A stretch of 64,000 nucleotides of DNA, taken from positions 124,001-188,000 of the forward strand of contig NZ_AP014635.1 of assembly GCF_001547935.1 (NCBI RefSeq), given 5' to 3'. Of the stretch, positions 1-64,000 are shown piece by piece. The DNA comes from Vibrio tritonius. GTDB lineage: Bacteria > Pseudomonadota > Gammaproteobacteria > Enterobacterales > Vibrionaceae. The notes below the pieces were generated by a model, which worked only from the letters and a program-made list of their open reading frames with translations, did not search any database and had not been told where the DNA came from. Numbering within the stretch: the first letter of the stretch is position 1; every line of letters starts with the position of its first letter. The translations under genes were made by a program, and so were the position numbers.

Positions 1-209
1 ATGAGAAAGCATGAACTTTTAGCAAGAATTGAACAACAAACCGCCTAATTACTATTTGTAACAATTTGATTTCCCTCTTGTTTGGAGCTGCATCTGTTAC
101 TTTGATATTGTCGACAGTCAATGCTTTCATAGATGAGCAATACTTGGTTATGAGACCTTTGTTATTGTTACTCATAGGATTTTGTAATAGAACCATTACT
201 AATGGTTAA
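1..209 (+). pseudogene. 3' end of a membrane protein gene, apparently frameshifted
   Basis: Frame 1 is open from the window edge and stops at 46-48. A second frame opens at 33 and runs to a TAA at 207-209. Read together with a one-base shift near 38-42, they give a hydrophilic stretch followed by two hydrophobic segments (about 69-135 and 150-185). This looks like the C-terminus of a polytopic inner-membrane protein, such as an O-antigen ligase or polymerase. The family is my guess from hydropathy and from the LPS-core neighbours. Adding one A to the AAA run at 38-40 would join the frames. Alternatively the true gene ends at 48 and the second frame is chance. The rest of the gene lies outside the window. 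Confidence 0.35.
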
Positions 210-221
210 GTTGTTCTAGAG

Positions 222-1193
222 ATGAGGGAAATGCTAAAAATAGCTGTCTTTAACGTTGGTCGTAAGTGTTTTGGTAATACCATACTGCAGTTACCTTTTT
301 TTGTTGCTTTGAAACAGCACTACCCAGATTGCCATATCACGTTATTTACGTCTCAACAAACGAGTCAAGTGCTGCTTTTTGATGGTTGTGTCGACCAAAT
401 TATCTCGGATAGAAAAGTGTCGCCAGTACGTTTATCCTCGATGATTAAAACGGGTGAATACGATCTTTTATTTAATTTAAGACGAACCAGTGGGCGCATT
501 CATTTAAGTTGCGTTCTTAGTGGTATGGGCAACAAGTATGCCTACACAACTAGCCGTTTCCATGATGTCTTTTACAAAAAAAATGTGGTGTTTGATAAAT
601 GTACCATGTATCCAGCCATAGCGTATTTATCCTTGTTAAATGAAGTGACGGATAGCCATTACAATACGGATATTATTCGAACCTTAACGCCTGCTTCTGA
701 ACAGCGCCCTAATGCGCTCACATTGCTTCCTGGAGGAAGCTCTCATCCGAAAAAATGGCCGATTGGTCATTATATTAAAGCGGCAGAACAGCTGGTGTGC
801 GATGAGCAGTTGAAGCACCAAATAGAGCAGGTCAACATTGTCTTGGGTCCTCAAGAAGAGGAATATCTCAGCCAGATTCCAGAGAGTATTGGTGTTGTTC
901 CTGTGCGGATTCACAAACAACCTAACGTAAAACAATTGGTTGAGTTAGCGTCACAAAGTGTACTTGCTCTATCGAATGATTGTGGACCCGGGCATATATT
1001 TCAAATGAGCAAAGTGCCAATGGTGGTTTTATTTGGTTGGATTGATGGAGTATCACCATACCATGTTATTCAGGAATGGTTTTTAAGCCATAATAACTCG
1101 TGTGCTGTGACTCCAGATGTAGAACTAAAACAAGTTGATACTATCCCAGTCGAAAAAGTAGTGGGAATGGCTCGAGTGGTCGCCCATCTTTAG
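222..1193 (+). CDS. Glycosyltransferase family 9 (heptosyltransferase-like) protein
   Basis: A GT-B-fold, GT9-type enzyme of 323 residues, expected to add a heptose or related sugar to the LPS core on the cytoplasmic face of the inner membrane. The C-terminal donor-site region SNDCGPGH (about residue 250) matches the usual S-D-S-G-x-x-H motif, and KKWPIGHYIKAAEQL resembles the K-R/K-W-P region before it. The N-terminal motif is degenerate: FGNTILQLP replaces the usual GD-x-x-x-x-x-P, so the Asp is Asn. The start is uncertain. ATG at 231 (MLKIAVF) fits GT9 N-termini better, but neither ATG has a well-spaced ribosome site. It lies directly behind the broken membrane-protein gene and converges on the yrbL-like gene across a shared terminator. 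The acceptor sugar cannot be told from sequence. Confidence 0.8.
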   Translation: MREMLKIAVFNVGRKCFGNTILQLPFFVALKQHYPDCHITLFTSQQTSQVLLFDGCVDQIISDRKVSPVRLSSMIKTGEYDLLFNLRRTSGRIHLSCVLSGMGNKYAYTTSRFHDVFYKKNVVFDKCTMYPAIAYLSLLNEVTDSHYNTDIIRTLTPASEQRPNALTLLPGGSSHPKKWPIGHYIKAAEQLVCDEQLKHQIEQVNIVLGPQEEEYLSQIPESIGVVPVRIHKQPNVKQLVELASQSVLALSNDCGPGHIFQMSKVPMVVLFGWIDGVSPYHVIQEWFLSHNNSCAVTPDVELKQVDTIPVEKVVGMARVVAHL

Positions 1194-1224
1194 TCTCGTA
1201 AAAGATGAGAGAAAGCAGCTGACA

Positions 1225-1250
1225 AAAAAGAGCATGTAAATGCTCTTTTT
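1225..1250. terminator. Bidirectional rho-independent terminator
   Basis: An 11-bp perfect stem, AAAAAGAGCAT and ATGCTCTTTTT, around a GTAA loop. It has A and T runs on both sides, so it can serve the GT9 gene on the plus strand and the yrbL-like gene on the minus strand. Confidence 0.85.
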
Positions 1251-1251
1251 C

Positions 1252-1803
1252 TCATAATAAGATATGTTGAAATGCTCGATTGATGCGCTTTAAGGTCTGT
1301 TTATAGGTGTAAGACGGAAACAGCATCCCAATCTTGATAAAGTTGGCAAACCCAATGCCATCAATCAAAATTAGCTCATACTCTCCTTGAGTGTTAGAGC
1401 GTAAGCAAATGTTTTGTAGGCGTAAATCGGTGACGGATACCGGTATGGCTAACATTTTGTCACGAAAGCGAATCGCTGCATCGCGAATCTTATCCATATC
1501 CAGTGCGATGTCGCTGTCCATCAGAGTCAGTAGGTTATGAGCCACACTGCCATCTTGTTCGAGCACTAATTCACAGACCAACCCTCTTCCTTGATTGGTT
1601 TCGACCCATTCGATCGGTTTGGCAACCGGAGCATCTTTATGCGCTAGATAGCGACGTGCGTAACGATACTCGCGTACACTTTCATCGATACGACGCTTTT
1701 GGTGATAGCGTACTTTAATGCATCGATCTGGAAAGTTCGGATGCTGATAACAGATCCGTTCCGAGCCCTTACCTATGACGTGTGCATGAGTAAGGTCAAT
1801 CAT
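1252..1803 (-). CDS. YrbL-family protein (kinase-like, PhoP-network family)
   Basis: A 183-residue protein resembling the YrbL family, a small protein-kinase-fold family named for PhoP regulation in enterics. Visible traits are an N-terminal glycine-containing segment [13 protein letters not shown] (about 11-23), a basic region around residues 31-36, a catalytic-loop-like [11 protein letters not shown] (about 123-133) and [10 protein letters not shown] (about 146-155), where DGIG would sit at the DFG position. The start codon overlaps the coaD stop by four bases (ATGA), so it is translationally coupled as the last gene of the core operon. YrbL-type genes are found in Vibrio core loci and may phosphorylate a core sugar, as KdkA and WaaP do. 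That role is inferred. Confidence 0.75.
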
Positions 1804-2282
1804 GATTGCACCTTTTTCTCAATTGCCTCCGCAATGAACTCGGGAACAAAAGAGCGAATATCACCACCATGGATAGCCACTTCTCGCACGATGGTGGATG
1901 AAAGAAACATGTACTGCTCAGTCGGCGTAAGGAAAATGCTTTCTAAATTGGGTTGCAGATGGCGGTACATGTTCGTTAAACCAAACTCATATTCAAAATC
2001 GATAGTGGTACGCAAACCGCGAATCAATACATCCGCTTGTTCTTGCTTAACAAAATCGATCAGTAGTCCAGAAAAACCTTTCACTGAAACATTCGGTAGA
2101 TGTTTGGTTACCTCAATGGCTTGTTCAACGCGCTCTTCTAAGGTGAACATGGTCTTTTTTGATGGGCTGGCCGCAACGCCCAGTACAACATGATCAAAAA
2201 GATTCGCGACACGTTGAATAATATCGAGATGACCGTTGGTTAACGGGTCAAATGTTCCCGGATAAACGACTTTCTTAATCAT
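1800..2282 (-). CDS. coaD: Phosphopantetheine adenylyltransferase
   Basis: CoaD transfers AMP from ATP to 4'-phosphopantetheine, giving dephospho-CoA, in the cytoplasm. At 160 residues it has the usual length. It shows the nucleotidyltransferase signature [12 protein letters not shown] (about residues 7-18, with the T/HxGH motif TNGH) and the C-terminal S-S-T-x-V-R signature ([10 protein letters not shown]). It overlaps the glycosyltransferase upstream and the yrbL-like gene downstream by four bases each, so a housekeeping CoA gene is embedded in an LPS-core operon. This arrangement is familiar in Vibrio and enteric genomes, where coaD follows waa genes. Confidence 0.97.
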
Positions 2283-3313
2283 AATGGGTCAATTCTTTCG
2301 TAAATATCCTGATAAAGCATTGCAGTATGCTCAATTTTGAATGTCTGCAGCTTTTCTAATGCACCCGCTGCCAATGTCTCACGTAGTGGTTCATCATCTT
2401 TGATGGCGAGAATGGCAGACGCTAATGCCTGACTGTTACCTGGTTCAATTAGCAAACCAGATACGTGATCTTCAATAATATCGGGAATACCACCTGCTCG
2501 GCTTGCTACAACCGGCAATCCGCTATGCAGACCTTCTAAAATAACCGAACCTAAACCTTCGGTATAAGATGGATGAACCTGCATATCCGCAGCGGCAAAC
2601 CAAGTTCCCATATTGCTCTGTTTGCCCATAAACGACAGGTTTGAGGGAGCGCCTGCGAGCTGCTCTAAATCTGCGCGCTCTTTGCCGTCACCCAATAACG
2701 CGAAATGGACATCAGGGTGGGATTTTTCGAGCAATTTAGCTGCGCCAATAGTGACATCAAATCCCTTGTGTTTGAGCATGTTGGCCGCATGAATTACCAG
2801 AAATTTCCCGGAAAATTGTTGCTGAATTTGCTCTAGTGCGGTTGGGTCAATTGGGTAGGTCACCGGAGAGCTTGGTATTTTAACGGTGTGCAGATTAGGG
2901 TAAGCATCATGGACTTTTTGAACAATGTCGCTACTTAAGCCAATGACCACTTTAGCGTTTGAATAAGCTTTAGTTGCCAACCATTTCTTTTTCAACACGT
3001 TATCAATACGGCGAGTAACGATATACGGAACCTTGAACAGTAAGTTCTGCAACCATGCCCAATAAATAGCTCGTCCTTCATGCACATGAATGAGCTGACA
3101 GCCTTCCGTAATATGACGTTGATGAGCACGCAAGTAGTGTGGTGCTAACACCAGACGGCAATCCAATTGGCGAATGGCTTCTGCAAAAGGGCTTTTGGGG
3201 TTCGCAACCACCGTAAGGTCGTACCCCATGGTAATTTGCTGCTTAATTAATTGCAGGGTTTGGTTTTCACCACCATGATACCCAGACGCCAAATTGACGT
3301 GACAAATCTTCAT
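2279..3313 (-). CDS. Glycosyltransferase family 4, LPS core
   Basis: A retaining GT-B glycosyltransferase of 344 residues, counted from MKICHVNL at 3313. A start four codons earlier (3325) is possible but would overlap waaE. The N-terminal acceptor domain begins [18 protein letters not shown]. The C-terminal donor domain carries [26 protein letters not shown], and the E-x7-E type motif [16 protein letters not shown] with [17 protein letters not shown] after it, typical of the GT4 family. It lies six bases downstream of waaE and overlaps coaD. Context says it builds the outer part of the LPS inner core, comparable to the WavL-type genes beside coaD in Vibrio. The sugar is unknown. Confidence 0.85.
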
Positions 3314-3318
3314 TCGTC

Positions 3319-4101
3319 TTACCAAACTTTGTTGAAGTCTTCTTGCGCGAGGACTTTTGGATCACGTTGGTATTCAAGCAATTTAGCGTATTTAAGATAA
3401 CTGTTTACCGCAGAACTTAACGCTACAGTCATGCCATCTACGCCACCGAGAAAACCACGTTGTAGAATGTACTTACGGAAAAACGCGCTAAAACCGTGGG
3501 TAAACGGTGAGAATGCATTCGCGCGCTTTCCTTTTTGATACATGATCTTAGCGGCACGACCACTAAAATTGCGTCCTGGTTTAGCAAAGAGCTGACCGAG
3601 GTTTTCAAATGAATAGTGGATTAAATCGCAATCCAAATGTTTCGGGTTGTTCGCCTGAACAGACGCGTGTTGTTTGACTTCGGAGAATTTGGTTTTCTGA
3701 CGGTTATAGAGACGAATACAGTAGTCAGGATACCAACCGCACTGTTTAATCCAGCGGCTACCAATATAATTACGGCGGCGGAAAGCAAACGCATCGTGCT
3801 CGGTGTGGGTGAGATCGAGCTGTTTAATCTGCTCAATGGCTTCAGGAGTTAAGCGTTCATCGGCATCAATGCTGAGAACCCAATCATTACTCGCGTGAGG
3901 TAGACCCACATTTTTTTGGAAACCGTCACCCAAGTAAGCCTGTTCTACGATAATGGCACCCATTTCGCGGGCAATCTCTTGCGTTGTGTCGGTACTTAAT
4001 GAATCCACAATAATCACTTCAGAGCAAACGGTCTGAAGTGATTCAATACACTCTTTGATGTTCTTCGATTCATTGAGGGTAATGACAATGCCTGTAATCA
4101 T
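3319..4101 (-). CDS. waaE: Core glycosyltransferase family 2, WaaE/KdtX-type
   Basis: An inverting GT-A enzyme, about 260 residues from MITGIVITLNESKNI. The longer frame to 4143 adds 14 residues that do not look like family sequence. WaaE-type enzymes add a beta-1,4-glucose to heptose I of the core in several enterics; in Vibrio the exact donor may differ. Motifs: VIVDSLSTDTT near residue 30, the metal-binding DxD in LSIDADERLTPEA (about 78-90), and the family-typical CGWYPDYCIRLYNR and KFSEVKQHASV regions. It lies between a heptosyltransferase gene and a GT4 gene and next to coaD, the classic kdtX-coaD neighbourhood. Confidence 0.88.
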   Translation of the reverse strand: MITGIVITLNESKNIKECIESLQTVCSEVIIVDSLSTDTTQEIAREMGAIIVEQAYLGDGFQKNVGLPHASNDWVLSIDADERLTPEAIEQIKQLDLTHTEHDAFAFRRRNYIGSRWIKQCGWYPDYCIRLYNRQKTKFSEVKQHASVQANNPKHLDCDLIHYSFENLGQLFAKPGRNFSGRAAKIMYQKGKRANAFSPFTHGFSAFFRKYILQRGFLGGVDGMTVALSSAVNSYLKYAKLLEYQRDPKVLAQEDFNKVW

Positions 4102-4170
4102 TTTTATTCTCTCTAATTTCCAGTAAAAAGCCCGCCAAGGCATGGAGATTGGTCGGCAATATTAGCGATT

Positions 4171-5226
4171 TTATCGCCACAAGTCTTGCATAACCTTGTC
4201 AAACATCGCTTTGACCTGCTCTACAGAGATTCTTTCCATTGCTCGTTCGTCTTTGACTCGCGTGCGCCAATCTAACTCATCGATTGACTTATTTGGGTGC
4301 TCTAGCGCAATCGCTTCACGATAGGCTGATACCACATAATTACCAAAACAGTACGGGCCAGTTCGCTCTGGGTTGTGATGCGCGTAAAGGCCAATAACCG
4401 GTGTACCCATGGCATTCGCCATATGAGTTGGTCCGGTGTCAGGTGCGATCACCAAATCGACTTTGTCCAATAGCGCTAACATCTGCTTAATCGAGCTTTT
4501 GCCGACCACGTTGGTCACTGGATGGTGAATTTCGGCTAACACGGCGTTGCACAGCTTGGTTTCTACTGGCGAAGGGCTACCAGCGATAATCACATTAAAA
4601 CCATGTTCTACTGCGTAATCGACGATCTGGGCATAGCCAGTGGCTGTCCAGTTTTTATATGCTTTACTTGCTCCAGGCACCATCACTAGGTTGCGCTTGG
4701 TGTTATCCAATTGAGCGTCTGCCCATTCGCCATCTTGTGGAGAGTACGGAATATGCCAAGTAGGATTCATATCCATCACTCCAAGTGTGTGCCCAAACGC
4801 AAGTAGTCCATCAAGCACATGTGGTGTGGCTGGAGAAGGCACTTTCACATTTGTGAACCATGTTTGGAAATCCTGACTCCGCAATGCATCAAAGCCCAGT
4901 TTATAGCGTGCTTTTATGCCCAGCGTTGCCACACTGGCACGTAAGGCGTATTGCATGTGTAACAGCGCATCAAATTGGCGACCTTTTAACTGGCTCCAAA
5001 GTTGTCGATACCCTTGCCACCCTTGTTTTTTATCAAACACGATAACTTCTATACCGGGCAGATCGTGGATCAATTGCGCTTCCAATTTTCCGGTAATCCA
5101 GGTGATCTGCGTTTGTGGCCATGCACGTTGAATGGCCTGCACCGCGGCAACGGTATTACACACATCCCCAATCGCAGAAAGACGCAATATACACAGCGAT
5201 TGTGGGGCAGAAGTAAACAAAGTCAT
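4171..5226 (-). CDS. ADP-heptose:LPS heptosyltransferase (GT9)
   Basis: 351 residues with both GT9 signatures: the N-terminal RLSAIGDVCNTVAAVQAI (about 15-32, G-D present) and the C-terminal APDTGPTHMANAMGTPVIGLY, followed by HHNPERTGPY. MVPGASKAYKNW is the usual donor-phosphate region. It probably adds an L-glycero-D-manno-heptose to Kdo or Hep in the inner core. By position as first gene of the minus-strand operon it could be the WaaC-like (heptosyltransferase I) member, while waaF lies at 15-16 kb. This assignment is inferred. About 70 bases separate it from waaE. Its promoter must lie in the 5227-5553 divergent gap. Confidence 0.88.
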   Translation of the reverse strand: MTLFTSAPQSLCILRLSAIGDVCNTVAAVQAIQRAWPQTQITWITGKLEAQLIHDLPGIEVIVFDKKQGWQGYRQLWSQLKGRQFDALLHMQYALRASVATLGIKARYKLGFDALRSQDFQTWFTNVKVPSPATPHVLDGLLAFGHTLGVMDMNPTWHIPYSPQDGEWADAQLDNTKRNLVMVPGASKAYKNWTATGYAQIVDYAVEHGFNVIIAGSPSPVETKLCNAVLAEIHHPVTNVVGKSSIKQMLALLDKVDLVIAPDTGPTHMANAMGTPVIGLYAHHNPERTGPYCFGNYVVSAYREAIALEHPNKSIDELDWRTRVKDERAMERISVEQVKAMFDKVMQDLWR

Positions 5227-5553
5227 GGTGTCTCACTTGAATATCAATCTAATGGTAAAGCGGCGATTTGAGCAGTGCGCTTGTATGTTCATATAACGGC
5301 GTAATTTTATTGCGCCCATTAGTAAGCGTCTACTCATTTACCGGAAAACTATTGCAATACTGCTCAGCAATGCTTTGATTGTATTAGATGCAAAATCCTT
5401 TGTGGATTAAAAATAACTCAGTGTAAGTTAATTTATGGTTAAACTAGACACTTGTATAGCAAAAGTTTGTGTATTAGAGATAAGATAGTGACGAGCTTGT
5501 TGAGTTTTAGGTAAACTGCGTTACTTATTGACCAATAAGGAAAGAGTGAGCTT
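5227..5553. promoter_or_regulatory. Divergent intergenic region between the heptosyltransferase operon and kdkA
   Basis: 327 bases without a plausible gene. It separates two divergent core operons and must hold promoters for both. It is AT-rich toward kdkA. A purine-rich ribosome site (AAGGAAAGAG, 5537-5546) precedes the GTG start of kdkA at 5554. No strong sigma-70 pair, ops element or operator could be identified with confidence. Confidence 0.5.
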
Positions 5554-6276
5554 GTGAAAATACTTCATCCCTCGGCGAACCAGCAAATTTGGTACGACGA
5601 ACATCTATTTAGTGGCGACCCACAGCAAGCATTTGACCCCCATTATTGGCAGCAGCAGCAAAAAGTTACCGGCAGTGCTCAAGGGCGCGGAACCACATGG
5701 TTTGTTCAATTAGACACCCTAGAGGGCGCTTTACGCCATTATCGCCGTGGTGGATTGTTTGGCAAGGTTGTCAAAGACCAATACTGGTTTCACGCGTGGG
5801 AACAGACTCGCAGTTATCAAGAATTCATTTTATTACAAAAGCTTAGTCAAGCTAACGTGAATGTTCCTCGCCCGATAGCGGCACGCGCCGTGAAGAGCGG
5901 CCCTTTTTACCGCGCCGATTTGTTGAGTGAAAAAATACCTAACGCCAGAGATATGGTGGAACTACTGTGTTCACATGCACTTAATCGACAAATCTATCAA
6001 AAAGTTGGACAGATGGTACGTCGTATGCACAATGTAGGGGTCAATCACACTGATCTCAACATTCACAATATACTGATAGATGACAACGAGAATGTTTGGA
6101 TCATCGATTTTGATAAATGTGGCTTTGCCTCTCTAGGTGGCGAATGGGCCGAGCAAAATTTAGCTCGTCTTAAACGCTCATTTCTCAAGGAGCAGCCAAA
6201 ATTTCCTACGCATTGGTCTTTAGAATGCTGGCAATGGCTAATGGAAGGCTATCAGCATCCTGAGGGCAATTCTTAG
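5554..6276 (+). CDS. kdkA: 3-deoxy-D-manno-octulosonic acid kinase
   Basis: KdkA phosphorylates the Kdo residue of Kdo-lipid IVA in the inner core with ATP. At 240 residues it matches family length. The kinase-like catalytic loop HTDLNIHNILID (about 167-178) and the metal-binding IIDFDKCGFASLGG (about 187-200) are clear, and a G-rich N-terminal loop (GSAQGRGTTWFV) is present. GTG start with a good ribosome site. Family knowledge: organisms with KdkA (Haemophilus, Bordetella, Vibrio) usually carry a single phosphorylated Kdo, so the WaaA encoded 2 kb downstream is probably monofunctional. Phosphate on Kdo is a site of polymyxin-relevant surface charge. Confidence 0.93.
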   Translation: MKILHPSANQQIWYDEHLFSGDPQQAFDPHYWQQQQKVTGSAQGRGTTWFVQLDTLEGALRHYRRGGLFGKVVKDQYWFHAWEQTRSYQEFILLQKLSQANVNVPRPIAARAVKSGPFYRADLLSEKIPNARDMVELLCSHALNRQIYQKVGQMVRRMHNVGVNHTDLNIHNILIDDNENVWIIDFDKCGFASLGGEWAEQNLARLKRSFLKEQPKFPTHWSLECWQWLMEGYQHPEGNS

Positions 6277-6328
6277 TCTTGAGTTGTTCGCCTGTCTTGT
6301 GGCAGGCAAATGAAAATAGGTCTCTGAT

Positions 6329-8161
6329 ATGAAAAACGTTAAGAGTAAATACACAACCCTCGGGTTGTTTGCTCTGGTGAATGCGTTGATTGCGATATTG
6401 ATTGCAATGCGTTATTTCCAATATTTGCCTGTTATTCCAACCGACGGCATTGGGTTTACCTATTTAGTAACAGCGGTACTCGGTCATATCTCTATGCTGG
6501 CTGGCGTCATTGCTTTAGTTGGTCTTTTGGTGATGTGGTTGCCGTTTGGCGTTGCTCGTTGCCTTGTCGCGCTGTTAGCTACGTTATCTTTGGCCGCTTT
6601 AACGATAGATACATTTGTCTTTGCTCAGTATCGTTTTCATATCAATGCCGTTGTGCTCAACATGGTGTTATCAGGACAGATTGTTGAGTTTGCCTTACCC
6701 ACTTGGCTCAAAGTGATTGGGAGCTTTGTTGCTCTATGGTTGATGCAATGGTGGTTAGTTGGGGTTACCCATCGCTACCTTACACCAATGCGCTGGCGTT
6801 TTGGCAAAGCATTTAGCGGGTTAATCGTGGTATGTGTACTGGTTTCTAGTGGTATTCACGTATGGGCTTCAGCCAATGGTCGTCAATCGGTGTTAATGAC
6901 AGACCGTTATTTGCCATTGTATTACCCATTAACGGCCAATTCGTTAATGAAAAAAATGGGTTGGGTGGATCTTCAAGCGCTAGAGAATGAAAAGTCCCTG
7001 AAAAACAGCAGTAAAAAAAGCGATCTTCATTACCCAAAATCACCGCTACAAACGGAGCCGGTCGCCAAACCGCTTAACATCGTATTTTTGGTCATCGATT
7101 CATGGCGTTACGACAGCTTCACACCAGAAGTGTCACCGAACTTGTGGCGTTATGCGCAGCAAGGACGTATTTATCAGCACCATATCTCCACCGGTAATGC
7201 GACCCGTGCTGGCATCTTTGGTTTATTCTATGGCATACCATCTACCTACTGGCAAGCGTTCTTGGCTAACCAACGTTCACCAGTGCTAATGGATCGCATG
7301 CAACAATTGGGGTATGACATCCAAGCCTTTGGTTCAGCAAAAATCACTAACCCAGAGTTTAACCAAACCGTATTTCGTCATGTGCCGAATTTGCGCCTAG
7401 AGTCTGACGGTAATTCACCTTATCAACGAGATGAAGATGTCAACCACGATTGGATGCAATGGTTTGAGCACCGCGATACATCCAAACCAAGTTTCTCATT
7501 CTTGTTTTACGATGCGCCGCACGGTTACGATTTTCCTGCCGATTACTCACCTACCTTTGAGCCGATGCTTAAAGATGTGGATTATCTGAAGCTAAACAAT
7601 GACTTTGATCCAAAGCCATTTATGAACCGCTATAAAACATCTGTTCATTTCACCGATGGTTTAGCGGGCCAAGTGTTAGATAAACTCAAAGCCAGTGGCC
7701 AGTTAGATAACACGGTGGTGATTATTACGGGCGACCATGGCCAAGAGTTAAACGACAATAAATTGAATTATTGGGGGCACAACAGTAACTTCACCAACTA
7801 TCAGGTTCATGTGCCATTTGTGGTGTTAGCACCCGGTATAAAAGCAGGTGAAGAGCTGAATATGACCAGCCACCAAGATGTAGCGCCAACATTGCTGCAC
7901 CATTTCCTTGGTGTGACTAGCCCGATAGCGGATTATTCAACGGGGGTTGATTTACTTGACCCAGTGGCTAAGCGCGATTGGATCATCTCCGCGAAATACA
8001 GTGGTTATGCGGTGATTACCGATAAAACCATCCTCGAAGTATCGTCGGTAACCGGTGGCTATGAGCTACTTGATAAGACAAATCGACCGATCAGTGACGC
8101 GAAGCCAAACTTCTCGCAATTACAGGCGGCGTTGGAAGAAATCAGCCGTTTTAGTAAGTAA
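6329..8161 (+). CDS. YejM/PbgA-like inner-membrane sulfatase-fold protein
   Basis: 610 residues: about five N-terminal membrane segments (within residues 10-190, the DUF3413-type region), a linker, then a periplasmic alkaline-phosphatase/sulfatase-type domain. Seen in the domain: VFLVIDSWRYDSF (near 252), the STGNATRAGIFGLFYG segment (near 286-300) that holds the family nucleophile Thr, and TGDHGQE (near 467). YejM/PbgA senses periplasmic LPS and controls LpxC proteolysis in E. coli. A sensor or LPS-linked role here is supported by its place between kdkA and waaA, but this copy could be a paralogue with catalytic activity. It ends at a strong terminator. Confidence 0.85.
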   Translation: MKNVKSKYTTLGLFALVNALIAILIAMRYFQYLPVIPTDGIGFTYLVTAVLGHISMLAGVIALVGLLVMWLPFGVARCLVALLATLSLAALTIDTFVFAQYRFHINAVVLNMVLSGQIVEFALPTWLKVIGSFVALWLMQWWLVGVTHRYLTPMRWRFGKAFSGLIVVCVLVSSGIHVWASANGRQSVLMTDRYLPLYYPLTANSLMKKMGWVDLQALENEKSLKNSSKKSDLHYPKSPLQTEPVAKPLNIVFLVIDSWRYDSFTPEVSPNLWRYAQQGRIYQHHISTGNATRAGIFGLFYGIPSTYWQAFLANQRSPVLMDRMQQLGYDIQAFGSAKITNPEFNQTVFRHVPNLRLESDGNSPYQRDEDVNHDWMQWFEHRDTSKPSFSFLFYDAPHGYDFPADYSPTFEPMLKDVDYLKLNNDFDPKPFMNRYKTSVHFTDGLAGQVLDKLKASGQLDNTVVIITGDHGQELNDNKLNYWGHNSNFTNYQVHVPFVVLAPGIKAGEELNMTSHQDVAPTLLHHFLGVTSPIADYSTGVDLLDPVAKRDWIISAKYSGYAVITDKTILEVSSVTGGYELLDKTNRPISDAKPNFSQLQAALEEISRFSK

Positions 8162-8167
8162 ATATCG

Positions 8168-8202
8168 ATGCCCGACACGCTTTGCATGTCGGGCATTTTT
8201 TC
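8168..8202 (+). terminator. Rho-independent terminator after the YejM-like gene
   Basis: Ten-base perfect arms ATGCCCGACA and TGTCGGGCAT, nine-base loop, then a T6 run. It separates the YejM-like gene from waaA. Confidence 0.85.
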
Positions 8203-8255
8203 TTTTGTGATAAAGTGTGGCTCTAAATCAGACGAACCAAGAACCCAACATCCTT

Positions 8256-9551
8256 ATGTTCCGTATTTTCTATACCTTACTGATTACCCTAATTTCGCCT
8301 TTGGCGTTGTACGCCTTATTAAAAAAACGCAGCGACAAGCCCGCGGTTGGTTCGCGGTGGAAGGAATATTTCGGCCACGTGTCGCCACTCAAGAGTATTG
8401 CTTCTGCAGAGGATGATAACCGAACGGTTGTTTGGCTTCATACAGTGTCGGTGGGGGAAGTATTAGGCGCTACGGCTTTTGTCCGGGCGTTAAAAAAACG
8501 CTATCCCGAGGTAAGCGTGGTTATGACCACCACCACGACCACAGGGGCTGAACAAGTCGGCAAATTGGGTGATTTGGTCGAACACCGTTTTATGCCGCTT
8601 GATTTTCCTTGGGCCATTCGCCGTTTTATTCGTACGATTCAACCCAATCAACTGTTGATCATGGAAACTGAATTGTGGCCAAACACACTTGCGGTTGCCA
8701 AGCAGATGAAAGTGCCGGTTTCGGTGATTAACGCACGTTTATCGCAACGCTCTGCGCAGCGTTATCAAAAATTGGCTGCAATTGGCCGTTTCCTTGCTCG
8801 TCATATCGAACATATTTATTGCCTACATCAAGATGACGCAAAGCGCTTTGAATCATTGGGATTTGCCGCAACACAAGTGTCGGTGACCGGTTCGCTTAAA
8901 TTCGACATTCAAGTCTCTGAGCAAGTGATTGAACAGGGCAGAAAATTAAGAACTGCATTAGGTGTCGACCGCCCGGTATGGGTTGCAGCCAGTACACACC
9001 AAGGGGAAGATGAACAGTTACTTGAAGTGCATCGTCAGGTCATCACTCAGTTACCTAATGCGTTGATGATATTGGTGCCACGTCACCCAGAGCGATTTAA
9101 AAGTGTGGCAGAGCTGGTGGTGTCGCAAGGCATGACGTGCGTCAGGCGAACCTACGCTCAAGCGGTTGAGGCTCAAACACAAGTCTATCTTGCGGATACC
9201 ATGGGCGAGATGATGACGGTACTGAGCGCGAGCGATGTGTGTTTTATGGCGGGCAGTTTACTTGGCAATAAGGTCGGTGGGCATAATTTACTTGAACCTG
9301 CTGCTCTTGGCTTACCGACGATCACTGGACCAAGCTATTTCAATTTCACTGATATTACCCAGCAACTGTTACAAGCCAAAGCGACCACGGTGTGCGAAAC
9401 CCCAGAACAAATCGCCACCACGTTGGTCGGCTTGTTGAATAATGAATCTGAACGAGCAGCACAAGGGCAAAGTGCATTACAGGTGGTAAACCGCAATCGT
9501 GGCTCAATAGATAACACGTTAACAGGATTATTTTCTCATGAAGCAGCTTGA
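8256..9551 (+). CDS. waaA: 3-deoxy-D-manno-octulosonic acid transferase (Kdo transferase)
   Basis: WaaA (KdtA, GT30) transfers Kdo from CMP-Kdo to lipid IVA at the inner membrane and is normally essential. The start at 8256 gives MFRIFYTLLITLISPLALY, the expected N-terminal membrane anchor; the frame is open upstream to 8217 but those 13 residues are unlike the family. Motifs: HTVSVGEVLGAT with the catalytic-region Glu, the METELWPN motif, and the C-terminal MAGSLLGNKVGGHNLLEPAALG. About 431 residues, the usual length. Its 3' end overlaps the PIG-L gene by 14 bases, so the two are coupled. Confidence 0.96.
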   Translation: MFRIFYTLLITLISPLALYALLKKRSDKPAVGSRWKEYFGHVSPLKSIASAEDDNRTVVWLHTVSVGEVLGATAFVRALKKRYPEVSVVMTTTTTTGAEQVGKLGDLVEHRFMPLDFPWAIRRFIRTIQPNQLLIMETELWPNTLAVAKQMKVPVSVINARLSQRSAQRYQKLAAIGRFLARHIEHIYCLHQDDAKRFESLGFAATQVSVTGSLKFDIQVSEQVIEQGRKLRTALGVDRPVWVAASTHQGEDEQLLEVHRQVITQLPNALMILVPRHPERFKSVAELVVSQGMTCVRRTYAQAVEAQTQVYLADTMGEMMTVLSASDVCFMAGSLLGNKVGGHNLLEPAALGLPTITGPSYFNFTDITQQLLQAKATTVCETPEQIATTLVGLLNNESERAAQGQSALQVVNRNRGSIDNTLTGLFSHEAA

Positions 9552-10824
9552 TTACCAGTACCCACTCAACCCAGATTGGCAGATGCCTGTTACCATTGAT
9601 GCCAGTGGGCAACTGATATTTGATAAAAATGAGCTACCTGACTTAGATAAGATGACGCTATTGCTGGAATTTAGCTATAGCGCAAAAAGTAAGCAGAAAA
9701 TGGGTTGTGTGACTCTGTCTCAACCGAACTATCAAGCCGAAGGGCGAGCAGGCGAACAGTATTTCGAAGCGGGGCAATCGGGAAAACGGTATGTGAACTT
9801 GTCGGCTTTTGAGCATCTCGATGAGTTAACCCTTAAAGCCGATGATTGCCATATGGGTGAACAAGCGCGTTTAATTGGGTTTCATAACCCAGATGTGTCG
9901 CAAGGCCCTATTTTAATTGTGGCACCGCATGCGGATGATGCTGAGTTAGCGGCTTATGGCCTGTACGCCAAGCATCATAAGAATGTGTGGATTGTTACCT
10001 TATATGCCGGTGAAACGCTGCAAAAGCTGGATAAACAGTATATTCCTAACCTTGATACCAAGCTCGAAGAGGGCATTGCGCGCAAGGCTAATATCCGCCA
10101 TTGGAATAGCATGACCACACCGTTACTGGCTAATGTTCCCGCAAAGCAATTAGTGAATTTGGCCTATACCGGAATCACAGAGGATAACCTTCACTCGGCC
10201 CCTCATACCGAACTGCCTTACGGAGTTTCCGGTTTAAATCCAAGTCACTTTCGGCAATGGAATGGCGTGTCACTTGCCAATGATGATAAGGGCGAAAACT
10301 CACCACAGTCGATGGTAAATGAGCTAGCACAGCTACTGGATATCATTCAACCTGCGACTGTGCTGGTCACTGACCCTGAAATCGACCCTCATCCTGAACA
10401 CCGAGCTGCGGCAAATGCGTTGGCCCTTGCTATCAAGCAGAGTGAGCACTTACCGCAGCAGGTATTACTTTATATTAATCACCTAAAAGGCATTCACGAT
10501 TTTCCTTATGGACCAGAGCATGTGACTACGGCTCTTGCACCAAACTATCAGGAATTTCGTCAGCTTCAGGCTGTGAAGGTCTTTAGTCATCAGTTACCGT
10601 TTTCTACTCAGCTTAATAAGGTCGTAGCACTGGATTCGATGCATGATTTACGCGCCAAAGACCGCTTCGAGAAGAAACTCAAACGCTGGTGGAAGGAAAA
10701 ACGCTTTGGTTATGGCTATCGCTACTACGGTGCCCACGCCTACTTCCAAACCCATATCAAAGCCGCAGAAGTGTTTACTGTCGTATCAGGTGAGGCGTTT
10801 AGTGAGCAGTTACTAGCAAGGTAA
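9538..10824 (+). CDS. PIG-L family deacetylase
   Basis: 428 residues. A central PIG-L/LmbE-type zinc deacetylase domain is marked by IVAPHADDAELAAYGLY (about 127-143; P-H-x-D-D is the metal and catalytic motif) and a late PHPEHRAA (about 284) supplying another His. An N-terminal region of about 120 residues of beta-rich sequence precedes it. PIG-L enzymes remove the acetyl group from GlcNAc-type sugars. The 14-base overlap with waaA makes an LPS substrate likely, for example an N-acetylhexosamine in core or lipid A, but none is proved. Its stop is only 36 bases before the first repeat of the 10.86-12.52 kb cluster. Confidence 0.85.
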   Translation: MKQLDYQYPLNPDWQMPVTIDASGQLIFDKNELPDLDKMTLLLEFSYSAKSKQKMGCVTLSQPNYQAEGRAGEQYFEAGQSGKRYVNLSAFEHLDELTLKADDCHMGEQARLIGFHNPDVSQGPILIVAPHADDAELAAYGLYAKHHKNVWIVTLYAGETLQKLDKQYIPNLDTKLEEGIARKANIRHWNSMTTPLLANVPAKQLVNLAYTGITEDNLHSAPHTELPYGVSGLNPSHFRQWNGVSLANDDKGENSPQSMVNELAQLLDIIQPATVLVTDPEIDPHPEHRAAANALALAIKQSEHLPQQVLLYINHLKGIHDFPYGPEHVTTALAPNYQEFRQLQAVKVFSHQLPFSTQLNKVVALDSMHDLRAKDRFEKKLKRWWKEKRFGYGYRYYGAHAYFQTHIKAAEVFTVVSGEAFSEQLLAR

Positions 10825-10860
10825 TAGTTAACCACCATAGACCGAGCATCACTCAATCCG

Positions 10861-12522
10861 CGGCTCGAGCATATTGGCTACGGCGATCTCGATCCGGCCC
10901 CCTCCTTCTTTAGAGGGAGGGCTGGGGAGGGAGCTAGCGCGCGTTGCAGCTACAGTATTCGCAGTATTTTTTTGAGTACTTGGTGTGATTTGATGCTTTT
11001 GCATTAGCTTCAGTGGAAGCCAAATAAAATACGCAGGAATTTTAATTTTATTGAATTATTTGTATTTAATTTGTTGTTTTACAAAGAAAAGTTAGACTCC
11101 TGCGCATGTTCCCCCCTCTAACTCCCCCCTTAAAACCAAGGGGGGAGGACCAGATCGAGCACGCTGTGATTTTGGTGCTCACCGCATGCCCGAGGACCAG
11201 ATCGAGAATGCTGAGATTTTAGTGCTCACCGCATGCCCGAGGACCAGATCGAGCACGCTGTGATTTTGGTGCTCACCGCATGCCCGAGGACCAGATTGAG
11301 CACGCTGTGATTTTAGCGCTCACCGTCATGTTCAAGAACTAAATGGATTTGTAGTAATTACTTGAAATTAAGCCAATGTTGATAGCTTATGTGATCACAG
11401 TTTCAAGCATTACTGAAGCCACGGCTCGAGCACATTGGCTACGGCGATCTCGATCCGGCCCCCTCCTTCTTTATAGGGAGGGCTGGGGAGGGAGCTAGCG
11501 CGCGCTGAAGTTACTGTATTCAAAGTATTTTTTGAGTACTTAGTGTGATTTGATGCTTTTGCATTAGCTTCAGTGGAAGCCAAATAAAATACGCAGGATT
11601 TTAAATTTTATTGAATTGTTTGTATTTAATGTGTTGTTTTACAAAGAAAAGTTAGACTCCTGCGCATGATCCCCCCTCTAACTCCCCCCTTAAAACCAAG
11701 GGGGGAGGACCAGATCGAGCACGCTGTGATTTTGGTGCTCACCGCATGCCCGAGGACCAGATCGAGCACGCTGTGATTTTAGCGCTCACCATCATGTTCA
11801 AGAACCGGATTGATTTGTAGTAATTGCATGAAGTTAAGCCAATTCTGATAGCTGATGTGGTCACAGTTTCAAGCATCACTGAACCCACGGTTCGAGCACG
11901 CTGTGATTTTGGTGCTCACCATCATGTTCAAGAACCGGATAGATTTGTAGTAATTGCTTGAAATTAAGCCAATGTTGATAGCTGATGTGGTCACAGTTTC
12001 AAGCATCACAGAAGCCACAGCTCGAGCGCATTGGCCAAAGCGAACTCGATCTGGCCCCCTCCTTCTTTAGAGGGAGGGCTGGGGAGGGAGCTAGTGCGCG
12101 ATGAAGTTACAGTATTCGCAGTATTTTTTTGAGTACTTGGTGTGATTTGATGCTTTTGCATTAGCTTCAGTGGAAGCCAAATAAACTACGCAGGAATTTT
12201 AATTTTATTGAATTATTTGTATTTAATGTGTTGTTTTACAAAGAAAAGTTAGACTCCTGCGCATGATCCCCCTTCTAACTCCCCCCTTAAAACCAAGGGG
12301 GGAGGACCAGATCGAGCACGCTGCGATTTTAGCGCTCACCGTCATGTTCAAGAATCGGATGGATTTGTAGTAATTGCATGAAGTTAAGCCAATTCTGATA
12401 GCTTATGTGATCACAGTTTCAAGCATTACTGAACCCACGGCTCGAGTACATTGGCTACGGCGATCTCGATTTGGCCCCCTCCTTCTTTAGAGGGAGGGCT
12501 GGGGAGGGAGCTAGCGCGCGAT
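10861..12522. repeat. Modular intergenic repeat cluster 1
   Basis: About 1.66 kb without a credible gene, built of five repeated modules. A: about 85 bp, GC-rich, with CCCTCC/GGAGGG inverted repeats and ending near AGCTAGCGCGCG, at about 10861, 11421, 12016 and 12438. B: about 160 bp, AT-rich, at about 10944, 11506 and 12102. C: about 40 bp inverted repeat of C and G runs around TTAAAACCAA, at 11107, 11668 and 12264. D: 47-bp tandem units in 4, 2 and 1 copies (from 11145, 11705 and 12302) plus a partial near 11890. E: about 100 bp, at about 11323, 11786, 11918 and 12338. Order is A-B-C-D(n)-E. A second cluster lies at 33.4-34.4 kb in the same orientation. No transposase, integrase or terminal repeat is seen. 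Confidence 0.9.
11145..11332. repeat. Four tandem 47-bp units inside repeat cluster 1
   Basis: Unit starts GAGGACCAGATCGAG at 11145, 11192, 11239 and 11286 give an exact 47-base period. Units differ by a few substitutions, and the fourth runs into module E. The equivalent position holds two units at 11705-11798 and one at 12302. Confidence 0.92.
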
Positions 12523-12549
12523 GAAGTTACTATAATCCATATAAAACAA

Positions 12550-13734
12550 TTAATTAGAATGGATGTCAGCAAACTCATCAATAAAGGTATTCACAATTTG
12601 TTTGCCATCAAATTGAGCCAGAGAGCGCGCTACGCAGTCATTGTAGACGTCATTCTGCTTCGCATTTAAAGCGAACCACATCTTCTCGGCTAATGCTTCT
12701 GGGGTCATCTCAGCTAAGTATTGACCAAGCTCTCCTTGCATAATGTCAGTCACACCGCCTGGGCAGTTGGTTGCGACTACCGTGGTACCGCACGCAAGTG
12801 CTTCAATTATCACCATTCCCAACCCTTCAGAACGGGAACTTAGCACAAATAAATCAGCATGATGGAACCAGGCATAAGGGGGATTTTGCGCGCCTTTGAA
12901 AAATACACGATCACGTAGCTGCAGCTCATCAACCAGCTTTTCTAAGCGCTCTCTTTCTTTACCATCACCGACAATCACCAAGTCTTGTGCTATCTCATGT
13001 TGTTGTATCAAACGATGGTAAGCATTAATCAGCAAAGGAAAATTCTTCACAGGATTGAGTCGACCTAACCCCAAAATAAAAGGTTTGGAGTGAAGTGTTT
13101 CACGAGAACCCACCGGATGAGATTCAATGCGTTCGAACTCTATAGGGTTGGTAATTAGTGCCATCTTCGCTGGCGTTATTTTGTGATGTTGTGTCATCTG
13201 ACCAAAGCTTTCCAGTGCGCCTTTCGAGATGCAAACAACATTACGGTTGCTGTACAACTGCGAAAAAGCCCAACGAGATAGAAAGCCATAGTGTTCTTGA
13301 GCTTGTGTGCTTTCGCAGACAAATACAAAACGAGGATCTCGCAACGGCCAAACATGCTCAAAGGTGCCGTGACCACGAAAGATAATTAAATCAAACGGTT
13401 TTCCCGCTTCTTTTTCCATTTGTGCTAGCTTTTTAGCAAAGATTCTTGCTTCGGCATAAGCAAAAAAGAGCGAGTAAGTCTTACGCATCAAGAGGTTGGA
13501 AAAACGGCATAAGATTAGCCACAAAATCCCAATACCAGTTTGTAGAACGCCTCTTTTTACATCAATCAGAGAAACTGGAATCGCGGGGTTGTCTGGTTTT
13601 AATTCAACACGGCGATTTTTGAGATAGATCAGATCTACCTCATGACCATTATTATGATAGGCGCTCGCTAGATTGACAGCGACACGCTCCATACCACCAA
13701 TTTTAAGACTGTTGACAACTACCGCGATTTTCAT
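12550..13734 (-). CDS. Glycosyltransferase family 4, LPS core operon
   Basis: About 394 residues from MKIAVVVNSLKIGGMERV (start at 13734; an ATG four codons upstream is also open). The GGMER motif in the first 20 residues, the donor domain FILGLGRLNPVKNFPLL, IVGDGKERERLEKL and SRSEGLGMVIIEALACGTT (E-x7-E) identify a retaining GT4. It is the last gene of the lpxM-like/waaF/waaL operon, and its start lies inside the waaL 3' end. Expected to add an outer-core sugar. The stop is less than 30 bases from the end of repeat cluster 1, and no terminator is visible in between. Confidence 0.85.
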   Translation of the reverse strand: MKIAVVVNSLKIGGMERVAVNLASAYHNNGHEVDLIYLKNRRVELKPDNPAIPVSLIDVKRGVLQTGIGILWLILCRFSNLLMRKTYSLFFAYAEARIFAKKLAQMEKEAGKPFDLIIFRGHGTFEHVWPLRDPRFVFVCESTQAQEHYGFLSRWAFSQLYSNRNVVCISKGALESFGQMTQHHKITPAKMALITNPIEFERIESHPVGSRETLHSKPFILGLGRLNPVKNFPLLINAYHRLIQQHEIAQDLVIVGDGKERERLEKLVDELQLRDRVFFKGAQNPPYAWFHHADLFVLSSRSEGLGMVIIEALACGTTVVATNCPGGVTDIMQGELGQYLAEMTPEALAEKMWFALNAKQNDVYNDCVARSLAQFDGKQIVNTFIDEFADIHSN

Positions 13735-14548
13735 TGTTTGTCTCATCTGTATGTGTTGGGAAAAGATGATGTGTTATAGCAAAAGTATAGAAAGCAGCCA
13801 TAAATACGTTATGAGTCAATACTCCGTATGTGCGGAAGTTAAATGATTCAAATCCATTGATAGTAAGCCAGTAAACGACAATACATAAAGCTAGCAGTAT
13901 CCAGTGCTCTGAATGTGGAATATGGTTCCTAAGCTTAACTAATGAACATAGCATAACAATGTACGTTCCGTTTAAAATAGCAAAGCCAAAAAGCCCATAG
14001 GTGACAAGGGCATCCATGTGGAAACTGTGTAAATGTCGAAGACCAACGATAATGTCATAGTGTTCATTTATACGTTCAGCAAAAACTTGTGAGAGCATAA
14101 TAACAGCAGCAGGACCTCGCTCTCCAACACCAATAAATGGATGATCAGCTATCCATTTTGAGGCTTCTATCCATGAGTTTATCCGTATACCTATGTTGGA
14201 CATAGGTATATTGTGCCAATCGAAATTTAAGAGTTTTTGGACGGTGTTTGTGTCGCTTTGATTAAAACGATCAAGTATGACAGGGAGTAGGCAGTAGCCA
14301 ACGAGAGAGATCAGAACAATAGTAGCAACATAAGAAATGATGAGTTTTATTGCACCTTTATGGCCATAAGCTATTTTATGAAGGAATGGGAATAAAACAG
14401 CGATCATTAATATACCTAGAAAAACCATTCTAGATTGAGATATGACGGTTATAGTTATAAAAAAGATAGCAAATAGGGCTAGAACTAAAGCTGTTATTAA
14501 ACGGATTTTGGTAAATTCATATTTTTTGGAATTTAAATAAAAAAACAA
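13703..14548 (-). pseudogene. waaL: O-antigen ligase WaaL, C-terminal part (frameshifted)
   Basis: 281 codons, if counted from a TTG, of a polytopic membrane protein in the Wzy_C/WaaL superfamily. It has several hydrophobic segments, a large periplasmic loop with the family-typical RINSWIEASKWIADHPFIGVG, and the conserved His-containing RHLHSFHMDAL. It lacks the N-terminal membrane helices, which are encoded in another frame just upstream. The two frames overlap at a run of seven T (minus strand, 14539-14545). One extra T would restore a single protein of about 450 residues, a normal WaaL length. So this half has no good start of its own: TTG, no ribosome site. Confidence 0.75.
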
Positions 14549-15069
14549 AAACCAAACAGGCTTAGTATAGAAAAAATACCACCAAACATTGAGGTATATT
14601 GAGCATTTTTGATGTCGAAGTCAACTCTGTCCCCATTAAGCCCTCTCATGAAACTGTCAATAAAATCAGATTTTATTGACATCCCCAATATAAAACTCGC
14701 GGCAAATAGGATAAACAATAAATATATGGATTTTGGTTTACCTCTTAGCCAGTAAGCCATGGGAATAAAAATAAATAGCCTAGCTGCTCTATCAATTTCA
14801 GGGAGGTCTTTAGCATATTGTGGAATGACAGATAAGCTATTTATCCAACTAATAATTGTGGCTACTATAGCTAAACCTAACATTATAAACATTGGTTCTT
14901 GAAATATTTTATTGCGATAATAGAAAAATATCGGCAAAGAACCAATTAAAAATAGAGCCCGGAAAAAACCACTAACTTGAGGAAAAGGAATAGAAAATAG
15001 CACATATCCAAAAATAGCCAATAGCATGATTAACTGATAACGTTCATGCTCAAAAATATTTTTTATCAT
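14533..15069 (-). pseudogene. waaL: O-antigen ligase WaaL, N-terminal part (frameshifted)
   Basis: 178 residues with about five membrane segments, starting MIKNIFEHERYQLIMLL. The start overlaps the waaF stop by four bases (ATGA), so its translation is coupled. It terminates shortly after the T7 run, at TAA 14533-14535, where the downstream frame takes over. The run reads T-TTT-TTT in the zero frame, which is also the form of a -1 ribosomal slip site. The state may be a true null mutation, a phase-variable switch, programmed frameshifting, or a sequencing error in a homopolymer. WaaL joins undecaprenyl-linked O-antigen to lipid A-core on the periplasmic side. Confidence 0.75.
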
Positions 15070-16091
15070 AATAGGTCAATAACTCGATTAGCTTCTAGGA
15101 GAGTCATACATTTTAAATGTCCTAGTGGACACTGACGTTGAAAACAAGGGCGACACTCAATATCGGTACTAACAATATTGACTTTATCAGTAAGTGGCGG
15201 AGTGTAATCTGGTGATGTGGACCCATAGACCCCAATTACATGACATCCGACTGCTGCAGCTACATGCATCAAGCCTGAATCGTTACTGACGACGGTTTTA
15301 CAAGCACCGAGTAAATCCACCGCTTGAATTAAGCTGGTAGCACCTGCCAAGTTATGCAATTCACTTTGCTGCTGGGTGGCAACATGCTGAACAATTTCTT
15401 CGCAAGTAGCGTGGTCTTTCTTGGATCCGAATAGCCAAACTTGATAGCCTTTTTCAACTGCGTATTGTGCTACTTCTGCGTAGTGCTTAGTTGGCCACTG
15501 TTTTGAAGGGCCAAACTCCGCACCAGGGCAAAGGCCAATAACCGGTTTGGTAAGCGAAAGAGAAAACTGGCTTAGTGCTTGTTGTTGGGTATCCAAATCT
15601 ACAGTGAGTTTAGGAACCGGTAGGGTGGATAAGCCACCTAACGAACTTGAATCGATCATCTCTTTCTTGGGGTGAGCTAGCGCAACTAGGCGTTCCACCA
15701 TGTACTGAAAGGCTTTACGATTAGGGCGAATATCATTCAATAGCCCATAGCGCATTTCCCCTTTCCAACCAATACGCTTTGGAATTCGAGCAAAGAAAGG
15801 GACCAATGCAGACTTAGCTGAGCGAGGAACAATATAAGCTCGGTCATATTGTTCAGTACGTAACTGACGACCAATGCTGTAACGAGTTTTGATATCAAAT
15901 GCGCCATGCCCCAGTGGCATTTCTAATGCTTGGCGAACTTCTGGCATGCGCTCGAGGATGGGCTTGCACCAACCTGGAGCTAATACATCAATGATAAGTT
16001 CAGGTTCTTGTTCTTTTAGGCGTTTAAACAGCGATTGTGACATCACCATATCGCCGACCCATGAAGGGCCAATAATTAACACTTTGCTCAT
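15066..16091 (-). CDS. waaF: ADP-heptose:LPS heptosyltransferase II
   Basis: WaaF adds the second L,D-heptose to heptose I of the inner core. At 341 residues it is the usual size. Motifs: MSKVLIIGPSWVGDMVMSQSL (WVGD, about 11-14), LCPGAEFGPSKQWPTKHY (about 185-205) and SNDSGLMHVAAAVGCHVIGVYGSTSPDYTPP near the C-terminus. ECRPCFQRQCPLGHLKCM is the Cys-rich tail typical of WaaF rather than WaaC. It overlaps the acyltransferase gene upstream and waaL downstream by four bases each. Confidence 0.95.
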   Translation of the reverse strand: MSKVLIIGPSWVGDMVMSQSLFKRLKEQEPELIIDVLAPGWCKPILERMPEVRQALEMPLGHGAFDIKTRYSIGRQLRTEQYDRAYIVPRSAKSALVPFFARIPKRIGWKGEMRYGLLNDIRPNRKAFQYMVERLVALAHPKKEMIDSSSLGGLSTLPVPKLTVDLDTQQQALSQFSLSLTKPVIGLCPGAEFGPSKQWPTKHYAEVAQYAVEKGYQVWLFGSKKDHATCEEIVQHVATQQQSELHNLAGATSLIQAVDLLGACKTVVSNDSGLMHVAAAVGCHVIGVYGSTSPDYTPPLTDKVNIVSTDIECRPCFQRQCPLGHLKCMTLLEANRVIDLL

Positions 16092-17080
16092 TTTTTATCA
16101 CTTTCTTGTAATTGAGCTTTTGCTTCTCGATAAAAGTCACGACCGTCTGGCTGGGTCTTCAATAAACGCAATGTCCACATATATTGCTCTGGTGACTGCG
16201 AAACTGTCTGTTCGATGAATTTGTTCATCATGCGAGCATCTTGCTCTTCCGATTGTGTTGGAAAATCATCAAAAGCTGGATAAATATCAACGGTGTATCT
16301 CCCCGATTTAGCGTCAATCGAAGTAAACACCGGAACAATAGCTGCTCTAGAGAGTTTAGACAATTTCCCTAGTCCTTTCAGAGTGGCTTTGGTTGTCGCA
16401 AAAAAATCCACAAAAACACTGACATCGGCACCGTGGTCTTGATCAGGTAAATAATAGCCAAGGTAGCCGTCACGAACCGATTTAATAAAAGGTTTAACTC
16501 CGTCGTCACGTTCGTGTACTTTACCGCCATATTGCACTCGTTGACGATGCATCAGCCAATCTTGAACTTCGTTTTTTTGTCTTTTAGCCATCGCGGCAAC
16601 AGGTAAGTCCAAAGAGGCAAGCAAAATGGCTGGAATATCAATGGTCCAATAGTGTGGTACCAACAGAATGACATTCTTACCTTGTTCTTGTGCGGCTTTA
16701 ATATGCTCTAAGCCGCGAACATCACACTGTTGCTGTAACCAATGGCGGCTTTTGAGTGTTAGTAAGCCAAAACCGGTAAGAAATACACCAGCAGTAACCA
16801 AGGTGTTGAGCAGTATCAGCTCTCTCTCTTCAACGCTTTTTTCAGGAAAACAATGCGCTAAGTTTGTTCGTGCGTTGAGCATTGTGCCGGTTTTCTTTTT
16901 GATCATCTTATTAGCCAACTTGGTTGATAACCAGTAGCGAAACTGATGAGGAAGTAAAGAAAACGGGATCCACACAACCAAAGTTAACCAGGTTCCCCAG
17001 TATTTAGGAGCGAAAAAACGCCAGGTTAATCGAGGGTTATACGCTTTAGGGTCGAAATCATCACGAGCAGAAGAAGGCAT
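16088..17080 (-). CDS. Lipid A secondary acyltransferase (LpxL/LpxM family)
   Basis: About 330 residues from MPSSARDDFDPKAYN (17080). The frame stays open to 17143, but the added 21 residues look non-coding. HtrB/MsbB-family enzymes add a secondary fatty acid from acyl-ACP to Kdo-lipid A at the inner membrane. Seen: an N-terminal membrane segment (WGTWLTLVVWIPFSLLP), the HX4D catalytic motif as PHYWTID (about 140-146), and the conserved YYLPDQDHGADVSVFVDFF region. In Vibrio the enzyme at this locus adds a (hydroxy)lauroyl group; which chain it uses here cannot be read from sequence. It is the first gene of the operon that continues into waaF and waaL. Confidence 0.9.
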   Translation of the reverse strand: MPSSARDDFDPKAYNPRLTWRFFAPKYWGTWLTLVVWIPFSLLPHQFRYWLSTKLANKMIKKKTGTMLNARTNLAHCFPEKSVEERELILLNTLVTAGVFLTGFGLLTLKSRHWLQQQCDVRGLEHIKAAQEQGKNVILLVPHYWTIDIPAILLASLDLPVAAMAKRQKNEVQDWLMHRQRVQYGGKVHERDDGVKPFIKSVRDGYLGYYLPDQDHGADVSVFVDFFATTKATLKGLGKLSKLSRAAIVPVFTSIDAKSGRYTVDIYPAFDDFPTQSEEQDARMMNKFIEQTVSQSPEQYMWTLRLLKTQPDGRDFYREAKAQLQESDKK

Positions 17081-17232
17081 GCAAATCTCAAATCTATTAC
17101 AAATCACACTAACAAATAAGTCGGTAGTATAGCAGTCAAGCACTGAGAAGGAAGATAAGTTGGTTAAACAAGGGGCTATTTTTACGTAAATAACCTCACG
17201 AGCTATTGAATAATGAGTGAAGAATAAGAAAC

Positions 17233-17259
17233 GCGGTTAGCGAACATATCGCTAACCGC
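17233..17259 (-). terminator. Terminator downstream of ugd
   Basis: Perfect 11-bp arms GCGGTTAGCGA and TCGCTAACCGC with a five-base loop. On the minus strand it is followed by a T-rich stretch, 14 bases after the ugd stop. Confidence 0.75.
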
Positions 17260-17272
17260 CAGTTTAAACGAG

Positions 17273-18439
17273 TTAGTCGTTACCGAATAAATCACGGGTG
17301 TAGACTTTACTTTCTACATCGGCAAGCTCTTTAGCCATACGGTTAGAAACAATCACATCTGCTTCTTGTTTAAAGGCATCTAAGTCGCGGATAACGCGAG
17401 AGTTAAAGAACTGGTCTTCTTTTAGTACAGGTTCGTAAACGATCACTTCAATCCCTTTTGCTTTAAGGCGTTTCATAATGCCTTGGATAGAAGAAGCGCG
17501 GAAGTTATCTGAACCAGACTTCATGATCAGGCGATAAACACCAACTACTTTAGGGTTGCGTTTTAAAATGCTATCAGCAACAAAATCTTTACGGGTACGG
17601 TTTGCTTCAACAATCGCATTAATAATGTTGTTTGGTACGTCATGGTAGTTAGCCAGTAACTGCTTAGTATCTTTCGGTAAACAGTAACCACCATAGCCAA
17701 AGGAGGGGTTGTTATAGTGGGAACCGATACGAGGGTCTAAACCTACCCCTTCAATGATCTGACGGGAATCTAATCCATGTACTTCAGCATAAGAATCAAG
17801 TTCATTAAAGTAAGCAACACGCATCGCTAAATAGGTATTAGAGAACAGTTTAACTGCTTCAGCTTCAGTAGAGTGAGTAAAGATCACTGGAATGTCTTCT
17901 TTTTCTGCACCTTCTACCAATAAGTTGGCAAACACTTTTGCGCGTTCACTCTGCTCACCAATAATAATGCGAGATGGATACAGGTTATCGTAAAGAGCCT
18001 TACCTTCACGCAAAAACTCAGGTGAGAATATAATGTTGTCGCAGTTCAATTCTTCTTTGATGCGAGCAGTGTAGCCAACAGGCACTGTTGACTTAATGAT
18101 CATAGTGGCGTGAGGGTTAATTGCCATCACGTCTTTGATCACTGCTTCTACTGATGAAGTATCAAAGTAGTGAGCTTCTGAGTCATAGTTCGTTGGTGTT
18201 GCAATAACGACATACTCAGCATCGACATACGCTTCATTTTTATCTGTCGTTGCAGTGAAGTTCAGTTCTTTGGTACTTAGAAAGCGTTCAATTTCTGCAT
18301 CAACGATGGGAGATTGATTGTTATTCAGCATCGCCACTTTTTCTGGAATGATATCAAGTGCGACGACTTTATGGTGTTGCGATAACAGCATGGAGATTGA
18401 CAATCCCACATACCCTGTACCAGCTACTGCTATTTTCAT
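17273..18439 (-). CDS. ugd: UDP-glucose 6-dehydrogenase
   Basis: Ugd oxidises UDP-glucose to UDP-glucuronate with two NAD+. 388 residues, the short enteric/Vibrio form. Motifs: [14 protein letters not shown] (NAD-binding GxGxxG, residues 6-19), [19 protein letters not shown], and the active-site Cys in [11 protein letters not shown] (about 250-260). It lies 41 bases downstream of hldD on the same strand. It supplies UDP-GlcA for core, O-antigen or capsule. With galU at 54 kb, both steps from glucose-1-phosphate are in the window. Confidence 0.96.
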
Positions 18440-18480
18440 ATTATTAAGCCTTAAGATATTGATAAATATTTATGTCGCTG

Positions 18481-19422
18481 CTAGCCGTTAATGATTTTCA
18501 TGTATTCAGCAACGCCTTCTGACACAGTTTTAAATTTCACATCGCACCCTGCGGCGCGTAGGTTCGTCAAATCCGCCTGTGTAAATTCTTGATAGGCACC
18601 TTTTAAATGTTCTGGAAACGGTATGGTTTCAATGGTGCCTTTACCATGATGTTTAACGACCGCTTTAGCGACTTCTTCGAACGATTCTGCATTGCCTGTG
18701 CCACAGTTAAATATGCCAGACACACCATGTTCCATAAACCACAAGTTAACCGCGGCAACATCACCCACGTAAACAAAATCTCGTCTAAATTGTTGGCTGC
18801 CTTCAAATAATTTAGGGTTCTCACCCGCGTTCATTTGATTATTTAAATGAAAAGCGACTGATGCCATTGAGCCTTTATGGTTTTCACGTGGACCGTAAAC
18901 GTTGAAGTAACGGAAACCGGTAATTTGCGAAAGTGTTTCACCGTGTTGTTCAGCATCTTGCCATAAACGGCGCACGTAATTATCAAATTGCTGTTTGGAA
19001 TAACCATAAACGTTTAGAGCACCTTCATATTGAGGCTCTTCAACAAACGTTGTTGTTTCGCCATAGGTGGCCGCAGAAGACGCATAAAGGAAAGGAATTT
19101 CTCGGTCTAAACAGTAATGTAAAAGCTCTTTTGAATATTCATAGTTATTGAGCATCATGTACTTGCCATCCCACTCAGTGGTAGCTGAACAAGCACCTTC
19201 ATGGAATACCGCATCAATAGGACCAAAATCGTCACCCGCCATAATTTGGGTGAGAAAATCATCACGATCCATGTAATCAGCAATCTGAAGATCGACCAAG
19301 TTTTTGAACTTATGTCCATTTTTAAGGTGATCTACGACCAAAATGTCAGTGATGCCACGATCGTTAAGAGCCTTAACGATGTTGCTGCCAATCATGCCAG
19401 CGCCGCCAGTTACAATAATCAT
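18481..19422 (-). CDS. hldD: ADP-L-glycero-D-manno-heptose 6-epimerase
   Basis: HldD (RfaD, GmhD) converts ADP-D,D-heptose to ADP-L,D-heptose, the donor for WaaC and WaaF. 313 residues, the standard length. Motifs: [16 protein letters not shown] (GxxGxxG), the Tyr-x3-Lys pair in [10 protein letters not shown] (about 138-147), and [20 protein letters not shown]. In Vibrio cholerae hldD (gmhD) marks one border of the O-antigen locus. Here too it faces away from the AT-rich wzz-wzx operon that starts 195 bases on. Confidence 0.97.
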
Positions 19423-19617
19423 TACTTATCCTAGTTTTACAATCTCACTGTCGCCATTATAAACAGTTCTAAGGAGCTTGTAAGTGATCTTAGAGAAAAT
19501 CGCTAAATTCAATGAGTTGTCTACTATTTAAGATAGGCAATGTTATGATTAAACTATAATGATGTCAGAACGACTAAAAAAAAAAGATATGAAACGATAG
19601 ATAACTAAGGATAGGTA
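19423..19617. promoter_or_regulatory. Divergent gap between hldD and the O-antigen operon
   Basis: 195 bases separate hldD/ugd (minus) from the wzz-led operon (plus). A run of ten A (about 19577-19586) lies about 30 bases before the wzz start, and AAGGATAG immediately precedes the ATG. I searched for a JUMPstart or ops (GGTAGCGT-like) sequence and found none. Confidence 0.5.
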
Positions 19618-20439
19618 ATGAAGAACGCTGATTTTTTCGAGGTAAAAGAGCCCTCAATTGGTGGTTTAGTCAACTTCTTGAGGTATATATATGCCCAAAA
19701 GAAAATCATAGTGTGTTTGACCTTTCTTAGTGCCCTTGGGGGGTGGCTATATTGTCAATATGCCCAGAATAACTGGATTGTACAAGCGACGGTAGTCGAG
19801 CCAACTAAACATGATATGAAAGACCTTTTTGTAAAATTGGGGGCCATAAATTTCATTTTCGATGAAACTTTAGATTTATCTCATAAAAGCAATGAGATAA
19901 AATATAACACAATGTTACTAGATCAAATTGAAAGTGAAAAAGTTTTTAATGATTTTATACTAGAGTTCGGCAATAGGAATAATCAAATTAATTTCAATAA
20001 ATTAAATAACAAACAAGCAGTATTTTCTTATGAAGAATTGAAAGATAAAAATAAATATAGAGTATTAATAAGTTCTAGACAGAAAAGGAATGATCCTGAA
20101 ATTCTTACAGGATATATCAGATATGTAAATGATAAGGTATTAAAAAATATCAAACAGGACTTGTTTTCAGTTTTAGAGTTTAAAAAAAATGAGTTAGAGT
20201 CTAGGAAATTAATGACAAAAGATAATCTACTAACATTAGGTAACATGATTAGAACTATCGATCTTATATCTCTAAAGGATGTAAATGTAAAAACATACAG
20301 ATTGGTTTCAAATCTGCCTAAACCTTCATTGTCTTGGCCTAATAAGAAGTTAATAATGACATTTTCTATCTTTGTAGGATTGTTTATTTCAATGGTTTTT
20401 ATTCTAATATTAATGGCTTTTAAAGAATCAAATGAATAA
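19618..20439 (+). CDS. wzz: Wzz-type chain-length determinant (polysaccharide co-polymerase)
   Basis: 273 residues with the two-membrane-segment layout of Wzz proteins. TM1 is near residues 33-51, then a long, charged periplasmic region (about 52-240) with coiled-coil-like stretches. TM2 is near 242-266, preceded by the proline-containing NLPKPSLSWPNKK, where Wzz proteins carry a Pro-rich segment. It would set O-chain modal length by acting with the Wzy encoded at 25-26 kb. No kinase domain, unlike Wzc at 40.7 kb. AT-rich, like the following genes. Eight-base overlap with wzx. Confidence 0.82.
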   Translation: MKNADFFEVKEPSIGGLVNFLRYIYAQKKIIVCLTFLSALGGWLYCQYAQNNWIVQATVVEPTKHDMKDLFVKLGAINFIFDETLDLSHKSNEIKYNTMLLDQIESEKVFNDFILEFGNRNNQINFNKLNNKQAVFSYEELKDKNKYRVLISSRQKRNDPEILTGYIRYVNDKVLKNIKQDLFSVLEFKKNELESRKLMTKDNLLTLGNMIRTIDLISLKDVNVKTYRLVSNLPKPSLSWPNKKLIMTFSIFVGLFISMVFILILMAFKESNE

Positions 20440-21838
20440 AGATGTAATCATACTTGCTTTGGGAAAAGTAACACAAGTAGCTATATCTCTAGCTAGTATT
20501 AGGATTATGACTGAATGGCTTAGTGAAAAAGAGATTAGTAATTATTATTTGCTAATTAGTTTAGTGTCACTTTTTGGTTTTGTATTATATAATTCATTTG
20601 GTCAATATTATGCTCGTTTTTTATTAGAGTGGAAAAGAAGAAGTGTTTTAAAATTAATAACAATTTCATTTATATGGTATAGGCTATATACAGTTCCTTT
20701 GGTCTTATTTATATCATGGGCGGTTTTTTACCTTTTAAACTATGAGAATAGTTTTAATTTTATACAATATTCAACATGTATAGTTCTCAGCTGTATATCT
20801 AGTTCTTTTGGATTCCTTATTAGTAGTGTTAACATTCTTTCTTATAGAAGAGATTTTGTCTTATATACAATATATCAGCTAATATTAGGTCTTGTTCTAT
20901 CAATATTATTATGCATTACATTGGGATACAACGGTACATATTGGCTAGTTGGACAGTATATATCGCAGATGATTTTTATCCCGAAGCTTTATAGCATTGT
21001 CTGTAGTGATGAACATATTAAAAAAGAAAAAAGTTTTTTAGACATTGTAAATAGAAGAGAATTATTTGTTTTCTGTGCTCCCGTGATATTTACACTTTTC
21101 TTACAATGGGGTAGTTCCAATCTATACAGATTTATTGTGGAATTTAACTATGGGCCTATCGTATTTTCACAAATTGCTGTTGGTTTGGCTTTAGCTAATT
21201 CAGTATTTAGAATAATGGAATCTTTATTTAATCAATATGTTAATCCTATTTTTTATAAAAGGATTTCAAATGTGAAAAATGAACAGAGAGCTGAAGTTTG
21301 GAATGACATAGCGAAAAAAATAATACCATTATATATTATAATGGCAATGTTTTTGTGTGGCAGTTCAAGATTTATAACGCAGATTTTAGTATCAAATACC
21401 TATCATGATGCATATAAATACGTAATTATTGGTGCATTAATAGAATTGTTTAGAGTCCTTAATAATTTGTTTTACTTAGTATCTCAGTCTGAAGTTAAAA
21501 CAGGAAGTACGATATATCCATATTTAATTTCAATAATATATATCATTATTTCTTTAACACTGTTTGACTACTCTAATCATATAGAGCTGGTTGCAGTTAA
21601 TGTTATGATTGCATCTGCATTATCAAGTGCTTTTATGTATTATATGATGAAAAGAATATCCGAAATTAAAATAAACATTGTTGAATTATCATTAGCAGTT
21701 TTGTTTTCCCTACCACTTATTATACCAGGGTTTTATGATTTTCATAATTTAGCTATTCAAGTTTTTTCTTTAATTATATCTGTATTATACTTGATTGGTT
21801 TATTTCTTTGGTTTACGAAAAAGAGAAACTATAAATGA
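20432..21838 (+). CDS. wzx: O-antigen flippase Wzx-like
   Basis: 468 residues, almost entirely hydrophobic, with about 12 predicted membrane segments and short charged loops, as in the MATE-like polysaccharide exporter superfamily. Wzx flips undecaprenyl-pyrophosphate-linked repeat units across the inner membrane. Family members diverge strongly, so the call rests on length, topology and position between wzz and glycosyltransferase genes. Strongly AT-rich. It overlaps the wzz 3' end by eight bases and the next gene by four. It could be the partner of the Wzy at 25.2-26.3 kb. Confidence 0.8.
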   Translation: MNKDVIILALGKVTQVAISLASIRIMTEWLSEKEISNYYLLISLVSLFGFVLYNSFGQYYARFLLEWKRRSVLKLITISFIWYRLYTVPLVLFISWAVFYLLNYENSFNFIQYSTCIVLSCISSSFGFLISSVNILSYRRDFVLYTIYQLILGLVLSILLCITLGYNGTYWLVGQYISQMIFIPKLYSIVCSDEHIKKEKSFLDIVNRRELFVFCAPVIFTLFLQWGSSNLYRFIVEFNYGPIVFSQIAVGLALANSVFRIMESLFNQYVNPIFYKRISNVKNEQRAEVWNDIAKKIIPLYIIMAMFLCGSSRFITQILVSNTYHDAYKYVIIGALIELFRVLNNLFYLVSQSEVKTGSTIYPYLISIIYIIISLTLFDYSNHIELVAVNVMIASALSSAFMYYMMKRISEIKINIVELSLAVLFSLPLIIPGFYDFHNLAIQVFSLIISVLYLIGLFLWFTKKRNYK

Positions 21839-22875
21839 TTAAGGTTTGTTTAGTTGTTAGTGACTATTTAAAAAATAATAGAATATTTGATGAAAGTGGG
21901 ATTCATCGTGATGATATATTTGACCGTTTTTGTGTATTAAAAAAGAAATTTAAATCTTTGGGTTTTGATTTACAAACTCAAGATATCAATACTATAAACG
22001 AATCTGATATAGTTTTGTACGCTAGTAATATGCCACAAGATTTACCTGAGAGAAATAAGATTGATAAGTCTTATATCATTTTGTCTGAGAGTGAGTTTAT
22101 TCGTCCAGATAACTACGATTTAGAAAACCATAAATATTTTAAACGAATATTTACATGGAAAGATGATATTGTTGATGGTGAAAAATATATAAAGCTAAAT
22201 TATGCACATAAGATACCAAATAGTATAAATATAAATAATAATAAAGATAAGTTGTTAGTATTAATTTCAGCAAACAAAAAGCCCCCATTCAGTAAAAATA
22301 AAGATCTATATTCTGAGAGAGTCTCTGCAATAAGATGGTTTGAGAAAAATGCAGCTAATGATTTTGATCTTTACGGGATAGGCTGGGATAGGTTTAGATT
22401 TTACGGACCAAGATTAATTAGAGTATTGAATAGAGCTCCTTTTATAGGTAAGTTGATTTATAAGATATTCAAACTAGGTTATCCTTCTTACAAGGGAATG
22501 GTGGATAATAAAAAAGAGGTGATGGAAAAATACAAGTTTTCAATATGTTATGAAAATGCGAAAGATATTCCTGGGTATATTACAGAAAAAATATTTGATA
22601 GTTTTTTTGCTGGGTGTGTACCAGTTTATTTTGGAGCTGATAATATTGATAAACATATACCAAAAGAATGCTTCATCGATATGAGGTCATTTGATAATTA
22701 CGAAGATTTGTATCATTTTTTAAAAAACATGCCGAATGAAAGGTATGAAGAGTACTTGAATGCTATATTTAATTATATTCAAAGCCGTAGTATTTATCCA
22801 TTTTCCAGTGAAGGTTTTTCAGACACTATTATTGAAATAATAAAAAAGGACTATAATAAAAATGATAATTTCTAG
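21835..22875 (+). CDS. Glycosyltransferase family 10 (alpha-1,3/1,4-fucosyltransferase-type)
   Basis: 346 residues. The C-terminal half has the GT10 donor-binding signature: KYKFSICYENAKDIPGYITE, then KIFDSFFAGCVPVYFGA and KECFIDMRSF (about 230-285), close to the Helicobacter FucT motif (K-F-x-x-C-F-E-N ... G-Y-x-T-E-K-x-x-D). GT10 enzymes move L-fucose from GDP-fucose to O3 or O4 of GlcNAc, making Lewis-type branches. Because GDP-colitose genes lie at 55-62 kb, the donor may be colitose (3-deoxy-L-fucose). The gene overlaps wzx by four bases and the GT11 gene by 14, so expression is coupled. The donor is inferred. Confidence 0.88.
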   Translation: MIKVCLVVSDYLKNNRIFDESGIHRDDIFDRFCVLKKKFKSLGFDLQTQDINTINESDIVLYASNMPQDLPERNKIDKSYIILSESEFIRPDNYDLENHKYFKRIFTWKDDIVDGEKYIKLNYAHKIPNSININNNKDKLLVLISANKKPPFSKNKDLYSERVSAIRWFEKNAANDFDLYGIGWDRFRFYGPRLIRVLNRAPFIGKLIYKIFKLGYPSYKGMVDNKKEVMEKYKFSICYENAKDIPGYITEKIFDSFFAGCVPVYFGADNIDKHIPKECFIDMRSFDNYEDLYHFLKNMPNERYEEYLNAIFNYIQSRSIYPFSSEGFSDTIIEIIKKDYNKNDNF

Positions 22876-23719
22876 AATAAATGGAGGCTTAGGAAACCAG
22901 ATGTTTCAATATGCTATCGCAAGAAGTATTGCGATGCATCATTCCGTCGATTTTAAATTAGACATATCTTCATTTGAAAAAAATAAACAATTTGGATTTC
23001 GACTTAACAAGTTAAATGCAAAAATAGATATTGCAAAAAAAGAAGAAATTGAAAAGTATAAGGGAAGCGAGTCTAAAATATCTAAAATAATTAGAAGGTT
23101 TCCTTTATTAAGTGATGTTATATATCCTAAATTATATAGAGAAAAAGAAAGAACAGTATATGACATCGATGTCTTTAATAGTTCCAGTTTGTATTTGGAT
23201 GGTTATTGGCAGAATGAAAAGTATTTTAATAAAATAAAAAATGAATTATACGAAGAGTTCATGCCCAAAGGTAATTTAGATGAAAAAATCATCGAATATG
23301 AAAGAGAAATAAGACAATGCACCGCGGTCAGTATTCATGTTAGGCGAGGAGATTATTTAAATATCCCAGATATTGGCGTTCTCGATTTGAATTATTACAT
23401 GTCATCTGTTGAATATATATTGAGCCTTTTTGATAATGTAAAGTTTTTCATATTTTCCAATGATATTTCTTGGTGTGAAAATAATTTTAATTTTATAAAA
23501 AACAAGGTTTTTATATCGGGTTCGTCCAGTGAGATTGACGATTTGTATCTGATGAGTTTATGTGATCATAACATAATTGCGAATAGCTCTTTCAGTTGGT
23601 GGGGAGGGTGGTTGAATAAAAATGAAGATAAGGTAGTAATTTCACCTAAAAATTGGATGAAAGTAAATCCTAAGGATCATAAATGGGTTCCAGATACATG
23701 GTTGCAATTTCCAAATTAA
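22862..23719 (+). CDS. Glycosyltransferase family 11 (alpha-1,2-fucosyltransferase-type)
   Basis: 285 residues with the GT11 motifs in order: MIISRINGGLGNQMFQYA (residues 1-18), SIHVRRGDYL (about 156-165, the H-x-R-R-x-D GDP-binding motif) and ANSSFSWWGGWLN (about 238-250). Such enzymes put fucose on O2 of galactose. Relatives in bacteria with colitose O-antigens are thought to use GDP-colitose. Adjacent and overlapping with GT10, it suggests a doubly branched, Lewis b/y-like structure. Low GC. Its last 22 bases are shared with the acyltransferase gene. Confidence 0.9.
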   Translation: MIISRINGGLGNQMFQYAIARSIAMHHSVDFKLDISSFEKNKQFGFRLNKLNAKIDIAKKEEIEKYKGSESKISKIIRRFPLLSDVIYPKLYREKERTVYDIDVFNSSSLYLDGYWQNEKYFNKIKNELYEEFMPKGNLDEKIIEYEREIRQCTAVSIHVRRGDYLNIPDIGVLDLNYYMSSVEYILSLFDNVKFFIFSNDISWCENNFNFIKNKVFISGSSSEIDDLYLMSLCDHNIIANSSFSWWGGWLNKNEDKVVISPKNWMKVNPKDHKWVPDTWLQFPN

Positions 23720-24177
23720 TATATAAGTTATCTTTCAAAATATATAATATAAGAGCTTGGCTTATAAAACATAGCTTTCATAGTTGTGGAAAAGGTTTTA
23801 AAGCGTGGGGGATTTTTTCTATAAAAAATCCGGACAAGCTTACCGTAGGAAATTACGTTTCAATTAATGATTTTGTATATATTAATGCGAAAGGTGGAGT
23901 TAGTATTGGTAACGATGTTGCCTTGTCTGTAGGATGCAAAATTATATCTACCTCTTTAGATTATAACAACATTGGGCCTAATAAAATTCATATTGATAAA
24001 GAAATAATAATAGGTAATAAAGTACAAATAGGTGCTGGCGCAATTATATTACCTGGTGTAACGATTGGAAATAATGTTGTAGTTGGTGCTGGAAGTGTAG
24101 TGACTGAAAGTATAGGAAACAATACCATAGTGGCTGGAGTCCCTGCTAGAAAAATTAGGGATTTAAATAATGAATAA
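23698..24177 (+). CDS. Hexapeptide-repeat acyltransferase (O-acetyltransferase-like)
   Basis: About 159 residues from MVAISKLIYKL (23698); an earlier in-frame ATG at 23683 sits deeper in the GT11 gene. The protein is a left-handed beta-helix of imperfect [LIV]-G-x4 hexapeptides (SIGNDVALSVG, IIIGNKVQIGAGAIILPG, TIGNNVVVGAGSVVTES), ending AGVPARKIRDL. This is the usual WcaF/NodL/maa-like transferase form using acetyl-CoA. It probably O-acetylates a sugar of the repeat unit. The N-terminal 30 residues are basic and hydrophobic, perhaps membrane-associating. Confidence 0.85.
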   Translation: MVAISKLIYKLSFKIYNIRAWLIKHSFHSCGKGFKAWGIFSIKNPDKLTVGNYVSINDFVYINAKGGVSIGNDVALSVGCKIISTSLDYNNIGPNKIHIDKEIIIGNKVQIGAGAIILPGVTIGNNVVVGAGSVVTESIGNNTIVAGVPARKIRDLNNE

Positions 24178-25177
24178 AAATGAACTTTTAGTTTCTGTGA
24201 TAATGCCTGTATTTAATTCAGAATCTCATTTGTCTGAAGCAATAGAAAGTATACTAAGCCAAAACTTCAAACAATTTGAACTAATAATTGTAAATGATGG
24301 TTCTACAGATAACAGTTTACGCATTATACAATCTTTCGTTGATCGTGATAGTAGAATTATTCTCATTAATCAGAGTAATTTAGGACTACCTATAGCATTA
24401 AACAATGCTATAGGGGTTTCTAAAGGGAAATATATTGTAAGAATGGATGCAGATGACATCTCTTTACCTGGGCGACTTGAAAAGCAGGTTGGTTTTATGG
24501 AGTGTAATAAGGAAGTTGACATTTGTGGTTGTTGGGCTCAACTTATTGACGATCATGGAAATAAGTTATCTAGGACCATGAAACATCCAGAAGATGATTA
24601 TTTTCTTAAAGCTAAGCTTATTTTTTCTGTTTGTTTTATTCACCCGTCAGTAATAATGAGGAAGTCATCTTTAGATAATTATAACTTACGATATAATACA
24701 AGCTATAGATTCAGTCAAGATTATGAACTATGGTCTAAGGCTAGTGAATACCTGACTTTTTCTAATATCCAAGAGTGCTTATTAATGTATAGGATTAATA
24801 GTGAAGGGATTACGAAAAAAATGGCTAACAATAAAAATGATATAAAAATGGAGATGATTAAATCTATACAATATTCTATGTTGGAAAAATATGGCATTCA
24901 CCTTAATACTGAGCTTTACCATATTCACTATAACATATCAGTAAATGACAGAATGATTAATAGTGATATTAATCATGAGTGCCTTAATAGTTATATGGAT
25001 GAAGTAATAAATCAGGTTGGGTGCGATAAAGAAAAATTAATAAAAAGGGTATTATTTAAAAAATATATTATTTATATGTATTTTTCTTTTAGGAAAGATA
25101 AGTTAAATTTTTTAAAATTATTTAAATATAAAAATAGTTATTTATCATTGCTATACTATTTGCGTGGTTTAATATGA
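24170..25177 (+). CDS. Glycosyltransferase family 2
   Basis: 335 residues. An N-terminal GT-A domain begins LVSVIMPVFNSESHLSEAI, with IIVNDGSTDNSL (about 41-52) and the metal-binding DxD in VRMDADDISLPGRLEKQ (about 92-108). HPSVIMRKSSL and FSQDYELWSKASEYL complete the acceptor-side motifs. The C-terminal 100 residues are charged and AT-biased with no recognised domain. An inverting transferase for one linkage of the O-unit. Overlaps the genes on either side (8 and 4 bases). Confidence 0.88.
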   Translation: MNKNELLVSVIMPVFNSESHLSEAIESILSQNFKQFELIIVNDGSTDNSLRIIQSFVDRDSRIILINQSNLGLPIALNNAIGVSKGKYIVRMDADDISLPGRLEKQVGFMECNKEVDICGCWAQLIDDHGNKLSRTMKHPEDDYFLKAKLIFSVCFIHPSVIMRKSSLDNYNLRYNTSYRFSQDYELWSKASEYLTFSNIQECLLMYRINSEGITKKMANNKNDIKMEMIKSIQYSMLEKYGIHLNTELYHIHYNISVNDRMINSDINHECLNSYMDEVINQVGCDKEKLIKRVLFKKYIIYMYFSFRKDKLNFLKLFKYKNSYLSLLYYLRGLI

Positions 25178-26340
25178 TATGTAAAAGAGAAAATTGCGAT
25201 AATCGTTATATAGAATTTATTGATATTTTTTGTTTGTTCATTATATCTATGAGCTTTGCATTTCCCGTTAGAATGCCATATATAGAATCAATATATATTT
25301 TCGATATACTAATTTTTCTATATGTCTCAATCACATTGTTTATAACTGGTAATCCAGTTAAGCTAGTAACAAAAAAAATAATTTATCTTTCTATCGCTAC
25401 AATATCGCCTTCTCTTTTCTTGATTACTTACAGCAATAGTATAAATTTATCCTTAATTTTCATATCTCAGTATTTATTTACAGCTGTATTTTTATTTTTG
25501 TTTTTAGATAGGATTTTTGTTAGAAAAAAATTTAATATTTTCTTAAGATTCACGATATTTAATATGTCTGTGGTTTTTCTTGTGTATTTATTTGATGTTA
25601 AGATTTTTGGATCTTATAAGATATTTAGTCAGGATTGGGGAGGGAGATTCTATTTGACAGATTTTACTCCTAATGACGTGGGACACTATTTTTTGTTCTT
25701 TATGTTTTGCTGTGATTGGATCTGGAGTAAGAGGCCGGGAATAAGATATTTGTTTTATATTATATCTATTATAACTTTTATTTTCACTAAATCTAAGACC
25801 GTTTATCTTCAAATAGTAATTTTCTTTCTGTCTAAAGTAAGAAAAGTATACGTAGCTATATCTGGATTTGTGATTTTTTTATCTATAGTCTTTTTTATTC
25901 CTTTTTCTGAATTAACTTTTTTTACCAGAGATTTTTCGGCAGATAAGTCTAGTAACAGTATTAGACTTGATATGATAAATAACGCAGTTGATTATGTGTA
26001 TAAATCAATATTTCATCCAGCTTATTATTCTAAAGTTAATGTTGATGGTGCTCATCATATTGCGGTTAGTTCGCATAATATAATAGCGTCATATATTGTT
26101 AATTTTGGATTTATTAGTTTCACTATTCTGATTTTATTATCTATTTTGTTTTTGTTTGTTTATAGGAAAAATTATTATATTAAGTATCTTAAATATATTA
26201 TTTTTATAGATATTTTCACTTTAATGCTTAATCCCATGCTAAGTGCAAGAGTTCTTTGGTTTCCATTATCTACATATATATATATAATAATTTTAAGTAA
26301 TTCTGAAGGAAGATACCTTGAAAGTGATAATGCTTATTAA
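25174..26340 (+). CDS. wzy: O-antigen polymerase Wzy-like
   Basis: 388 residues with about 10-12 hydrophobic segments. A large loop (about residues 255-300, TRDFSADKSSNSIRLDMIN through VNVDGAHHIAVSSHNIIASY) carries Arg and His residues, where Wzy and WaaL proteins have their functional periplasmic loop. Wzy proteins share little sequence, so the call rests on topology, the R-x-D and S-H-N elements, and position in a Wzx/Wzz operon. Very AT-rich. Overlaps the following GT4 by 23 bases. Confidence 0.78.
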   Translation: MICKRENCDNRYIEFIDIFCLFIISMSFAFPVRMPYIESIYIFDILIFLYVSITLFITGNPVKLVTKKIIYLSIATISPSLFLITYSNSINLSLIFISQYLFTAVFLFLFLDRIFVRKKFNIFLRFTIFNMSVVFLVYLFDVKIFGSYKIFSQDWGGRFYLTDFTPNDVGHYFLFFMFCCDWIWSKRPGIRYLFYIISIITFIFTKSKTVYLQIVIFFLSKVRKVYVAISGFVIFLSIVFFIPFSELTFFTRDFSADKSSNSIRLDMINNAVDYVYKSIFHPAYYSKVNVDGAHHIAVSSHNIIASYIVNFGFISFTILILLSILFLFVYRKNYYIKYLKYIIFIDIFTLMLNPMLSARVLWFPLSTYIYIIILSNSEGRYLESDNAY

Positions 26341-27430
26341 TACCCTTTGTAAAGGAGGGGCAGAGAGAGTCGTTACTGATTTGTTTAACCGATTTCACAA
26401 CGAAGGGTATCCCTGTGACTTAGTCACATTGGAGAGTGTAAAAGATAATCCGTACACTTTATCCAAGAATAACATTCATACTTTATCAAATTCCAGTACT
26501 AATCGAGGAATCATTAACTTCATCAAATTACCTATACTTGCATTTAGGTTAAGCAAATTAATAAAAAATAATAATGTTAACGTTGTACAAAGTCACTTAT
26601 ATAGAGCTAATTATGTTAATATCCTAGCAAAAATACTATTTAGAAGTAAACATAAAGCCCAAATATTCAATCATTCAATAACTAGTCGATTTTATAATGA
26701 AGGCTTGTCTGGTAAGATTAATTTGTTTTTGGTTAAGTTGCTTTATAAGTTTGCTGATGAAATTTATGGAGTATCAAGTAGAGTTAATATAGATATTAAT
26801 GAGGTGTTACCATATACTGTGAACGAAATGACAAAAGTTATTTCTAATCCTGTAAGTATAAAAAAAGCAGAAATGTTAGGTATTGTTGAACCTACAAAAT
26901 TTATATTTTCATCAAATTTGAAGTATATTTGCGTTGTTGGGAGGCTAATTAAGATTAAACGATTCAATGATGTAGTTTCTTCAATGAGATTTCTCCCAGA
27001 TAATGTTAATCTAATTATCATTGGCGATGGACCAGAACATGAATCGATTAAAAATTTAGCCTCAAACTTGGGGCTGTTAGATAGAGTTCATTTTGTTGGT
27101 TGGGTAAATAATCCATACTCATTTATTTCTAGATGCCTTTGCCTAGTATGCTCATCAGAAAGCGAAAGTTTTGGGAATGTTATAATAGAAAGCTATGCGT
27201 GTGGAGTTCCCGTAATATCTAGTAGGTGTGGTGGTCCTGAAGAAATTATAGATGATGAATTTGGCTTGCTATTTGATATTGGTAATGTAAAGCAGTTATC
27301 AGATAATATTAAAATTTATTTGAATAACGAAGAAGTGCGATTAGAGCACATTAACTCGTCAAAAGATAAAATCTCTAAATATGATGAGGATGTAGTTTTT
27401 GATGAGTATAAAAAAGCACTTTTTAGGTAG
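26318..27430 (+). CDS. Glycosyltransferase family 4
   Basis: 370 residues. Begins MKVIMLINTLCKGGAERVV (GGAER acceptor-side motif). The donor domain has CVVGRLIKIKRFNDVV, LIIIGDGPEHESIKNLA and SSESESFGNVIIESYACGVP (E-x7-E), followed by SSRCGGPEEII. A retaining enzyme for the O-unit. Starts inside the wzy 3' end. Base composition is still low GC but rises toward the next gene. Confidence 0.88.
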   Translation: MKVIMLINTLCKGGAERVVTDLFNRFHNEGYPCDLVTLESVKDNPYTLSKNNIHTLSNSSTNRGIINFIKLPILAFRLSKLIKNNNVNVVQSHLYRANYVNILAKILFRSKHKAQIFNHSITSRFYNEGLSGKINLFLVKLLYKFADEIYGVSSRVNIDINEVLPYTVNEMTKVISNPVSIKKAEMLGIVEPTKFIFSSNLKYICVVGRLIKIKRFNDVVSSMRFLPDNVNLIIIGDGPEHESIKNLASNLGLLDRVHFVGWVNNPYSFISRCLCLVCSSESESFGNVIIESYACGVPVISSRCGGPEEIIDDEFGLLFDIGNVKQLSDNIKIYLNNEEVRLEHINSSKDKISKYDEDVVFDEYKKALFR

Positions 27431-27437
27431 AGATTTT

Positions 27438-28556
27438 ATGAGTTTAAAAAAAATACTTATAGTTGTTAACGTCGATTGGTTTTTTGTGTCACATCGATTA
27501 CCAATTGCTTTAAAAGCCATAGAAATGGGCTATGAAGTCCACTTAGCTGCAAAGGATACCGGTCGATTTGGTGAATTAAAAAACCTTGGGATTATAACAC
27601 ATAACGTAAATTTTGGTCGTGGTAAAATTAGTTTACTTAACGAGATATACACCTTGTTTTCTTTACTTAGTCTTTTGAGATTAATACGTCCTAATTTAGT
27701 TCATGCAGTCACTATCAAGCCGGTACTTTATGCAGGTATTATTAAGAAATTGTTTATGAGTAATATGCCATTTATTGCAGCCATATCCGGTTTAGGTATA
27801 AGTTTTTCTAGTGACAAGAAAGGAATAGTTCCTTATATAGTTAAAGCTCTTTATAGGTTAGCTTTAAGTTCTAATACGACAAAAGTTATTTTTCAAAACC
27901 AAGATGACAGGGAAACGGTTTTGTCACTCTGTCCAAAGATTATTGGAAATGATTATCTTATTAGAGGTTCTGGGGTTGATCTGAATGAGTATAGTTGTGT
28001 CGACGAATCTAAAGAAAATATAGTAGTAATGGCTTCAAGATTGCTAGTTGATAAAGGCTTGTATCAATTCCATGCTGCAGCAAAAATAGTGAAGCAACGC
28101 TTGCCAAGGGCTAGGTTTATTTTGGCTGGAACTCCAGATGAGGGTAGTTTAAATAGTATTTCATTAGACACATTAGAAAAATGGAAGAGTGAAGGCATTG
28201 TTGAGCCTATTGGTTTCTGTTCTGATATGTCTCAGTTACTTCAAATGTCAAATCTAGTTGTGTTTCCATCTTTCTATGGTGAGGGAGTACCTAAGATCTT
28301 AATCGAAGCTGCTGCTAGTGGTAGAGCTGTAATAACGACCGATAATCCGGGATGTAAAGATGCCATTATTCATGGAGAGACAGGTTTATTGGTACCAAAA
28401 AAAGATTCTGAAGCTTTAGCAGATGCCATTATCAACCTTTTAGATGACGATGCTAAGAGAATTGAGATGGGTATGAAAGCCCGTGAATTTGCGAAAAGAG
28501 AGTTTGATATAAAAGAAGTAATCAATAAGCATATCGATATTTACCAGTCGTTCTAA
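27438..28556 (+). CDS. Glycosyltransferase family 4, last gene of the O-antigen operon
   Basis: About 372 residues from MSLKKILIVVNVDWFFVSHR (27438). An upstream start at 27399 would overlap the preceding gene. The N-terminus with FFVSHRLPIALKA and the HAVTIKPVLYAGI segment is characteristic of a GT4 group common in O-antigen loci. The donor domain has ASRLLVDKGLYQFHAAA and PSFYGEGVPKILIEAAASGR. A retaining transferase, possibly adding the second sugar to the lipid-linked primer, as for relatives that use 6-deoxy-N-acetylhexosamine primers. Ends 20 bases before a hairpin. Confidence 0.86.
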   Translation: MSLKKILIVVNVDWFFVSHRLPIALKAIEMGYEVHLAAKDTGRFGELKNLGIITHNVNFGRGKISLLNEIYTLFSLLSLLRLIRPNLVHAVTIKPVLYAGIIKKLFMSNMPFIAAISGLGISFSSDKKGIVPYIVKALYRLALSSNTTKVIFQNQDDRETVLSLCPKIIGNDYLIRGSGVDLNEYSCVDESKENIVVMASRLLVDKGLYQFHAAAKIVKQRLPRARFILAGTPDEGSLNSISLDTLEKWKSEGIVEPIGFCSDMSQLLQMSNLVVFPSFYGEGVPKILIEAAASGRAVITTDNPGCKDAIIHGETGLLVPKKDSEALADAIINLLDDDAKRIEMGMKAREFAKREFDIKEVINKHIDIYQSF

Positions 28557-28576
28557 ATTTAGTTATTAATAGTAGT

Positions 28577-28608
28577 AGATGTTCTCATTCTACTCGATGA
28601 GAACATCT
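28577..28608. terminator. Hairpin between convergent O-antigen operon and WbpM-type gene
   Basis: Perfect 12-bp arms AGATGTTCTCAT and ATGAGAACATCT with an eight-base loop, between two convergent stops. There is no T run on either strand, so it may act as a weak bidirectional terminator or as an mRNA 3'-end stabiliser. Confidence 0.55.
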
Positions 28609-28616
28609 ATAGACAT

Positions 28617-30485
28617 CTACACCCTGTTAGTCGTATAACCAGTTGGGGCATCTTTTAAAATTCGAATTGCGCAATTTACATCAAAGTTGTGACAACAATC
28701 ATCTAATTCAATTAGTAGATTGTTCATTTGTTCCCAAGATAATTTTTCTTCACAAGCAGTCATGATTTTTTTATGACTAGTGCCTTCGACATTCTCACCA
28801 ATCAGTAGCTCTTCATATAATTTTTCACCTGGTCTAAGCCCAGAAAATCGGATTTCAATATCACCTTCGTCTGATTTTCCATCATAATATTCTTGCATGC
28901 CCATTAGGTGTATCATTCTTTTGGCTAAATCCAGAATCTTAACTGGTTCACCCATATCTAATACAAACACTTGACCATTTATACCCATTGCTCCTGCTTG
29001 TATGACTAACTGTGCGGCTTCAGGTATAAGCATAAAATAACGAATTATATCTGGGTGGGTTACAGTTACAGGACCGCCGAGGCGTATTTGTTTTTTGAAT
29101 AAGGGAACAACGGAGCCCGACGAGCCTAAAACATTACCAAATCTAACCATGGTGAACGTTGTTTGGCTGTTTTTATCCGCAAGCGCTTGAAGAACAAGCT
29201 CTGCTAGGCGTTTTGTAGCGCCCATTACATTGGTTGGGCGTACTGCTTTATCGGTAGATATTAAAGTGAAGTTTTTTACTCCGGCTTTTATAGCTGCCTG
29301 AGCACAACCTAAAGTGCCAAATACATTATTTCGCATCCCTTCAATGACATTGTCTTCCACAATTGGAACATGTTTGTAAGCAGCTGCGTGATAAACGGTT
29401 TCGACTTTATGTAATTTCATTAGATTGAGAACCCTGTTCTCATTTTGAACAGATCCCAGTGCAGATACTATTTTTGTCGAAATTTTAAGATTTTTCTTAA
29501 GTGTATTTATTTCTTGGTCTATTGCATATAGATTGTATTCATTTAATTCAAATAATATCAGTGTTGATGGTCTTTGAATCAGTATTTGTCTACAAAGTTC
29601 AGAGCCAATGGAGCCACCAGCTCCTGTAACCATAACAGACTGATTAACAATATTCTTCTTGAGGAGATTCATATCAGGGTCGACTGGTGCTCTACCTAAT
29701 AAGTCAGCGATATCTAAATCTTGTACATCTGTCGGTTTAGCTCTTCCTGCTGCAATGTCTTCAACACATGGAACTGATTGAACCTCAATGGGCCAATGAG
29801 AAATTTTTTCAACCAGTCTTAATCTCTCTCCTATCTTTACATTATTGACAGCTAACAATAATTTTACAGGTTCATATAGTGACTGTAATTTACTGAATTC
29901 ATTGCTGTTATGTACTTTTATACCAAATATTATTTGCCCGATTTTATGCGGGTCATCGTCTAACATTATGACAGGGTGGTAATCATTACCTTGAATAAGA
30001 GCATAAGCTAATTCTCTACCTGTAGCACCTGCGCCATAGATAAAAACATTAGGTTTACGCCTTTTAAAGTAGTGGTAGTAAATTGTTCTAAATAAAATAC
30101 GTGGCCCACCTAGAGTGAGTGTCGCTAATCCGACATAGATGAATGGCACGCTGCGAGGAATGAACGCTTGGAAAAAAAAGCCACTGAGTGCAAAAGTTAA
30201 AGCAGATACAATAACCGATATAAAAATATATCCAATTGCGGGTAATGTCATATATCTCAGAACAGCTCTATACATACCTAAGCGAACGAAGCAGTAAAGA
30301 GTGATGGCTAGCGTCATAAAAAAAGCGCACAACTCTTGTAATCCTGCTTGGAAAGTGAAGGAGTTAAGTCTTAATGCAACAGATATATAAAGGGAGAACA
30401 TGATAGCAACACAATCGTATGCAATTGTAATTCCGCGTTTATGCATACGTTTTGCATTAAGAATATAATTTATTGATTTCCACAT
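28617..30485 (-). CDS. WbpM/FlaA1/CapD-type UDP-GlcNAc 4,6-dehydratase, membrane-bound
   Basis: About 622 residues from MWKSINYILNAKRMH (30485); the frame is open to 30626, but the extra 47 residues are unlike the family. N-terminal about 160 residues: four membrane segments. Then one Rossmann fold (FIYGAGATGRELAYAL, about 140-155) and a catalytic SDR fold starting VTGAGGSIGSELCRQIL. STDKAVRPTNVMGATKRLAE shows the Met-for-Tyr form of the active site known in WbpM-type enzymes. It makes UDP-4-keto-6-deoxy-GlcNAc for QuiNAc or FucNAc. Divergent from the epimerase and PGT genes that probably complete the pathway, and convergent on the O-antigen operon. Confidence 0.92.
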   Translation of the reverse strand: MWKSINYILNAKRMHKRGITIAYDCVAIMFSLYISVALRLNSFTFQAGLQELCAFFMTLAITLYCFVRLGMYRAVLRYMTLPAIGYIFISVIVSALTFALSGFFFQAFIPRSVPFIYVGLATLTLGGPRILFRTIYYHYFKRRKPNVFIYGAGATGRELAYALIQGNDYHPVIMLDDDPHKIGQIIFGIKVHNSNEFSKLQSLYEPVKLLLAVNNVKIGERLRLVEKISHWPIEVQSVPCVEDIAAGRAKPTDVQDLDIADLLGRAPVDPDMNLLKKNIVNQSVMVTGAGGSIGSELCRQILIQRPSTLILFELNEYNLYAIDQEINTLKKNLKISTKIVSALGSVQNENRVLNLMKLHKVETVYHAAAYKHVPIVEDNVIEGMRNNVFGTLGCAQAAIKAGVKNFTLISTDKAVRPTNVMGATKRLAELVLQALADKNSQTTFTMVRFGNVLGSSGSVVPLFKKQIRLGGPVTVTHPDIIRYFMLIPEAAQLVIQAGAMGINGQVFVLDMGEPVKILDLAKRMIHLMGMQEYYDGKSDEGDIEIRFSGLRPGEKLYEELLIGENVEGTSHKKIMTACEEKLSWEQMNNLLIELDDCCHNFDVNCAIRILKDAPTGYTTNRV

Positions 30486-30697
30486 AGCCAAACTACTTAT
30501 CTTTCTGTTAGATATCAGTGTGATGTTTACTGATTGCTGTCGCTTCGATGTGCTCAGATTGTAGTTGTCTTGCGGCTTTTTTGCTAGTATCAAGCGCGAG
30601 TTAGGTCGTAAAGACGGTAAACCCACACATTGTGAAGATTATTCTTTTTGAATTGCGTGGCGTGTCACGTGCTTAAGTAATGCCGATAGGAGAAAGG

Positions 30698-31654
30698 ATG
30701 GTGAACATCTTTATAACAGGTATCACCGGGTTTGTTGGAAGTGCTGTTGCAAAAGAAGCTATGGCCCGGGGGATTCATGTTAAAGGGCAAGCCTCCCGAC
30801 CAACCAATTTATTATCATGTAATGTAACGTCTCTTTACATAGATCGTAAAACAGATTGGTCAGATTGTTTTAGCAACATTGATTGCGTTGTACACTGTGC
30901 TGCTAGAGTGCATCAAATGGATGACGATAGTGCTTCACCGCTTGACCAATATCGAGAAGTGAACACGCTTGGTACTCTTAATTTGGCAAGACAAGCTGCT
31001 GCGAGTGGTGTAAAGCGTTTTGTGTTTATCAGTTCTATAAAAGTAAATGGTGAATATACATCTGCAAATCAGCCCTTCATTGAAGAGGTTACCTATCCTC
31101 CCGTCGACCCATATGGGCTGAGCAAATTTGAGGCTGAAGAACAATTAATGAAGCTGGCTAAAGAAACTGATATGGAAGTTGTAATTATAAGACCTCCGCT
31201 AATTTATGGACCTGGTGTAAAAGCCAACTTTTTATCCATGATGAATTGGGTATATAAAAAACTACCATTACCGCTAGGTCGTATCCATAATCGACGAAGT
31301 CTTGTGTTTGTCGATAATCTTGTTGATCTAATATTGACAACGTTAAGCCACCCATTGGCAGCAAACCAAACTTTCTTAGTCTCTGATGGCCATGATGTTT
31401 CTGTAACACAGTTGCTGCAAACTATCGCTCATGATATGAACGTTCGTTCTACATTGCTTCCAATTCCTCAGTCAATACTTTACATATCATTGAGCTTGTT
31501 AGGAAAAAAGAATGTTGCGCAAAAACTGGTTGGCTCTTTACAAATAGATATTTCGAAAACCAAAGAACGCTTGGGCTGGACACCTAAATATTCTTTTACT
31601 GTAGGAGTCCATAGAACCGTAACAGATTATTTGGTTAAGCAAGAGAGTAAATGA
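30698..31654 (+). CDS. NAD-dependent epimerase/reductase (WbpV/WbeV-like SDR)
   Basis: About 318 residues. The start at 30698 is chosen because AGGAG (30688-30692) sits five bases upstream; an earlier in-frame ATG at 30680 lacks a site. Extended SDR: ITGITGFVGSAVAKEA (GxxGxxG), VVHCAARVHQM, FISSIKVNGE, and the catalytic Tyr-x3-Lys in PYGLSKFEAEEQL. Placed next to a WbpM-type dehydratase and a small phosphoglycosyltransferase, it matches the Vibrio/Pseudomonas set that makes UDP-D-QuiNAc (4-keto reduction). A UDP-hexose 4-epimerase is the alternative. Confidence 0.85.
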   Translation: MVNIFITGITGFVGSAVAKEAMARGIHVKGQASRPTNLLSCNVTSLYIDRKTDWSDCFSNIDCVVHCAARVHQMDDDSASPLDQYREVNTLGTLNLARQAAASGVKRFVFISSIKVNGEYTSANQPFIEEVTYPPVDPYGLSKFEAEEQLMKLAKETDMEVVIIRPPLIYGPGVKANFLSMMNWVYKKLPLPLGRIHNRRSLVFVDNLVDLILTTLSHPLAANQTFLVSDGHDVSVTQLLQTIAHDMNVRSTLLPIPQSILYISLSLLGKKNVAQKLVGSLQIDISKTKERLGWTPKYSFTVGVHRTVTDYLVKQESK

Positions 31655-31658
31655 CAAC

Positions 31659-32204
31659 ATGCTTCGTTTGATAGATTTTTTTGCCGCATTATGTGGTTTT
31701 ATTGTGCTCCTACCTATTTTTTTAATTCTGTATGTAATGGGGCTATTCGATACAGGTTCTCCATTGTTTTTTCAAGAACGGGTTGGTAAACAACAAAAAC
31801 CTTTTACTTTAATTAAATTTCGAACGATGCCTGTCCACACAAAGTCTGTTGCAACTCATCTAGTTGGTTCTAGTTCCGTCACCAAGCTAGGGCAGTTTTT
31901 ACGTCGTACTAAACTAGATGAACTTCCTCAGTTACTAAATGTGATAAAAGGAGACATGAGTTTGGTCGGCCCTCGTCCATGCCTCTTCAATCAAGATGAT
32001 GTTATCCGTGAAAGGTTGGAGAGAAACGTATTTGATGTTCGTCCTGGTATCACGGGTTTGGCGCAAATCCGCGAAGTAGATATGTCTAGACCTGTTGAGT
32101 TAGCTCAACTTGATCAAGAGATGATTAGAACGATATCGGTAAAACAGTACTTTTCGTACATAATAAAAACAGTGCTTGGCGAGGGGTCAGGCGATCGAGT
32201 GTAA
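31659..32204 (+). CDS. Small initiating phosphoglycosyltransferase (monotopic PGT, PglC/WbeW-like)
   Basis: 181 residues: one N-terminal membrane segment (about 3-29), then the bacterial sugar-transferase domain with PLFFQERVGKQQKPFTLIKF, RRTKLDELPQLLNVIKGDMS (catalytic D-E at about 88-89), LVGPRPCL and VRPGITGLAQI. Lacking the extra membrane segments of WbaP, it is of PglC size. It moves a sugar-1-phosphate from UDP-sugar to undecaprenyl phosphate to start the O-unit; the upstream genes suggest a 6-deoxy-N-acetylhexosamine. It follows the epimerase by four bases and ends at a strong terminator. A second initiator, WecA, is encoded at 52.8 kb. Confidence 0.9.
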   Translation: MLRLIDFFAALCGFIVLLPIFLILYVMGLFDTGSPLFFQERVGKQQKPFTLIKFRTMPVHTKSVATHLVGSSSVTKLGQFLRRTKLDELPQLLNVIKGDMSLVGPRPCLFNQDDVIRERLERNVFDVRPGITGLAQIREVDMSRPVELAQLDQEMIRTISVKQYFSYIIKTVLGEGSGDRV

Positions 32205-32210
32205 AAAAAA

Positions 32211-32233
32211 AGAAGAGGCTTTGAGCCTCTTCT
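32211..32233. terminator. Bidirectional terminator between the PGT and protease genes
   Basis: Perfect ten-base arms AGAAGAGGCT and AGCCTCTTCT, a TTG loop, T run downstream and A9 upstream. Works for both converging genes. Confidence 0.9.
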
Positions 32234-32255
32234 CTTTTTTTCTCTTCTCAATATA

Positions 32256-32999
32256 TTATTCAGCTTGGGCTAACATACCTTTAGAGCCAGTAGTGTTCCA
32301 AGTCAAAACAGTTGACTGACTCTGATAAAAACCATCTACTTCTTTATTCAACCAATCTTTCACAAAGTTCAGTGAGACGAACAAGCTTAGGCGGTCATAA
32401 GGCAGCTTTTCACCATTCGCTAGGCGAGTGTTATAAGTGCTTGCCATTGATGAGATAATTCCGACCAACTCACCGCGCTCGTTAAATGCACCACCGCCGC
32501 TCATGCCTTCACGAATTGGAGCATCAGTGATACTCGCGTTACATTTCTTGAAGTAGCTGTTGTTGGTGAAGTTCAGGTCGATATGGTAAACACCTTTTCC
32601 GCTCAAGAGGTTACCAAAGCCATCTTTACCATAAGTAATCACAGTTTCGTTTACATAAACCAATCCCATGTCCGGGAAGCTGGTTACTTTGCTGTTATCA
32701 GACTTGATGATAGCAATGTCACACTCTGGATGGTATGCCACTACTGAGTCCCAGTTTACCTTCGCCACGTGAGCTGCAGTCAAGCTCAGGTCTTTAGTAA
32801 TCGGAACGCTTGAGCCGAAACCTTGGTAAAGAAGTGGAATTCCCACCATTTCGTAGTCGATTGCAGGCACATTTGCATTGTTGCTCTCAAGTGTTGCCAA
32901 AGGACCATTACTGGTCGCACATCCTGTTGCGAGTAGGGATAGAGCGCCAATAATCAAAGTTTTAAAAAATGTAGACGCAAGTGAGCGAGAGTAAGCCAT
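32256..32999 (-). CDS. Trypsin-like serine protease family lipoprotein
   Basis: 247 residues from MAYSRSLASTFFK (32999), chosen because AAGAGG lies seven bases upstream. A lipoprotein signal ends LLATGC with the lipidated Cys at 27. The mature part looks like a small S1-family protease: His in LTAAHVAK, Asp in PECDIAIIKSD and the nucleophile Ser in REGMSGGGAFNERGELVGII, so the triad is intact. No PDZ domain. Threonine/serine-rich C-terminus. It stands alone between convergent PGT and the repeat cluster. It would act in the periplasm or at the outer membrane, perhaps on a polysaccharide-export protein; substrate unknown. Confidence 0.82.
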   Translation of the reverse strand: MAYSRSLASTFFKTLIIGALSLLATGCATSNGPLATLESNNANVPAIDYEMVGIPLLYQGFGSSVPITKDLSLTAAHVAKVNWDSVVAYHPECDIAIIKSDNSKVTSFPDMGLVYVNETVITYGKDGFGNLLSGKGVYHIDLNFTNNSYFKKCNASITDAPIREGMSGGGAFNERGELVGIISSMASTYNTRLANGEKLPYDRLSLFVSLNFVKDWLNKEVDGFYQSQSTVLTWNTTGSKGMLAQAE

Positions 33000-33447
33000 A
33001 GGATGCCTCTTATATTTGGTGAATATAATCAAACAACAAATGTGTAATGAGATGCGCGTCTCGCCCGAAGAGCAGAGTGTTTCTGTCTTGGTGTTGATAG
33101 GAGTTTAAGTGAATCAATTTCTATTGCAATCGATCACATAAAGATCACCCATTTAGGATTATATTGCCCAAAAGTGAGAAGTCTTATTATTGATACAATG
33201 TTTTCATGCTGAGATTATCAGTGCAACTTGTTAATTTATTTGAATAAAAAATATTTGCCTAAATTTGGATTGAAAGTCCGCTGTGTTTTTTACTCAAAAT
33301 ATGGAGCAAAAAAATCATCGTAAAGGGGTATATCAGTAAAACCTGTTATTGGCATTCTTTGAGTGTTTTGGGGGGTGATGTTTGGTTTGGGGTTAGTGGT
33401 TTTAGTCATTATTGACCACTAATTTTAGGTATTTACTGCATACCCGA
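33000..33447. other. Intergenic stretch upstream of the protease gene
   Basis: About 450 bases without a gene between the minus-strand protease start and repeat cluster 2. It must carry the protease promoter. It is AT-rich in the middle. I see no clear operator, RNA gene or open frame of note. Confidence 0.5.
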
Positions 33448-34430
33448 ATACCGGATCGAGCACGCTGCGATTTTGGTGATTGCCGTCATGTTCAAGAACC
33501 GGATTGATTTGTAGTAATTGCTTGAAATTAAGCCCATTCTGATAGCTGATGTGGTTACAGTTTCAAGCATCACAGAAGCCACGGCTCGAGCGCATTGGCC
33601 AAAGCGATCTCGATCCGGCCCCCTCCTTCTTTAGAGGGAGGGCTGGGGAGGGAGCTAGCGCGCGCTGAAGCTACAGTATTCGAGTTGATTTTCAGGTTTT
33701 TACACTGGATTTGGTAGAAATAAAATAAACCAAGTATAAGTGCGATATTTATTTTTTATTTTTAAATTCAGTGTGTTATGAAGTTAATCTTTGGCTTCTG
33801 CGCATGATCCCCCCTCTAACTCCCCCCTTAAAACCAAGGGGGGAGGACCAGATCGAGTACGCTGCGATTTTGGTGCTCACCGCATGCCTGAGGACCAGAT
33901 CGAATACGCTGTGATTTTGGTACTTACCGAATGCCCGAGTACCAGATTGAATTCACGGTGATTGTGATATTTACCGAATGCACAAATATCACAGAAGCCA
34001 CGGCTCGAGCGCATTGGCCAAAGCGATCTCGATCCGGCCCCCTCCTTCTTTAGAGGGAGGGTTGGGGAGGGAGCTAGCGCGTGCTGAAGCTACAGTATTC
34101 GGAGATTTTTCAGGTTTTTGCTTTAGATTTTGTAGAAATTGAATAAGCCAAGTGTAAGTTCGTGTTTTTATATTTATCTTTATTAAATTCAGTGTGTTAT
34201 GAAGTTAATCTTTAACTTCTGCGTATGATCCCCCCTCTAACTCCCCCTTAAAACCAAGGGGGGAGGACCGGATCGAGTGCGCTGTGATTTTGGTGATTGC
34301 CGCATGCCCGAGTACCGGATCGAGTGCGCTGTGATTTTGGTGATTGCCGCATGCCCGAGTACCGGATCGAGTGTGCTGCGATTTTGGTGCTCACCGCATG
34401 CTCGAGTACTGAGTCGAGCATGCGGTGATT
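33448..34430. repeat. Modular intergenic repeat cluster 2
   Basis: The same modules as cluster 1, in the same orientation: partial D at about 33448, E at about 33484, A at about 33581 and 33999, C at about 33805 and 34226, and 47-bp D units at 33844 onward (degenerate, about three) and at 34263, 34310, 34357 and 34404 (exact 47 spacing). Module B differs: here it is a 140-bp AT-rich sequence with CAGGTTTTT and ending GTGTGTTATGAAGTTAATCT, unlike B of cluster 1 except at its ends. Module A of both clusters shares a stretch of more than 55 identical bases. The repeats end just short of the yjbH stop. Confidence 0.9.
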
Positions 34431-34440
34431 TTGGACTCAA

Positions 34441-36636
34441 TCAATATTGAGGTGGGCGGGTAAACCATGGTGAGCGGGCGTCGGTCATCTCATACAAGCT
34501 GTATTGACGGTGTAGCTTGCTGCCGCCGTCGCGTTGTAGAGGTAGCCATGAAAGCGTGGCTCGGTCGGTGCTTGGTTTCACTGTCATCAAATCCAAAGGA
34601 ATAGAAACGTAGAAACCTTTCGAGAAGCTACCTTCACCATATTCCGATGCCGATAGGTTAGTTTTCGTCGCAAATACGCCAGCTATTACACCGCTGTCAA
34701 ACTGTTTGGAAAAATCAACGGTGATCCCTTTGTCTTCACTCAGGTAACGACCTGCACTGATTTTAAACAGTGTATTATCAAACATATCCCAGAATTTTGG
34801 TTGCCAATATAAAGTCGCATGGCCAGTTAATACCCCTGTTTGTACACGGTAGTAACGAGCAGTTTGGCTATCGTAATGGCGTTCTTGCTTATACAGGTTC
34901 AGATAAGTATCCGGATCGCGCTGTTTTACATAGTTACCTTCAATACCAAATGCCCAGTTTTGGTTCAGTGGGCGATAAAGGAATTCACTGCCGACACCAG
35001 CAAACATGGTTTCTAGGTAACCCGCATAGGCCTGACCATACACATTGCGACTCAAACGATCGAAATAAGTCAACTGCAGGTTATCTACTCTAAACGTATC
35101 TTCATAGTATTGACGAGTTAGCGTGCGTACACGCTTAAGGTTGGTACCGTCAGGCGGAACGGTGTACTTAAACTTGTCGTAGTTATCGAGCAGATTGCCG
35201 TACAAACTTCCTGAAATTAGGAAGTGATCCCCCAAGCGGTAACTGGCATTGGCTTTTACACCAATAGCATAAAGATAGAAATCTTCAGAGCCACCGAAAG
35301 ACTGTGTGAGTGATGGAGCTAAACCAAATTTCCAGTCGTCGTGAGTTTGCGCTTTAAGCTCACCAGAAACCGCAACAGGGTTACCGGTTTCTCGCGCATC
35401 ATCAAATGCGGCATTTGGGTAATCATGATCAGCCACGCGTTTAAATGAGTAAGTATTAATCCGCGTTTCCGTGACTGGCTGATCTTGCGCTGTATTAATG
35501 AATCGATAAGTTTGTGCTTTTACCCCAGTATTGGCGATCAACAGTGCCGCACGCTCTTCCGCTTCTTTGCGTTGGCGATAGCGGGTTTGTTCCCCAGTTA
35601 CCGTCACAGTTTCACCATTTTTGTACACTTTTGCCCGTTCATAACCCGCAACTTGGCCAATTTGCTTGGTCAGCTCAATCCATTCATCAGGAGTTAGATC
35701 GTCTTTTTCCTGCTGGGGTTGATAGGTCGGCATCGGCTCATCCACCCACGTTTGCGATAAGGTCGCCAAATTAGTTGCCATGGTAAAGCCGGCTGTGATG
35801 GTATTACCTCGTTCATAACTTAGGCGTAACTTAGCCCAGTCATTAAACGCATACACCATTCCCACGTTCCAGGAGGTTGATACGGTCATGCTATTTGCCC
35901 CCCCCGTGACAGGAAAATCACTGCGATAATCGTTACCATCGTATTCCAGTTTTAGGCTTAACGGTGCCCACGGGGTTTGATACTCAACACCACCGTACAC
36001 GGCAGCACAACCACCAAACATTCGCGAAATATCAACACTGCCACCTTTACCAGAAACGCTGGTATCGCGGCCGCAATCAGATGAACTGTCTTTATCGCCG
36101 ATAAGATTTCCGCGGTTACCGATATAGCCCCAGCCCACGCCTAACGTAAAGTCTAAAGGCCCAACGCTTTTACTGGCTGCAATATATTCACCATCAAACA
36201 GCCCAGTACCACCAATGTCGCGTAATCCGATCGCCACTTCAGGCAGGTAATAGCTTTCTTCCCATACCCGCAACTTCGCATCAATCGATTTATCGGTGTA
36301 ATCCGTGTCACCACTAAAGCTTTCATCATTGCTGTACAGCATGTCGTGAACTTGGGTATAACGAATCGTCGTTTCTAACCACGGGAACAATTGCAACGAC
36401 ATGGTGTAATGCAAATATTCGTCGTTATTGGTGACACCAAAACTCAGTTCGCCCTCTGGCATTGAGCGGGCCGTGGGCATTTGCATTAACCCCACGCCAC
36501 CAAAGTCAGATTGAGAGTGGGTCAATTCTGGAGCAGAAAATGCGTCAGCATAAACAGTCGGTGTAAGCGCCAACCCCACCAAAGCGGCAAGTATCGAACG
36601 TTGAGGTCGGCGATGAATCAAAGCGTTATTTTTCAT
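34441..36636 (-). CDS. yjbH: YjbH-family outer-membrane polysaccharide export protein
   Basis: 731 residues with a signal peptide (positively charged start, hydrophobic LAALVGLALTPTVYA, cleavage near residue 30). The body is rich in alternating beta strands with aromatic girdles, consistent with large beta-barrels. The segment GVGLMQMPTARSMPEGEL near residue 47 is typical for YjbH/GfcD. YjbH-type proteins are outer-membrane partners in secretion of group 4 capsule and related exopolysaccharide. Last of four genes gfcA-B-C-D; overlaps the gfcC stop by four bases. It ends within ten bases of repeat cluster 2. Confidence 0.9.
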   Translation of the reverse strand: MKNNALIHRRPQRSILAALVGLALTPTVYADAFSAPELTHSQSDFGGVGLMQMPTARSMPEGELSFGVTNNDEYLHYTMSLQLFPWLETTIRYTQVHDMLYSNDESFSGDTDYTDKSIDAKLRVWEESYYLPEVAIGLRDIGGTGLFDGEYIAASKSVGPLDFTLGVGWGYIGNRGNLIGDKDSSSDCGRDTSVSGKGGSVDISRMFGGCAAVYGGVEYQTPWAPLSLKLEYDGNDYRSDFPVTGGANSMTVSTSWNVGMVYAFNDWAKLRLSYERGNTITAGFTMATNLATLSQTWVDEPMPTYQPQQEKDDLTPDEWIELTKQIGQVAGYERAKVYKNGETVTVTGEQTRYRQRKEAEERAALLIANTGVKAQTYRFINTAQDQPVTETRINTYSFKRVADHDYPNAAFDDARETGNPVAVSGELKAQTHDDWKFGLAPSLTQSFGGSEDFYLYAIGVKANASYRLGDHFLISGSLYGNLLDNYDKFKYTVPPDGTNLKRVRTLTRQYYEDTFRVDNLQLTYFDRLSRNVYGQAYAGYLETMFAGVGSEFLYRPLNQNWAFGIEGNYVKQRDPDTYLNLYKQERHYDSQTARYYRVQTGVLTGHATLYWQPKFWDMFDNTLFKISAGRYLSEDKGITVDFSKQFDSGVIAGVFATKTNLSASEYGEGSFSKGFYVSIPLDLMTVKPSTDRATLSWLPLQRDGGSKLHRQYSLYEMTDARSPWFTRPPQY

Positions 36637-37430
36637 AATGGATAGGTATTTCTCAACAATTCGATAACTAAGCTATTGGTATTATATGGTGTATGGCTTT
36701 GGTTAAATAATGAATGATCATTAGGCATCGGCACATAAATAGTGGCGCCAGGGGCAACTTCCTGAAAATGACGATTCCAATATTCCACCGAGTGAGTTTC
36801 TACTACACCATCTGGTTGAATAACAGTAAGTTCAGACACTGTAGGCGTAAGCAAACCCGCTTGAGCCGCGTAATATTTCGCGTCTTTACGCTGTTGCCAA
36901 TCAAATTTTCCAGATTGATAAACAGCACCAAAAACATAAACTTGAGTTTCGTTTGTACGCAATTCTAATAACCACTTCCCCTTAAGGTTCGGGTTTTTAT
37001 TGCTATCAATAGCGGTAACATCTGGATCGATCGGGGTAAATACACGAGTGCCAAAACGCATGGTGTGAATTTGTTTGCGCAGTAATCGCCAAAATGGTTT
37101 TAATTCCATTGCGGCAAAATCTTCTTCGTTAGCGAGGCGCATCAATACATCTTGTTTTAGTGTTTGAGGTTGCGTTTCATCAAATAACGCACTGCTTTGC
37201 CAGTTGATGTCTAAAGAAGACAGTTTAAGCTGCTTTAATGTTTTGTTCACCAACTGATCTGCTCGCGGCACTATCGGGAAATCAAGCTGCAACGCAGGCT
37301 GATTATCCAATTGCACCATTACTTGAGTGGCCGGAAGAGAGGAGGTGACCGCGTTGGCTGCCCAGCTCATTGTGCTCGCCAAACCTAACATTGCAAACAA
37401 AGCACTTTGGAGGATACGTATTAATTTCAT
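36633..37430 (-). CDS. GfcC/YjbG-family capsule biosynthesis protein
   Basis: 265 residues with a signal peptide (ILQSALFAMLGLASTMSWAA). Matches the YjbG/GfcC family: the RMNFGTRVF-like segment MRFGTRVFTPIDPD, LLELRTNETQVYVFGAV region and the C-terminal VAPGATIYVPMPNDHSLFN. GfcC is a periplasmic protein with ubiquitin-like (SLBB-like) domains needed for capsule assembly in E. coli. It overlaps yjbF by one base and yjbH by four. Function is by family and context. Confidence 0.9.
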   Translation of the reverse strand: MKLIRILQSALFAMLGLASTMSWAANAVTSSLPATQVMVQLDNQPALQLDFPIVPRADQLVNKTLKQLKLSSLDINWQSSALFDETQPQTLKQDVLMRLANEEDFAAMELKPFWRLLRKQIHTMRFGTRVFTPIDPDVTAIDSNKNPNLKGKWLLELRTNETQVYVFGAVYQSGKFDWQQRKDAKYYAAQAGLLTPTVSELTVIQPDGVVETHSVEYWNRHFQEVAPGATIYVPMPNDHSLFNQSHTPYNTNSLVIELLRNTYPL

Positions 37431-38128
37431 TACTGCTGCTCTCCAAAAGCCTTACCCTGAGTTAGGGTCATTGTGGAAAGAGAAGGGGCTAACGTTTGCA
37501 CGCTTTTCAGCACCGTACCGTTATCGGGGTTAAGCCAATAGGTATTGGTATAAGTACTATCTAAACGCGGAATTGTTACTGTTTCATATACAAGTAAGGT
37601 GTCAACGGTTCCTTCAATAGGTAAGGTAAGTTGAGTATGGCCTTGAATAACAAAGTGGGATTCAGCGTTATATTTTGAATGATATCCAGGCTGCCAACTT
37701 AACTGATATTTCCAATATTTAGGTGTGCTTTCTTTTTGTAAGCCTAAAATAATAGGATCAATTGTATTTGATGATAATTTTGTAATATTACCGCCACCTA
37801 AATTGATGGTTTTAATAATACGGCCTGCACGTGTCACAATCATTTCTTTATTTGCCGAAAGCCACTTTAAATTAGGTGGGATATTATTAGAAGACGTGTG
37901 GGGATTATTTTCAGACCAAGCAAGAACTAATAATGCTTCTGGGCTGCTATTTTGTTGTGCCAGCATACTGGCATAGGGCAGTTGGGCAATTTTTTGTGGT
38001 GTGATAGCTACACCCTGAGGGCCTTCAAAGGCAAGGGCTAGGGTTTGTGTAAGGGATGAACTGCTTTGGGTACATCCACCAAGTAAGCCGAGAGTACCAA
38101 GTAATAACAAAGAGGTTAACTGACGCAT
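37430..38128 (-). CDS. YjbF/GfcB-family lipoprotein
   Basis: 232 residues. Lipoprotein signal MRQLTSLLLLGTLGLLGGC with the lipidated Cys at 19. The mature part is beta-rich and includes WLSANKEMIVTRAGRIIKT, LGGGNITKL and WLNPDNGTVLKS, consistent with the YjbF family. GfcB is an outer-membrane lipoprotein of the group 4 capsule system. It is separated from the gfcA-like gene by a terminator-like hairpin at 38167-38188, so its expression probably depends on read-through. Confidence 0.88.
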   Translation of the reverse strand: MRQLTSLLLLGTLGLLGGCTQSSSSLTQTLALAFEGPQGVAITPQKIAQLPYASMLAQQNSSPEALLVLAWSENNPHTSSNNIPPNLKWLSANKEMIVTRAGRIIKTINLGGGNITKLSSNTIDPIILGLQKESTPKYWKYQLSWQPGYHSKYNAESHFVIQGHTQLTLPIEGTVDTLLVYETVTIPRLDSTYTNTYWLNPDNGTVLKSVQTLAPSLSTMTLTQGKAFGEQQ

Positions 38129-38166
38129 AACATGCTACTAAATAAAAGAAAAAGGGCCGACAAAAA

Positions 38167-38188
38167 ACAACCGCCCAAAGGCGGCTGT
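38167..38188 (-). terminator. Intra-operon terminator/attenuator after the gfcA-like gene
   Basis: On the minus strand, ACAGCCGCC, a short loop, then GGCGGTTGT (one G-T pair) and a T6 run. It stands between gfcA and gfcB homologues and probably lowers expression of the distal genes. Confidence 0.75.
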
Positions 38189-38207
38189 GCTTAATGAGCA
38201 GTCAAAC

Positions 38208-38501
38208 TTAGTTAGTTGTAACTGAAGTTGTGCTGTTGTTGTCAGAGCTGTTTGCTGCAACGGCTACGCCAGCTACTACAGCACCAGCAACGGCAACAGT
38301 TGTTGCTGTTACAGTACCAGCTGCTGCGCCTGCAGCCGCTGTGCCACCTGCTGCTGCACCTGTTGAAGTTCCAGTTGCTGCAGTTGTGGTTGTGCTTGAT
38401 GTGCTGCCTGTTACGCTAGATGAAGTGGCTACTTCATCAGCAAAAGCAGCAGTTGAACCTAAAGCCAACATCGCCGCTAAGGCAATCGCTGTTTTTTTCA
38501 T
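38208..38501 (-). CDS. YjbE/GfcA-like small secreted Thr/Ala-rich protein
   Basis: 97 residues from MKKTAIALAAMLALG (38501); GGAGAA eight bases upstream fixes this start over one at 38546. Signal peptide cleaved after AAFA. The mature chain is low-complexity: Ser/Thr-rich, then Ala/Gly/Val-rich (residues about 45-85), ending SDNNSTTSVTTN. This is the composition of E. coli YjbE/GfcA, the first gene of the yjb and gfc operons, whose job is unknown. Low complexity makes homology weak; position before gfcB-C-D homologues supports the call. Confidence 0.78.
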   Translation of the reverse strand: MKKTAIALAAMLALGSTAAFADEVATSSSVTGSTSSTTTTAATGTSTGAAAGGTAAAGAAAGTVTATTVAVAGAVVAGVAVAANSSDNNSTTSVTTN

Positions 38502-39119
38502 AAATAATTCTCCATAGAGAGCGTGTTTACATCGATGTATGCTCAACTAATTGAGCTTATTTAAGATAAAATTATCTGTCGCAAATGTAAACAATATTAA
38601 ATTCGGTCAAGAGTTTTATTTTTGAAGCACTAATTCTTTTTATTCAACTTCACATTCAAAGCTGGGCACGCTATCATGCGTCGCCTTAAAGTTTAAATAA
38701 AATGCATTGAAATGCATTCTTGGCCATGAATATAGCGTTATGGGAGTAAGATCTCATGCGGTAGCGTGGTCGAAATAAAATAACTGTTTATTTTGTTAAT
38801 TAAAGTGCTAGCATGAGCAATGAATATATTGGCTTAGGATTCATTGGCTTAATGCAATAAATAACAATTGATATGCAATTTGGAGCGTATTGGTGTTCAT
38901 CATTATGTCATCCACAAATTGCACTATTTATTGCCTTCATAAAAAGCACAATTACAACGTTAGGTTAGGCTAGAGAAAACTCCTCTTGCCATAGTGATGA
39001 ATATGTCGATATCTTGTCTATGCTCATGGCCGGAGGTGTATCCACACTTCTGCTTAGCTATGACGTGCGACACGGACGTGATATCTCAGATATCTTAATG
39101 ATTAGTTAGGAAAGTTGGT
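38502..39119. promoter_or_regulatory. Divergent control region between gfc-like operon and wza-wzb-wzc
   Basis: 618 bases without a gene. It must drive gfcA-D leftward and wza rightward. It contains the ops element at 38757-38768, leaving a leader of about 350 bases before wza. AATGCATT occurs twice (38701-38719), and a GATATC-TCA-GATATC palindrome lies about 30 bases upstream of the wza ribosome site (AGGAAAG, 39109-39115). No Lrp, H-NS or RcsB box could be assigned. Confidence 0.6.
38757..38768 (+). promoter_or_regulatory. ops element (RfaH recruitment site)
   Basis: TGCGGTAGCGTG matches the ops core GCGGTAGCGTG of JUMPstart leaders in 11 of 11 positions. It lies on the coding strand of wza, about 350 bases upstream. 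RfaH binds the paused polymerase here and suppresses Rho termination in long polysaccharide operons. The rightward gene series runs to 52.4 kb with few gaps, so one antiterminated transcript is plausible. Confidence 0.85.
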
Positions 39120-40271
39120 GTGTTAAACAAGACAATCTCCCTTATATTGGCCTCCTGCACTTTGGCAGGATGCACCATTCCCGGCGCCACCTTGCCGACC
39201 AGTAATAAAAATCAGGTATGGAATGCCGATGACTCCGATACACTCTCACCGCGAGTTAACGTATACCCTTTAACGCCTAATCTGATCAACGAGCTCAAAC
39301 TCAATCAAATTACCCCATCGTCTCAGGTGAACTTAGGCCTGGAAGAGGAACTGTCCGATTACCAATACCATATTGGCACCGGTGATGTACTTAACGTGAC
39401 GATTTGGGACCACCCTGAGTTAACAATCCCTGCTGGTTCATACCGCAGTTCGGAAGAAGCCGGTAACTGGGTACATGCCGATGGCACCATCTTCTACCCT
39501 TATATCGGTAAAATTGCCGTTAAGGGGCTAACGGTAACCCAAGTTCGTGATCTCATTACTCAGCGAATTAAAAAATACGTTGAAGACCCACAGGTCGATG
39601 TCAACATCGCGGCATTTCGTTCTCAAAAATCTTACGTGACTGGTGAAGTGAATAAACCGGGCGCGCAAGCCATTTCTAACATCCCGCTTACACTGCTTGA
39701 TGCGGTCAATGCCGCTGGAGGCATTACCCAAGATGCCGATTGGCGCAATATCACCTTGACTCATCACGATGGTAAAGAAGAACACCTTTCCCTTTATGCT
39801 CTGATACAAAAAGGCGATTTAACTCAAAACCGCCTATTGCACAAAGGCGATATTATTCACGTGCCACGCAACGATACTCAAAAAATCTTTATCATGGGCG
39901 AAGTTGCCGACCCGCAAGTGGTCAAAATCGATCGCGCAGGCATGAGCTTAACCGAAGCACTAGCCAACTCTGGCGGAATTAATGAAAAAGAAGCCGACCC
40001 AACTGGGATTTTTGTCATCCGCAGTACGGGCTTAGCTAACGCCACCACTAAGCAGAGTAATGCGCCCCTTGCTGATGTATTCCAGCTAAATATGAAAGAT
40101 GCTACCGCTTTGGTGATGGGCACGGAATTTGAACTGCAACCTTACGATGTGGTTTATGTGACTGCTGCCCCTGTGGCGCGTTGGAATCGTCTTATCAGCC
40201 AGCTAGTACCAACCATCTCTGGGTTTAACGACCTAACAGAAGGTATGCTGCGTTTACGTAACTGGCCATAG
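39120..40271 (+). CDS. wza: Polysaccharide export outer-membrane lipoprotein
   Basis: 383 residues, GTG start with AGGAAAG upstream. Lipoprotein signal ends LAGC with Cys at 18. Contains the polysaccharide export (PES) domain, YHIGTGDVLNVTIWDHPEL (about 80-98) and FYPYIGKIAVKGLTVTQV, followed by two SLBB domains (SYVTGEVNKPGAQ and FIMGEVADPQVV), then the amphipathic C-terminal PVARWNRLISQLVPTISG, which in Wza forms the alpha-helical pore. Octameric channel for capsule export. First gene of the wza-wzb-wzc set. Confidence 0.96.
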   Translation: MLNKTISLILASCTLAGCTIPGATLPTSNKNQVWNADDSDTLSPRVNVYPLTPNLINELKLNQITPSSQVNLGLEEELSDYQYHIGTGDVLNVTIWDHPELTIPAGSYRSSEEAGNWVHADGTIFYPYIGKIAVKGLTVTQVRDLITQRIKKYVEDPQVDVNIAAFRSQKSYVTGEVNKPGAQAISNIPLTLLDAVNAAGGITQDADWRNITLTHHDGKEEHLSLYALIQKGDLTQNRLLHKGDIIHVPRNDTQKIFIMGEVADPQVVKIDRAGMSLTEALANSGGINEKEADPTGIFVIRSTGLANATTKQSNAPLADVFQLNMKDATALVMGTEFELQPYDVVYVTAAPVARWNRLISQLVPTISGFNDLTEGMLRLRNWP

Positions 40272-40286
40272 AAAGGAAATCGCGAC

Positions 40287-40727
40287 ATGTTTGATAACAT
40301 TTTGGTGGTCTGCGTTGGTAATATTTGCCGCTCTCCCATTGGAGAGCGCTACTTACAGCAGTTATTTCCTAATAAACAGATTGCCTCAGCCGGCCTTGCC
40401 TCGAAAAAAAGCCATTTAGAAGGCAAACCTGCCGATGCCAGCGCGCAGCTGGTGGCGCAAGAGCATGGTCTCGATTTAACTGGGCATAAGTCACAGCAAC
40501 TGACATCCGCTTTGTGTGCTCAATACGATTTGATCTTGGTAATGGAAAAAGGTCATTTAACGGCTTTAAACGATATTGCCCCAGAGGCAAGAGGCAAAGC
40601 CATGTTATTTGGCCAGTGGATTGGGCAAAAAGACATTCCCGATCCTTACCGCCAAAGTAAAGAAGCCTTTGATTACGCCTATCAATTAATTGCTCAAGCG
40701 GCTGATGCTTGGGCTGCCAAACTTTAA
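40287..40727 (+). CDS. wzb: Low-molecular-weight protein-tyrosine phosphatase
   Basis: 146 residues. The P-loop C-x5-R is CVGNICR (residues 9-15) followed by SPIGERYL. The general-acid Asp lies in DIPDPYRQSKEAF (about 113-125). Wzb removes phosphates from the C-terminal tyrosines of Wzc in the cytoplasm; the cycle controls polymer export and length. Sixteen bases from wza and 16 from wzc, one operon. Confidence 0.96.
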   Translation: MFDNILVVCVGNICRSPIGERYLQQLFPNKQIASAGLASKKSHLEGKPADASAQLVAQEHGLDLTGHKSQQLTSALCAQYDLILVMEKGHLTALNDIAPEARGKAMLFGQWIGQKDIPDPYRQSKEAFDYAYQLIAQAADAWAAKL

Positions 40728-40742
40728 TACGATTAGAAGATT

Positions 40743-42920
40743 ATGACGGACAAAACTGCAACTTCACGTAACGCATCGGATAATGATGAGATTGACTTAG
40801 GTCAGCTGTTTGGCCTGCTACTGGATGGCAAATGGGTTATCGCCATTACTACCTTTTTATTTGCCCTTTTTGGTATTGCCTTTGCGTTACTTTCTACGCC
40901 GATTTATCAAGCCGATGCATTGATTCAAGTGGAACAAAAAAGCTCGGGCGGCTTTTCTGCCATTATGAGTGAAAGCTTGGGGGATATGTTTGCCTCTGAG
41001 TCAACCGCAGATGCGGAAATTCAATTGATTAAATCACGGATGATATTGGGCGGCACGGTGGATAAATTCGATTTAACCACCGTAGTGAGTCCAGATTACT
41101 TCCCGTTGATTGGTAAAGGCATTGCTCGTTTAACCGGTAACCAGCAGTTTGTTAAAGTGAGCAGTTTTGAATTACCTAAAATGGTATTTCCCGATGAAAA
41201 CTCTTATCAAATCGTTGTATTAAACGGAGAGCAAGGTATTTATCAACTGGTGAACGATGATAACCAAGTTCTCCTGAAAGGGAAAGTGGGCACAAAAGTC
41301 GTTGACAACGGTTATGAACTGCAGATCAGTGCATTACAAGCAAAAAGTGGCACCCATTTCAATATTGAAAAACGCAATGACCTAGATGCAATTGATTGGT
41401 TAAAGCAAAACTTAGGTGCCGCGGAGCAAGGTAAGCAAACGGGCATTATCAAGTTAAGCTTTGCTAATGAAAATGGCCAACTGGCGCAAGACATTTTAAA
41501 TGATATCGCCCAACGTTACTTTTTACAGAACGTAGAGCGTAACTCAGCAGAAGCTGGGCAGAGCATTCAGTTTTTAAAAGAGAAGCTTCCGCAACTGAAA
41601 GAAAAATTGGTCGAATCAGAAAACAAGCTCAATGCCTATCGTAAAAAGCGTGAATCTGTTGACCTCACCATGGAAGCTGAATCGACTTTGAAAGTGATGG
41701 TTAATTTGGATGCGCAGCTTAATGAGCTGACCTTTAAAGAAGCTGAAATCAGCCAAAAATACACCAAAGATCACCCTGCATATAAGGCTCTACTGGATAA
41801 GCGTCAAACCTTATTAAATCAAAAATCAAAGATTAATAAACGCATCGAGAACTTGCCTGAAACGCAAAAAGAGATTTTAAGCCTGCAACGTGATGTTGAA
41901 GTAAACCAACAAATCTACGTGCAGCTACTCAATAAAATTGAAGAGTTGAGTGTGGTGAAGGCAGGTACTGTAGGTAACGTTCGTATTGTGGACCATGCGC
42001 AGACCTTCTCTAAACCTATTAAACCTAAAAAGCCTCTGATTGTTGCTATTGCAACTATATTAGGTTTATTACTGAGTGTTGCATATGTCTTTGTGAAATC
42101 TGCTTTGCACAAGGGAGTTGAAAACCCAGATGAAATTGAAGAACTTGGCCTTTCTGTATATGCCAGCATTCCCCGCTCTGAATTGCAATTTTCGCTAGCA
42201 GATAAGCTAAGTGGTAAAAAGCGCGGCTCAAGCAAAGATATGCTGTTGTTGGCGGAGATGAACCCTGCCGACCTTGCTATTGAAGCGCTGCGTAGTCTAA
42301 GAACCAGCTTGCACTTTGCCATGATGGAAGCCAAAAACAATATCTTGATGATTTCTGGCCCTGCGCCGGGCATTGGTAAATCGTTTGTTTCGACCAACTT
42401 TGCAGCGGTGTACGCAAAAGCGGGCAAAAAAGTACTGATTATTGATGCGGATATGCGTAAAGGATATTTACAACGTGCTTTTGGCCTTAAATGGGACCAA
42501 GGTTTATCGGATTACTTGAGTGGTGAAATTGGCATTGATGACGTGGTGAAATCCACACGTGTCGAGAACTTAGATGTGGTTACTCGTGGGCAAGTACCAC
42601 CGAACCCATCGGAGCTACTGATGCACGGACGCTTAAAAGAGCTACTGACTTGGGCATCACAAAATTATGATCTCGTGATTGTGGATACACCGCCGGTACT
42701 GGCAGTAACTGATGCTAGTATTGTCGGGGCGATTGCTGGCACCACTTTAATGGTGGCGCGTTTTAGTCAAAACACTGCTAAAGAGATTGATGTGGCTCGT
42801 AACCGATTTGAGCAATCGGGTATTGAAGTGAAAGGGGTTATCTTTAACGCAGTTGAGAAGAAAGCTTCCACCCATTATGGGTATGGTTATTACAATTACA
42901 ACTACGACTCCAGTAAATAA
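40743..42920 (+). CDS. wzc: Tyrosine autokinase / polysaccharide co-polymerase
   Basis: 725 residues, the fused proteobacterial form. TM1 near 30-53, a Wzz-type periplasmic part with long coiled coil (about 255-400), TM2 near 430-450, then the BY-kinase: Walker A GPAPGIGKS (about 538-546), Walker A' VLIIDADMRKG (about 562-572), Walker B VIVDTPPVLAV (about 645). A tyrosine cluster ends the protein (YGYGYYNYNYDSSK, seven Tyr). Wzc contacts Wza across the periplasm and governs capsule polymerisation. It is followed closely by rmlB. Confidence 0.96.
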   Translation: MTDKTATSRNASDNDEIDLGQLFGLLLDGKWVIAITTFLFALFGIAFALLSTPIYQADALIQVEQKSSGGFSAIMSESLGDMFASESTADAEIQLIKSRMILGGTVDKFDLTTVVSPDYFPLIGKGIARLTGNQQFVKVSSFELPKMVFPDENSYQIVVLNGEQGIYQLVNDDNQVLLKGKVGTKVVDNGYELQISALQAKSGTHFNIEKRNDLDAIDWLKQNLGAAEQGKQTGIIKLSFANENGQLAQDILNDIAQRYFLQNVERNSAEAGQSIQFLKEKLPQLKEKLVESENKLNAYRKKRESVDLTMEAESTLKVMVNLDAQLNELTFKEAEISQKYTKDHPAYKALLDKRQTLLNQKSKINKRIENLPETQKEILSLQRDVEVNQQIYVQLLNKIEELSVVKAGTVGNVRIVDHAQTFSKPIKPKKPLIVAIATILGLLLSVAYVFVKSALHKGVENPDEIEELGLSVYASIPRSELQFSLADKLSGKKRGSSKDMLLLAEMNPADLAIEALRSLRTSLHFAMMEAKNNILMISGPAPGIGKSFVSTNFAAVYAKAGKKVLIIDADMRKGYLQRAFGLKWDQGLSDYLSGEIGIDDVVKSTRVENLDVVTRGQVPPNPSELLMHGRLKELLTWASQNYDLVIVDTPPVLAVTDASIVGAIAGTTLMVARFSQNTAKEIDVARNRFEQSGIEVKGVIFNAVEKKASTHYGYGYYNYNYDSSK

Positions 42921-42940
42921 CAATAGGATAGTTGACTAGC

Positions 42941-44008
42941 ATGAAAATTTTAGTAACCGGGGGAGCCGGTTTTATTGGCTCAGCCGTTGTGCGCCATATT
43001 ATTAACGACACACAAGATGCCGTGATCAATGTAGATAAACTGACGTATGCCGGAAATCTAGAATCGTTGTTTGGTGTTGACTCAAGTGAACGTTACGTGT
43101 TTGAACAGGCAGATATTTGTGATCGCACAGCGATGGATCGCATTTTTGCCGAGCATCAGCCCGATGCTGTTATGCACTTAGCGGCCGAATCCCATGTTGA
43201 CCGCTCAATTGATGGGCCAGCTACGTTTATTGAAACCAATATTGTGGGCACTTACACCTTGCTTGAGGCAACTCGTCACTATTGGAACAACTTGGATGAA
43301 GCGCGTAAAAGCGCATTTCGTTTCCACCATATTTCAACCGATGAAGTGTATGGCGATTTAGAAGGCTCCGATGATTTCTTTACTGAGACTACGTCATATT
43401 CCCCCTCTAGCCCATATTCTGCGTCGAAAGCATCAAGTGACCATTTAGTTCGTTCATGGCTGCGTACCTACGGTTTGCCAACGTTAGTCACTAACTGTTC
43501 GAATAACTACGGTCCTTACCATTTCCCGGAAAAACTGATTCCGCTAATGATTTTAAATGCATTGGATGGTAAGGCTTTACCTGTTTACGGTAATGGCATG
43601 CAGATTCGAGACTGGCTATTTGTGGAAGATCACGCGCGCGCACTCTACAAAGTAGTGACTGAAGGTGAAGTTGGTGAAACCTACAACATTGGTGGTCACA
43701 ATGAGAAAGCCAATATCGATGTGGTGAAAACCATTTGTGCATTACTTGAAGAATTGGTGCCAAACAAGCCCGCTGGTGTCGAACGCTATGCAGATTTAAT
43801 TACTTACGTGACCGATCGCCCTGGGCATGATGTGCGTTATGCGATTGACCCAAGCAAAATTGGTCGCGAGTTGGGTTGGGTGCCAGAAGAAACCTTTGAA
43901 TCGGGTATTCGAAAAACCGTTGAGTGGTATTTGCATAACACAGAGTGGTGGAGTCGCGTGCTAGATGGTTCTTACTCAATGGAACGTTTGGGAACTCACC
44001 AAGCGTAA
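42941..44008 (+). CDS. rmlB: dTDP-glucose 4,6-dehydratase
   Basis: 355 residues from [17 protein letters not shown] (42941); a TTG three codons upstream is also open. RmlB makes dTDP-4-keto-6-deoxyglucose with bound NAD+. Motifs: GGAGFIGS, the [12 protein letters not shown] segment (active Asp-Glu at about 133-134), and Tyr-x3-Lys in [13 protein letters not shown], followed by [19 protein letters not shown]. Base composition is like the core genome, whereas genes after 45 kb are very AT-rich, so rmlB may mark the edge of the exchangeable part. Confidence 0.95.
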
Positions 44009-44059
44009 TTCACCTCATTCTGGTTACCTCTTTATATTTTAGTTGGCTAAGGCAAAAAA

Positions 44060-44959
44060 ATGAAAGGTATTATTTTAGCGGGTGGGTCGGGTACTCGCCT
44101 TTATCCTATCACCCGTGGAGTTTCAAAGCAGTTGTTACCTGTATACGATAAACCAATGATCTATTATCCATTGGCTACTCTGATGCTTGCAGGTATTCGA
44201 GATATACTAATTATTACTACTCCAGAAGAAAATGAATCGTTTAAACGTCTACTTGGGAATGGTAGTGACTTCGGCATCAATCTGCAATACGCAATCCAAG
44301 AGTCACCTGATGGTTTAGCACAGGCATTCATTATTGGCGAAAATTTTATAGGTAAAGACAAGTGTTGCTTAATTCTTGGTGATAATATTTTTTATGGTCA
44401 ATCCTTTTCTCGTACTTTACGAAATGCTGTAGAGCGGGAAAATGGCGCTACCGTATTTGGTTATCATGTAAAAGATCCTGAAAGATTTGGTGTCGTCGAG
44501 TTTGACGAAAAGTATAATGCTCTTAGTATAGAAGAAAAACCGGATACTCCTAAATCCAATTGGGCAGTTACAGGTTTATATTTTTATGATAACCGAGTCG
44601 TAGAATTTGCTAAGAAAGTTAAACCATCAAGACGCGGTGAACTCGAGATTACGTCTATTAATCAGATGTATTTAGAAGATAAAACGTTAAAAGTTGAGTT
44701 GCTTGGGCGTGGTTTTGCGTGGTTAGATACAGGTACACATGAGAGTTTGCATGAAGCATCTTCGTTTGTTCAAACCATTGAAAACGTTCAAGGATTAAAA
44801 GTAGCCTGTCTTGAGGAAATAGCATGGTTTAATGGATGGCTCAGTGATGAATCGTTATTTGAGCATGCACAGCCCATGCTCAAAAATGATTATGGCAACT
44901 ACCTAATATCATTGTTAGATAATAGACGATTAAGAGAATCACTTAAGGCAAATAGATAA
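44060..44959 (+). CDS. rmlA: Glucose-1-phosphate thymidylyltransferase
   Basis: 299 residues. RmlA joins dTTP and glucose-1-phosphate. Signature [20 protein letters not shown] (G-x-G-T-R-L) at the N-terminus, [27 protein letters not shown] (about 107-117), and [22 protein letters not shown]. Full length. Preceded by AAGG at a good spacing. Stop and rmlC start share one base. Codon usage begins to shift toward AT here. Confidence 0.96.
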
Positions 44960-45501
44960 TGAACGTTATTAAAACAAAACTCAAAGATTGTGTAATAATT
45001 CAACCCCAAGTTTTTGGTGATAATAGGGGTTTTTTTTTAGAGAGTTTTAATTTAAATAGATACTTAAGTTTGGCAGGAATAAAGGATAATTTTGTCCAAG
45101 ATAATCGTTCTCGTTCATCAAAAGGTGTACTTAGAGGATTGCATTTTCAAAAGACGAAACCACAAGGGAAATTAGTTTCAGTGACAAAAGGTTCTGTTTT
45201 AGATATTGCTGTAGATTTGAGAAAATATTCACCATCGTTTGGTCAATGGGAAAGTATTGTTCTTTCTGATGAAAACAAAACACAGTTCTGGGTACCACCA
45301 GGTTTTGCTCATGGTTTTGTAGTACTTAGTGATGTTGCGGATTTTTCATACAAATGCACAAATTACTATGACCCAAAAGATGAGTCTGGAATTCTCTGGA
45401 ATGATCCAGATTTAGATATTGATTGGGGAATTGATAATCCAATTTTGTCCGAAAAGGATAAAAATCTTCCATTATTTTCAGAATTTTTGAATAGAAATTA
45501 A
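44959..45501 (+). CDS. rmlC: dTDP-4-dehydrorhamnose 3,5-epimerase
   Basis: 180 residues, a cupin-fold epimerase. Seen: PQVFGDNRGFFLESFNLNRY, VQDNRSRSSKGVLRGLHFQ with the conserved His in RGLHFQ (about 65), PQGKLVSVTKGSVLDIAVDL, and the second motif QFWVPPGFAHGFVVLS. It gives dTDP-4-keto-L-rhamnose. Together with RmlA and RmlB it commits the pathway to an L-6-deoxyhexose, but the usual RmlD is not the next gene (see the SDR at 45.5 kb). Confidence 0.95.
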   Translation: MNVIKTKLKDCVIIQPQVFGDNRGFFLESFNLNRYLSLAGIKDNFVQDNRSRSSKGVLRGLHFQKTKPQGKLVSVTKGSVLDIAVDLRKYSPSFGQWESIVLSDENKTQFWVPPGFAHGFVVLSDVADFSYKCTNYYDPKDESGILWNDPDLDIDWGIDNPILSEKDKNLPLFSEFLNRN

Positions 45502-45502
45502 A

Positions 45503-46324
45503 ATGAAAAGAATCACAGTAATAGGTTCATCTGGCTTTATTGGAAGCGCGGTAAGAAATAAGTTCCAATTGGAAGGTTATGATGTTTATGCTCCCGCTCG
45601 TCATGATTTAGATTTTAGCCTAAATTTAGGAATTATTATATATTGTGCAGGATATGGTGATTGTAATAGACCTAATGATGTACTAGATGCCAATATAAAT
45701 TATCTAAGAGATATTCTAGATCGAGCTAATTTCGAAAAATTGATTTATCTGTCTTCAACTAGAGTTTATATGGGGTCGAATAGTGCTAATGAATCTAGTG
45801 ATCTTGTTTTAGAAATTAATGACAATCGAAAACTATTTAATTTGACAAAACTAGTTGCCGAGGATTTATGTCTAAATTCAAATAAGAATACGATAGTGGT
45901 TAGACCTTCAAATGTATATGGTTTAGCATTAAATAGTTCGCTCTTTTTACCATCAATAATAAAAGATGCTATAAACAAAAATGTTGTTAATATGTATGTT
46001 GATAAAACATATTCTAAAGATTATGTATCTGTTCTTGATGTTGTTGATATCATATTTAGATTATCAATGACTAATAATGAATTCGAAGTTTATAATATTG
46101 CTTCAGGTGAGAATGTTACAGCAGAGGATATTGCAAGTATCTTGGTATCAAACACAGGATGTAAAGTTATTTGGCATGATAATAATGTGACAGATGTATT
46201 TCCTGTAACATCAATTTCACGACTAAAATATGAATTTAATTATAAACCAAGTTGCGTATTGTCAGACCTAAAAATGATGATATTAGATTATAAGAGAGAA
46301 ATCGGGAGAGACTATTGTATATAA
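45503..46324 (+). CDS. Extended SDR family protein, in the rmlD position, with altered active site
   Basis: 273 residues. NAD(P)-binding motif [16 protein letters not shown] (GxxGxxG) at the N-terminus, then IIYCAGYG and [11 protein letters not shown] with the expected Ser. At the catalytic Tyr-x3-Lys position it reads [12 protein letters not shown] (about 111-122), so Phe replaces Tyr while Lys is kept. RVYGL-like [13 protein letters not shown] follows. It sits where rmlD belongs and could reduce dTDP-4-keto-L-rhamnose to rhamnose or 6-deoxytalose, but the missing Tyr argues for a different or lost activity. Low GC; overlaps the next gene by ten bases. Confidence 0.75.
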
Positions 46325-46911
46325 TTAAAAGATTAATTAAATACCTTTGCTCCTCTTTAATTAACATTAAATTAATGCTGACAAAGAGAAATATTAAAAT
46401 TGGACATGGTGTGTATATTTCTAACTCATCTATATTACATGGTGACAATTTAATTAATGATTATTGCCGGCTCATTGATGTAGAACTCGGTCGCTATAGT
46501 TATGTATCACCACTCTCAATTATCATAAATACTAAGATTGGTCGATACTGCTCAATTGGTCCTGGTACAAAAATTGGCTTAGGTCTACATCCCATTGATA
46601 AACTATCAACATCACCTTTTATTTATAATAAAAGCTTATTTAAAGAGAAAAGAAAAGATGATTTTGAGTTAGTCGAAATTGGTAATGATGTCTGGATTGG
46701 GGCTAATGCGCTAGTCATGGGAGGGGTAAAAATTGCGACAGGTGCTGTTATTGGATCAGGAGCGGTTGTTACACATGATGTAGAGCCTTATGAAATAGTT
46801 GTCGGAGTTCCTGCTAAAGTAATAAAGAAAAGGTTCAATGATGAGAAAATAGCAGAGCTTTTAAGCTCCGAGTGGTGGAGAAATAACCCAAAGGATGTCT
46901 TGTGTGAGTAG
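46315..46911 (+). CDS. Hexapeptide-repeat acyltransferase (CatB-like)
   Basis: 198 residues with a TTG start at 46315, supported by GGGAGAG just upstream; an ATG at 46378 ([12 protein letters not shown]) is the alternative. Hexapeptide beta-helix: [40 protein letters not shown], then the xenobiotic-acetyltransferase-type [21 protein letters not shown] and [11 protein letters not shown]. Ends [12 protein letters not shown], as in CatB-like proteins. Probably acetylates a capsule sugar. Shares 17 bases with the next gene. Confidence 0.84.
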
Positions 46912-48100
46912 GAAAAAAGTCATAGTTGTAGGTTCATCAAATGTAATATTCACATATTCCTATATCATGTCTTTGAGTGAAGTGTCTGATATAGTTGGTT
47001 ACATTGATGTTGGAGTTCAGAATATAGAATTACCAATTAGGTTAAAGAATATTCCAAAGATGAAGTATTCTTCAAATAGAACTTCATTGGGAATAAAATC
47101 TAACATAAAAAAATTACTTAAACGGATTGGTATCGATAGAAATAAGTATATACTTTCGTTGGTAAACAAAATTGAGTTTTCAAAAAAAAATATTACTAGC
47201 CCAGAGCTTAAAGAGTTTATTTTTTCTAGAAAACCAGATCATATATTATATATCTGGAGTACCACGGTAAAAAAAATAAAGTCGGATATTTCATCTATTA
47301 TTGAGGAAGATGACATGGATTGTAAGCAGTCGTTACTGATCAATACATATCCCGTTAGAAGTAACATACAATATGATGAATATAATCCTGATGCGAAGGT
47401 TGATGCAGAGTATTTTAATAGTTTTGATAAATTAATATTAACATCAGATTTAATGAAGGAGTATTTTACTAGTTCATTAGGAATTAATGAGAGTAGTTTA
47501 GTATTACATCAGGATAAGTTACATTCAAGTTTTTTTAAGTATAATAAAAAATCAAATATCGGAATATGTAATGAAATAAGTAAAGTTATTTTTCTTGGGA
47601 ATACTAATTTCAAAGAAAGAACAATTGATGATGTATCCGGAATAATAAAAAAATTAGCCGAGGGTAATGTTGAAGTCTGGATCCAAAGTAGTGGTGATAA
47701 GATAAAACATCATAATGTTAAATATTTTAATCCTTATACTTATCAAGAAATGTTAGATGGTAAATTATCCACATTCGTTTCTCAGTTTAATGCCGTTATT
47801 ATGCTATATAATGATTTGGATAATCTTAGATCAAATATAAGCTATCCAACTAGGTTTGCAATGGGAACATTAGGTTTAATACCTATACTAATTAAATCTA
47901 ACCAATTCAAGGCGATAGAGGAGCTCTATAAAAACAACAATACGGTAGTATTGTTTGATAACTATCAAGAATTATTAAATATATGTAAGAACAAGGAATT
48001 TCTGTTGGAGAAAACTAAACTTATTAGAGAGAATTTATCCGAAGTTATGGAGAATCATGATTCTTCGTTAAGATTGATGAATGAATTATATGAAAATTAA
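46895..48100 (+). CDS. Unrecognised protein, possible GT-B glycosyltransferase
   Basis: 401 residues, no signal peptide or membrane segment. N-terminal [19 protein letters not shown] looks like a Rossmann-type first strand and loop. [17 protein letters not shown] (about 230-246) and the later [20 protein letters not shown], then [17 protein letters not shown] and [16 protein letters not shown], could be the donor half of a GT-B fold. No classic E-x7-E motif. I do not recognise the family with certainty; its place among capsule transferases suggests a glycosyltransferase. Strong AT bias. Confidence 0.6.
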
Positions 48101-49310
48101 TTATAAAAACATATATAGATTCTTGGTGGCTGCTTTAATTGTTTTTACTATTCCATTATCTATGATGGATAATGTACTAAGTACGTATACTAGTTTTAAT
48201 ATACCTAAAGTAAATAGTATTAGTGCATTATTGTTCTTTATAATGTTACCATTTTTTTTTGTTTACCAACGTTTTTCTAAATATAGATTTTCAAACAAAT
48301 CATTTTTTTTGGTTTTTTCTATAGTAATTTTGTATTTTGTAGAAATTATTGTAGTGATTTATCATTATGATACGGTAGGTTATTCATCTGGACAAATAAA
48401 AAGCGCAATTGAGTATCATGCGCCTATTTTTTTACTACAAATAATGTACATTGTTATAGGATTTAGTTTTTGTCATGAATTTTATGGCTTCGTAAAAAAA
48501 ATGGTTTTTGTTTTTTTTATTTTCTATCTACTTATATTATTCCTGTATGCTGTAGATTTTTCCATATTGAAGCTTTTTTTAGTTGAAGAGAAAATAAACT
48601 ATTTATTTTTGGGTGATATGACTGCAATGATGTTTATGGTTTTCTTTTCTTTCTCTGAAAACAAAAAGCCATTAATATTTTCCTTAGGTCTTGTTGTGTT
48701 GTTTTTGATAACCTCAAGAAGTTCTTTTTATATATATATAATCTCCTTTTGTTTCTATGGTCTCCATTGTTATTGGCTTGGTAGTCGAAATAAAAGGTTA
48801 GTGATGTTTTCTTTAATCTTCATAGCTACTAGCCTTTTCTTGCTTGTCGGTGCTGATAGTGTATTAAAACATCTTGATATGGATAATTATCGAGTGTTTC
48901 GTGTATTTAGTGACTCAGATACATCAAAGATGGGAAGGGATATTATTAACCATTCTGGAATGCAGTCTATTATATCGAATTGGTTCATCGGTGATTTTGG
49001 TGGACAAGTCGATATGAATTTGGATGGGAGAGGTGCTAGGTGGGGGCAATATATACATAATTTTTTCTCTATCTGGAGACAGTTCGGATTTGTTGCCTTT
49101 GTTATTTATTCTTCTATGCTAGGTTTTCTATCTTTTTTTACAGCTCGAGTTATTATGAGTAGGAAATCATCTCAACAAACGGATTTATATATTTTATTTG
49201 CTATTTTTTCTATTATTTCAGTTTTAATGGCAAGGTCTTATATTTTTACATCTATATATTTATTTATGGGATATTTCATTGCTTACAATCTCAAAAAAGT
49301 AAGTGATTAA
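48081..49310 (+). CDS. wzy: Wzy-like polymerase, second locus
   Basis: 409 residues (an ATG at 48090 is equally likely) with about 10-11 membrane segments. A large hydrophilic loop (about residues 265-320) includes DNYRVFRVFSDSDTSKMGRD, WFIGDFGGQVD and RGARWGQYIHNFFSIWRQFG, resembling the Arg/His loop of O-unit polymerases. Assigned by topology and by being next to a Wzx. Extremely AT-rich. Overlaps the preceding gene by 20 bases. Confidence 0.76.
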   Translation: MNYMKINYKNIYRFLVAALIVFTIPLSMMDNVLSTYTSFNIPKVNSISALLFFIMLPFFFVYQRFSKYRFSNKSFFLVFSIVILYFVEIIVVIYHYDTVGYSSGQIKSAIEYHAPIFLLQIMYIVIGFSFCHEFYGFVKKMVFVFFIFYLLILFLYAVDFSILKLFLVEEKINYLFLGDMTAMMFMVFFSFSENKKPLIFSLGLVVLFLITSRSSFYIYIISFCFYGLHCYWLGSRNKRLVMFSLIFIATSLFLLVGADSVLKHLDMDNYRVFRVFSDSDTSKMGRDIINHSGMQSIISNWFIGDFGGQVDMNLDGRGARWGQYIHNFFSIWRQFGFVAFVIYSSMLGFLSFFTARVIMSRKSSQQTDLYILFAIFSIISVLMARSYIFTSIYLFMGYFIAYNLKKVSD

Positions 49311-49320
49311 ATAGATTAAC

Positions 49321-50538
49321 ATGACAAAAAATTCTTTATTATTTGTGATATCTAAACTACTAGGGTTAATATTAACGTTTTTTACCACGGCTCTAGTTGC
49401 GCGACATTTGTCCGTTGCTGAATTTGGATTATATTCAATAGTAAAAGTCGTTTTCTCATTTGTCTTTGTGATTTCGTGTGTAGTAAATGATGCCTATATC
49501 ATTTCCGAAATGAAAGATAACCCTAAAAATGTGGTAATTATTAATTTTATTCGCCATTTATTATACATATTACTGTCAGTTATAATATTTTTTTACTTTG
49601 ATAATAATATAATTGTTATCTCTATTATGGCCCTGTATTTTTTTCAATTGTCAAATTTGGGTGTGGCAAGGCTAAACTTTTCAAATAGTGGAAAGTTAAT
49701 TTTATTAATTAACATTTCTTCTCTCTTTATTTCATTGATGATATCATATTTTATATATATATATTCACATGAAATGATAATATCACTACTGATAGTTCTA
49801 CCTTTATTTTATTTTTTATTGCAAGTTTTTTGTCTTTTTTTTACTGATGTAAGAAAGTTTTACTTCTTATTTTTATATCGGTTCAAGTCTTCTGAGATTA
49901 AAGAGAATCTATTATCTGTTTGGCCAATACTTATTACATCCCTTTTGATATTAGCTTATACAAGAGTTGATTATATTGTTATTTCTTATTATTTGACTAA
50001 GATTGATTTAGGTATATATGCTGTTTCAGGTCAAATTTCCGAACCTTTTTCTTTTGCTATTTCCGCATATGCATCATCGATAATAATTAAGATAAAAAGT
50101 ATAGATGATGTAGAAGAGAGAAATCGATATATATCATCTCAGTTAAAGTATGTGCATTTATATTCAATTGTTTTATGCATTATGTTTTATTTCTTTGGGC
50201 AGTATTTTATTAGTGTTTTTTTTGGTGATAAATATCTTTCATCTTATATTCCAGCATTTATTTTGTTGTTTGGGAAAATATTTGTTTTTTCCAATCTATT
50301 TTTTAGTTTTATTATGATAATAGATAGTAAGTATAAGGTTCGAATGGTTAGGACTTTTTATGGAATAATCGTTAATATTATATTAAACTTTATATTGATA
50401 CCTTTATTCGGGATCATAGGGGCGGCGGTAGCAACTTCATTATCACAACTGATTACGCTAACGATAATTAACTATTGCTCAGTACAAACCAGGGATTATT
50501 TTTATGTTTTTATTAATAGTTTTAGATTGGGAAAATAA
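49321..50538 (+). CDS. wzx: Wzx-like flippase, second locus
   Basis: 405 residues, about 12 hydrophobic segments. N-terminal KNSLLFVISKLLGLILTF with ARHLSVAEFGLYS is typical of polysaccharide flippases (the x-x-L-G-x-x-x-x-G/A pattern), and the C-terminal IPLFGIIGAAVATSLSQL matches the family end. It would flip the rmlBAC-derived repeat unit. Ten bases after wzy, one-base overlap with the next GT4. It differs from the Wzx at 20.4 kb. Confidence 0.85.
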   Translation: MTKNSLLFVISKLLGLILTFFTTALVARHLSVAEFGLYSIVKVVFSFVFVISCVVNDAYIISEMKDNPKNVVIINFIRHLLYILLSVIIFFYFDNNIIVISIMALYFFQLSNLGVARLNFSNSGKLILLINISSLFISLMISYFIYIYSHEMIISLLIVLPLFYFLLQVFCLFFTDVRKFYFLFLYRFKSSEIKENLLSVWPILITSLLILAYTRVDYIVISYYLTKIDLGIYAVSGQISEPFSFAISAYASSIIIKIKSIDDVEERNRYISSQLKYVHLYSIVLCIMFYFFGQYFISVFFGDKYLSSYIPAFILLFGKIFVFSNLFFSFIMIIDSKYKVRMVRTFYGIIVNIILNFILIPLFGIIGAAVATSLSQLITLTIINYCSVQTRDYFYVFINSFRLGK

Positions 50539-51635
50539 TGAAGATTGTACATATTTGTAATAATTATGTCGGCACTAAAGTACATGCAAATCAAATAGAA
50601 AATATTTCAATAGATAAATCAGTATATCAAAATGTTATAGTGCCAGTTTATGATAAAAATCATATTGGCATAAATGAAATAGAAAAAGATAATATTGAAA
50701 TTAACTATATTTATGTTAATGTGAAGTTTCTAAAATTTTTTCCCTTAATAAAATTATTGTACATTACTTATATAATATTTGCTAATTTTAAAGAAATAAT
50801 AAAATCTGCCGACGTCATTTACTCTCATACACTTTGGACAAACGGCCTACCTTGTTATTTAGCAAGTATAATATATAGAAAAAAGTTTTTCATTACTATA
50901 AGGAGTACTGATGTTGGCTCTTTTATAAAATTTCTACCACATTATAGACCTTTGATGAAATTAATTATTAGAAAAGCTTCTAATGTCATATTCCTTACCC
51001 CGATTTATAAGAAAAGAGTAGTAAATAGCTACCCTTGGTTATTTAAAGGTATATCATCAATATATATACCTAATGGTATTGACGAATATTGGTTCACTAA
51101 AGTTAATAACAAGTCTAAACAGAATCAATTTATTTTTGTAGGAAGGTTTACAAAAAATAAAAACTTTAAAACAGTTTATAAATCATTTATGAAGTTTTAT
51201 GATTTAAATAGGTCTTATAAGCTTCTCGTAATTGGTGGTAGTGAATCTGAGTTAAAACACATATTAAAAGTTGATAAATTGCCTGGTTGTATAGTTGTAA
51301 AGGGGAAAATAACAAACATTGAAGAGTTATCTGACTTATATTTAACATCTAGGGCTCTGGTATTACCATCTATTAATGAAACATTTGGCTTGGTCTATCT
51401 AGAGGCTCTTTCTCGTAAATGTCCTGTAATTCTATCAAAAGGTGAAGCAATCGATGGGCTTTTCCCTCCTTGTGAATCTATATCTACTGTTGATAGTTAT
51501 AATGTTGAGCATATTTATGATGCATTGCTGAAGTATGGTAACGATGACTTTGAGTTTGACTTCGATGATGATGAATTGGTATCTAAATATTCATGGTCAA
51601 GTATCTCAGATAAAATATTTAACACGATAAAATAA
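50538..51635 (+). CDS. Glycosyltransferase family 4, second locus
   Basis: 365 residues. N-terminal MKIVHICNNYVGTKVHANQ; donor domain FIFVGRFTKNKNFKTVYKS, LLVIGGSESELKHIL, and SINETFGLVYLEALSRKCPV (E-x7-E). A retaining transferase for the capsule unit. Acidic C-terminus (DDFEFDFDDDE). AT-rich like its neighbours. A 46-base gap follows. Confidence 0.88.
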   Translation: MKIVHICNNYVGTKVHANQIENISIDKSVYQNVIVPVYDKNHIGINEIEKDNIEINYIYVNVKFLKFFPLIKLLYITYIIFANFKEIIKSADVIYSHTLWTNGLPCYLASIIYRKKFFITIRSTDVGSFIKFLPHYRPLMKLIIRKASNVIFLTPIYKKRVVNSYPWLFKGISSIYIPNGIDEYWFTKVNNKSKQNQFIFVGRFTKNKNFKTVYKSFMKFYDLNRSYKLLVIGGSESELKHILKVDKLPGCIVVKGKITNIEELSDLYLTSRALVLPSINETFGLVYLEALSRKCPVILSKGEAIDGLFPPCESISTVDSYNVEHIYDALLKYGNDDFEFDFDDDELVSKYSWSSISDKIFNTIK

Positions 51636-51681
51636 TTTTGAAATGGTGAAATAACAGTTAAATTGATTAGTAGGGTCTAAT

Positions 51682-52431
51682 ATGCTTATATCAATAATAA
51701 CGCCCTCATATAATAGCGTTGATTTTATTGAAAAAACTTATGAGTCAATTCGGGATCAGAGTTATTCTGACTGGGAATGGGTTATTACAGATGATTGTTC
51801 CACTGATGGCACATTTGATTTTATTAGAAAATTATCTTTATCTGATAATAGAGTAAGAGTGTTCCAAAATGAAAGTAATTCTGGTGCGGCAGTTTCTAGA
51901 AATAATTCAATTCTTAATGCAAAAGGTGAATATATAGCTTTTATTGATAGTGATGATCTTTGGTCTAATAATAAGTTAAAGAAACAATTAGATTTTATGG
52001 AGTCTAATAATATTAAATTTTGTTTCACTTCTTTTGAAGTTGTTGATTTAAATGGTAATCCTTTATCGAAGATAGTTGATAGAGAGAAATTATCCCCTCT
52101 CTCTTATGGTGATATGCTAAAGAAAAAGGCGACGTTAGGCTGCTCTACCGTAATGCTGAGAAGAGATAATTTCTCAGATATATCTATGCCTTTAATCAGG
52201 ACTGGACAGGATTATGGTTTGTGGTTGAAATTATTAAAAACTGGGGAGTTGGCTTATCATCTAGATATCCCACTTACAAGATATAGAATTTTGCCCAATT
52301 CAATATCTCGAAATAAGGTTAAAAAGGCTAAAAGGCAATGGCAGATTTATAGAGAAATTGAAGGTCTTAGTCTTATCAAGTCATTTGAATGTTTTTGCTT
52401 TTACGCTTGGCGAGCAGTTTTTCGTAAATAA
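51682..52431 (+). CDS. Glycosyltransferase family 2, last gene of the second locus
   Basis: 249 residues, compact GT-A: MLISIITPSYNSVDFIEKTY, WVITDDCSTDGTFDFI (about 33-48), the metal-binding DxD in YIAFIDSDDLWSNNKLKKQ (about 88-106), CSTVMLRRDNF, and RTGQDYGLWLKLLKTGE (about 173-189). Similar in form to WcaA/TuaG-like enzymes. It ends at a strong terminator, so it is probably the last gene of the ops-controlled series. Confidence 0.9.
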   Translation: MLISIITPSYNSVDFIEKTYESIRDQSYSDWEWVITDDCSTDGTFDFIRKLSLSDNRVRVFQNESNSGAAVSRNNSILNAKGEYIAFIDSDDLWSNNKLKKQLDFMESNNIKFCFTSFEVVDLNGNPLSKIVDREKLSPLSYGDMLKKKATLGCSTVMLRRDNFSDISMPLIRTGQDYGLWLKLLKTGELAYHLDIPLTRYRILPNSISRNKVKKAKRQWQIYREIEGLSLIKSFECFCFYAWRAVFRK

Positions 52432-52459
52432 TACAGTTATATTCCAGTTTATTTGTAAG

Positions 52460-52486
52460 CGCCCCATGATTTCATGGGGCGTTTTA
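52460..52486 (+). terminator. Terminator of the capsule operon
   Basis: Ten-base perfect arms CGCCCCATGA and TCATGGGGCG with a TT spacer, then TTTT. 28 bases after the last glycosyltransferase stop. Confidence 0.9.
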
Positions 52487-52579
52487 GTTGAGATATTCCA
52501 CGGACAGCGAGACAGCATGAACAATCTGATTTTAAAGGGATAAGCTCAGGACTGGATTCATTATCCCCCTCGGCTTTAA

Positions 52580-52775
52580 TTGACCTTTTTCGCATGTTTT
52601 AGTTTATAGATAGAGGTAATAGACGAGTGCGAAAGGTGTCATTCAGCGTAAGAGAATACGCTGCGTAATGGATGAAAATTACTTAATTAAGTCTTCAGAA
52701 GGCTTGTATGACGAGAACGTTCATGAGCTTTCCGAGGGGTTACATTGAAAAATAAAAGCGCCAATCGGCGCTTTT
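52580..52775 (+). ncRNA. Possible small transcript or small-ORF unit
   Basis: TTGACC (52580-52585) and TTTATA about 17 bases on could be a sigma-70 promoter. From about 52610 a transcript would run about 165 bases to the terminator at 52754-52775, with an internal CAGCGTA/TACGCTG hairpin near 52644-52662. A 26-codon frame (ATG 52668, TGA 52746-52748) ends six bases before the terminator stem but has no ribosome site; a degenerate gene end is also possible. No known RNA family recognised. Confidence 0.3.
52754..52775. terminator. Bidirectional terminator before wecA
   Basis: Nine-base arms AAAAGCGCC and GGCGCTTTT, AATC loop, T5 downstream. It can end the possible small transcript on the plus strand and wecA on the minus strand. 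Confidence 0.85.
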
Positions 52776-52811
52776 TATGTCTATCAGATAGGTAGGAATT
52801 TAAGGGTTTAC

Positions 52812-53897
52812 TCAAACCCCTTCCTGCTGATGAATAAAAACTTCTTTATCTTTACCTTTTAGGTGTTTAACAAATGCAGTAATGCGCCAAATATAAGCTA
52901 ATGTTGTTGCATAAGCAGCAAAGGCGATAATAAAGCTAACCAGCATAATGCTTTCTTTGATTTGGAAAACTTCACCCAAAACACCAAAACCAGCTAAAAT
53001 GGCAGAGACAAAGCAAATAAACGCTAGGGTTTGGTGTGGTGTTAGCCCTAAGCGTTGGCAAATATGGTGTAAGTGCTCACGATCTGGTTTGAATGGGGAG
53101 TGACCACGGCGAATGCGGCGCATCATAATGGCTGCCATATCCATTAATGGAATAGCAATAATCCATACCGCAGTAATTGGGCGTATTACATGAACGCTGG
53201 GTTGCTGGCTAGCTCCCATTAATAGCAAAATTACAGTCATGCCGATCATCATGCTACCGGCATCGCCCATAAATACTTTGCGTTTTTTACCCAAAATACC
53301 AAGGTTCATACAAATGTATGGCACCATAGCAACGATAAGAGTTAAACATAGGCCTATTGCCCAGTGCTGCCCTGCTAAACCGAGCAAAATAGCTAGCGCA
53401 GCAAAAGTCACAATAGAAAGCCCACCAAGTAAGCCATCAATACCATCCACCATATTAAATGCATTAATACAGCCTATTACTGCAAACACGGTAAAAATAG
53501 TACCAAAGTAGCCTAACGATATATCGCCAGTGCCGAACAGATTCCCAAGATGGCTCAAGCTGGTATTAGTGACAAACATAACAAGTAAAGCTAAACCTGC
53601 TTGAATGCCCAAGCGAAGTTTGAAGCTGATATCATATTTATCATCTAATGCCCCTGTTGCAATCAGTACAGTAATACAGAAGAAATACAAGCCTGTATGT
53701 GCTAATACATTGGGGTTAAAGAATAAGTAAACAGAGGTAACGAGATAGAGTGAAATCCCACCTACTAGGGGAACTGCACCAGTATGACGTTTACGAAAGT
53801 TTGGTTGGTCTACCAGTCCTATTTTTTTCGCCACTTCCCTTGTAACAAATAGGGAAATAAATGACAAAAAGAATATTAATATCATTTCCATGATCAT
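52812..53897 (-). CDS. wecA: Undecaprenyl-phosphate GlcNAc-1-phosphate transferase
   Basis: 361 residues, polytopic (about 11 membrane segments). WecA starts many O-antigens and enterobacterial common antigen by moving GlcNAc-1-P to undecaprenyl phosphate. Motifs: GLVDQPNFRKRHTGAVPLVGG (split here for length, residues about 25-45), the Asp-Asp in TGALDDKYDIS, INAFNMVDGIDGLLGG (about 140-155), FMGDAGSMMIG and the cytosolic HxHH-type DREHLHHICQRLG. Start could also be the third or fifth codon (internal Met). It stands alone, facing the capsule locus, and could start that locus's repeat unit. Confidence 0.94.
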   Translation of the reverse strand: MIMEMILIFFLSFISLFVTREVAKKIGLVDQPNFRKRHTGAVPLVGGISLYLVTSVYLFFNPNVLAHTGLYFFCITVLIATGALDDKYDISFKLRLGIQAGLALLVMFVTNTSLSHLGNLFGTGDISLGYFGTIFTVFAVIGCINAFNMVDGIDGLLGGLSIVTFAALAILLGLAGQHWAIGLCLTLIVAMVPYICMNLGILGKKRKVFMGDAGSMMIGMTVILLLMGASQQPSVHVIRPITAVWIIAIPLMDMAAIMMRRIRRGHSPFKPDREHLHHICQRLGLTPHQTLAFICFVSAILAGFGVLGEVFQIKESIMLVSFIIAFAAYATTLAYIWRITAFVKHLKGKDKEVFIHQQEGV

Positions 53898-54314
53898 AGT
53901 ATTTAGCCGACGTTGTTGTTACAGAAATATAATTTTTTTAGAACGCCATTCTACCTCTAAAAGGGTAGGGTGAAAAGTTCAAAATACACACAAATTTGTT
54001 AAGAAATTAGTCATTCTTACCTATGCGACACCACGCTTTTTATCAACTAATTAATATTCATGAGAATTTATAGTCTTTAAAATAATATTGCTGTTTAGGC
54101 GGGTGTATTATGAAGTTTAAAATTTGTGATATTGAGTTAGAAGATGGCTCTGGTTATTTTATAATCGCATTTTAATGGTTAGTTTAACTTTTCTATCAAA
54201 TATATTGAGATATTTATAGATAAATGCAGGGGGGGGGGCTTAAGAAAAGAATAGATATTGTACTTTTATTTATGATTGGAAATAATACGCACGTCAGATA
54301 ACTAGGTGATAATT
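53898..54314. promoter_or_regulatory. Divergent gap between wecA and galU, with a G10 tract
   Basis: About 410 bases. It must hold both promoters. It includes a run of ten G (54229-54238), a possible galU promoter just after it (TTGTAC 54258, TAATAC 54283, spacing 19, so weak), and AGGTGA five bases before the ATG. A 21-codon frame at 54110-54175 has no clear ribosome site and is probably chance. Confidence 0.55.
54229..54238 (+). repeat. G10 homopolymer upstream of galU
   Basis: Ten consecutive G in otherwise AT-rich DNA, about 20 bases upstream of a possible -35 box and 77 bases before the galU ATG. Such tracts gain or lose bases by slipped-strand mispairing. Confidence 0.9.
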
Positions 54315-55202
54315 ATGATTAAAAAATGTCTTTTCCCTGCTGCAGGGTACGGAACCCGCTTTTTGCCAGCAACAAAATCAATGCCAAAAGAGATGATGCC
54401 AGTGGTAAATAAGCCACTTATTGAGTATGGGGTTGATGAGGCCATTCACGCCGGTATGACGGATATGTGCATTGTCACTGGCCGTGGTAAACATTCGATT
54501 ATGGACCACTTTGATACTAACTATGAGTTGGAACACCAAATCAACGGCACTTCGAAAGAGGTTCTGCTTGAAGATATTCGTGGTGTGATGGATTCCGCCA
54601 GCTTCACTTATATTCGTCAGCGTGAAATGAAAGGCTTAGGTCACGCTATTTTGACTGGTAAAGCTTTAGTGGGTGATAACCCATTTGCTGTCGTGCTCGC
54701 TGATGACCTTTGCGTGAATGAAGACAAAGGCGTGTTAGCACAAATGGCAGAGCTGTATAACCAGTTTCGTTGCACCATTGTTGCAGTGCAAGAAGTTCCT
54801 GAATCAGAGACCCATAAATATGGCGTGATCTCCGGTGAGATGATTAAAGACAACATCTTCCGTGTGGATGACATGGTGGAGAAACCAGAACCAGGTACTG
54901 CGCCAAGTAATATGGCGATTATTGGTCGCTACATTATGACGCCAGATATCTTCGATTTAATTGAACAAACTGAACCAGGCAAAGGCGGTGAAATTCAAAT
55001 TACCGATGCCCTGCTTAAACAAGCTCAAACTGGTTGTGTTTTGGCTTACAAGTTTAAAGGTAAGCGTTTCGATTGCGGTAGTGTGGAAGGCTACATTGAA
55101 GCGACTAACTACTGTTATGAAAACGTCTATCAGAAACAAAACCAGAAAAAGATTGAGCCTACTGTTGTAAAAGTGAAAACAGCAGAAGTTGAAATGGCAT
55201 AA
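54315..55202 (+). CDS. galU: UTP-glucose-1-phosphate uridylyltransferase
   Basis: About 295 residues from MIKKCLFPAAGYGTRFLPAT (54315, AGGTGA upstream; a GTG at 54306 is less likely). GalU makes UDP-glucose for core, capsule and Ugd. Signature AAGYGTRFLPATKSMPKEM at the N-terminus, PLIEYGVDEAIHAGM, VVLADDLCVNEDKG, and GGEIQITDALLK with FDCGSVEGYIEA later. Full length. Ends at a terminator. Confidence 0.97.
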   Translation: MIKKCLFPAAGYGTRFLPATKSMPKEMMPVVNKPLIEYGVDEAIHAGMTDMCIVTGRGKHSIMDHFDTNYELEHQINGTSKEVLLEDIRGVMDSASFTYIRQREMKGLGHAILTGKALVGDNPFAVVLADDLCVNEDKGVLAQMAELYNQFRCTIVAVQEVPESETHKYGVISGEMIKDNIFRVDDMVEKPEPGTAPSNMAIIGRYIMTPDIFDLIEQTEPGKGGEIQITDALLKQAQTGCVLAYKFKGKRFDCGSVEGYIEATNYCYENVYQKQNQKKIEPTVVKVKTAEVEMA

Positions 55203-55224
55203 CACTGTTTAGATAAATGAAAGG

Positions 55225-55248
55225 AAAAAGGAGCTTCGGCTCCTTTTT
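55225..55248 (+). terminator. Terminator of galU
   Basis: Perfect ten-base arms AAAAAGGAGC and GCTCCTTTTT closing on a TTCG tetraloop, followed by more T, 23 bases after the galU stop. Confidence 0.9.
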
Positions 55249-55566
55249 TACGTTTACTCAACTAAGCTGCTAACGAGGACTGCTGATGGAAGTGATAGGG
55301 TGTTAACAGCTCATAAGTGGTTCGGATTTGAATTATTAGCCCCTTATATTGGTGTGACTGGTAGGCTGTTAGTTGCTCTATTTACAATGCTCGATTTTTG
55401 AATCGCACGATATTGCATATGTAGAAGAAACATGAATCAATTCCTGTTATTGTTAGCACTGTAAAAATGATGTATGCCAATCTGTTGTGGCGATAAGTAC
55501 GCTATCCTAAATCTATTGGTCGTATTTTAAAATGAACATACTCATATGAATGCTGGGTGAACAAAC
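55249..55566. promoter_or_regulatory. Intergenic region upstream of gmd
   Basis: About 318 bases without a gene. It presumably carries the promoter of the gmd-manB operon. No ops or JUMPstart sequence is visible. The gmd ATG is preceded by GGGTGA (55553-55558). Confidence 0.5.
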
Positions 55567-56679
55567 ATGTCGAAAAAAGTAGCACTGATTACAGGGATTA
55601 CGGGTCAAGATGGTTCGTATTTGACTGAGTTTCTTGTTGAAAAAGGGTATGAAGTGCACGGTATTATCCGTCGGGCTTCATCTTTTAACACGGAACGTAT
55701 CGATGCAGTCTGCGAAGTCAGTGATCAAGTTCATCTTCATTATGGTGACTTGAGTGACTCCTCTAATCTGATCCGGTTAATTAAAGAAATTCAGCCGGAC
55801 GAGGTGTATAACCTTGGGGCAATGTCTCATGTGGCAGTTTCTTTTGAATCGCCAGAATATGCAGCGGATGTTGATGCGTTAGGCACTATTCGTTTGCTTG
55901 AGGCTATTCGTATTAACGGATTAGAAAAGAAAACACGTTTTTATCAAGCGTCTACTTCAGAATTGTATGGGGAAGTGCAAGAGATTCCTCAACGAGAAAC
56001 TACTCCTTTTCATCCCCGCTCTCCTTATGCTGTGGCCAAAATGTATGCTTATTGGATTACGGTAAATTACCGAGAGTCTTATGGTATGTACGCTTGCAAC
56101 GGTATTCTGTTTAATCATGAATCCCCTCGTCGTGGAGAGACGTTTGTAACTCGTAAAATCACACGTGTTATTTCCAATATTTCTCAGGGGCTTGAAGATT
56201 GCTTGTATCTTGGGAATATGGATTCATTGCGAGATTGGGGACATGCCAAAGATTATGTGCGTATGCAGTGGATGATGTTGCAACAAGACTCGGCTGACGA
56301 TTTCGTTATTGCAACAGGTAAGCAGATTTCTGTCCGGGAGTTTGTACGAATGTCCGCGAAAGAAGCAGGTATTGAATTAACTTTCTCAGGACAGGGGGTG
56401 GATGAAATTGCCACTGTCACTGCTGTAGAAAGTGATAAAGCACCTGCAGTTAAAGTCGGTGATGTGATTGTTCGAGTTAATCCTAAGTTCTTCCGCCCTG
56501 CGGAAGTCGAAACGTTGCTCGGAGATCCTACCAAAGCAAAAGAAAAACTGGGTTGGGTTCCTGAAATTTCAGTCGAAGAGCTTTGCGCAGAAATGGTTGC
56601 AAATGATATGAATAAAGCAAAACAGCATGCCTTACTTAAAGCACATGGTTTTGATGTGTCGGTAACTAAAGAGGCCTAG
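55567..56679 (+). CDS. gmd: GDP-mannose 4,6-dehydratase
   Basis: 370 residues. Gmd makes GDP-4-keto-6-deoxy-D-mannose, the branch point to GDP-fucose, perosamine and colitose. Motifs: [18 protein letters not shown] (residues 5-22), [31 protein letters not shown], the catalytic Thr/Glu in [12 protein letters not shown] and Tyr-x3-Lys in [12 protein letters not shown], then [20 protein letters not shown]. Normal length. First gene of a six-gene operon; two bases separate it from the SDR gene. Confidence 0.97.
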
Positions 56680-56681
56680 TA

Positions 56682-57599
56682 ATGAAAATTTTTATAACGG
56701 GTGGCTCGGGCATGGTTGGGCGCAACTTATGTACATTGGCTTTGGCTGCTGGACATGAAGTTTTTGCTCCTAGACGCGATGAATTAGACTTATCTAATTA
56801 TCAAGCTGTGCGTGATTATCTCCAAGAATGTGCTCCTGATGTCGTCATTCACTGTGCTGGTTTAGTTGGTGGGATCCAAGCTAATATTGCCGCGCCTTAT
56901 GACTTTTGTTTCCAGAATCTTCAAATGGGAATGAATGTTGTGCAGGGCGCTTATGAAAGTGGGATTAAAAATCTCATTAATCTAGGCAGTTCTTGTATGT
57001 ATCCAAGATTTGGTCAGAACCCTTTAACCGAAGATCAAGTTCTATCTGGTGAGTTAGAGCCTACAAATGAAGGATATGCTGTTGCCAAGGTAGCGGTTGC
57101 TCGATTGGCTGAATATCTCAATCGTCAGTTCAATCTAAATTACAAAACATATATTCCATGTAATTTATATGGTTACTGGGATAAGTTTGATCCTTTAAAG
57201 GCTCATATGATTCCAGCGGTCATTCGTAAACTGGATGATGCGGTAAAAGCTAATGCGAAAACGGTAGACATTTGGGGCGATGGATTATCTCGTCGAGAAT
57301 TTATGTTTGCTGAAGATTTAGCTGATTTTGTATTGTTTTCTTTAACTTGTTTTGACGATGTTCCTAGCTTGATTAATGTGGGGATCGGTTCAGATCATAC
57401 AATCAACGAATATTACCAAGCGATTGCTGATGTAGTTGGTTTTTCTGGTGAGTTTAAACATGATTTGTCTAAACCTGCTGGTATGAAACAAAAATTAGTA
57501 GATGTCTCAAAGCAAACTGCTTTGGGATGGGTTCCAAAGACATCGATATCTGATGGTATCAAGAAAACGTACCAATTTTATCTTAATGAGGTTTTATGA
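56682..57599 (+). CDS. GDP-L-fucose synthase-family SDR, probable GDP-L-colitose synthase (ColC)
   Basis: 305 residues. Fcl-type epimerase/reductase: ITGGSGMVGRNLCTLA, VIHCAGLVGGIQANIAAPYDF, NLGSSCMYPR (Ser and Cys of the active site), Tyr-x3-Lys in EGYAVAKVAVARL (about 136-148), and the catalytic His in PLKAHMIPAVIRKL. All residues needed for 3,5-epimerisation or 5-epimerisation and 4-reduction are present. Fcl and ColC cannot be told apart from motifs alone. The very next gene encodes ColD, and no second fcl-like gene is in the operon, so ColC (GDP-colitose) is favoured. Four-base overlap with colD. Confidence 0.85.
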   Translation: MKIFITGGSGMVGRNLCTLALAAGHEVFAPRRDELDLSNYQAVRDYLQECAPDVVIHCAGLVGGIQANIAAPYDFCFQNLQMGMNVVQGAYESGIKNLINLGSSCMYPRFGQNPLTEDQVLSGELEPTNEGYAVAKVAVARLAEYLNRQFNLNYKTYIPCNLYGYWDKFDPLKAHMIPAVIRKLDDAVKANAKTVDIWGDGLSRREFMFAEDLADFVLFSLTCFDDVPSLINVGIGSDHTINEYYQAIADVVGFSGEFKHDLSKPAGMKQKLVDVSKQTALGWVPKTSISDGIKKTYQFYLNEVL

Positions 57600-58765
57600 T
57601 GCTTCCTTTAGCTACTTCAACATGGGATGACAAAGAATATCAAGCTATTCAGAGCGTGGTTGATAGTGGCATGTTTAGTATGGGTAAACGTGTTGCTGAG
57701 TTTGAAAAAGATTTTGCTCAATATGTCGGTAGTCGTTATTGCGTAATGGTGAATTCAGGTTCTTCTGCGAACTTATTAGCAATTGCTGCAATGTTTTATC
57801 GCAAAGAGAATGCTTTGAAGCCTGGGGATGAAGTTATTGTTCCGGCTGTTTCTTGGTCAACAACGTACTATCCTCTTCACCAGTATGGTTTAAAGTTAAA
57901 ATTTGTCGATATTGATCAAAATACGTTGAATTTGGATCTTAACCAACTGGAAGCCGCAATTACGGATAAAACTCGAGCTATTTTTTCTGTTAACCTGCTA
58001 GGCAATCCAGTTGATTATCCGAAGTTACAAGCGTTAATTGCCGATAAAAATATAGTGTTACTAGAAGACAATTGTGAATCCATGGGAGCAACAATTGAAG
58101 GTAAGCAAGCTGGTACATTCGGCTTAATGGGAACTTACAGTGCGTTCTTTAGTCACCATATTTCGACAATGGAAGGCGGTATGGTTGTCACTGATGATGA
58201 AGAACTGTACCACATTATGCTTTCCGTTCGTGCCCATGGTTGGACCCGTAATTTACCTAAAGATAATCTGGTTTGTGAGAAAAGTGACAACCCATTTGAA
58301 GAATCTTTTCGGTTTGTATTACCAGGCTACAACCTGCGACCTTTAGATATGTCTGGGGCTCTTGGTGTTGAACAGCTTAAAAAATTGCCAGCTATTGTCG
58401 CAGGGCGAAGAGATAATGCTGCTTACTTCCAGGAAATATTTGCAGGTGTAGAGGGTATTTCTATTCAAAGTGAAGTTGGTGCTAGTAGTTGGTTCGGTTT
58501 TGCATTATTAGTCCATGCAGGAAAAGAGAAACGTAATGCGATCGTGTCTGCTCTTCAGATGAAAGGTGTGGATTGTCGACCTATTGTGGCTGGTAATTTT
58601 GTTCGCAACGAAGTTGTGAACTATTTTGACTATGAAGTGCATGGTGAATTGACAGTTGCAGATTTTATTACGGATTGTGGCTTCTTTATTGGTAACCACC
58701 ATTATGATGTTAAAGAAGCTCTTCTAGCAATTAAAAACGTGATTGTGTCTGAATTGGCTGGTTAA
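57596..58765 (+). CDS. colD: GDP-4-keto-6-deoxy-D-mannose 3-dehydratase
   Basis: 389 residues of the DegT/DnrJ/EryC1/StrS aminotransferase fold. At the PLP-lysine position of that family this protein has His: FFSHHISTMEGGMV (about 183-196) aligns with the K-x-x-T-T-G-E-G-G motif. This His is the mark of ColD, which uses a free PMP/PLP form to remove the C3 hydroxyl rather than to transaminate. Other motifs are VNSGSSANLLAI, PAVSWSTTYYPL and LEDNCESMGATIEG. With Gmd before and the ColC-like SDR it makes GDP-colitose. Perosamine synthase is excluded by the missing Lys. Confidence 0.92.
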   Translation: MMLPLATSTWDDKEYQAIQSVVDSGMFSMGKRVAEFEKDFAQYVGSRYCVMVNSGSSANLLAIAAMFYRKENALKPGDEVIVPAVSWSTTYYPLHQYGLKLKFVDIDQNTLNLDLNQLEAAITDKTRAIFSVNLLGNPVDYPKLQALIADKNIVLLEDNCESMGATIEGKQAGTFGLMGTYSAFFSHHISTMEGGMVVTDDEELYHIMLSVRAHGWTRNLPKDNLVCEKSDNPFEESFRFVLPGYNLRPLDMSGALGVEQLKKLPAIVAGRRDNAAYFQEIFAGVEGISIQSEVGASSWFGFALLVHAGKEKRNAIVSALQMKGVDCRPIVAGNFVRNEVVNYFDYEVHGELTVADFITDCGFFIGNHHYDVKEALLAIKNVIVSELAG

Positions 58766-58774
58766 TTATATTTT

Positions 58775-59236
58775 ATGTTTTTGACGGACGATCAGTTTAA
58801 GAACGTCATTGAGTATACTCCGCTAGTTTCTATTGATTTGGTTGTTTGTAATATGAGTGGCCAAATTCTGGTGGGCAAGCGAAATAATCGCCCTGCGAAG
58901 GGCGATTGGTTTGTTCCTGGTGGTAGAGTACTGAAAAATGAAGCATTGCACCAAGCGTTTAAGCGCTTATCGCTTAAAGAGTTAGGTGTCGAGTTCTCAA
59001 TGTCTAATGCATCGTTTTTAGGTGTATTCGAACATTTTTATGACGATTGCTTTTTTGATGAATTTATATCAACTCACTATGTTGTTTTGGCCTATCAGTT
59101 GAATATTGATGAGCATTCTTTGTGCTTACAAGATGAGCAGCATTGTGAATATCGCTGGATGGATATAGCCAGCCTACTAAGTTCTGATTCTGTGCACCAA
59201 AATACAAAGCGTTATTTTGAAAGGGAATGTTTATGA
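58775..59236 (+). CDS. gmm: GDP-mannose mannosyl hydrolase (Nudix)
   Basis: 153 residues. Nudix-fold protein with the variant box [20 protein letters not shown], then ELGVEF; as in Gmm/GDPMK the usual R-E-x-x-E-E glutamates are altered. [11 protein letters not shown] and [16 protein letters not shown] are family-typical. It hydrolyses GDP-sugars to GDP and may balance GDP-mannose and GDP-colitose pools. A gmm gene is common beside gmd and manC in colitose and fucose loci. Overlaps manC by four bases. Confidence 0.93.
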
Positions 59237-60642
59237 TGTTATTGCCTGTCATTATGGCTGGTGGTTCTGGCAGCCGATTATGGCCAATGTCTCGTACTTT
59301 TTACCCCAAGCAGTTTCTGACTTTGTTCGGTGAGCAGTCTATGTTGCAAAGTACGATCCATCGTCTTAAGGGGTTGGAGCATGAGTCTCCGTTGGTTATT
59401 TGCAATGAAGAACATCGATTTATTGTTGCTGAACAGCTTAGACAAGGGGCTTATGAGCATTCAGGAATATTATTAGAACCGGCTGGACGGAATACGGCTC
59501 CCGCAATTGCGCTTGCCGCTATTCATGCTCTTAAAAAGAATGAGGATGCGCTTCTACTTGTTCTAGCTGCTGACCACGTGATTTTAGATACCCCTGCTTT
59601 TTGCGAATCTATTGAGCGGGCTATTCCGTTAGCAGAAAAGGGTAAACTGGTTACTTTTGGTATCGTTCCTTCTCACCCAGAGACTGGTTATGGTTACATT
59701 AAAGCAGGAAAAGCTGTCGGAGATTTTTCATCCCTAGTGGATGCTTTTGTTGAAAAACCAAATTTGGAAAAGGCAAAAGAATATGTAGATAGTCAGCAAT
59801 ATCTTTGGAATAGCGGGATGTTTTTATTTAAAGCTTCTCGATATTTAGCTGAATTGGAGAAATTTCGTCCTGATATTCTTGAATCCTGCCAGTTAGCTCT
59901 TGAGCATATAGATCATGACTTAGATTTTATTAGGGTAGACAAAGATGCATTTTTGTCTTGTCCTGACGAATCTGTGGACTATGCCGTAATGGAAAAAACG
60001 CATGAAGCTGTAGTTGTTCCTATGGACGCTAAATGGAGTGATGTTGGCTCTTGGTCCGCGATTTGGGAAATATCCGATAAAGATAAAAATCAGAATGTGA
60101 TCAAAGGTGATGTTTTAGTTGATGATTCGCAAGGCTGTTATATCAATTCTCAAAGCAAGCTTATTGCAACCGTTGGTGTTAATAACCTTGTTGTTATCGA
60201 GACAAAAGATGCTGTATTAGTCGCAAATAAAGATACGGTCCAAGATGTAAAGAATATTGTTGGCCAACTTAAAGAATTCAACAGAACGGAACATTTACAG
60301 CATCGTGAAGTTTATCGTCCTTGGGGAAGTCATGACGCAATTGCTGAAGGGCGTCGTTTCCACGTTAAACGTGTAACTATTAAGCCTGGGGAGAGAACGG
60401 CTCGTCAAATACACTTTAATCGAGCAGAACATTGGATTGTTGTATCGGGTACAGCGAGAGTCCGTAAGGGTGATGACGAGATATTACTTGCAGAAAATCA
60501 ATCTATTTATATTCCTATTGGAATAAGTCACTCGATGGAAAATCCAGGGAAAGTGCCTTTGGTTGTTATAGAGGTTCGTTCGGGTGACTATCTAGGTGAG
60601 GACGATGTTATTCGTTTAGAAGAATATAGAGCAGGTTATTAA
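59233..60642 (+). CDS. manC: Mannose-1-phosphate guanylyltransferase (type II PMI-GMP)
   Basis: About 469 residues. The start is placed at 59233 because AAGGGA lies seven bases upstream; 59227 and 59236 are also Met. GMP domain: [21 protein letters not shown] (within the first 25), [35 protein letters not shown]-terminal cupin PMI domain: [41 protein letters not shown]. Makes GDP-mannose for Gmd. Confidence 0.97.
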
Positions 60643-62081
60643 TGAGTTTACTTATTACACATCAGGTTATTCAAAAATCTGGCATTCAATTTGGTACAAG
60701 TGGTGCCCGTGGTTTAGTTACTCAATTTTCAGCAGATGTTTGTGCTGCATTTACTCATGCGTTTATTGAAAGTCTGGCAAAGTTTGCACCGATAAAACGC
60801 ATTGCTATCGCAATTGATAACCGACCAAGTAGCCCCGACATGGCACGAGCTTGTATTGCTGCTCTAGAGCAACGCAATATCGATTATGTCTACTATGGCG
60901 TTGTTCCTACTCCTGGTCTTGCCTATGCCGCGATGCAGCAGGGTATTCCTTGTATTATGGTCACCGGCAGTCATATCCCTTTTGATCGTAATGGATTAAA
61001 GTTTTATACGCCTGAAGGTGAAATAACTAAGGATGATGAGCAGTCAATTTGGCATGCTCAATATGAATTTGCATCGATTAGTCAACTGCCTGATGTGACT
61101 GTTGATGGTTATGCGGCACAGTTTTATGCCGAGCGTTATACGAGTTTATTTGCCGCTGATTTACTCGCGGGTAAAAAAATCGGCATTTATGAGCATTCTA
61201 GCGCTGGTCGTGATATTTACGCCTCTTTATTCAGTTCGTTAGGTGCCGAAGTTATTTCGCTAGAGCGTAGTGATGAGTTTGTCCCTATTGATACTGAAGC
61301 GGTTTCTGAAGCGGATAAACTCAAAGCGCGCTCTTGGTCAGAAGCTCATAAACTGGATGCTATCTTCTCTACCGATGGTGATGGCGACCGTCCTCTTGTT
61401 GCTGATGAACATGGTGAGTGGCTACGCGGTGATATTCTTGGGCTGCTTTGTGCGAAGGCGATGAAGATTGATGCGTTAGCGATTCCTGTTAGTTGTAATA
61501 CAGTGATTGATCGCTGTGACCAATTTAAATTGGTTAAGCGCACTAAAATTGGTTCACCTTATGTGATCGCTGAATTCGCTCATTTAGCTAATGAATATCG
61601 TTCGATTGCAGGCTTTGAAGCCAATGGTGGTTACTTATTAGGTAGTGATACAGAGATCAACGGTAAAGTATTGAAAGCGTTGCCAACTCGCGATGCAGTA
61701 TTACCTTTTATTATGCTGTTATCAGATGCTAAAGAGTGCGGTATTGCTGCTCTTGCAAAAGATTGGGCATCTCGTCAGGCGCATAGCGATCGCATTCAGA
61801 ATTTTGCAACAGAGAATAGTCGCAAAATTATTGCATTTGGTACGGATCACGCGGAACGCTTACTGACCATGTTAAAAGTGGACAATACGACAGTGACCAC
61901 TATCGATGTAACGGATGGTTTGCGTTTAACTCTAGAGAGTGGCGATATTGTTCATCTACGTCCATCAGGTAATGCGCCTGAGTTAAGGTGTTATGCAGAA
62001 TCTGATGACTACGCTAAAGCAAAAAGCCTCGTCGATAACGTTCTTACCCATGTGAAAGCAATTGATATTTCACAGTTGTAG
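60642..62081 (+). CDS. manB: Phosphomannomutase (ManB/RfbB-type)
   Basis: 479 residues, alpha-D-phosphohexomutase fold. Motifs: GIQFGTSGARGLVTQF near the N-terminus, the active-site Ser in VTGSHIPFDRNGLKFY (about 106-121) in place of the common T-A-S-H-N-P, the metal site STDGDGDRPLV (about 245-255), the sugar-binding GFEANGGYLLG, and the phosphate loop RPSGNAPELRCYAES. Interconverts mannose-6-P and mannose-1-P. Starts on the last base of manC. The T-G-S-H-I-P variant keeps the Ser and looks like a subgroup trait. Confidence 0.93.
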   Translation: MSLLITHQVIQKSGIQFGTSGARGLVTQFSADVCAAFTHAFIESLAKFAPIKRIAIAIDNRPSSPDMARACIAALEQRNIDYVYYGVVPTPGLAYAAMQQGIPCIMVTGSHIPFDRNGLKFYTPEGEITKDDEQSIWHAQYEFASISQLPDVTVDGYAAQFYAERYTSLFAADLLAGKKIGIYEHSSAGRDIYASLFSSLGAEVISLERSDEFVPIDTEAVSEADKLKARSWSEAHKLDAIFSTDGDGDRPLVADEHGEWLRGDILGLLCAKAMKIDALAIPVSCNTVIDRCDQFKLVKRTKIGSPYVIAEFAHLANEYRSIAGFEANGGYLLGSDTEINGKVLKALPTRDAVLPFIMLLSDAKECGIAALAKDWASRQAHSDRIQNFATENSRKIIAFGTDHAERLLTMLKVDNTTVTTIDVTDGLRLTLESGDIVHLRPSGNAPELRCYAESDDYAKAKSLVDNVLTHVKAIDISQL

Positions 62082-62112
62082 ATTGTTGTTACTTTGATAG
62101 GGTTAATTATTT

Positions 62113-62143
62113 AAAAGCCAGTTCAGTTGTTGAACTGGCTTTT
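62113..62143. terminator. Terminator between manB and manA
   Basis: Perfect 13-base arms AAAAGCCAGTTCA and TGAACTGGCTTTT, five-base loop, T run on the plus strand and A run on the other. Ends both converging operons. Confidence 0.92.
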
Positions 62144-62157
62144 TTACCTTTATCCAC

Positions 62158-63354
62158 TTAATTGTAAACGCGAGCTACGCGTGCTTGTGATTGAATTGTA
62201 TATTGCTCAACATAGGCAGGAATAAATACTGACTGCCCTTTTTGTAGCACGAATGTTTCAGATCGGTGGCTAAGTACTACTTCTTCATCTATCGCCATAA
62301 TGATTTCTGCACTTTGAGGTTTTACCACTGCTTGCAGTGGTGATGGGTATAACGAAAATTTAAAGTCATTTACAGGAATCGCGTATTTCTGCTCACCAAA
62401 TTCATGCACAGTGGGTTCGAGTTTCAATGTATCGAAGGGTTTTTCTTTAAAGGCCGTACAGCTCGCCAGTTCGATAACATCAATATGCTTTGGAGTTAGC
62501 CCTGCTCTGAGTACATTATCAGAGTTAGCCATCACTTCTAAGCCAGTTCCTTTTAGATAGGCGTGAGGAGTGCGCGCATCTAAATACATCGCTTCACCAG
62601 GTTCTAAGGTTATTACATTTAGAAATAAAGGAGTAAATAACCCGATATCATCAGGATAATGCTGCTTTAAATCCGTAATTAGAGTAAATGGTGAAGAATC
62701 ACTAGACTGAGAAAATGATACTAATTCGGAAATAGCCGATTTTTTTTCTAACCCCTGTAGTGAAAGTAATGATATGAAAAAGTGTTTCAAACCATCTTCT
62801 GTTTGATTTTTTGTGAATTTTTCAACCAAGGGAACAAGAGTTTTTGAAGCTAATTCTTGAAATAATTCTATTATTTCAATGTGGCTTCTAAATCCATTCA
62901 TCGCTTGATATTGAGAGAGAGCATATACAAGTTCAGGTTTATGGTTTGGGTCTTTGTAGTTTCTTATTGGTGAATCTAAAGGGATTTTTGCTAAATTTTC
63001 TTTTTCATAACCAATCTCAGCTTCTTTCTTATCTGGGTGAACTTGGACTGATAAGGCTTTGTCTGCGGCTAACACTTTAAAAAGAAAGGGTAATTCTTGG
63101 TATTTTTGGGCTGTTTTCTCAGATAGGATTTCTTGTCTTGATTGTTCTATTAGTGTGCTTAGTTTTATTGTTTCACCATGCCATTTTACTGTTGAGCAGC
63201 CATTCTGATGTGCACCCATCCATATTTCTGCTTGAGGTAGATGGTTAGGGTTAGGAATATCAAATAGATTAGCTATGGCTGTTTTGCTGCCCCATGCGTA
63301 GTGCTGTATTACATTCTGCATGGGTAAAAATGAGGGGAAATCTGATACTGACAT
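62158..63354 (-). CDS. manA: Mannose-6-phosphate isomerase, class I
   Basis: 398 residues. Zinc enzyme interconverting fructose-6-P and mannose-6-P. Motifs: NVIQHYAWGSKTAIANLF, AEIWMGAHQNGCS, LPFLFKVLAADKALSVQVHP (zinc ligands Q and H), DPNHKPELVYAL (E and H), and GEAMYLDARTPHAYLKGTGLEVMANSDNVLRAG, broken here as YLDARTPHAYLKG and EVMANSDNVLRAG. It feeds mannose-6-P to ManB, though its place next to a fructose-type PTS permease suggests a sugar-uptake role, as for manA at a comparable V. cholerae locus. Its own control is not evident. Confidence 0.95.
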   Translation of the reverse strand: MSVSDFPSFLPMQNVIQHYAWGSKTAIANLFDIPNPNHLPQAEIWMGAHQNGCSTVKWHGETIKLSTLIEQSRQEILSEKTAQKYQELPFLFKVLAADKALSVQVHPDKKEAEIGYEKENLAKIPLDSPIRNYKDPNHKPELVYALSQYQAMNGFRSHIEIIELFQELASKTLVPLVEKFTKNQTEDGLKHFFISLLSLQGLEKKSAISELVSFSQSSDSSPFTLITDLKQHYPDDIGLFTPLFLNVITLEPGEAMYLDARTPHAYLKGTGLEVMANSDNVLRAGLTPKHIDVIELASCTAFKEKPFDTLKLEPTVHEFGEQKYAIPVNDFKFSLYPSPLQAVVKPQSAEIIMAIDEEVVLSHRSETFVLQKGQSVFIPAYVEQYTIQSQARVARVYN

Positions 63355-63483
63355 TTTAGATCCATTCTTTGTTGTGCAGTGGAAAATACACTAATTTTTG
63401 TTAACACATCTTACCTAAGTTTGAGCCATAAGTTAGTGTTAGGAAGGGGAAAACGTGCTGGTTATCCCCTTGTACATTATTTG

Positions 63484-64000
63484 TCAATGATGTTGGTTAG
63501 ATGCTAACAACATTTGTTTTTTTTGATATTTCATTTTCTTCAACATCACACAAGTTACGGCTGTGACTATTGCACCAGCAACCATGCAAAGTAGAGCGGT
63601 TACTGGATGGTTTATCGCTCCAAGTACTGCGACTACTGGCCCACCATGCGCAACACTGTCGGTAATGCCAAAAGTAAAGCCTAATACTGCCGCCACAATT
63701 GAGCCAAGCATATTCGCTGGAATAACTGACATTGGGTCTTGTGCTGCAAATGGTATTGCTCCTTCTGAAATACCAACCAATCCCATAGCTCCCGCCGCTT
63801 TACCCGCTTCGATTTCCGATGCCTCAAAGATATTCATCTTACGGCCGATAATGGTTGCCAGCCCCATACCTAAAGGTGCGGCTGGAATCGCGCAGGCCAT
63901 TGCGCCCATAAATTGTGTTTGTCCACTGGCAATCATACCAACCGAGAACAAGAACGCCACTTTGTTAAATGGACCACCCATATCAAAGCCAGCCATGCCA
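63484..64000 (-). CDS. PTS fructose-type EIIC component (partial, runs off the window)
   Basis: At least 172 residues of the C-terminal part; the reading frame is open through the window end, so the start lies beyond 64000. It shows GMAGFDMGGPFNKVAFLF at the edge, several membrane segments, GISEGAIPFAAQDP (the conserved G-I-x-E-G-A-I-P-F motif of fructose EIIC) and AHGGPVVAVLGAI. The family transports and phosphorylates fructose, mannose or related sugars. Its partner EIIA/EIIB domains and regulator lie outside. It is on the same strand as manA and would be transcribed before it. Confidence 0.92.
   Translation of the reverse strand, partial: GMAGFDMGGPFNKVAFLFSVGMIASGQTQFMGAMACAIPAAPLGMGLATIIGRKMNIFEASEIEAGKAAGAMGLVGISEGAIPFAAQDPMSVIPANMLGSIVAAVLGFTFGITDSVAHGGPVVAVLGAINHPVTALLCMVAGAIVTAVTCVMLKKMKYQKKQMLLASNQHH

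Follow-up and report, generated by a model that had tools for sequence, protein, structure and literature searches.

A colitosylated Lewis b-like branch predicted from an O-antigen operon of Vibrio tritonius, and a recurring GT10-GT11-ColD gene cassette

The window analysed here is a stretch of 64,000 nucleotides from Vibrio tritonius, in which a nine-gene polysaccharide operon (19618-28556) contains adjacent genes of families GT10 and GT11. The GT10 gene (21835..22875, + strand; 346 aa), predicted to encode an alpha-1,4- (or alpha-1,3-) colitosyltransferase, matched PF00852 (Glyco_transf_10) in a Pfam scan with 51.8 bits (cut-off 23.9) over residues 224-309 only, and aligned through residues 223-312 with the Helicobacter pylori fucosyltransferase 2nzw (53 bits). 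Its GYITEKIFDxFFAGC stretch, in the C-terminal donor-binding region, is invariant across 21 aligned rows. The GT11 gene (22862..23719, + strand; 285 aa), a predicted alpha-1,2-colitosyltransferase, matched PF01531 (Glyco_transf_11; 120.1 bits, cut-off 23.9), carries the GT11 HxRRxD motif as HVRRGD at residue 159, and is 37% identical over 295 columns to its counterpart in E. coli O55, taken as WbgN. The record of this O55 cluster (L010) names its products as alpha-1,2-fucosyltransferase, GDP-L-fucose synthase family, DegT family, and glycosyltransferases; the labels WbgN, ColC, ColD, and WbgO are our assumption, made from the adjacent O55-family wzx/wzy and the O55 gene order. A PDB sequence search with GT11 found no relative, and its one match was a lysozyme (E 0.87). 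Across the whole 5.22 Mb genome, the PF00852 profile found a single GT10, and a protein search with GT11 (E <= 1e-10) returned only GT11 itself. The frames and motifs of the pair are intact. As the original prediction held, the two genes overlap by 14 bases in the operon (22862-22875), which the ORFs and Pfam matches bear out. Because other neighbouring genes of the operon also overlap, when read from their first start codons, this overlap is a local habit; however, the identical 14-base overlap is kept in Sulfurovum (L019) and Arcobacter (L041).

The remaining operon genes, also on the + strand, encode the functions of a polysaccharide assembly system. The first is a wzz-like chain-length regulator gene (19618..20439), which scored 36.9 bits against the NCBIfam Wzz(fepE) model (cut-off 300) and had no Pfam match. 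It is followed by a wzx-like flippase gene (20432..21838; 468 aa), named from its position and size, whose ORF had neither a Pfam nor an NCBIfam match and whose product has 29-37% matches in the relatives L016, L018-L021, and L057. Downstream of the pair lie a hexapeptide O-acetyltransferase gene (23683..24177; PF00132; true start perhaps slightly later), with a 54% homologue in the equivalent place in Psychromonas sp. RZ5 (L021), and a GT2 gene (24170..25177; PF00535) for a predicted WbgO-like Gal-beta-1,3-GlcNAc synthase. The GT2 protein matched the O55 GT2 adjoining wzx, taken as WbgO, at 40% over 215 columns (139 bits), compared to 73 bits for the other O55 GT2, and in a tree it falls into the GT2 group of the cassette described below together with the O55 GT2 (support 89). 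A DxDD motif was rejected as a GT2 discriminator, being present in both O55 GT2 proteins. A wzy-like polymerase gene (25174..26340) gave a weak Wzy_C match when the whole genome was searched (27.1 bits, under the cut-off of 31.7), and its ORF itself had no Pfam match. Two GT4 genes (26318..27430 and 27399..28556; both PF00534, with TTG starts that may lie upstream of the true ones) complete the operon and have homologues in L021 at 44%, located 3' of GT2, and at 48%, respectively. Beside the operon are genes for a WbpM/FlaA1-like UDP-HexNAc 4,6-dehydratase (28617..30626, - strand; PF02719, 413 bits), an NDP-sugar epimerase/reductase (30680..31654, + strand; PF01370), and a small initiating sugar-phosphate transferase (31659..32204, + strand; PF02397). 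The window's ligase region lies in two ORFs, which counts against the branch proposed below. Upstream of the operon there is no RfaH ops element (GGCGGTAG); the one copy that the window contains, at 50424, is no more than expected by chance.

The genes for a colitose donor lie downstream of the GT pair, at a distance of 31.8 kb. On the + strand, galU (54306..55202; TIGR01099, 402.8 bits) precedes gmd for GDP-mannose 4,6-dehydratase (55567..56679; TIGR01472, 553 bits, cut-off 415; 75% to K-12 Gmd), colC for a predicted GDP-L-colitose synthase (56682..57599), colD for a predicted GDP-4-keto-6-deoxymannose 3-dehydratase (57596..58765), gmm for a Nudix GDP-mannose mannosyl hydrolase (58775..59236; NF011963, 193.8 bits, cut-off 146), manC for mannose-1-phosphate guanylyltransferase (59227..60642; TIGR01479, 757 bits), and a phosphomannomutase-like gene (60642..62081; PF02878), whereas manA for mannose-6-phosphate isomerase is on the - strand (62158..63354; TIGR00218, 297.6 bits). 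Profile matches and similarity thus agree with the earlier expectation of gmd, colD, and a colC-like gene in the window (55567-58765).

Assignment of colC was based on its grouping with O55 ColC, to which the protein shows 50%, compared to 40% to K-12 Fcl. In a quick tree, which includes one very long row (L091), it falls in a 26-row clade with O55 ColC (support 100), with K-12 Fcl on the other side. It scored 322 bits against the Fcl model NF047922, below the cut-off of 500, and so lies outside Fcl as that model defines it. The next best match to ColC in the genome reached just 23 bits; no second Fcl/ColC-type reductase was found in the genome, leaving ColC as the sole clear family member. 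ColD was named from its similarity to O55 ColD (58%) and to the solved E. coli ColD, 2gms/WbdK (512 bits, compared to 192 bits for the next kind); the L010 ColD itself matches the solved ColD over its full length with 884 bits. A catalytic His that replaces the aminotransferase Lys, and a position nearer to WbdK than to E1/RfbH, are described as distinguishing ColD (PMC8987622). The window protein has FSHHIST aligned with YSHHIAT of E. coli, the SHHI stretch being kept, and judged from its sequence it is a genuine ColD. Because the one Fcl/ColC-type reductase of the genome groups with O55 ColC and not with Fcl, GDP-colitose appears to be the only evident donor. The original choice of fucose or colitose is therefore narrowed: colitose is favoured and fucose disfavoured, the genome search having revealed no Fcl. 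WbgN is described as having GDP-colitose for its natural donor while also accepting GDP-fucose, and as taking only type-1 chains among the acceptors tried (PMC12723683).

The same genes recur together in relatives. Psychromonas sp. RZ5 has the order gmd-colC-colD-wzx-GT10-GT11-AT-GT2-GT4-GT4, and L019 and L020 have gmd-colC-colD-wzx-GT10-GT11-GT2. Our sample held 80 GT10-relative genomes, 20 with GT11 near GT10 and 60 without, where "without" means none on the stretch fetched and short contigs can hide a GT11. ColD is present in 15 of the 20 and 15 of the 60 (one-sided Fisher p 1e-4 over the 80 genomes, a statistic that ignores relatedness); a tree-aware test of the same association had 4 independent pairs on starred branches, too few, and a median p of 1. 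A GT2 of the cassette kind was found at 18/20 loci with GT11 and 4/60 without. Within the genus (n=227), GT10 occurs in 4 genomes, ColD in 4, and both in 3 (hypergeometric 8e-6), and all 4 GT10 genomes of the order sample (n=394) fall among its 7 ColD genomes. GT10, GT11, and ColD are found together in genomes named Psychromonas, Sulfurovum, Gallionella, Sulfuriferula, Halothiobacillus, and Bdellovibrio, and in four phyla (Pseudomonadota, Campylobacterota, Bdellovibrionota, and Melainabacteria), in three of which GT2 is present too.

Fcl-type genes were sought in 50 of the 80 genomes: the 30 with ColD, the 5 with GT11 minus ColD, and 15 others. All five GT10+GT11 genomes lacking ColD (L026, L038, L041, L051, and L052) carry Fcl-type genes, a count free of selection bias, and a match was found in 16/20 ColD-negative genomes overall, a figure biased by the 15 others, which were chosen partly because an Fcl/ColC-family reductase was already visible at the locus. 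Because relatives of the pair also occur with Fcl-type genes, the presence of GT10 and GT11 is not enough to identify the donor. L026 falls inside the GT10 clade of the window itself, in a tree that omits L050 (over-long frame) and L018 (a 335-aa frame with a natural stop, which belongs in it). It is an evenly balanced proposition that this branch of GT10, a family otherwise described as fucosyltransferases, transfers colitose and forms, with a WbgN-like GT11 and mostly a WbgO-like GT2, a recurring colitose-Lewis b cassette, in which the donor would have switched several times between fucose and colitose and Tyr or Phe at GT10 residue 123 would be a possible marker.

From these genes, their families, and the recurrence of the cassette, we infer the donor, linkages, acceptor, and product of the following pathway. 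ManA, the ManB-like protein, ManC, Gmd, ColD, and ColC would supply GDP-L-colitose. On a lipid-linked repeat in the cytoplasm, GT2 would make Gal-beta-1,3-GlcNAc, GT11 would add colitose alpha-1,2 to Gal, and GT10 would add colitose alpha-1,4 to GlcNAc, after which Wzx would flip the repeat unit and Wzy/Wzz would polymerise it. A doubly colitosylated Lewis b fits because the GT11 is WbgN-like, the GT2 is WbgO-like, and a GT10 lies alongside; the choice of alpha-1,4 over alpha-1,3 depends on the GT2 reading. We consider it probable that the O-antigen (or capsule) repeat unit encoded in the window carries a Lewis b-like branch with the rare sugar colitose in place of fucose. The original proposal of a Lewis-type branch, probably with colitose, is well supported, though indirectly, by ColC and ColD, the failure to find an Fcl, the WbgN- and WbgO-like enzymes, and the recurring cassette.

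Colitose could instead be carried on a type-2 backbone, Gal-beta-1,4-GlcNAc, with GT10 as an alpha-1,3-colitosyltransferase and a Lewis y-like product. The GT10 family is described as having both 1,3 and 1,4 enzymes (PMC4202792), and the Pfam match on the window GT10 covers only residues 224-309; however, of the two O55 GT2 genes, the one taken as WbgO (beta-1,3) is the closer to the operon GT2, and the reported restriction of WbgN to type-1 chains (PMC12723683) also argues against this arrangement, which we regard as unlikely.

It is quite improbable that colitose serves a second polysaccharide, made by a cluster with a wza-like gene (39120-52431), while GT10 and GT11 have no activity or work on another target. 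The gmd-colC-colD genes do lie past that cluster, separated from it by wecA and galU, and are 32 kb away from the GT pair. Against this, the scanned ORFs of the cluster include no GT10 or GT11 match, each enzyme has one match in the genome, the pair is intact in frame and motif, and in L019-L021 the colitose genes stand directly 5' of wzx-GT10-GT11.

A true Lewis b made from GDP-fucose, with colitose going elsewhere, seems still less probable, even though residue 123 of the window GT10 points that way. This residue is Tyr, which was found in 12/17 Fcl genomes, whereas Phe123 was found in 25/29 ColD genomes; these 46 rows omit L063, L081, and L095, where ColD coexists with an Fcl-type match, and rows with neither label. 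The corresponding tree-aware test had 5 pairs, too few, with a mean of 4.3 concordant and 0 opposite (p 0.06-0.25). Tyr123, otherwise typical of fucose genomes, counts against the colitose reading of the window GT10, as do the five relatives with Fcl-type genes and the tolerance of WbgN for GDP-fucose (PMC12723683). By contrast, the genome has ColC as its only clear member of the family that would have to include an Fcl. This argument concerns the Fcl/ColC family, and fucose may also be salvaged, as by FKP of Bacteroides.

Finally, there is very little likelihood that GT10 and GT11 colitosylate two separate sites of the repeat with no Lewis tetrasaccharide: GT10 and ColD without GT11 at the locus in 15/60 relatives suggest that GT10 may act alone elsewhere, but GT11 and GT2 recur as its neighbours, and the two antigens known to bear a pair of colitoses have a single Gal-GlcNAc-Col2 unit in common (PMC3210612).

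The colitosylated Lewis b-like branch thus remains the preferred reading, and it provides probable enzymes for a rare antigen already described, in which Gal-GlcNAc bears two colitoses. New elements are the recurrence of the cassette and a GT10 enzyme that probably transfers colitose. The literature searched on colitose and colitosyltransferases, in the parts available, describes no GT10 colitosyltransferase and names only WbgN, an alpha-1,2 enzyme; a candidate GT10 for colitose transfer is offered here, and natural enzymes now allow a direct test of how GT10 sequence relates to donor. The suggestion of a host-antigen mimic is not supported as the reason for the cassette, because GT10, GT11, and ColD recur in Psychromonas, Sulfurovum, Gallionella, and the other genera listed above, which are not known to have a Lewis-bearing host. 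A Lewis b-type gene set in such bacteria implies that host mimicry need not explain its origin.

V. cholerae O139 and Aeromonas trota are already described as having this glycan type, of which the window would be a further member. The O139 unit is reported as a tetrasaccharide made up of Gal, GlcNAc, and a pair of terminal colitoses, and the A. trota 1354 O-antigen as Gal-(1-3)-GlcNAc with two colitoses and without the cyclic phosphate (PMC3210612). The two-colitose Gal-GlcNAc unit predicted from the genes of the window resembles both. It would differ from O139, which bears the cyclic phosphate, in that the window operon has an O-acetyltransferase, and from A. trota, whose described backbone contains Rha. 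The O139 polysaccharide also contains QuiNAc, and the window has, besides ColD and ColC, a WbpM-type set that could make this sugar. The GT10 core region aligns with H. pylori alpha-1,3/1,4-fucosyltransferases, but only about 90 residues do so by sequence and the H. pylori donor is GDP-fucose. The E. coli O55 cluster likewise has ColC, ColD, a GT11, and a GT2 that groups with that of the window, but no GT10 is annotated within the stretch examined and its Wzx/Wzy differ. The closest arrangement is that of Psychromonas sp. RZ5, which has the window order wzx-GT10-GT11-AT-GT2-GT4-GT4 and differs in that gmd-colC-colD is directly upstream.

The predicted 14-base overlap of a GT10 with a GT11 gene was borne out by the frames at 21835-22875 (GT10; PF00852, 51.8 bits) and 22862-23719 (GT11; PF01531, 120.1 bits), both on the + strand. 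These genes belong to a run of nine on the + strand (19618-28556), each overlapping its neighbour if read from the first start codon, in the order wzz-like, wzx-like, GT10, GT11, acetyltransferase, GT2, wzy-like, GT4, GT4. Three of these labels are weak: the wzz-like score is far under its model's cut-off, the wzx-like label comes from position and 29-37% matches in relatives (0 Pfam or NCBIfam hits), and the sole support for the wzy-like label is a Wzy_C match under cut-off. The genome (5.22 Mb, two contigs) contains a single GT10, and GT11 is single-copy at E <= 1e-10.

The original prediction also placed gmd, colD, and a colC-like gene in the window, and all three were found within the set gmd, colC, colD, gmm, and manC (55567-60642), which is followed by a phosphomannomutase-like gene and, beyond it on the opposite strand, manA. 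ColD shares 58% identity with its E. coli O55 counterpart, which by sequence match is the solved ColD, and scores 512 bits against it with the SHHI stretch kept; the next dehydratase type reaches 192 bits. According to the excerpted text of the review PMC8987622, the mark of these dehydratases is a catalytic His replacing Lys. The reductase at 56682-57599 shows 50% identity to O55 ColC and 40% to K-12 Fcl, and falls under the Fcl model cut-off (322 vs 500 bits). In a quickly built tree, one row of which (L091) is very long, it lies within a 26-row clade (support 100) that contains O55 ColC, all 19 locus reductases labelled as at a ColD locus, and five more whose loci lack ColD; K-12 Fcl falls outside this clade. 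A genome search with this reductase returned no second reductase of the Fcl/ColC kind, the next best match being 23 bits. The ColD and ColC identities and this low second match imply that the genome would be able to make GDP-colitose, and no de novo GDP-fucose route was seen in the genome. Thus, where fucose or colitose had been proposed, the gene content speaks for colitose and against fucose.

We next consider the linkages. The GT11 is 37% identical to the GT11 of E. coli O55, annotated in its record as an alpha-1,2-fucosyltransferase, which we take to be WbgN, the characterised alpha-1,2-colitosyltransferase. Wu et al. in 2016 reportedly made WbgN the first colitosyltransferase to be characterised. 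Passages of PMC12723683 and PMC11987014 give GDP-colitose as its natural donor, with GDP-fucose tolerated, and type-1 chains as its sole acceptors. The GT2 at 24170 matches the O55 GT2 adjoining wzx at 40% identity and 139 bits, and the other O55 GT2 at 73 bits. A quick tree was built from 39 GT2 proteins and has long branches; in it, most GT2s of the cassette (GT10 and GT11 with colitose genes) form one group of 23 with the wzx-adjoining O55 GT2 (support 89); the other O55 GT2 and further GT2s of cassette loci fall outside it. From gene order, the wzx-adjoining GT2 is presumably WbgO. The part of PMC12552311 on O55 WbgO describes a beta-1,3-galactosyltransferase with GlcNAc as acceptor. Judged by sequence, GT2, GT11, and GT10 would be the trio needed for Gal-beta-1,3-GlcNAc carrying alpha-1,2 and alpha-1,4 colitose. 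The GT10 linkage is predicted to be alpha-1,4, to O-4 of GlcNAc, because O-3 is occupied on a type-1 chain. No GT10 colitosyltransferase was found in the literature searched, of which coverage was partial.

The cassette recurs among GT10 relatives, taken as the best 80 of 278 from a genome_contigs scan with a 21-row GT10 alignment. For 20 of the 80, the stretch retrieved carries a GT11; in seven of these (L019, L020, L021, L041, L057, L092, and L098) it lies downstream of GT10 on the same strand, overlapping or <=20 bases away, and in L051 97 bases after it on the same strand. L019 and L041 share the 14-base overlap. Loci with GT11 carry a GT2 like the window's (>=33% identity to the window or O55 protein across half its length) in 18/20 cases, loci without GT11 in 4/60. 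Psychromonas sp. RZ5 (L021) has gmd-colC-colD-wzx-GT10-GT11-AT-GT2-GT4-GT4 (AT, acetyltransferase), which is the order of the window except that the colitose genes come first. Both L019 (Sulfurovum) and L020 (Saccharophagus) show the order gmd-colC-colD-wzx-GT10-GT11-GT2.

True ColD (best copy >=61% identity; other matches 36-41%) was found genome-wide in 30 of the 80, a count that may be low since Elusimicrobia loci carry a ColC-type reductase and the closest ColD relative that those genomes encode is at <=39% identity. ColD accompanies 15/20 genomes with GT11 vs 15/60 without (one-sided Fisher p 1e-4, kinship ignored); independent pairs were too few for a tree-aware test. In the five genomes with GT11 that lack ColD, there are Fcl-type matches of 51-63% identity, two of them spanning only about 190 residues. 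Fcl-type matches of >=45% also occur in three of the 30 ColD genomes (L063, L081, and L095; the L095 match covers 142 residues next to its ColD); L023 has a borderline 44% match beside its ColD, and L076 has zero Fcl-type matches. In the Elusimicrobia GT10 loci L047, L068, L082, and L094, the reductase is 55-57% identical to the window ColC and ColD >50% is absent; the L047 genome encodes a 39% DegT protein adjoining an Fcl/ColC-family reductase, perhaps a divergent ColD.

The 82-row GT10 tree puts the window among seven rows that group together with support 92; six of them have ColD, and the remaining one, L026, has an Fcl-type gene. The label has to change 12 times between ColD and no ColD on this tree, five of them forced by starred branches, compared to 25.6 in shuffles; the label is therefore clustered, yet repeatedly switched. 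An exploratory scan of all GT10 columns (46 rows), in which every column and residue was tried, gave residue 123 as the best separator of ColD and Fcl genomes: Phe in 25/29 ColD genomes, and Tyr (12), Trp (3), Phe (1), or Leu (1) in 17 Fcl genomes. The window is one of four ColD exceptions with Tyr123, along with L019, L020, and L021, and this result counts against the colitose reading. Three explanations offer themselves: a tolerant GT10, a residue 123 that does not decide the matter, or a wrong donor reading for GT10. The first two are favoured over the third because L019-L021 each have one reductase match, 39-40% to K-12 Fcl, beside ColD.

In the window's genus, GT10 and ColD each occur in 4/227 genomes and together in 3/227, the window's genome counted (hypergeometric 8e-6; 3.5e-4 without the window). 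In G124, the fourth genome with GT10, a reductase 73% identical to K-12 Fcl lies close to GT10, and G088 has ColD (63%) without this kind of GT10. The GT10 of G107 is an intact 335-aa frame, which lends the genus count slightly more weight and leaves the odds as they were. GT11 occurs in 6/227 genomes, and together with GT10 in the window's genome only. In an order sample of 394 genomes, GT10 occurs in four and ColD in seven, including 4/4 GT10 genomes; apart from the window's genome, these coincide by coordinates with relatives L021, L022, and L057, so that this sample is not independent of the 80. Another genome of the genus (L016) has colC-colD-nudix-wzx-GT10, then a PF13524 glycosyltransferase where GT11 would stand, perhaps for a different second decoration.

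Other polysaccharide genes occur in the window. The O-antigen ligase region appears as two overlapping ORFs on the - strand (13703-14548 and 14533-15069), with a Wzy_C match in the former only; a frameshift in the ligase, a sequencing error, or the presence of two genes may account for this. Elsewhere in the genome, two more Wzy_C proteins score above cut-off. The set at 28617-32204, made up of a WbpM-like dehydratase, an epimerase/reductase, and a small transferase of the initiating type, could serve to make QuiNAc, which is a sugar of O139, and to attach it. A second polysaccharide cluster (39120-52431) begins with dTDP-sugar genes of the rmlB/rmlA/rmlC-like kind and a wza-like gene; it also encodes a Wzx-like protein of its own (49321) and gives a weak match to Wzy_C near 48675-49109. 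A DUF3413-sulfatase family protein (6329-8161) has a Kdo/WaaP kinase-family gene on one side and a Kdo transferase gene on the other.

The cassette can be explained without host mimicry, because bacteria named Sulfurovum, Psychromonas, Gallionella, Sulfuriferula, and others combine GT10, GT11, and ColD, and their ecology is not known to offer a Lewis-bearing host. MsaFBP32 is a fish lectin. It belongs to the fucose-binding F-type family and, in the excerpt of the review PMC5712786, recognises colitose too. This recognition suggests, speculatively, another role for the cassette in marine hosts.

The O139 and Aeromonas trota unit has Col-(1-2)-Gal and Col-(1-4)-GlcNAc. As extracts of PMC3210612 describe, V. 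cholerae O139 and A. trota have in common a tetrasaccharide in which two terminal colitoses accompany Gal and GlcNAc, the latter two being joined as Gal-(1-3)-GlcNAc in A. trota. Since these two share such a tetrasaccharide, the predicted glycan of the window would be of a kind already known and would add another member to it.
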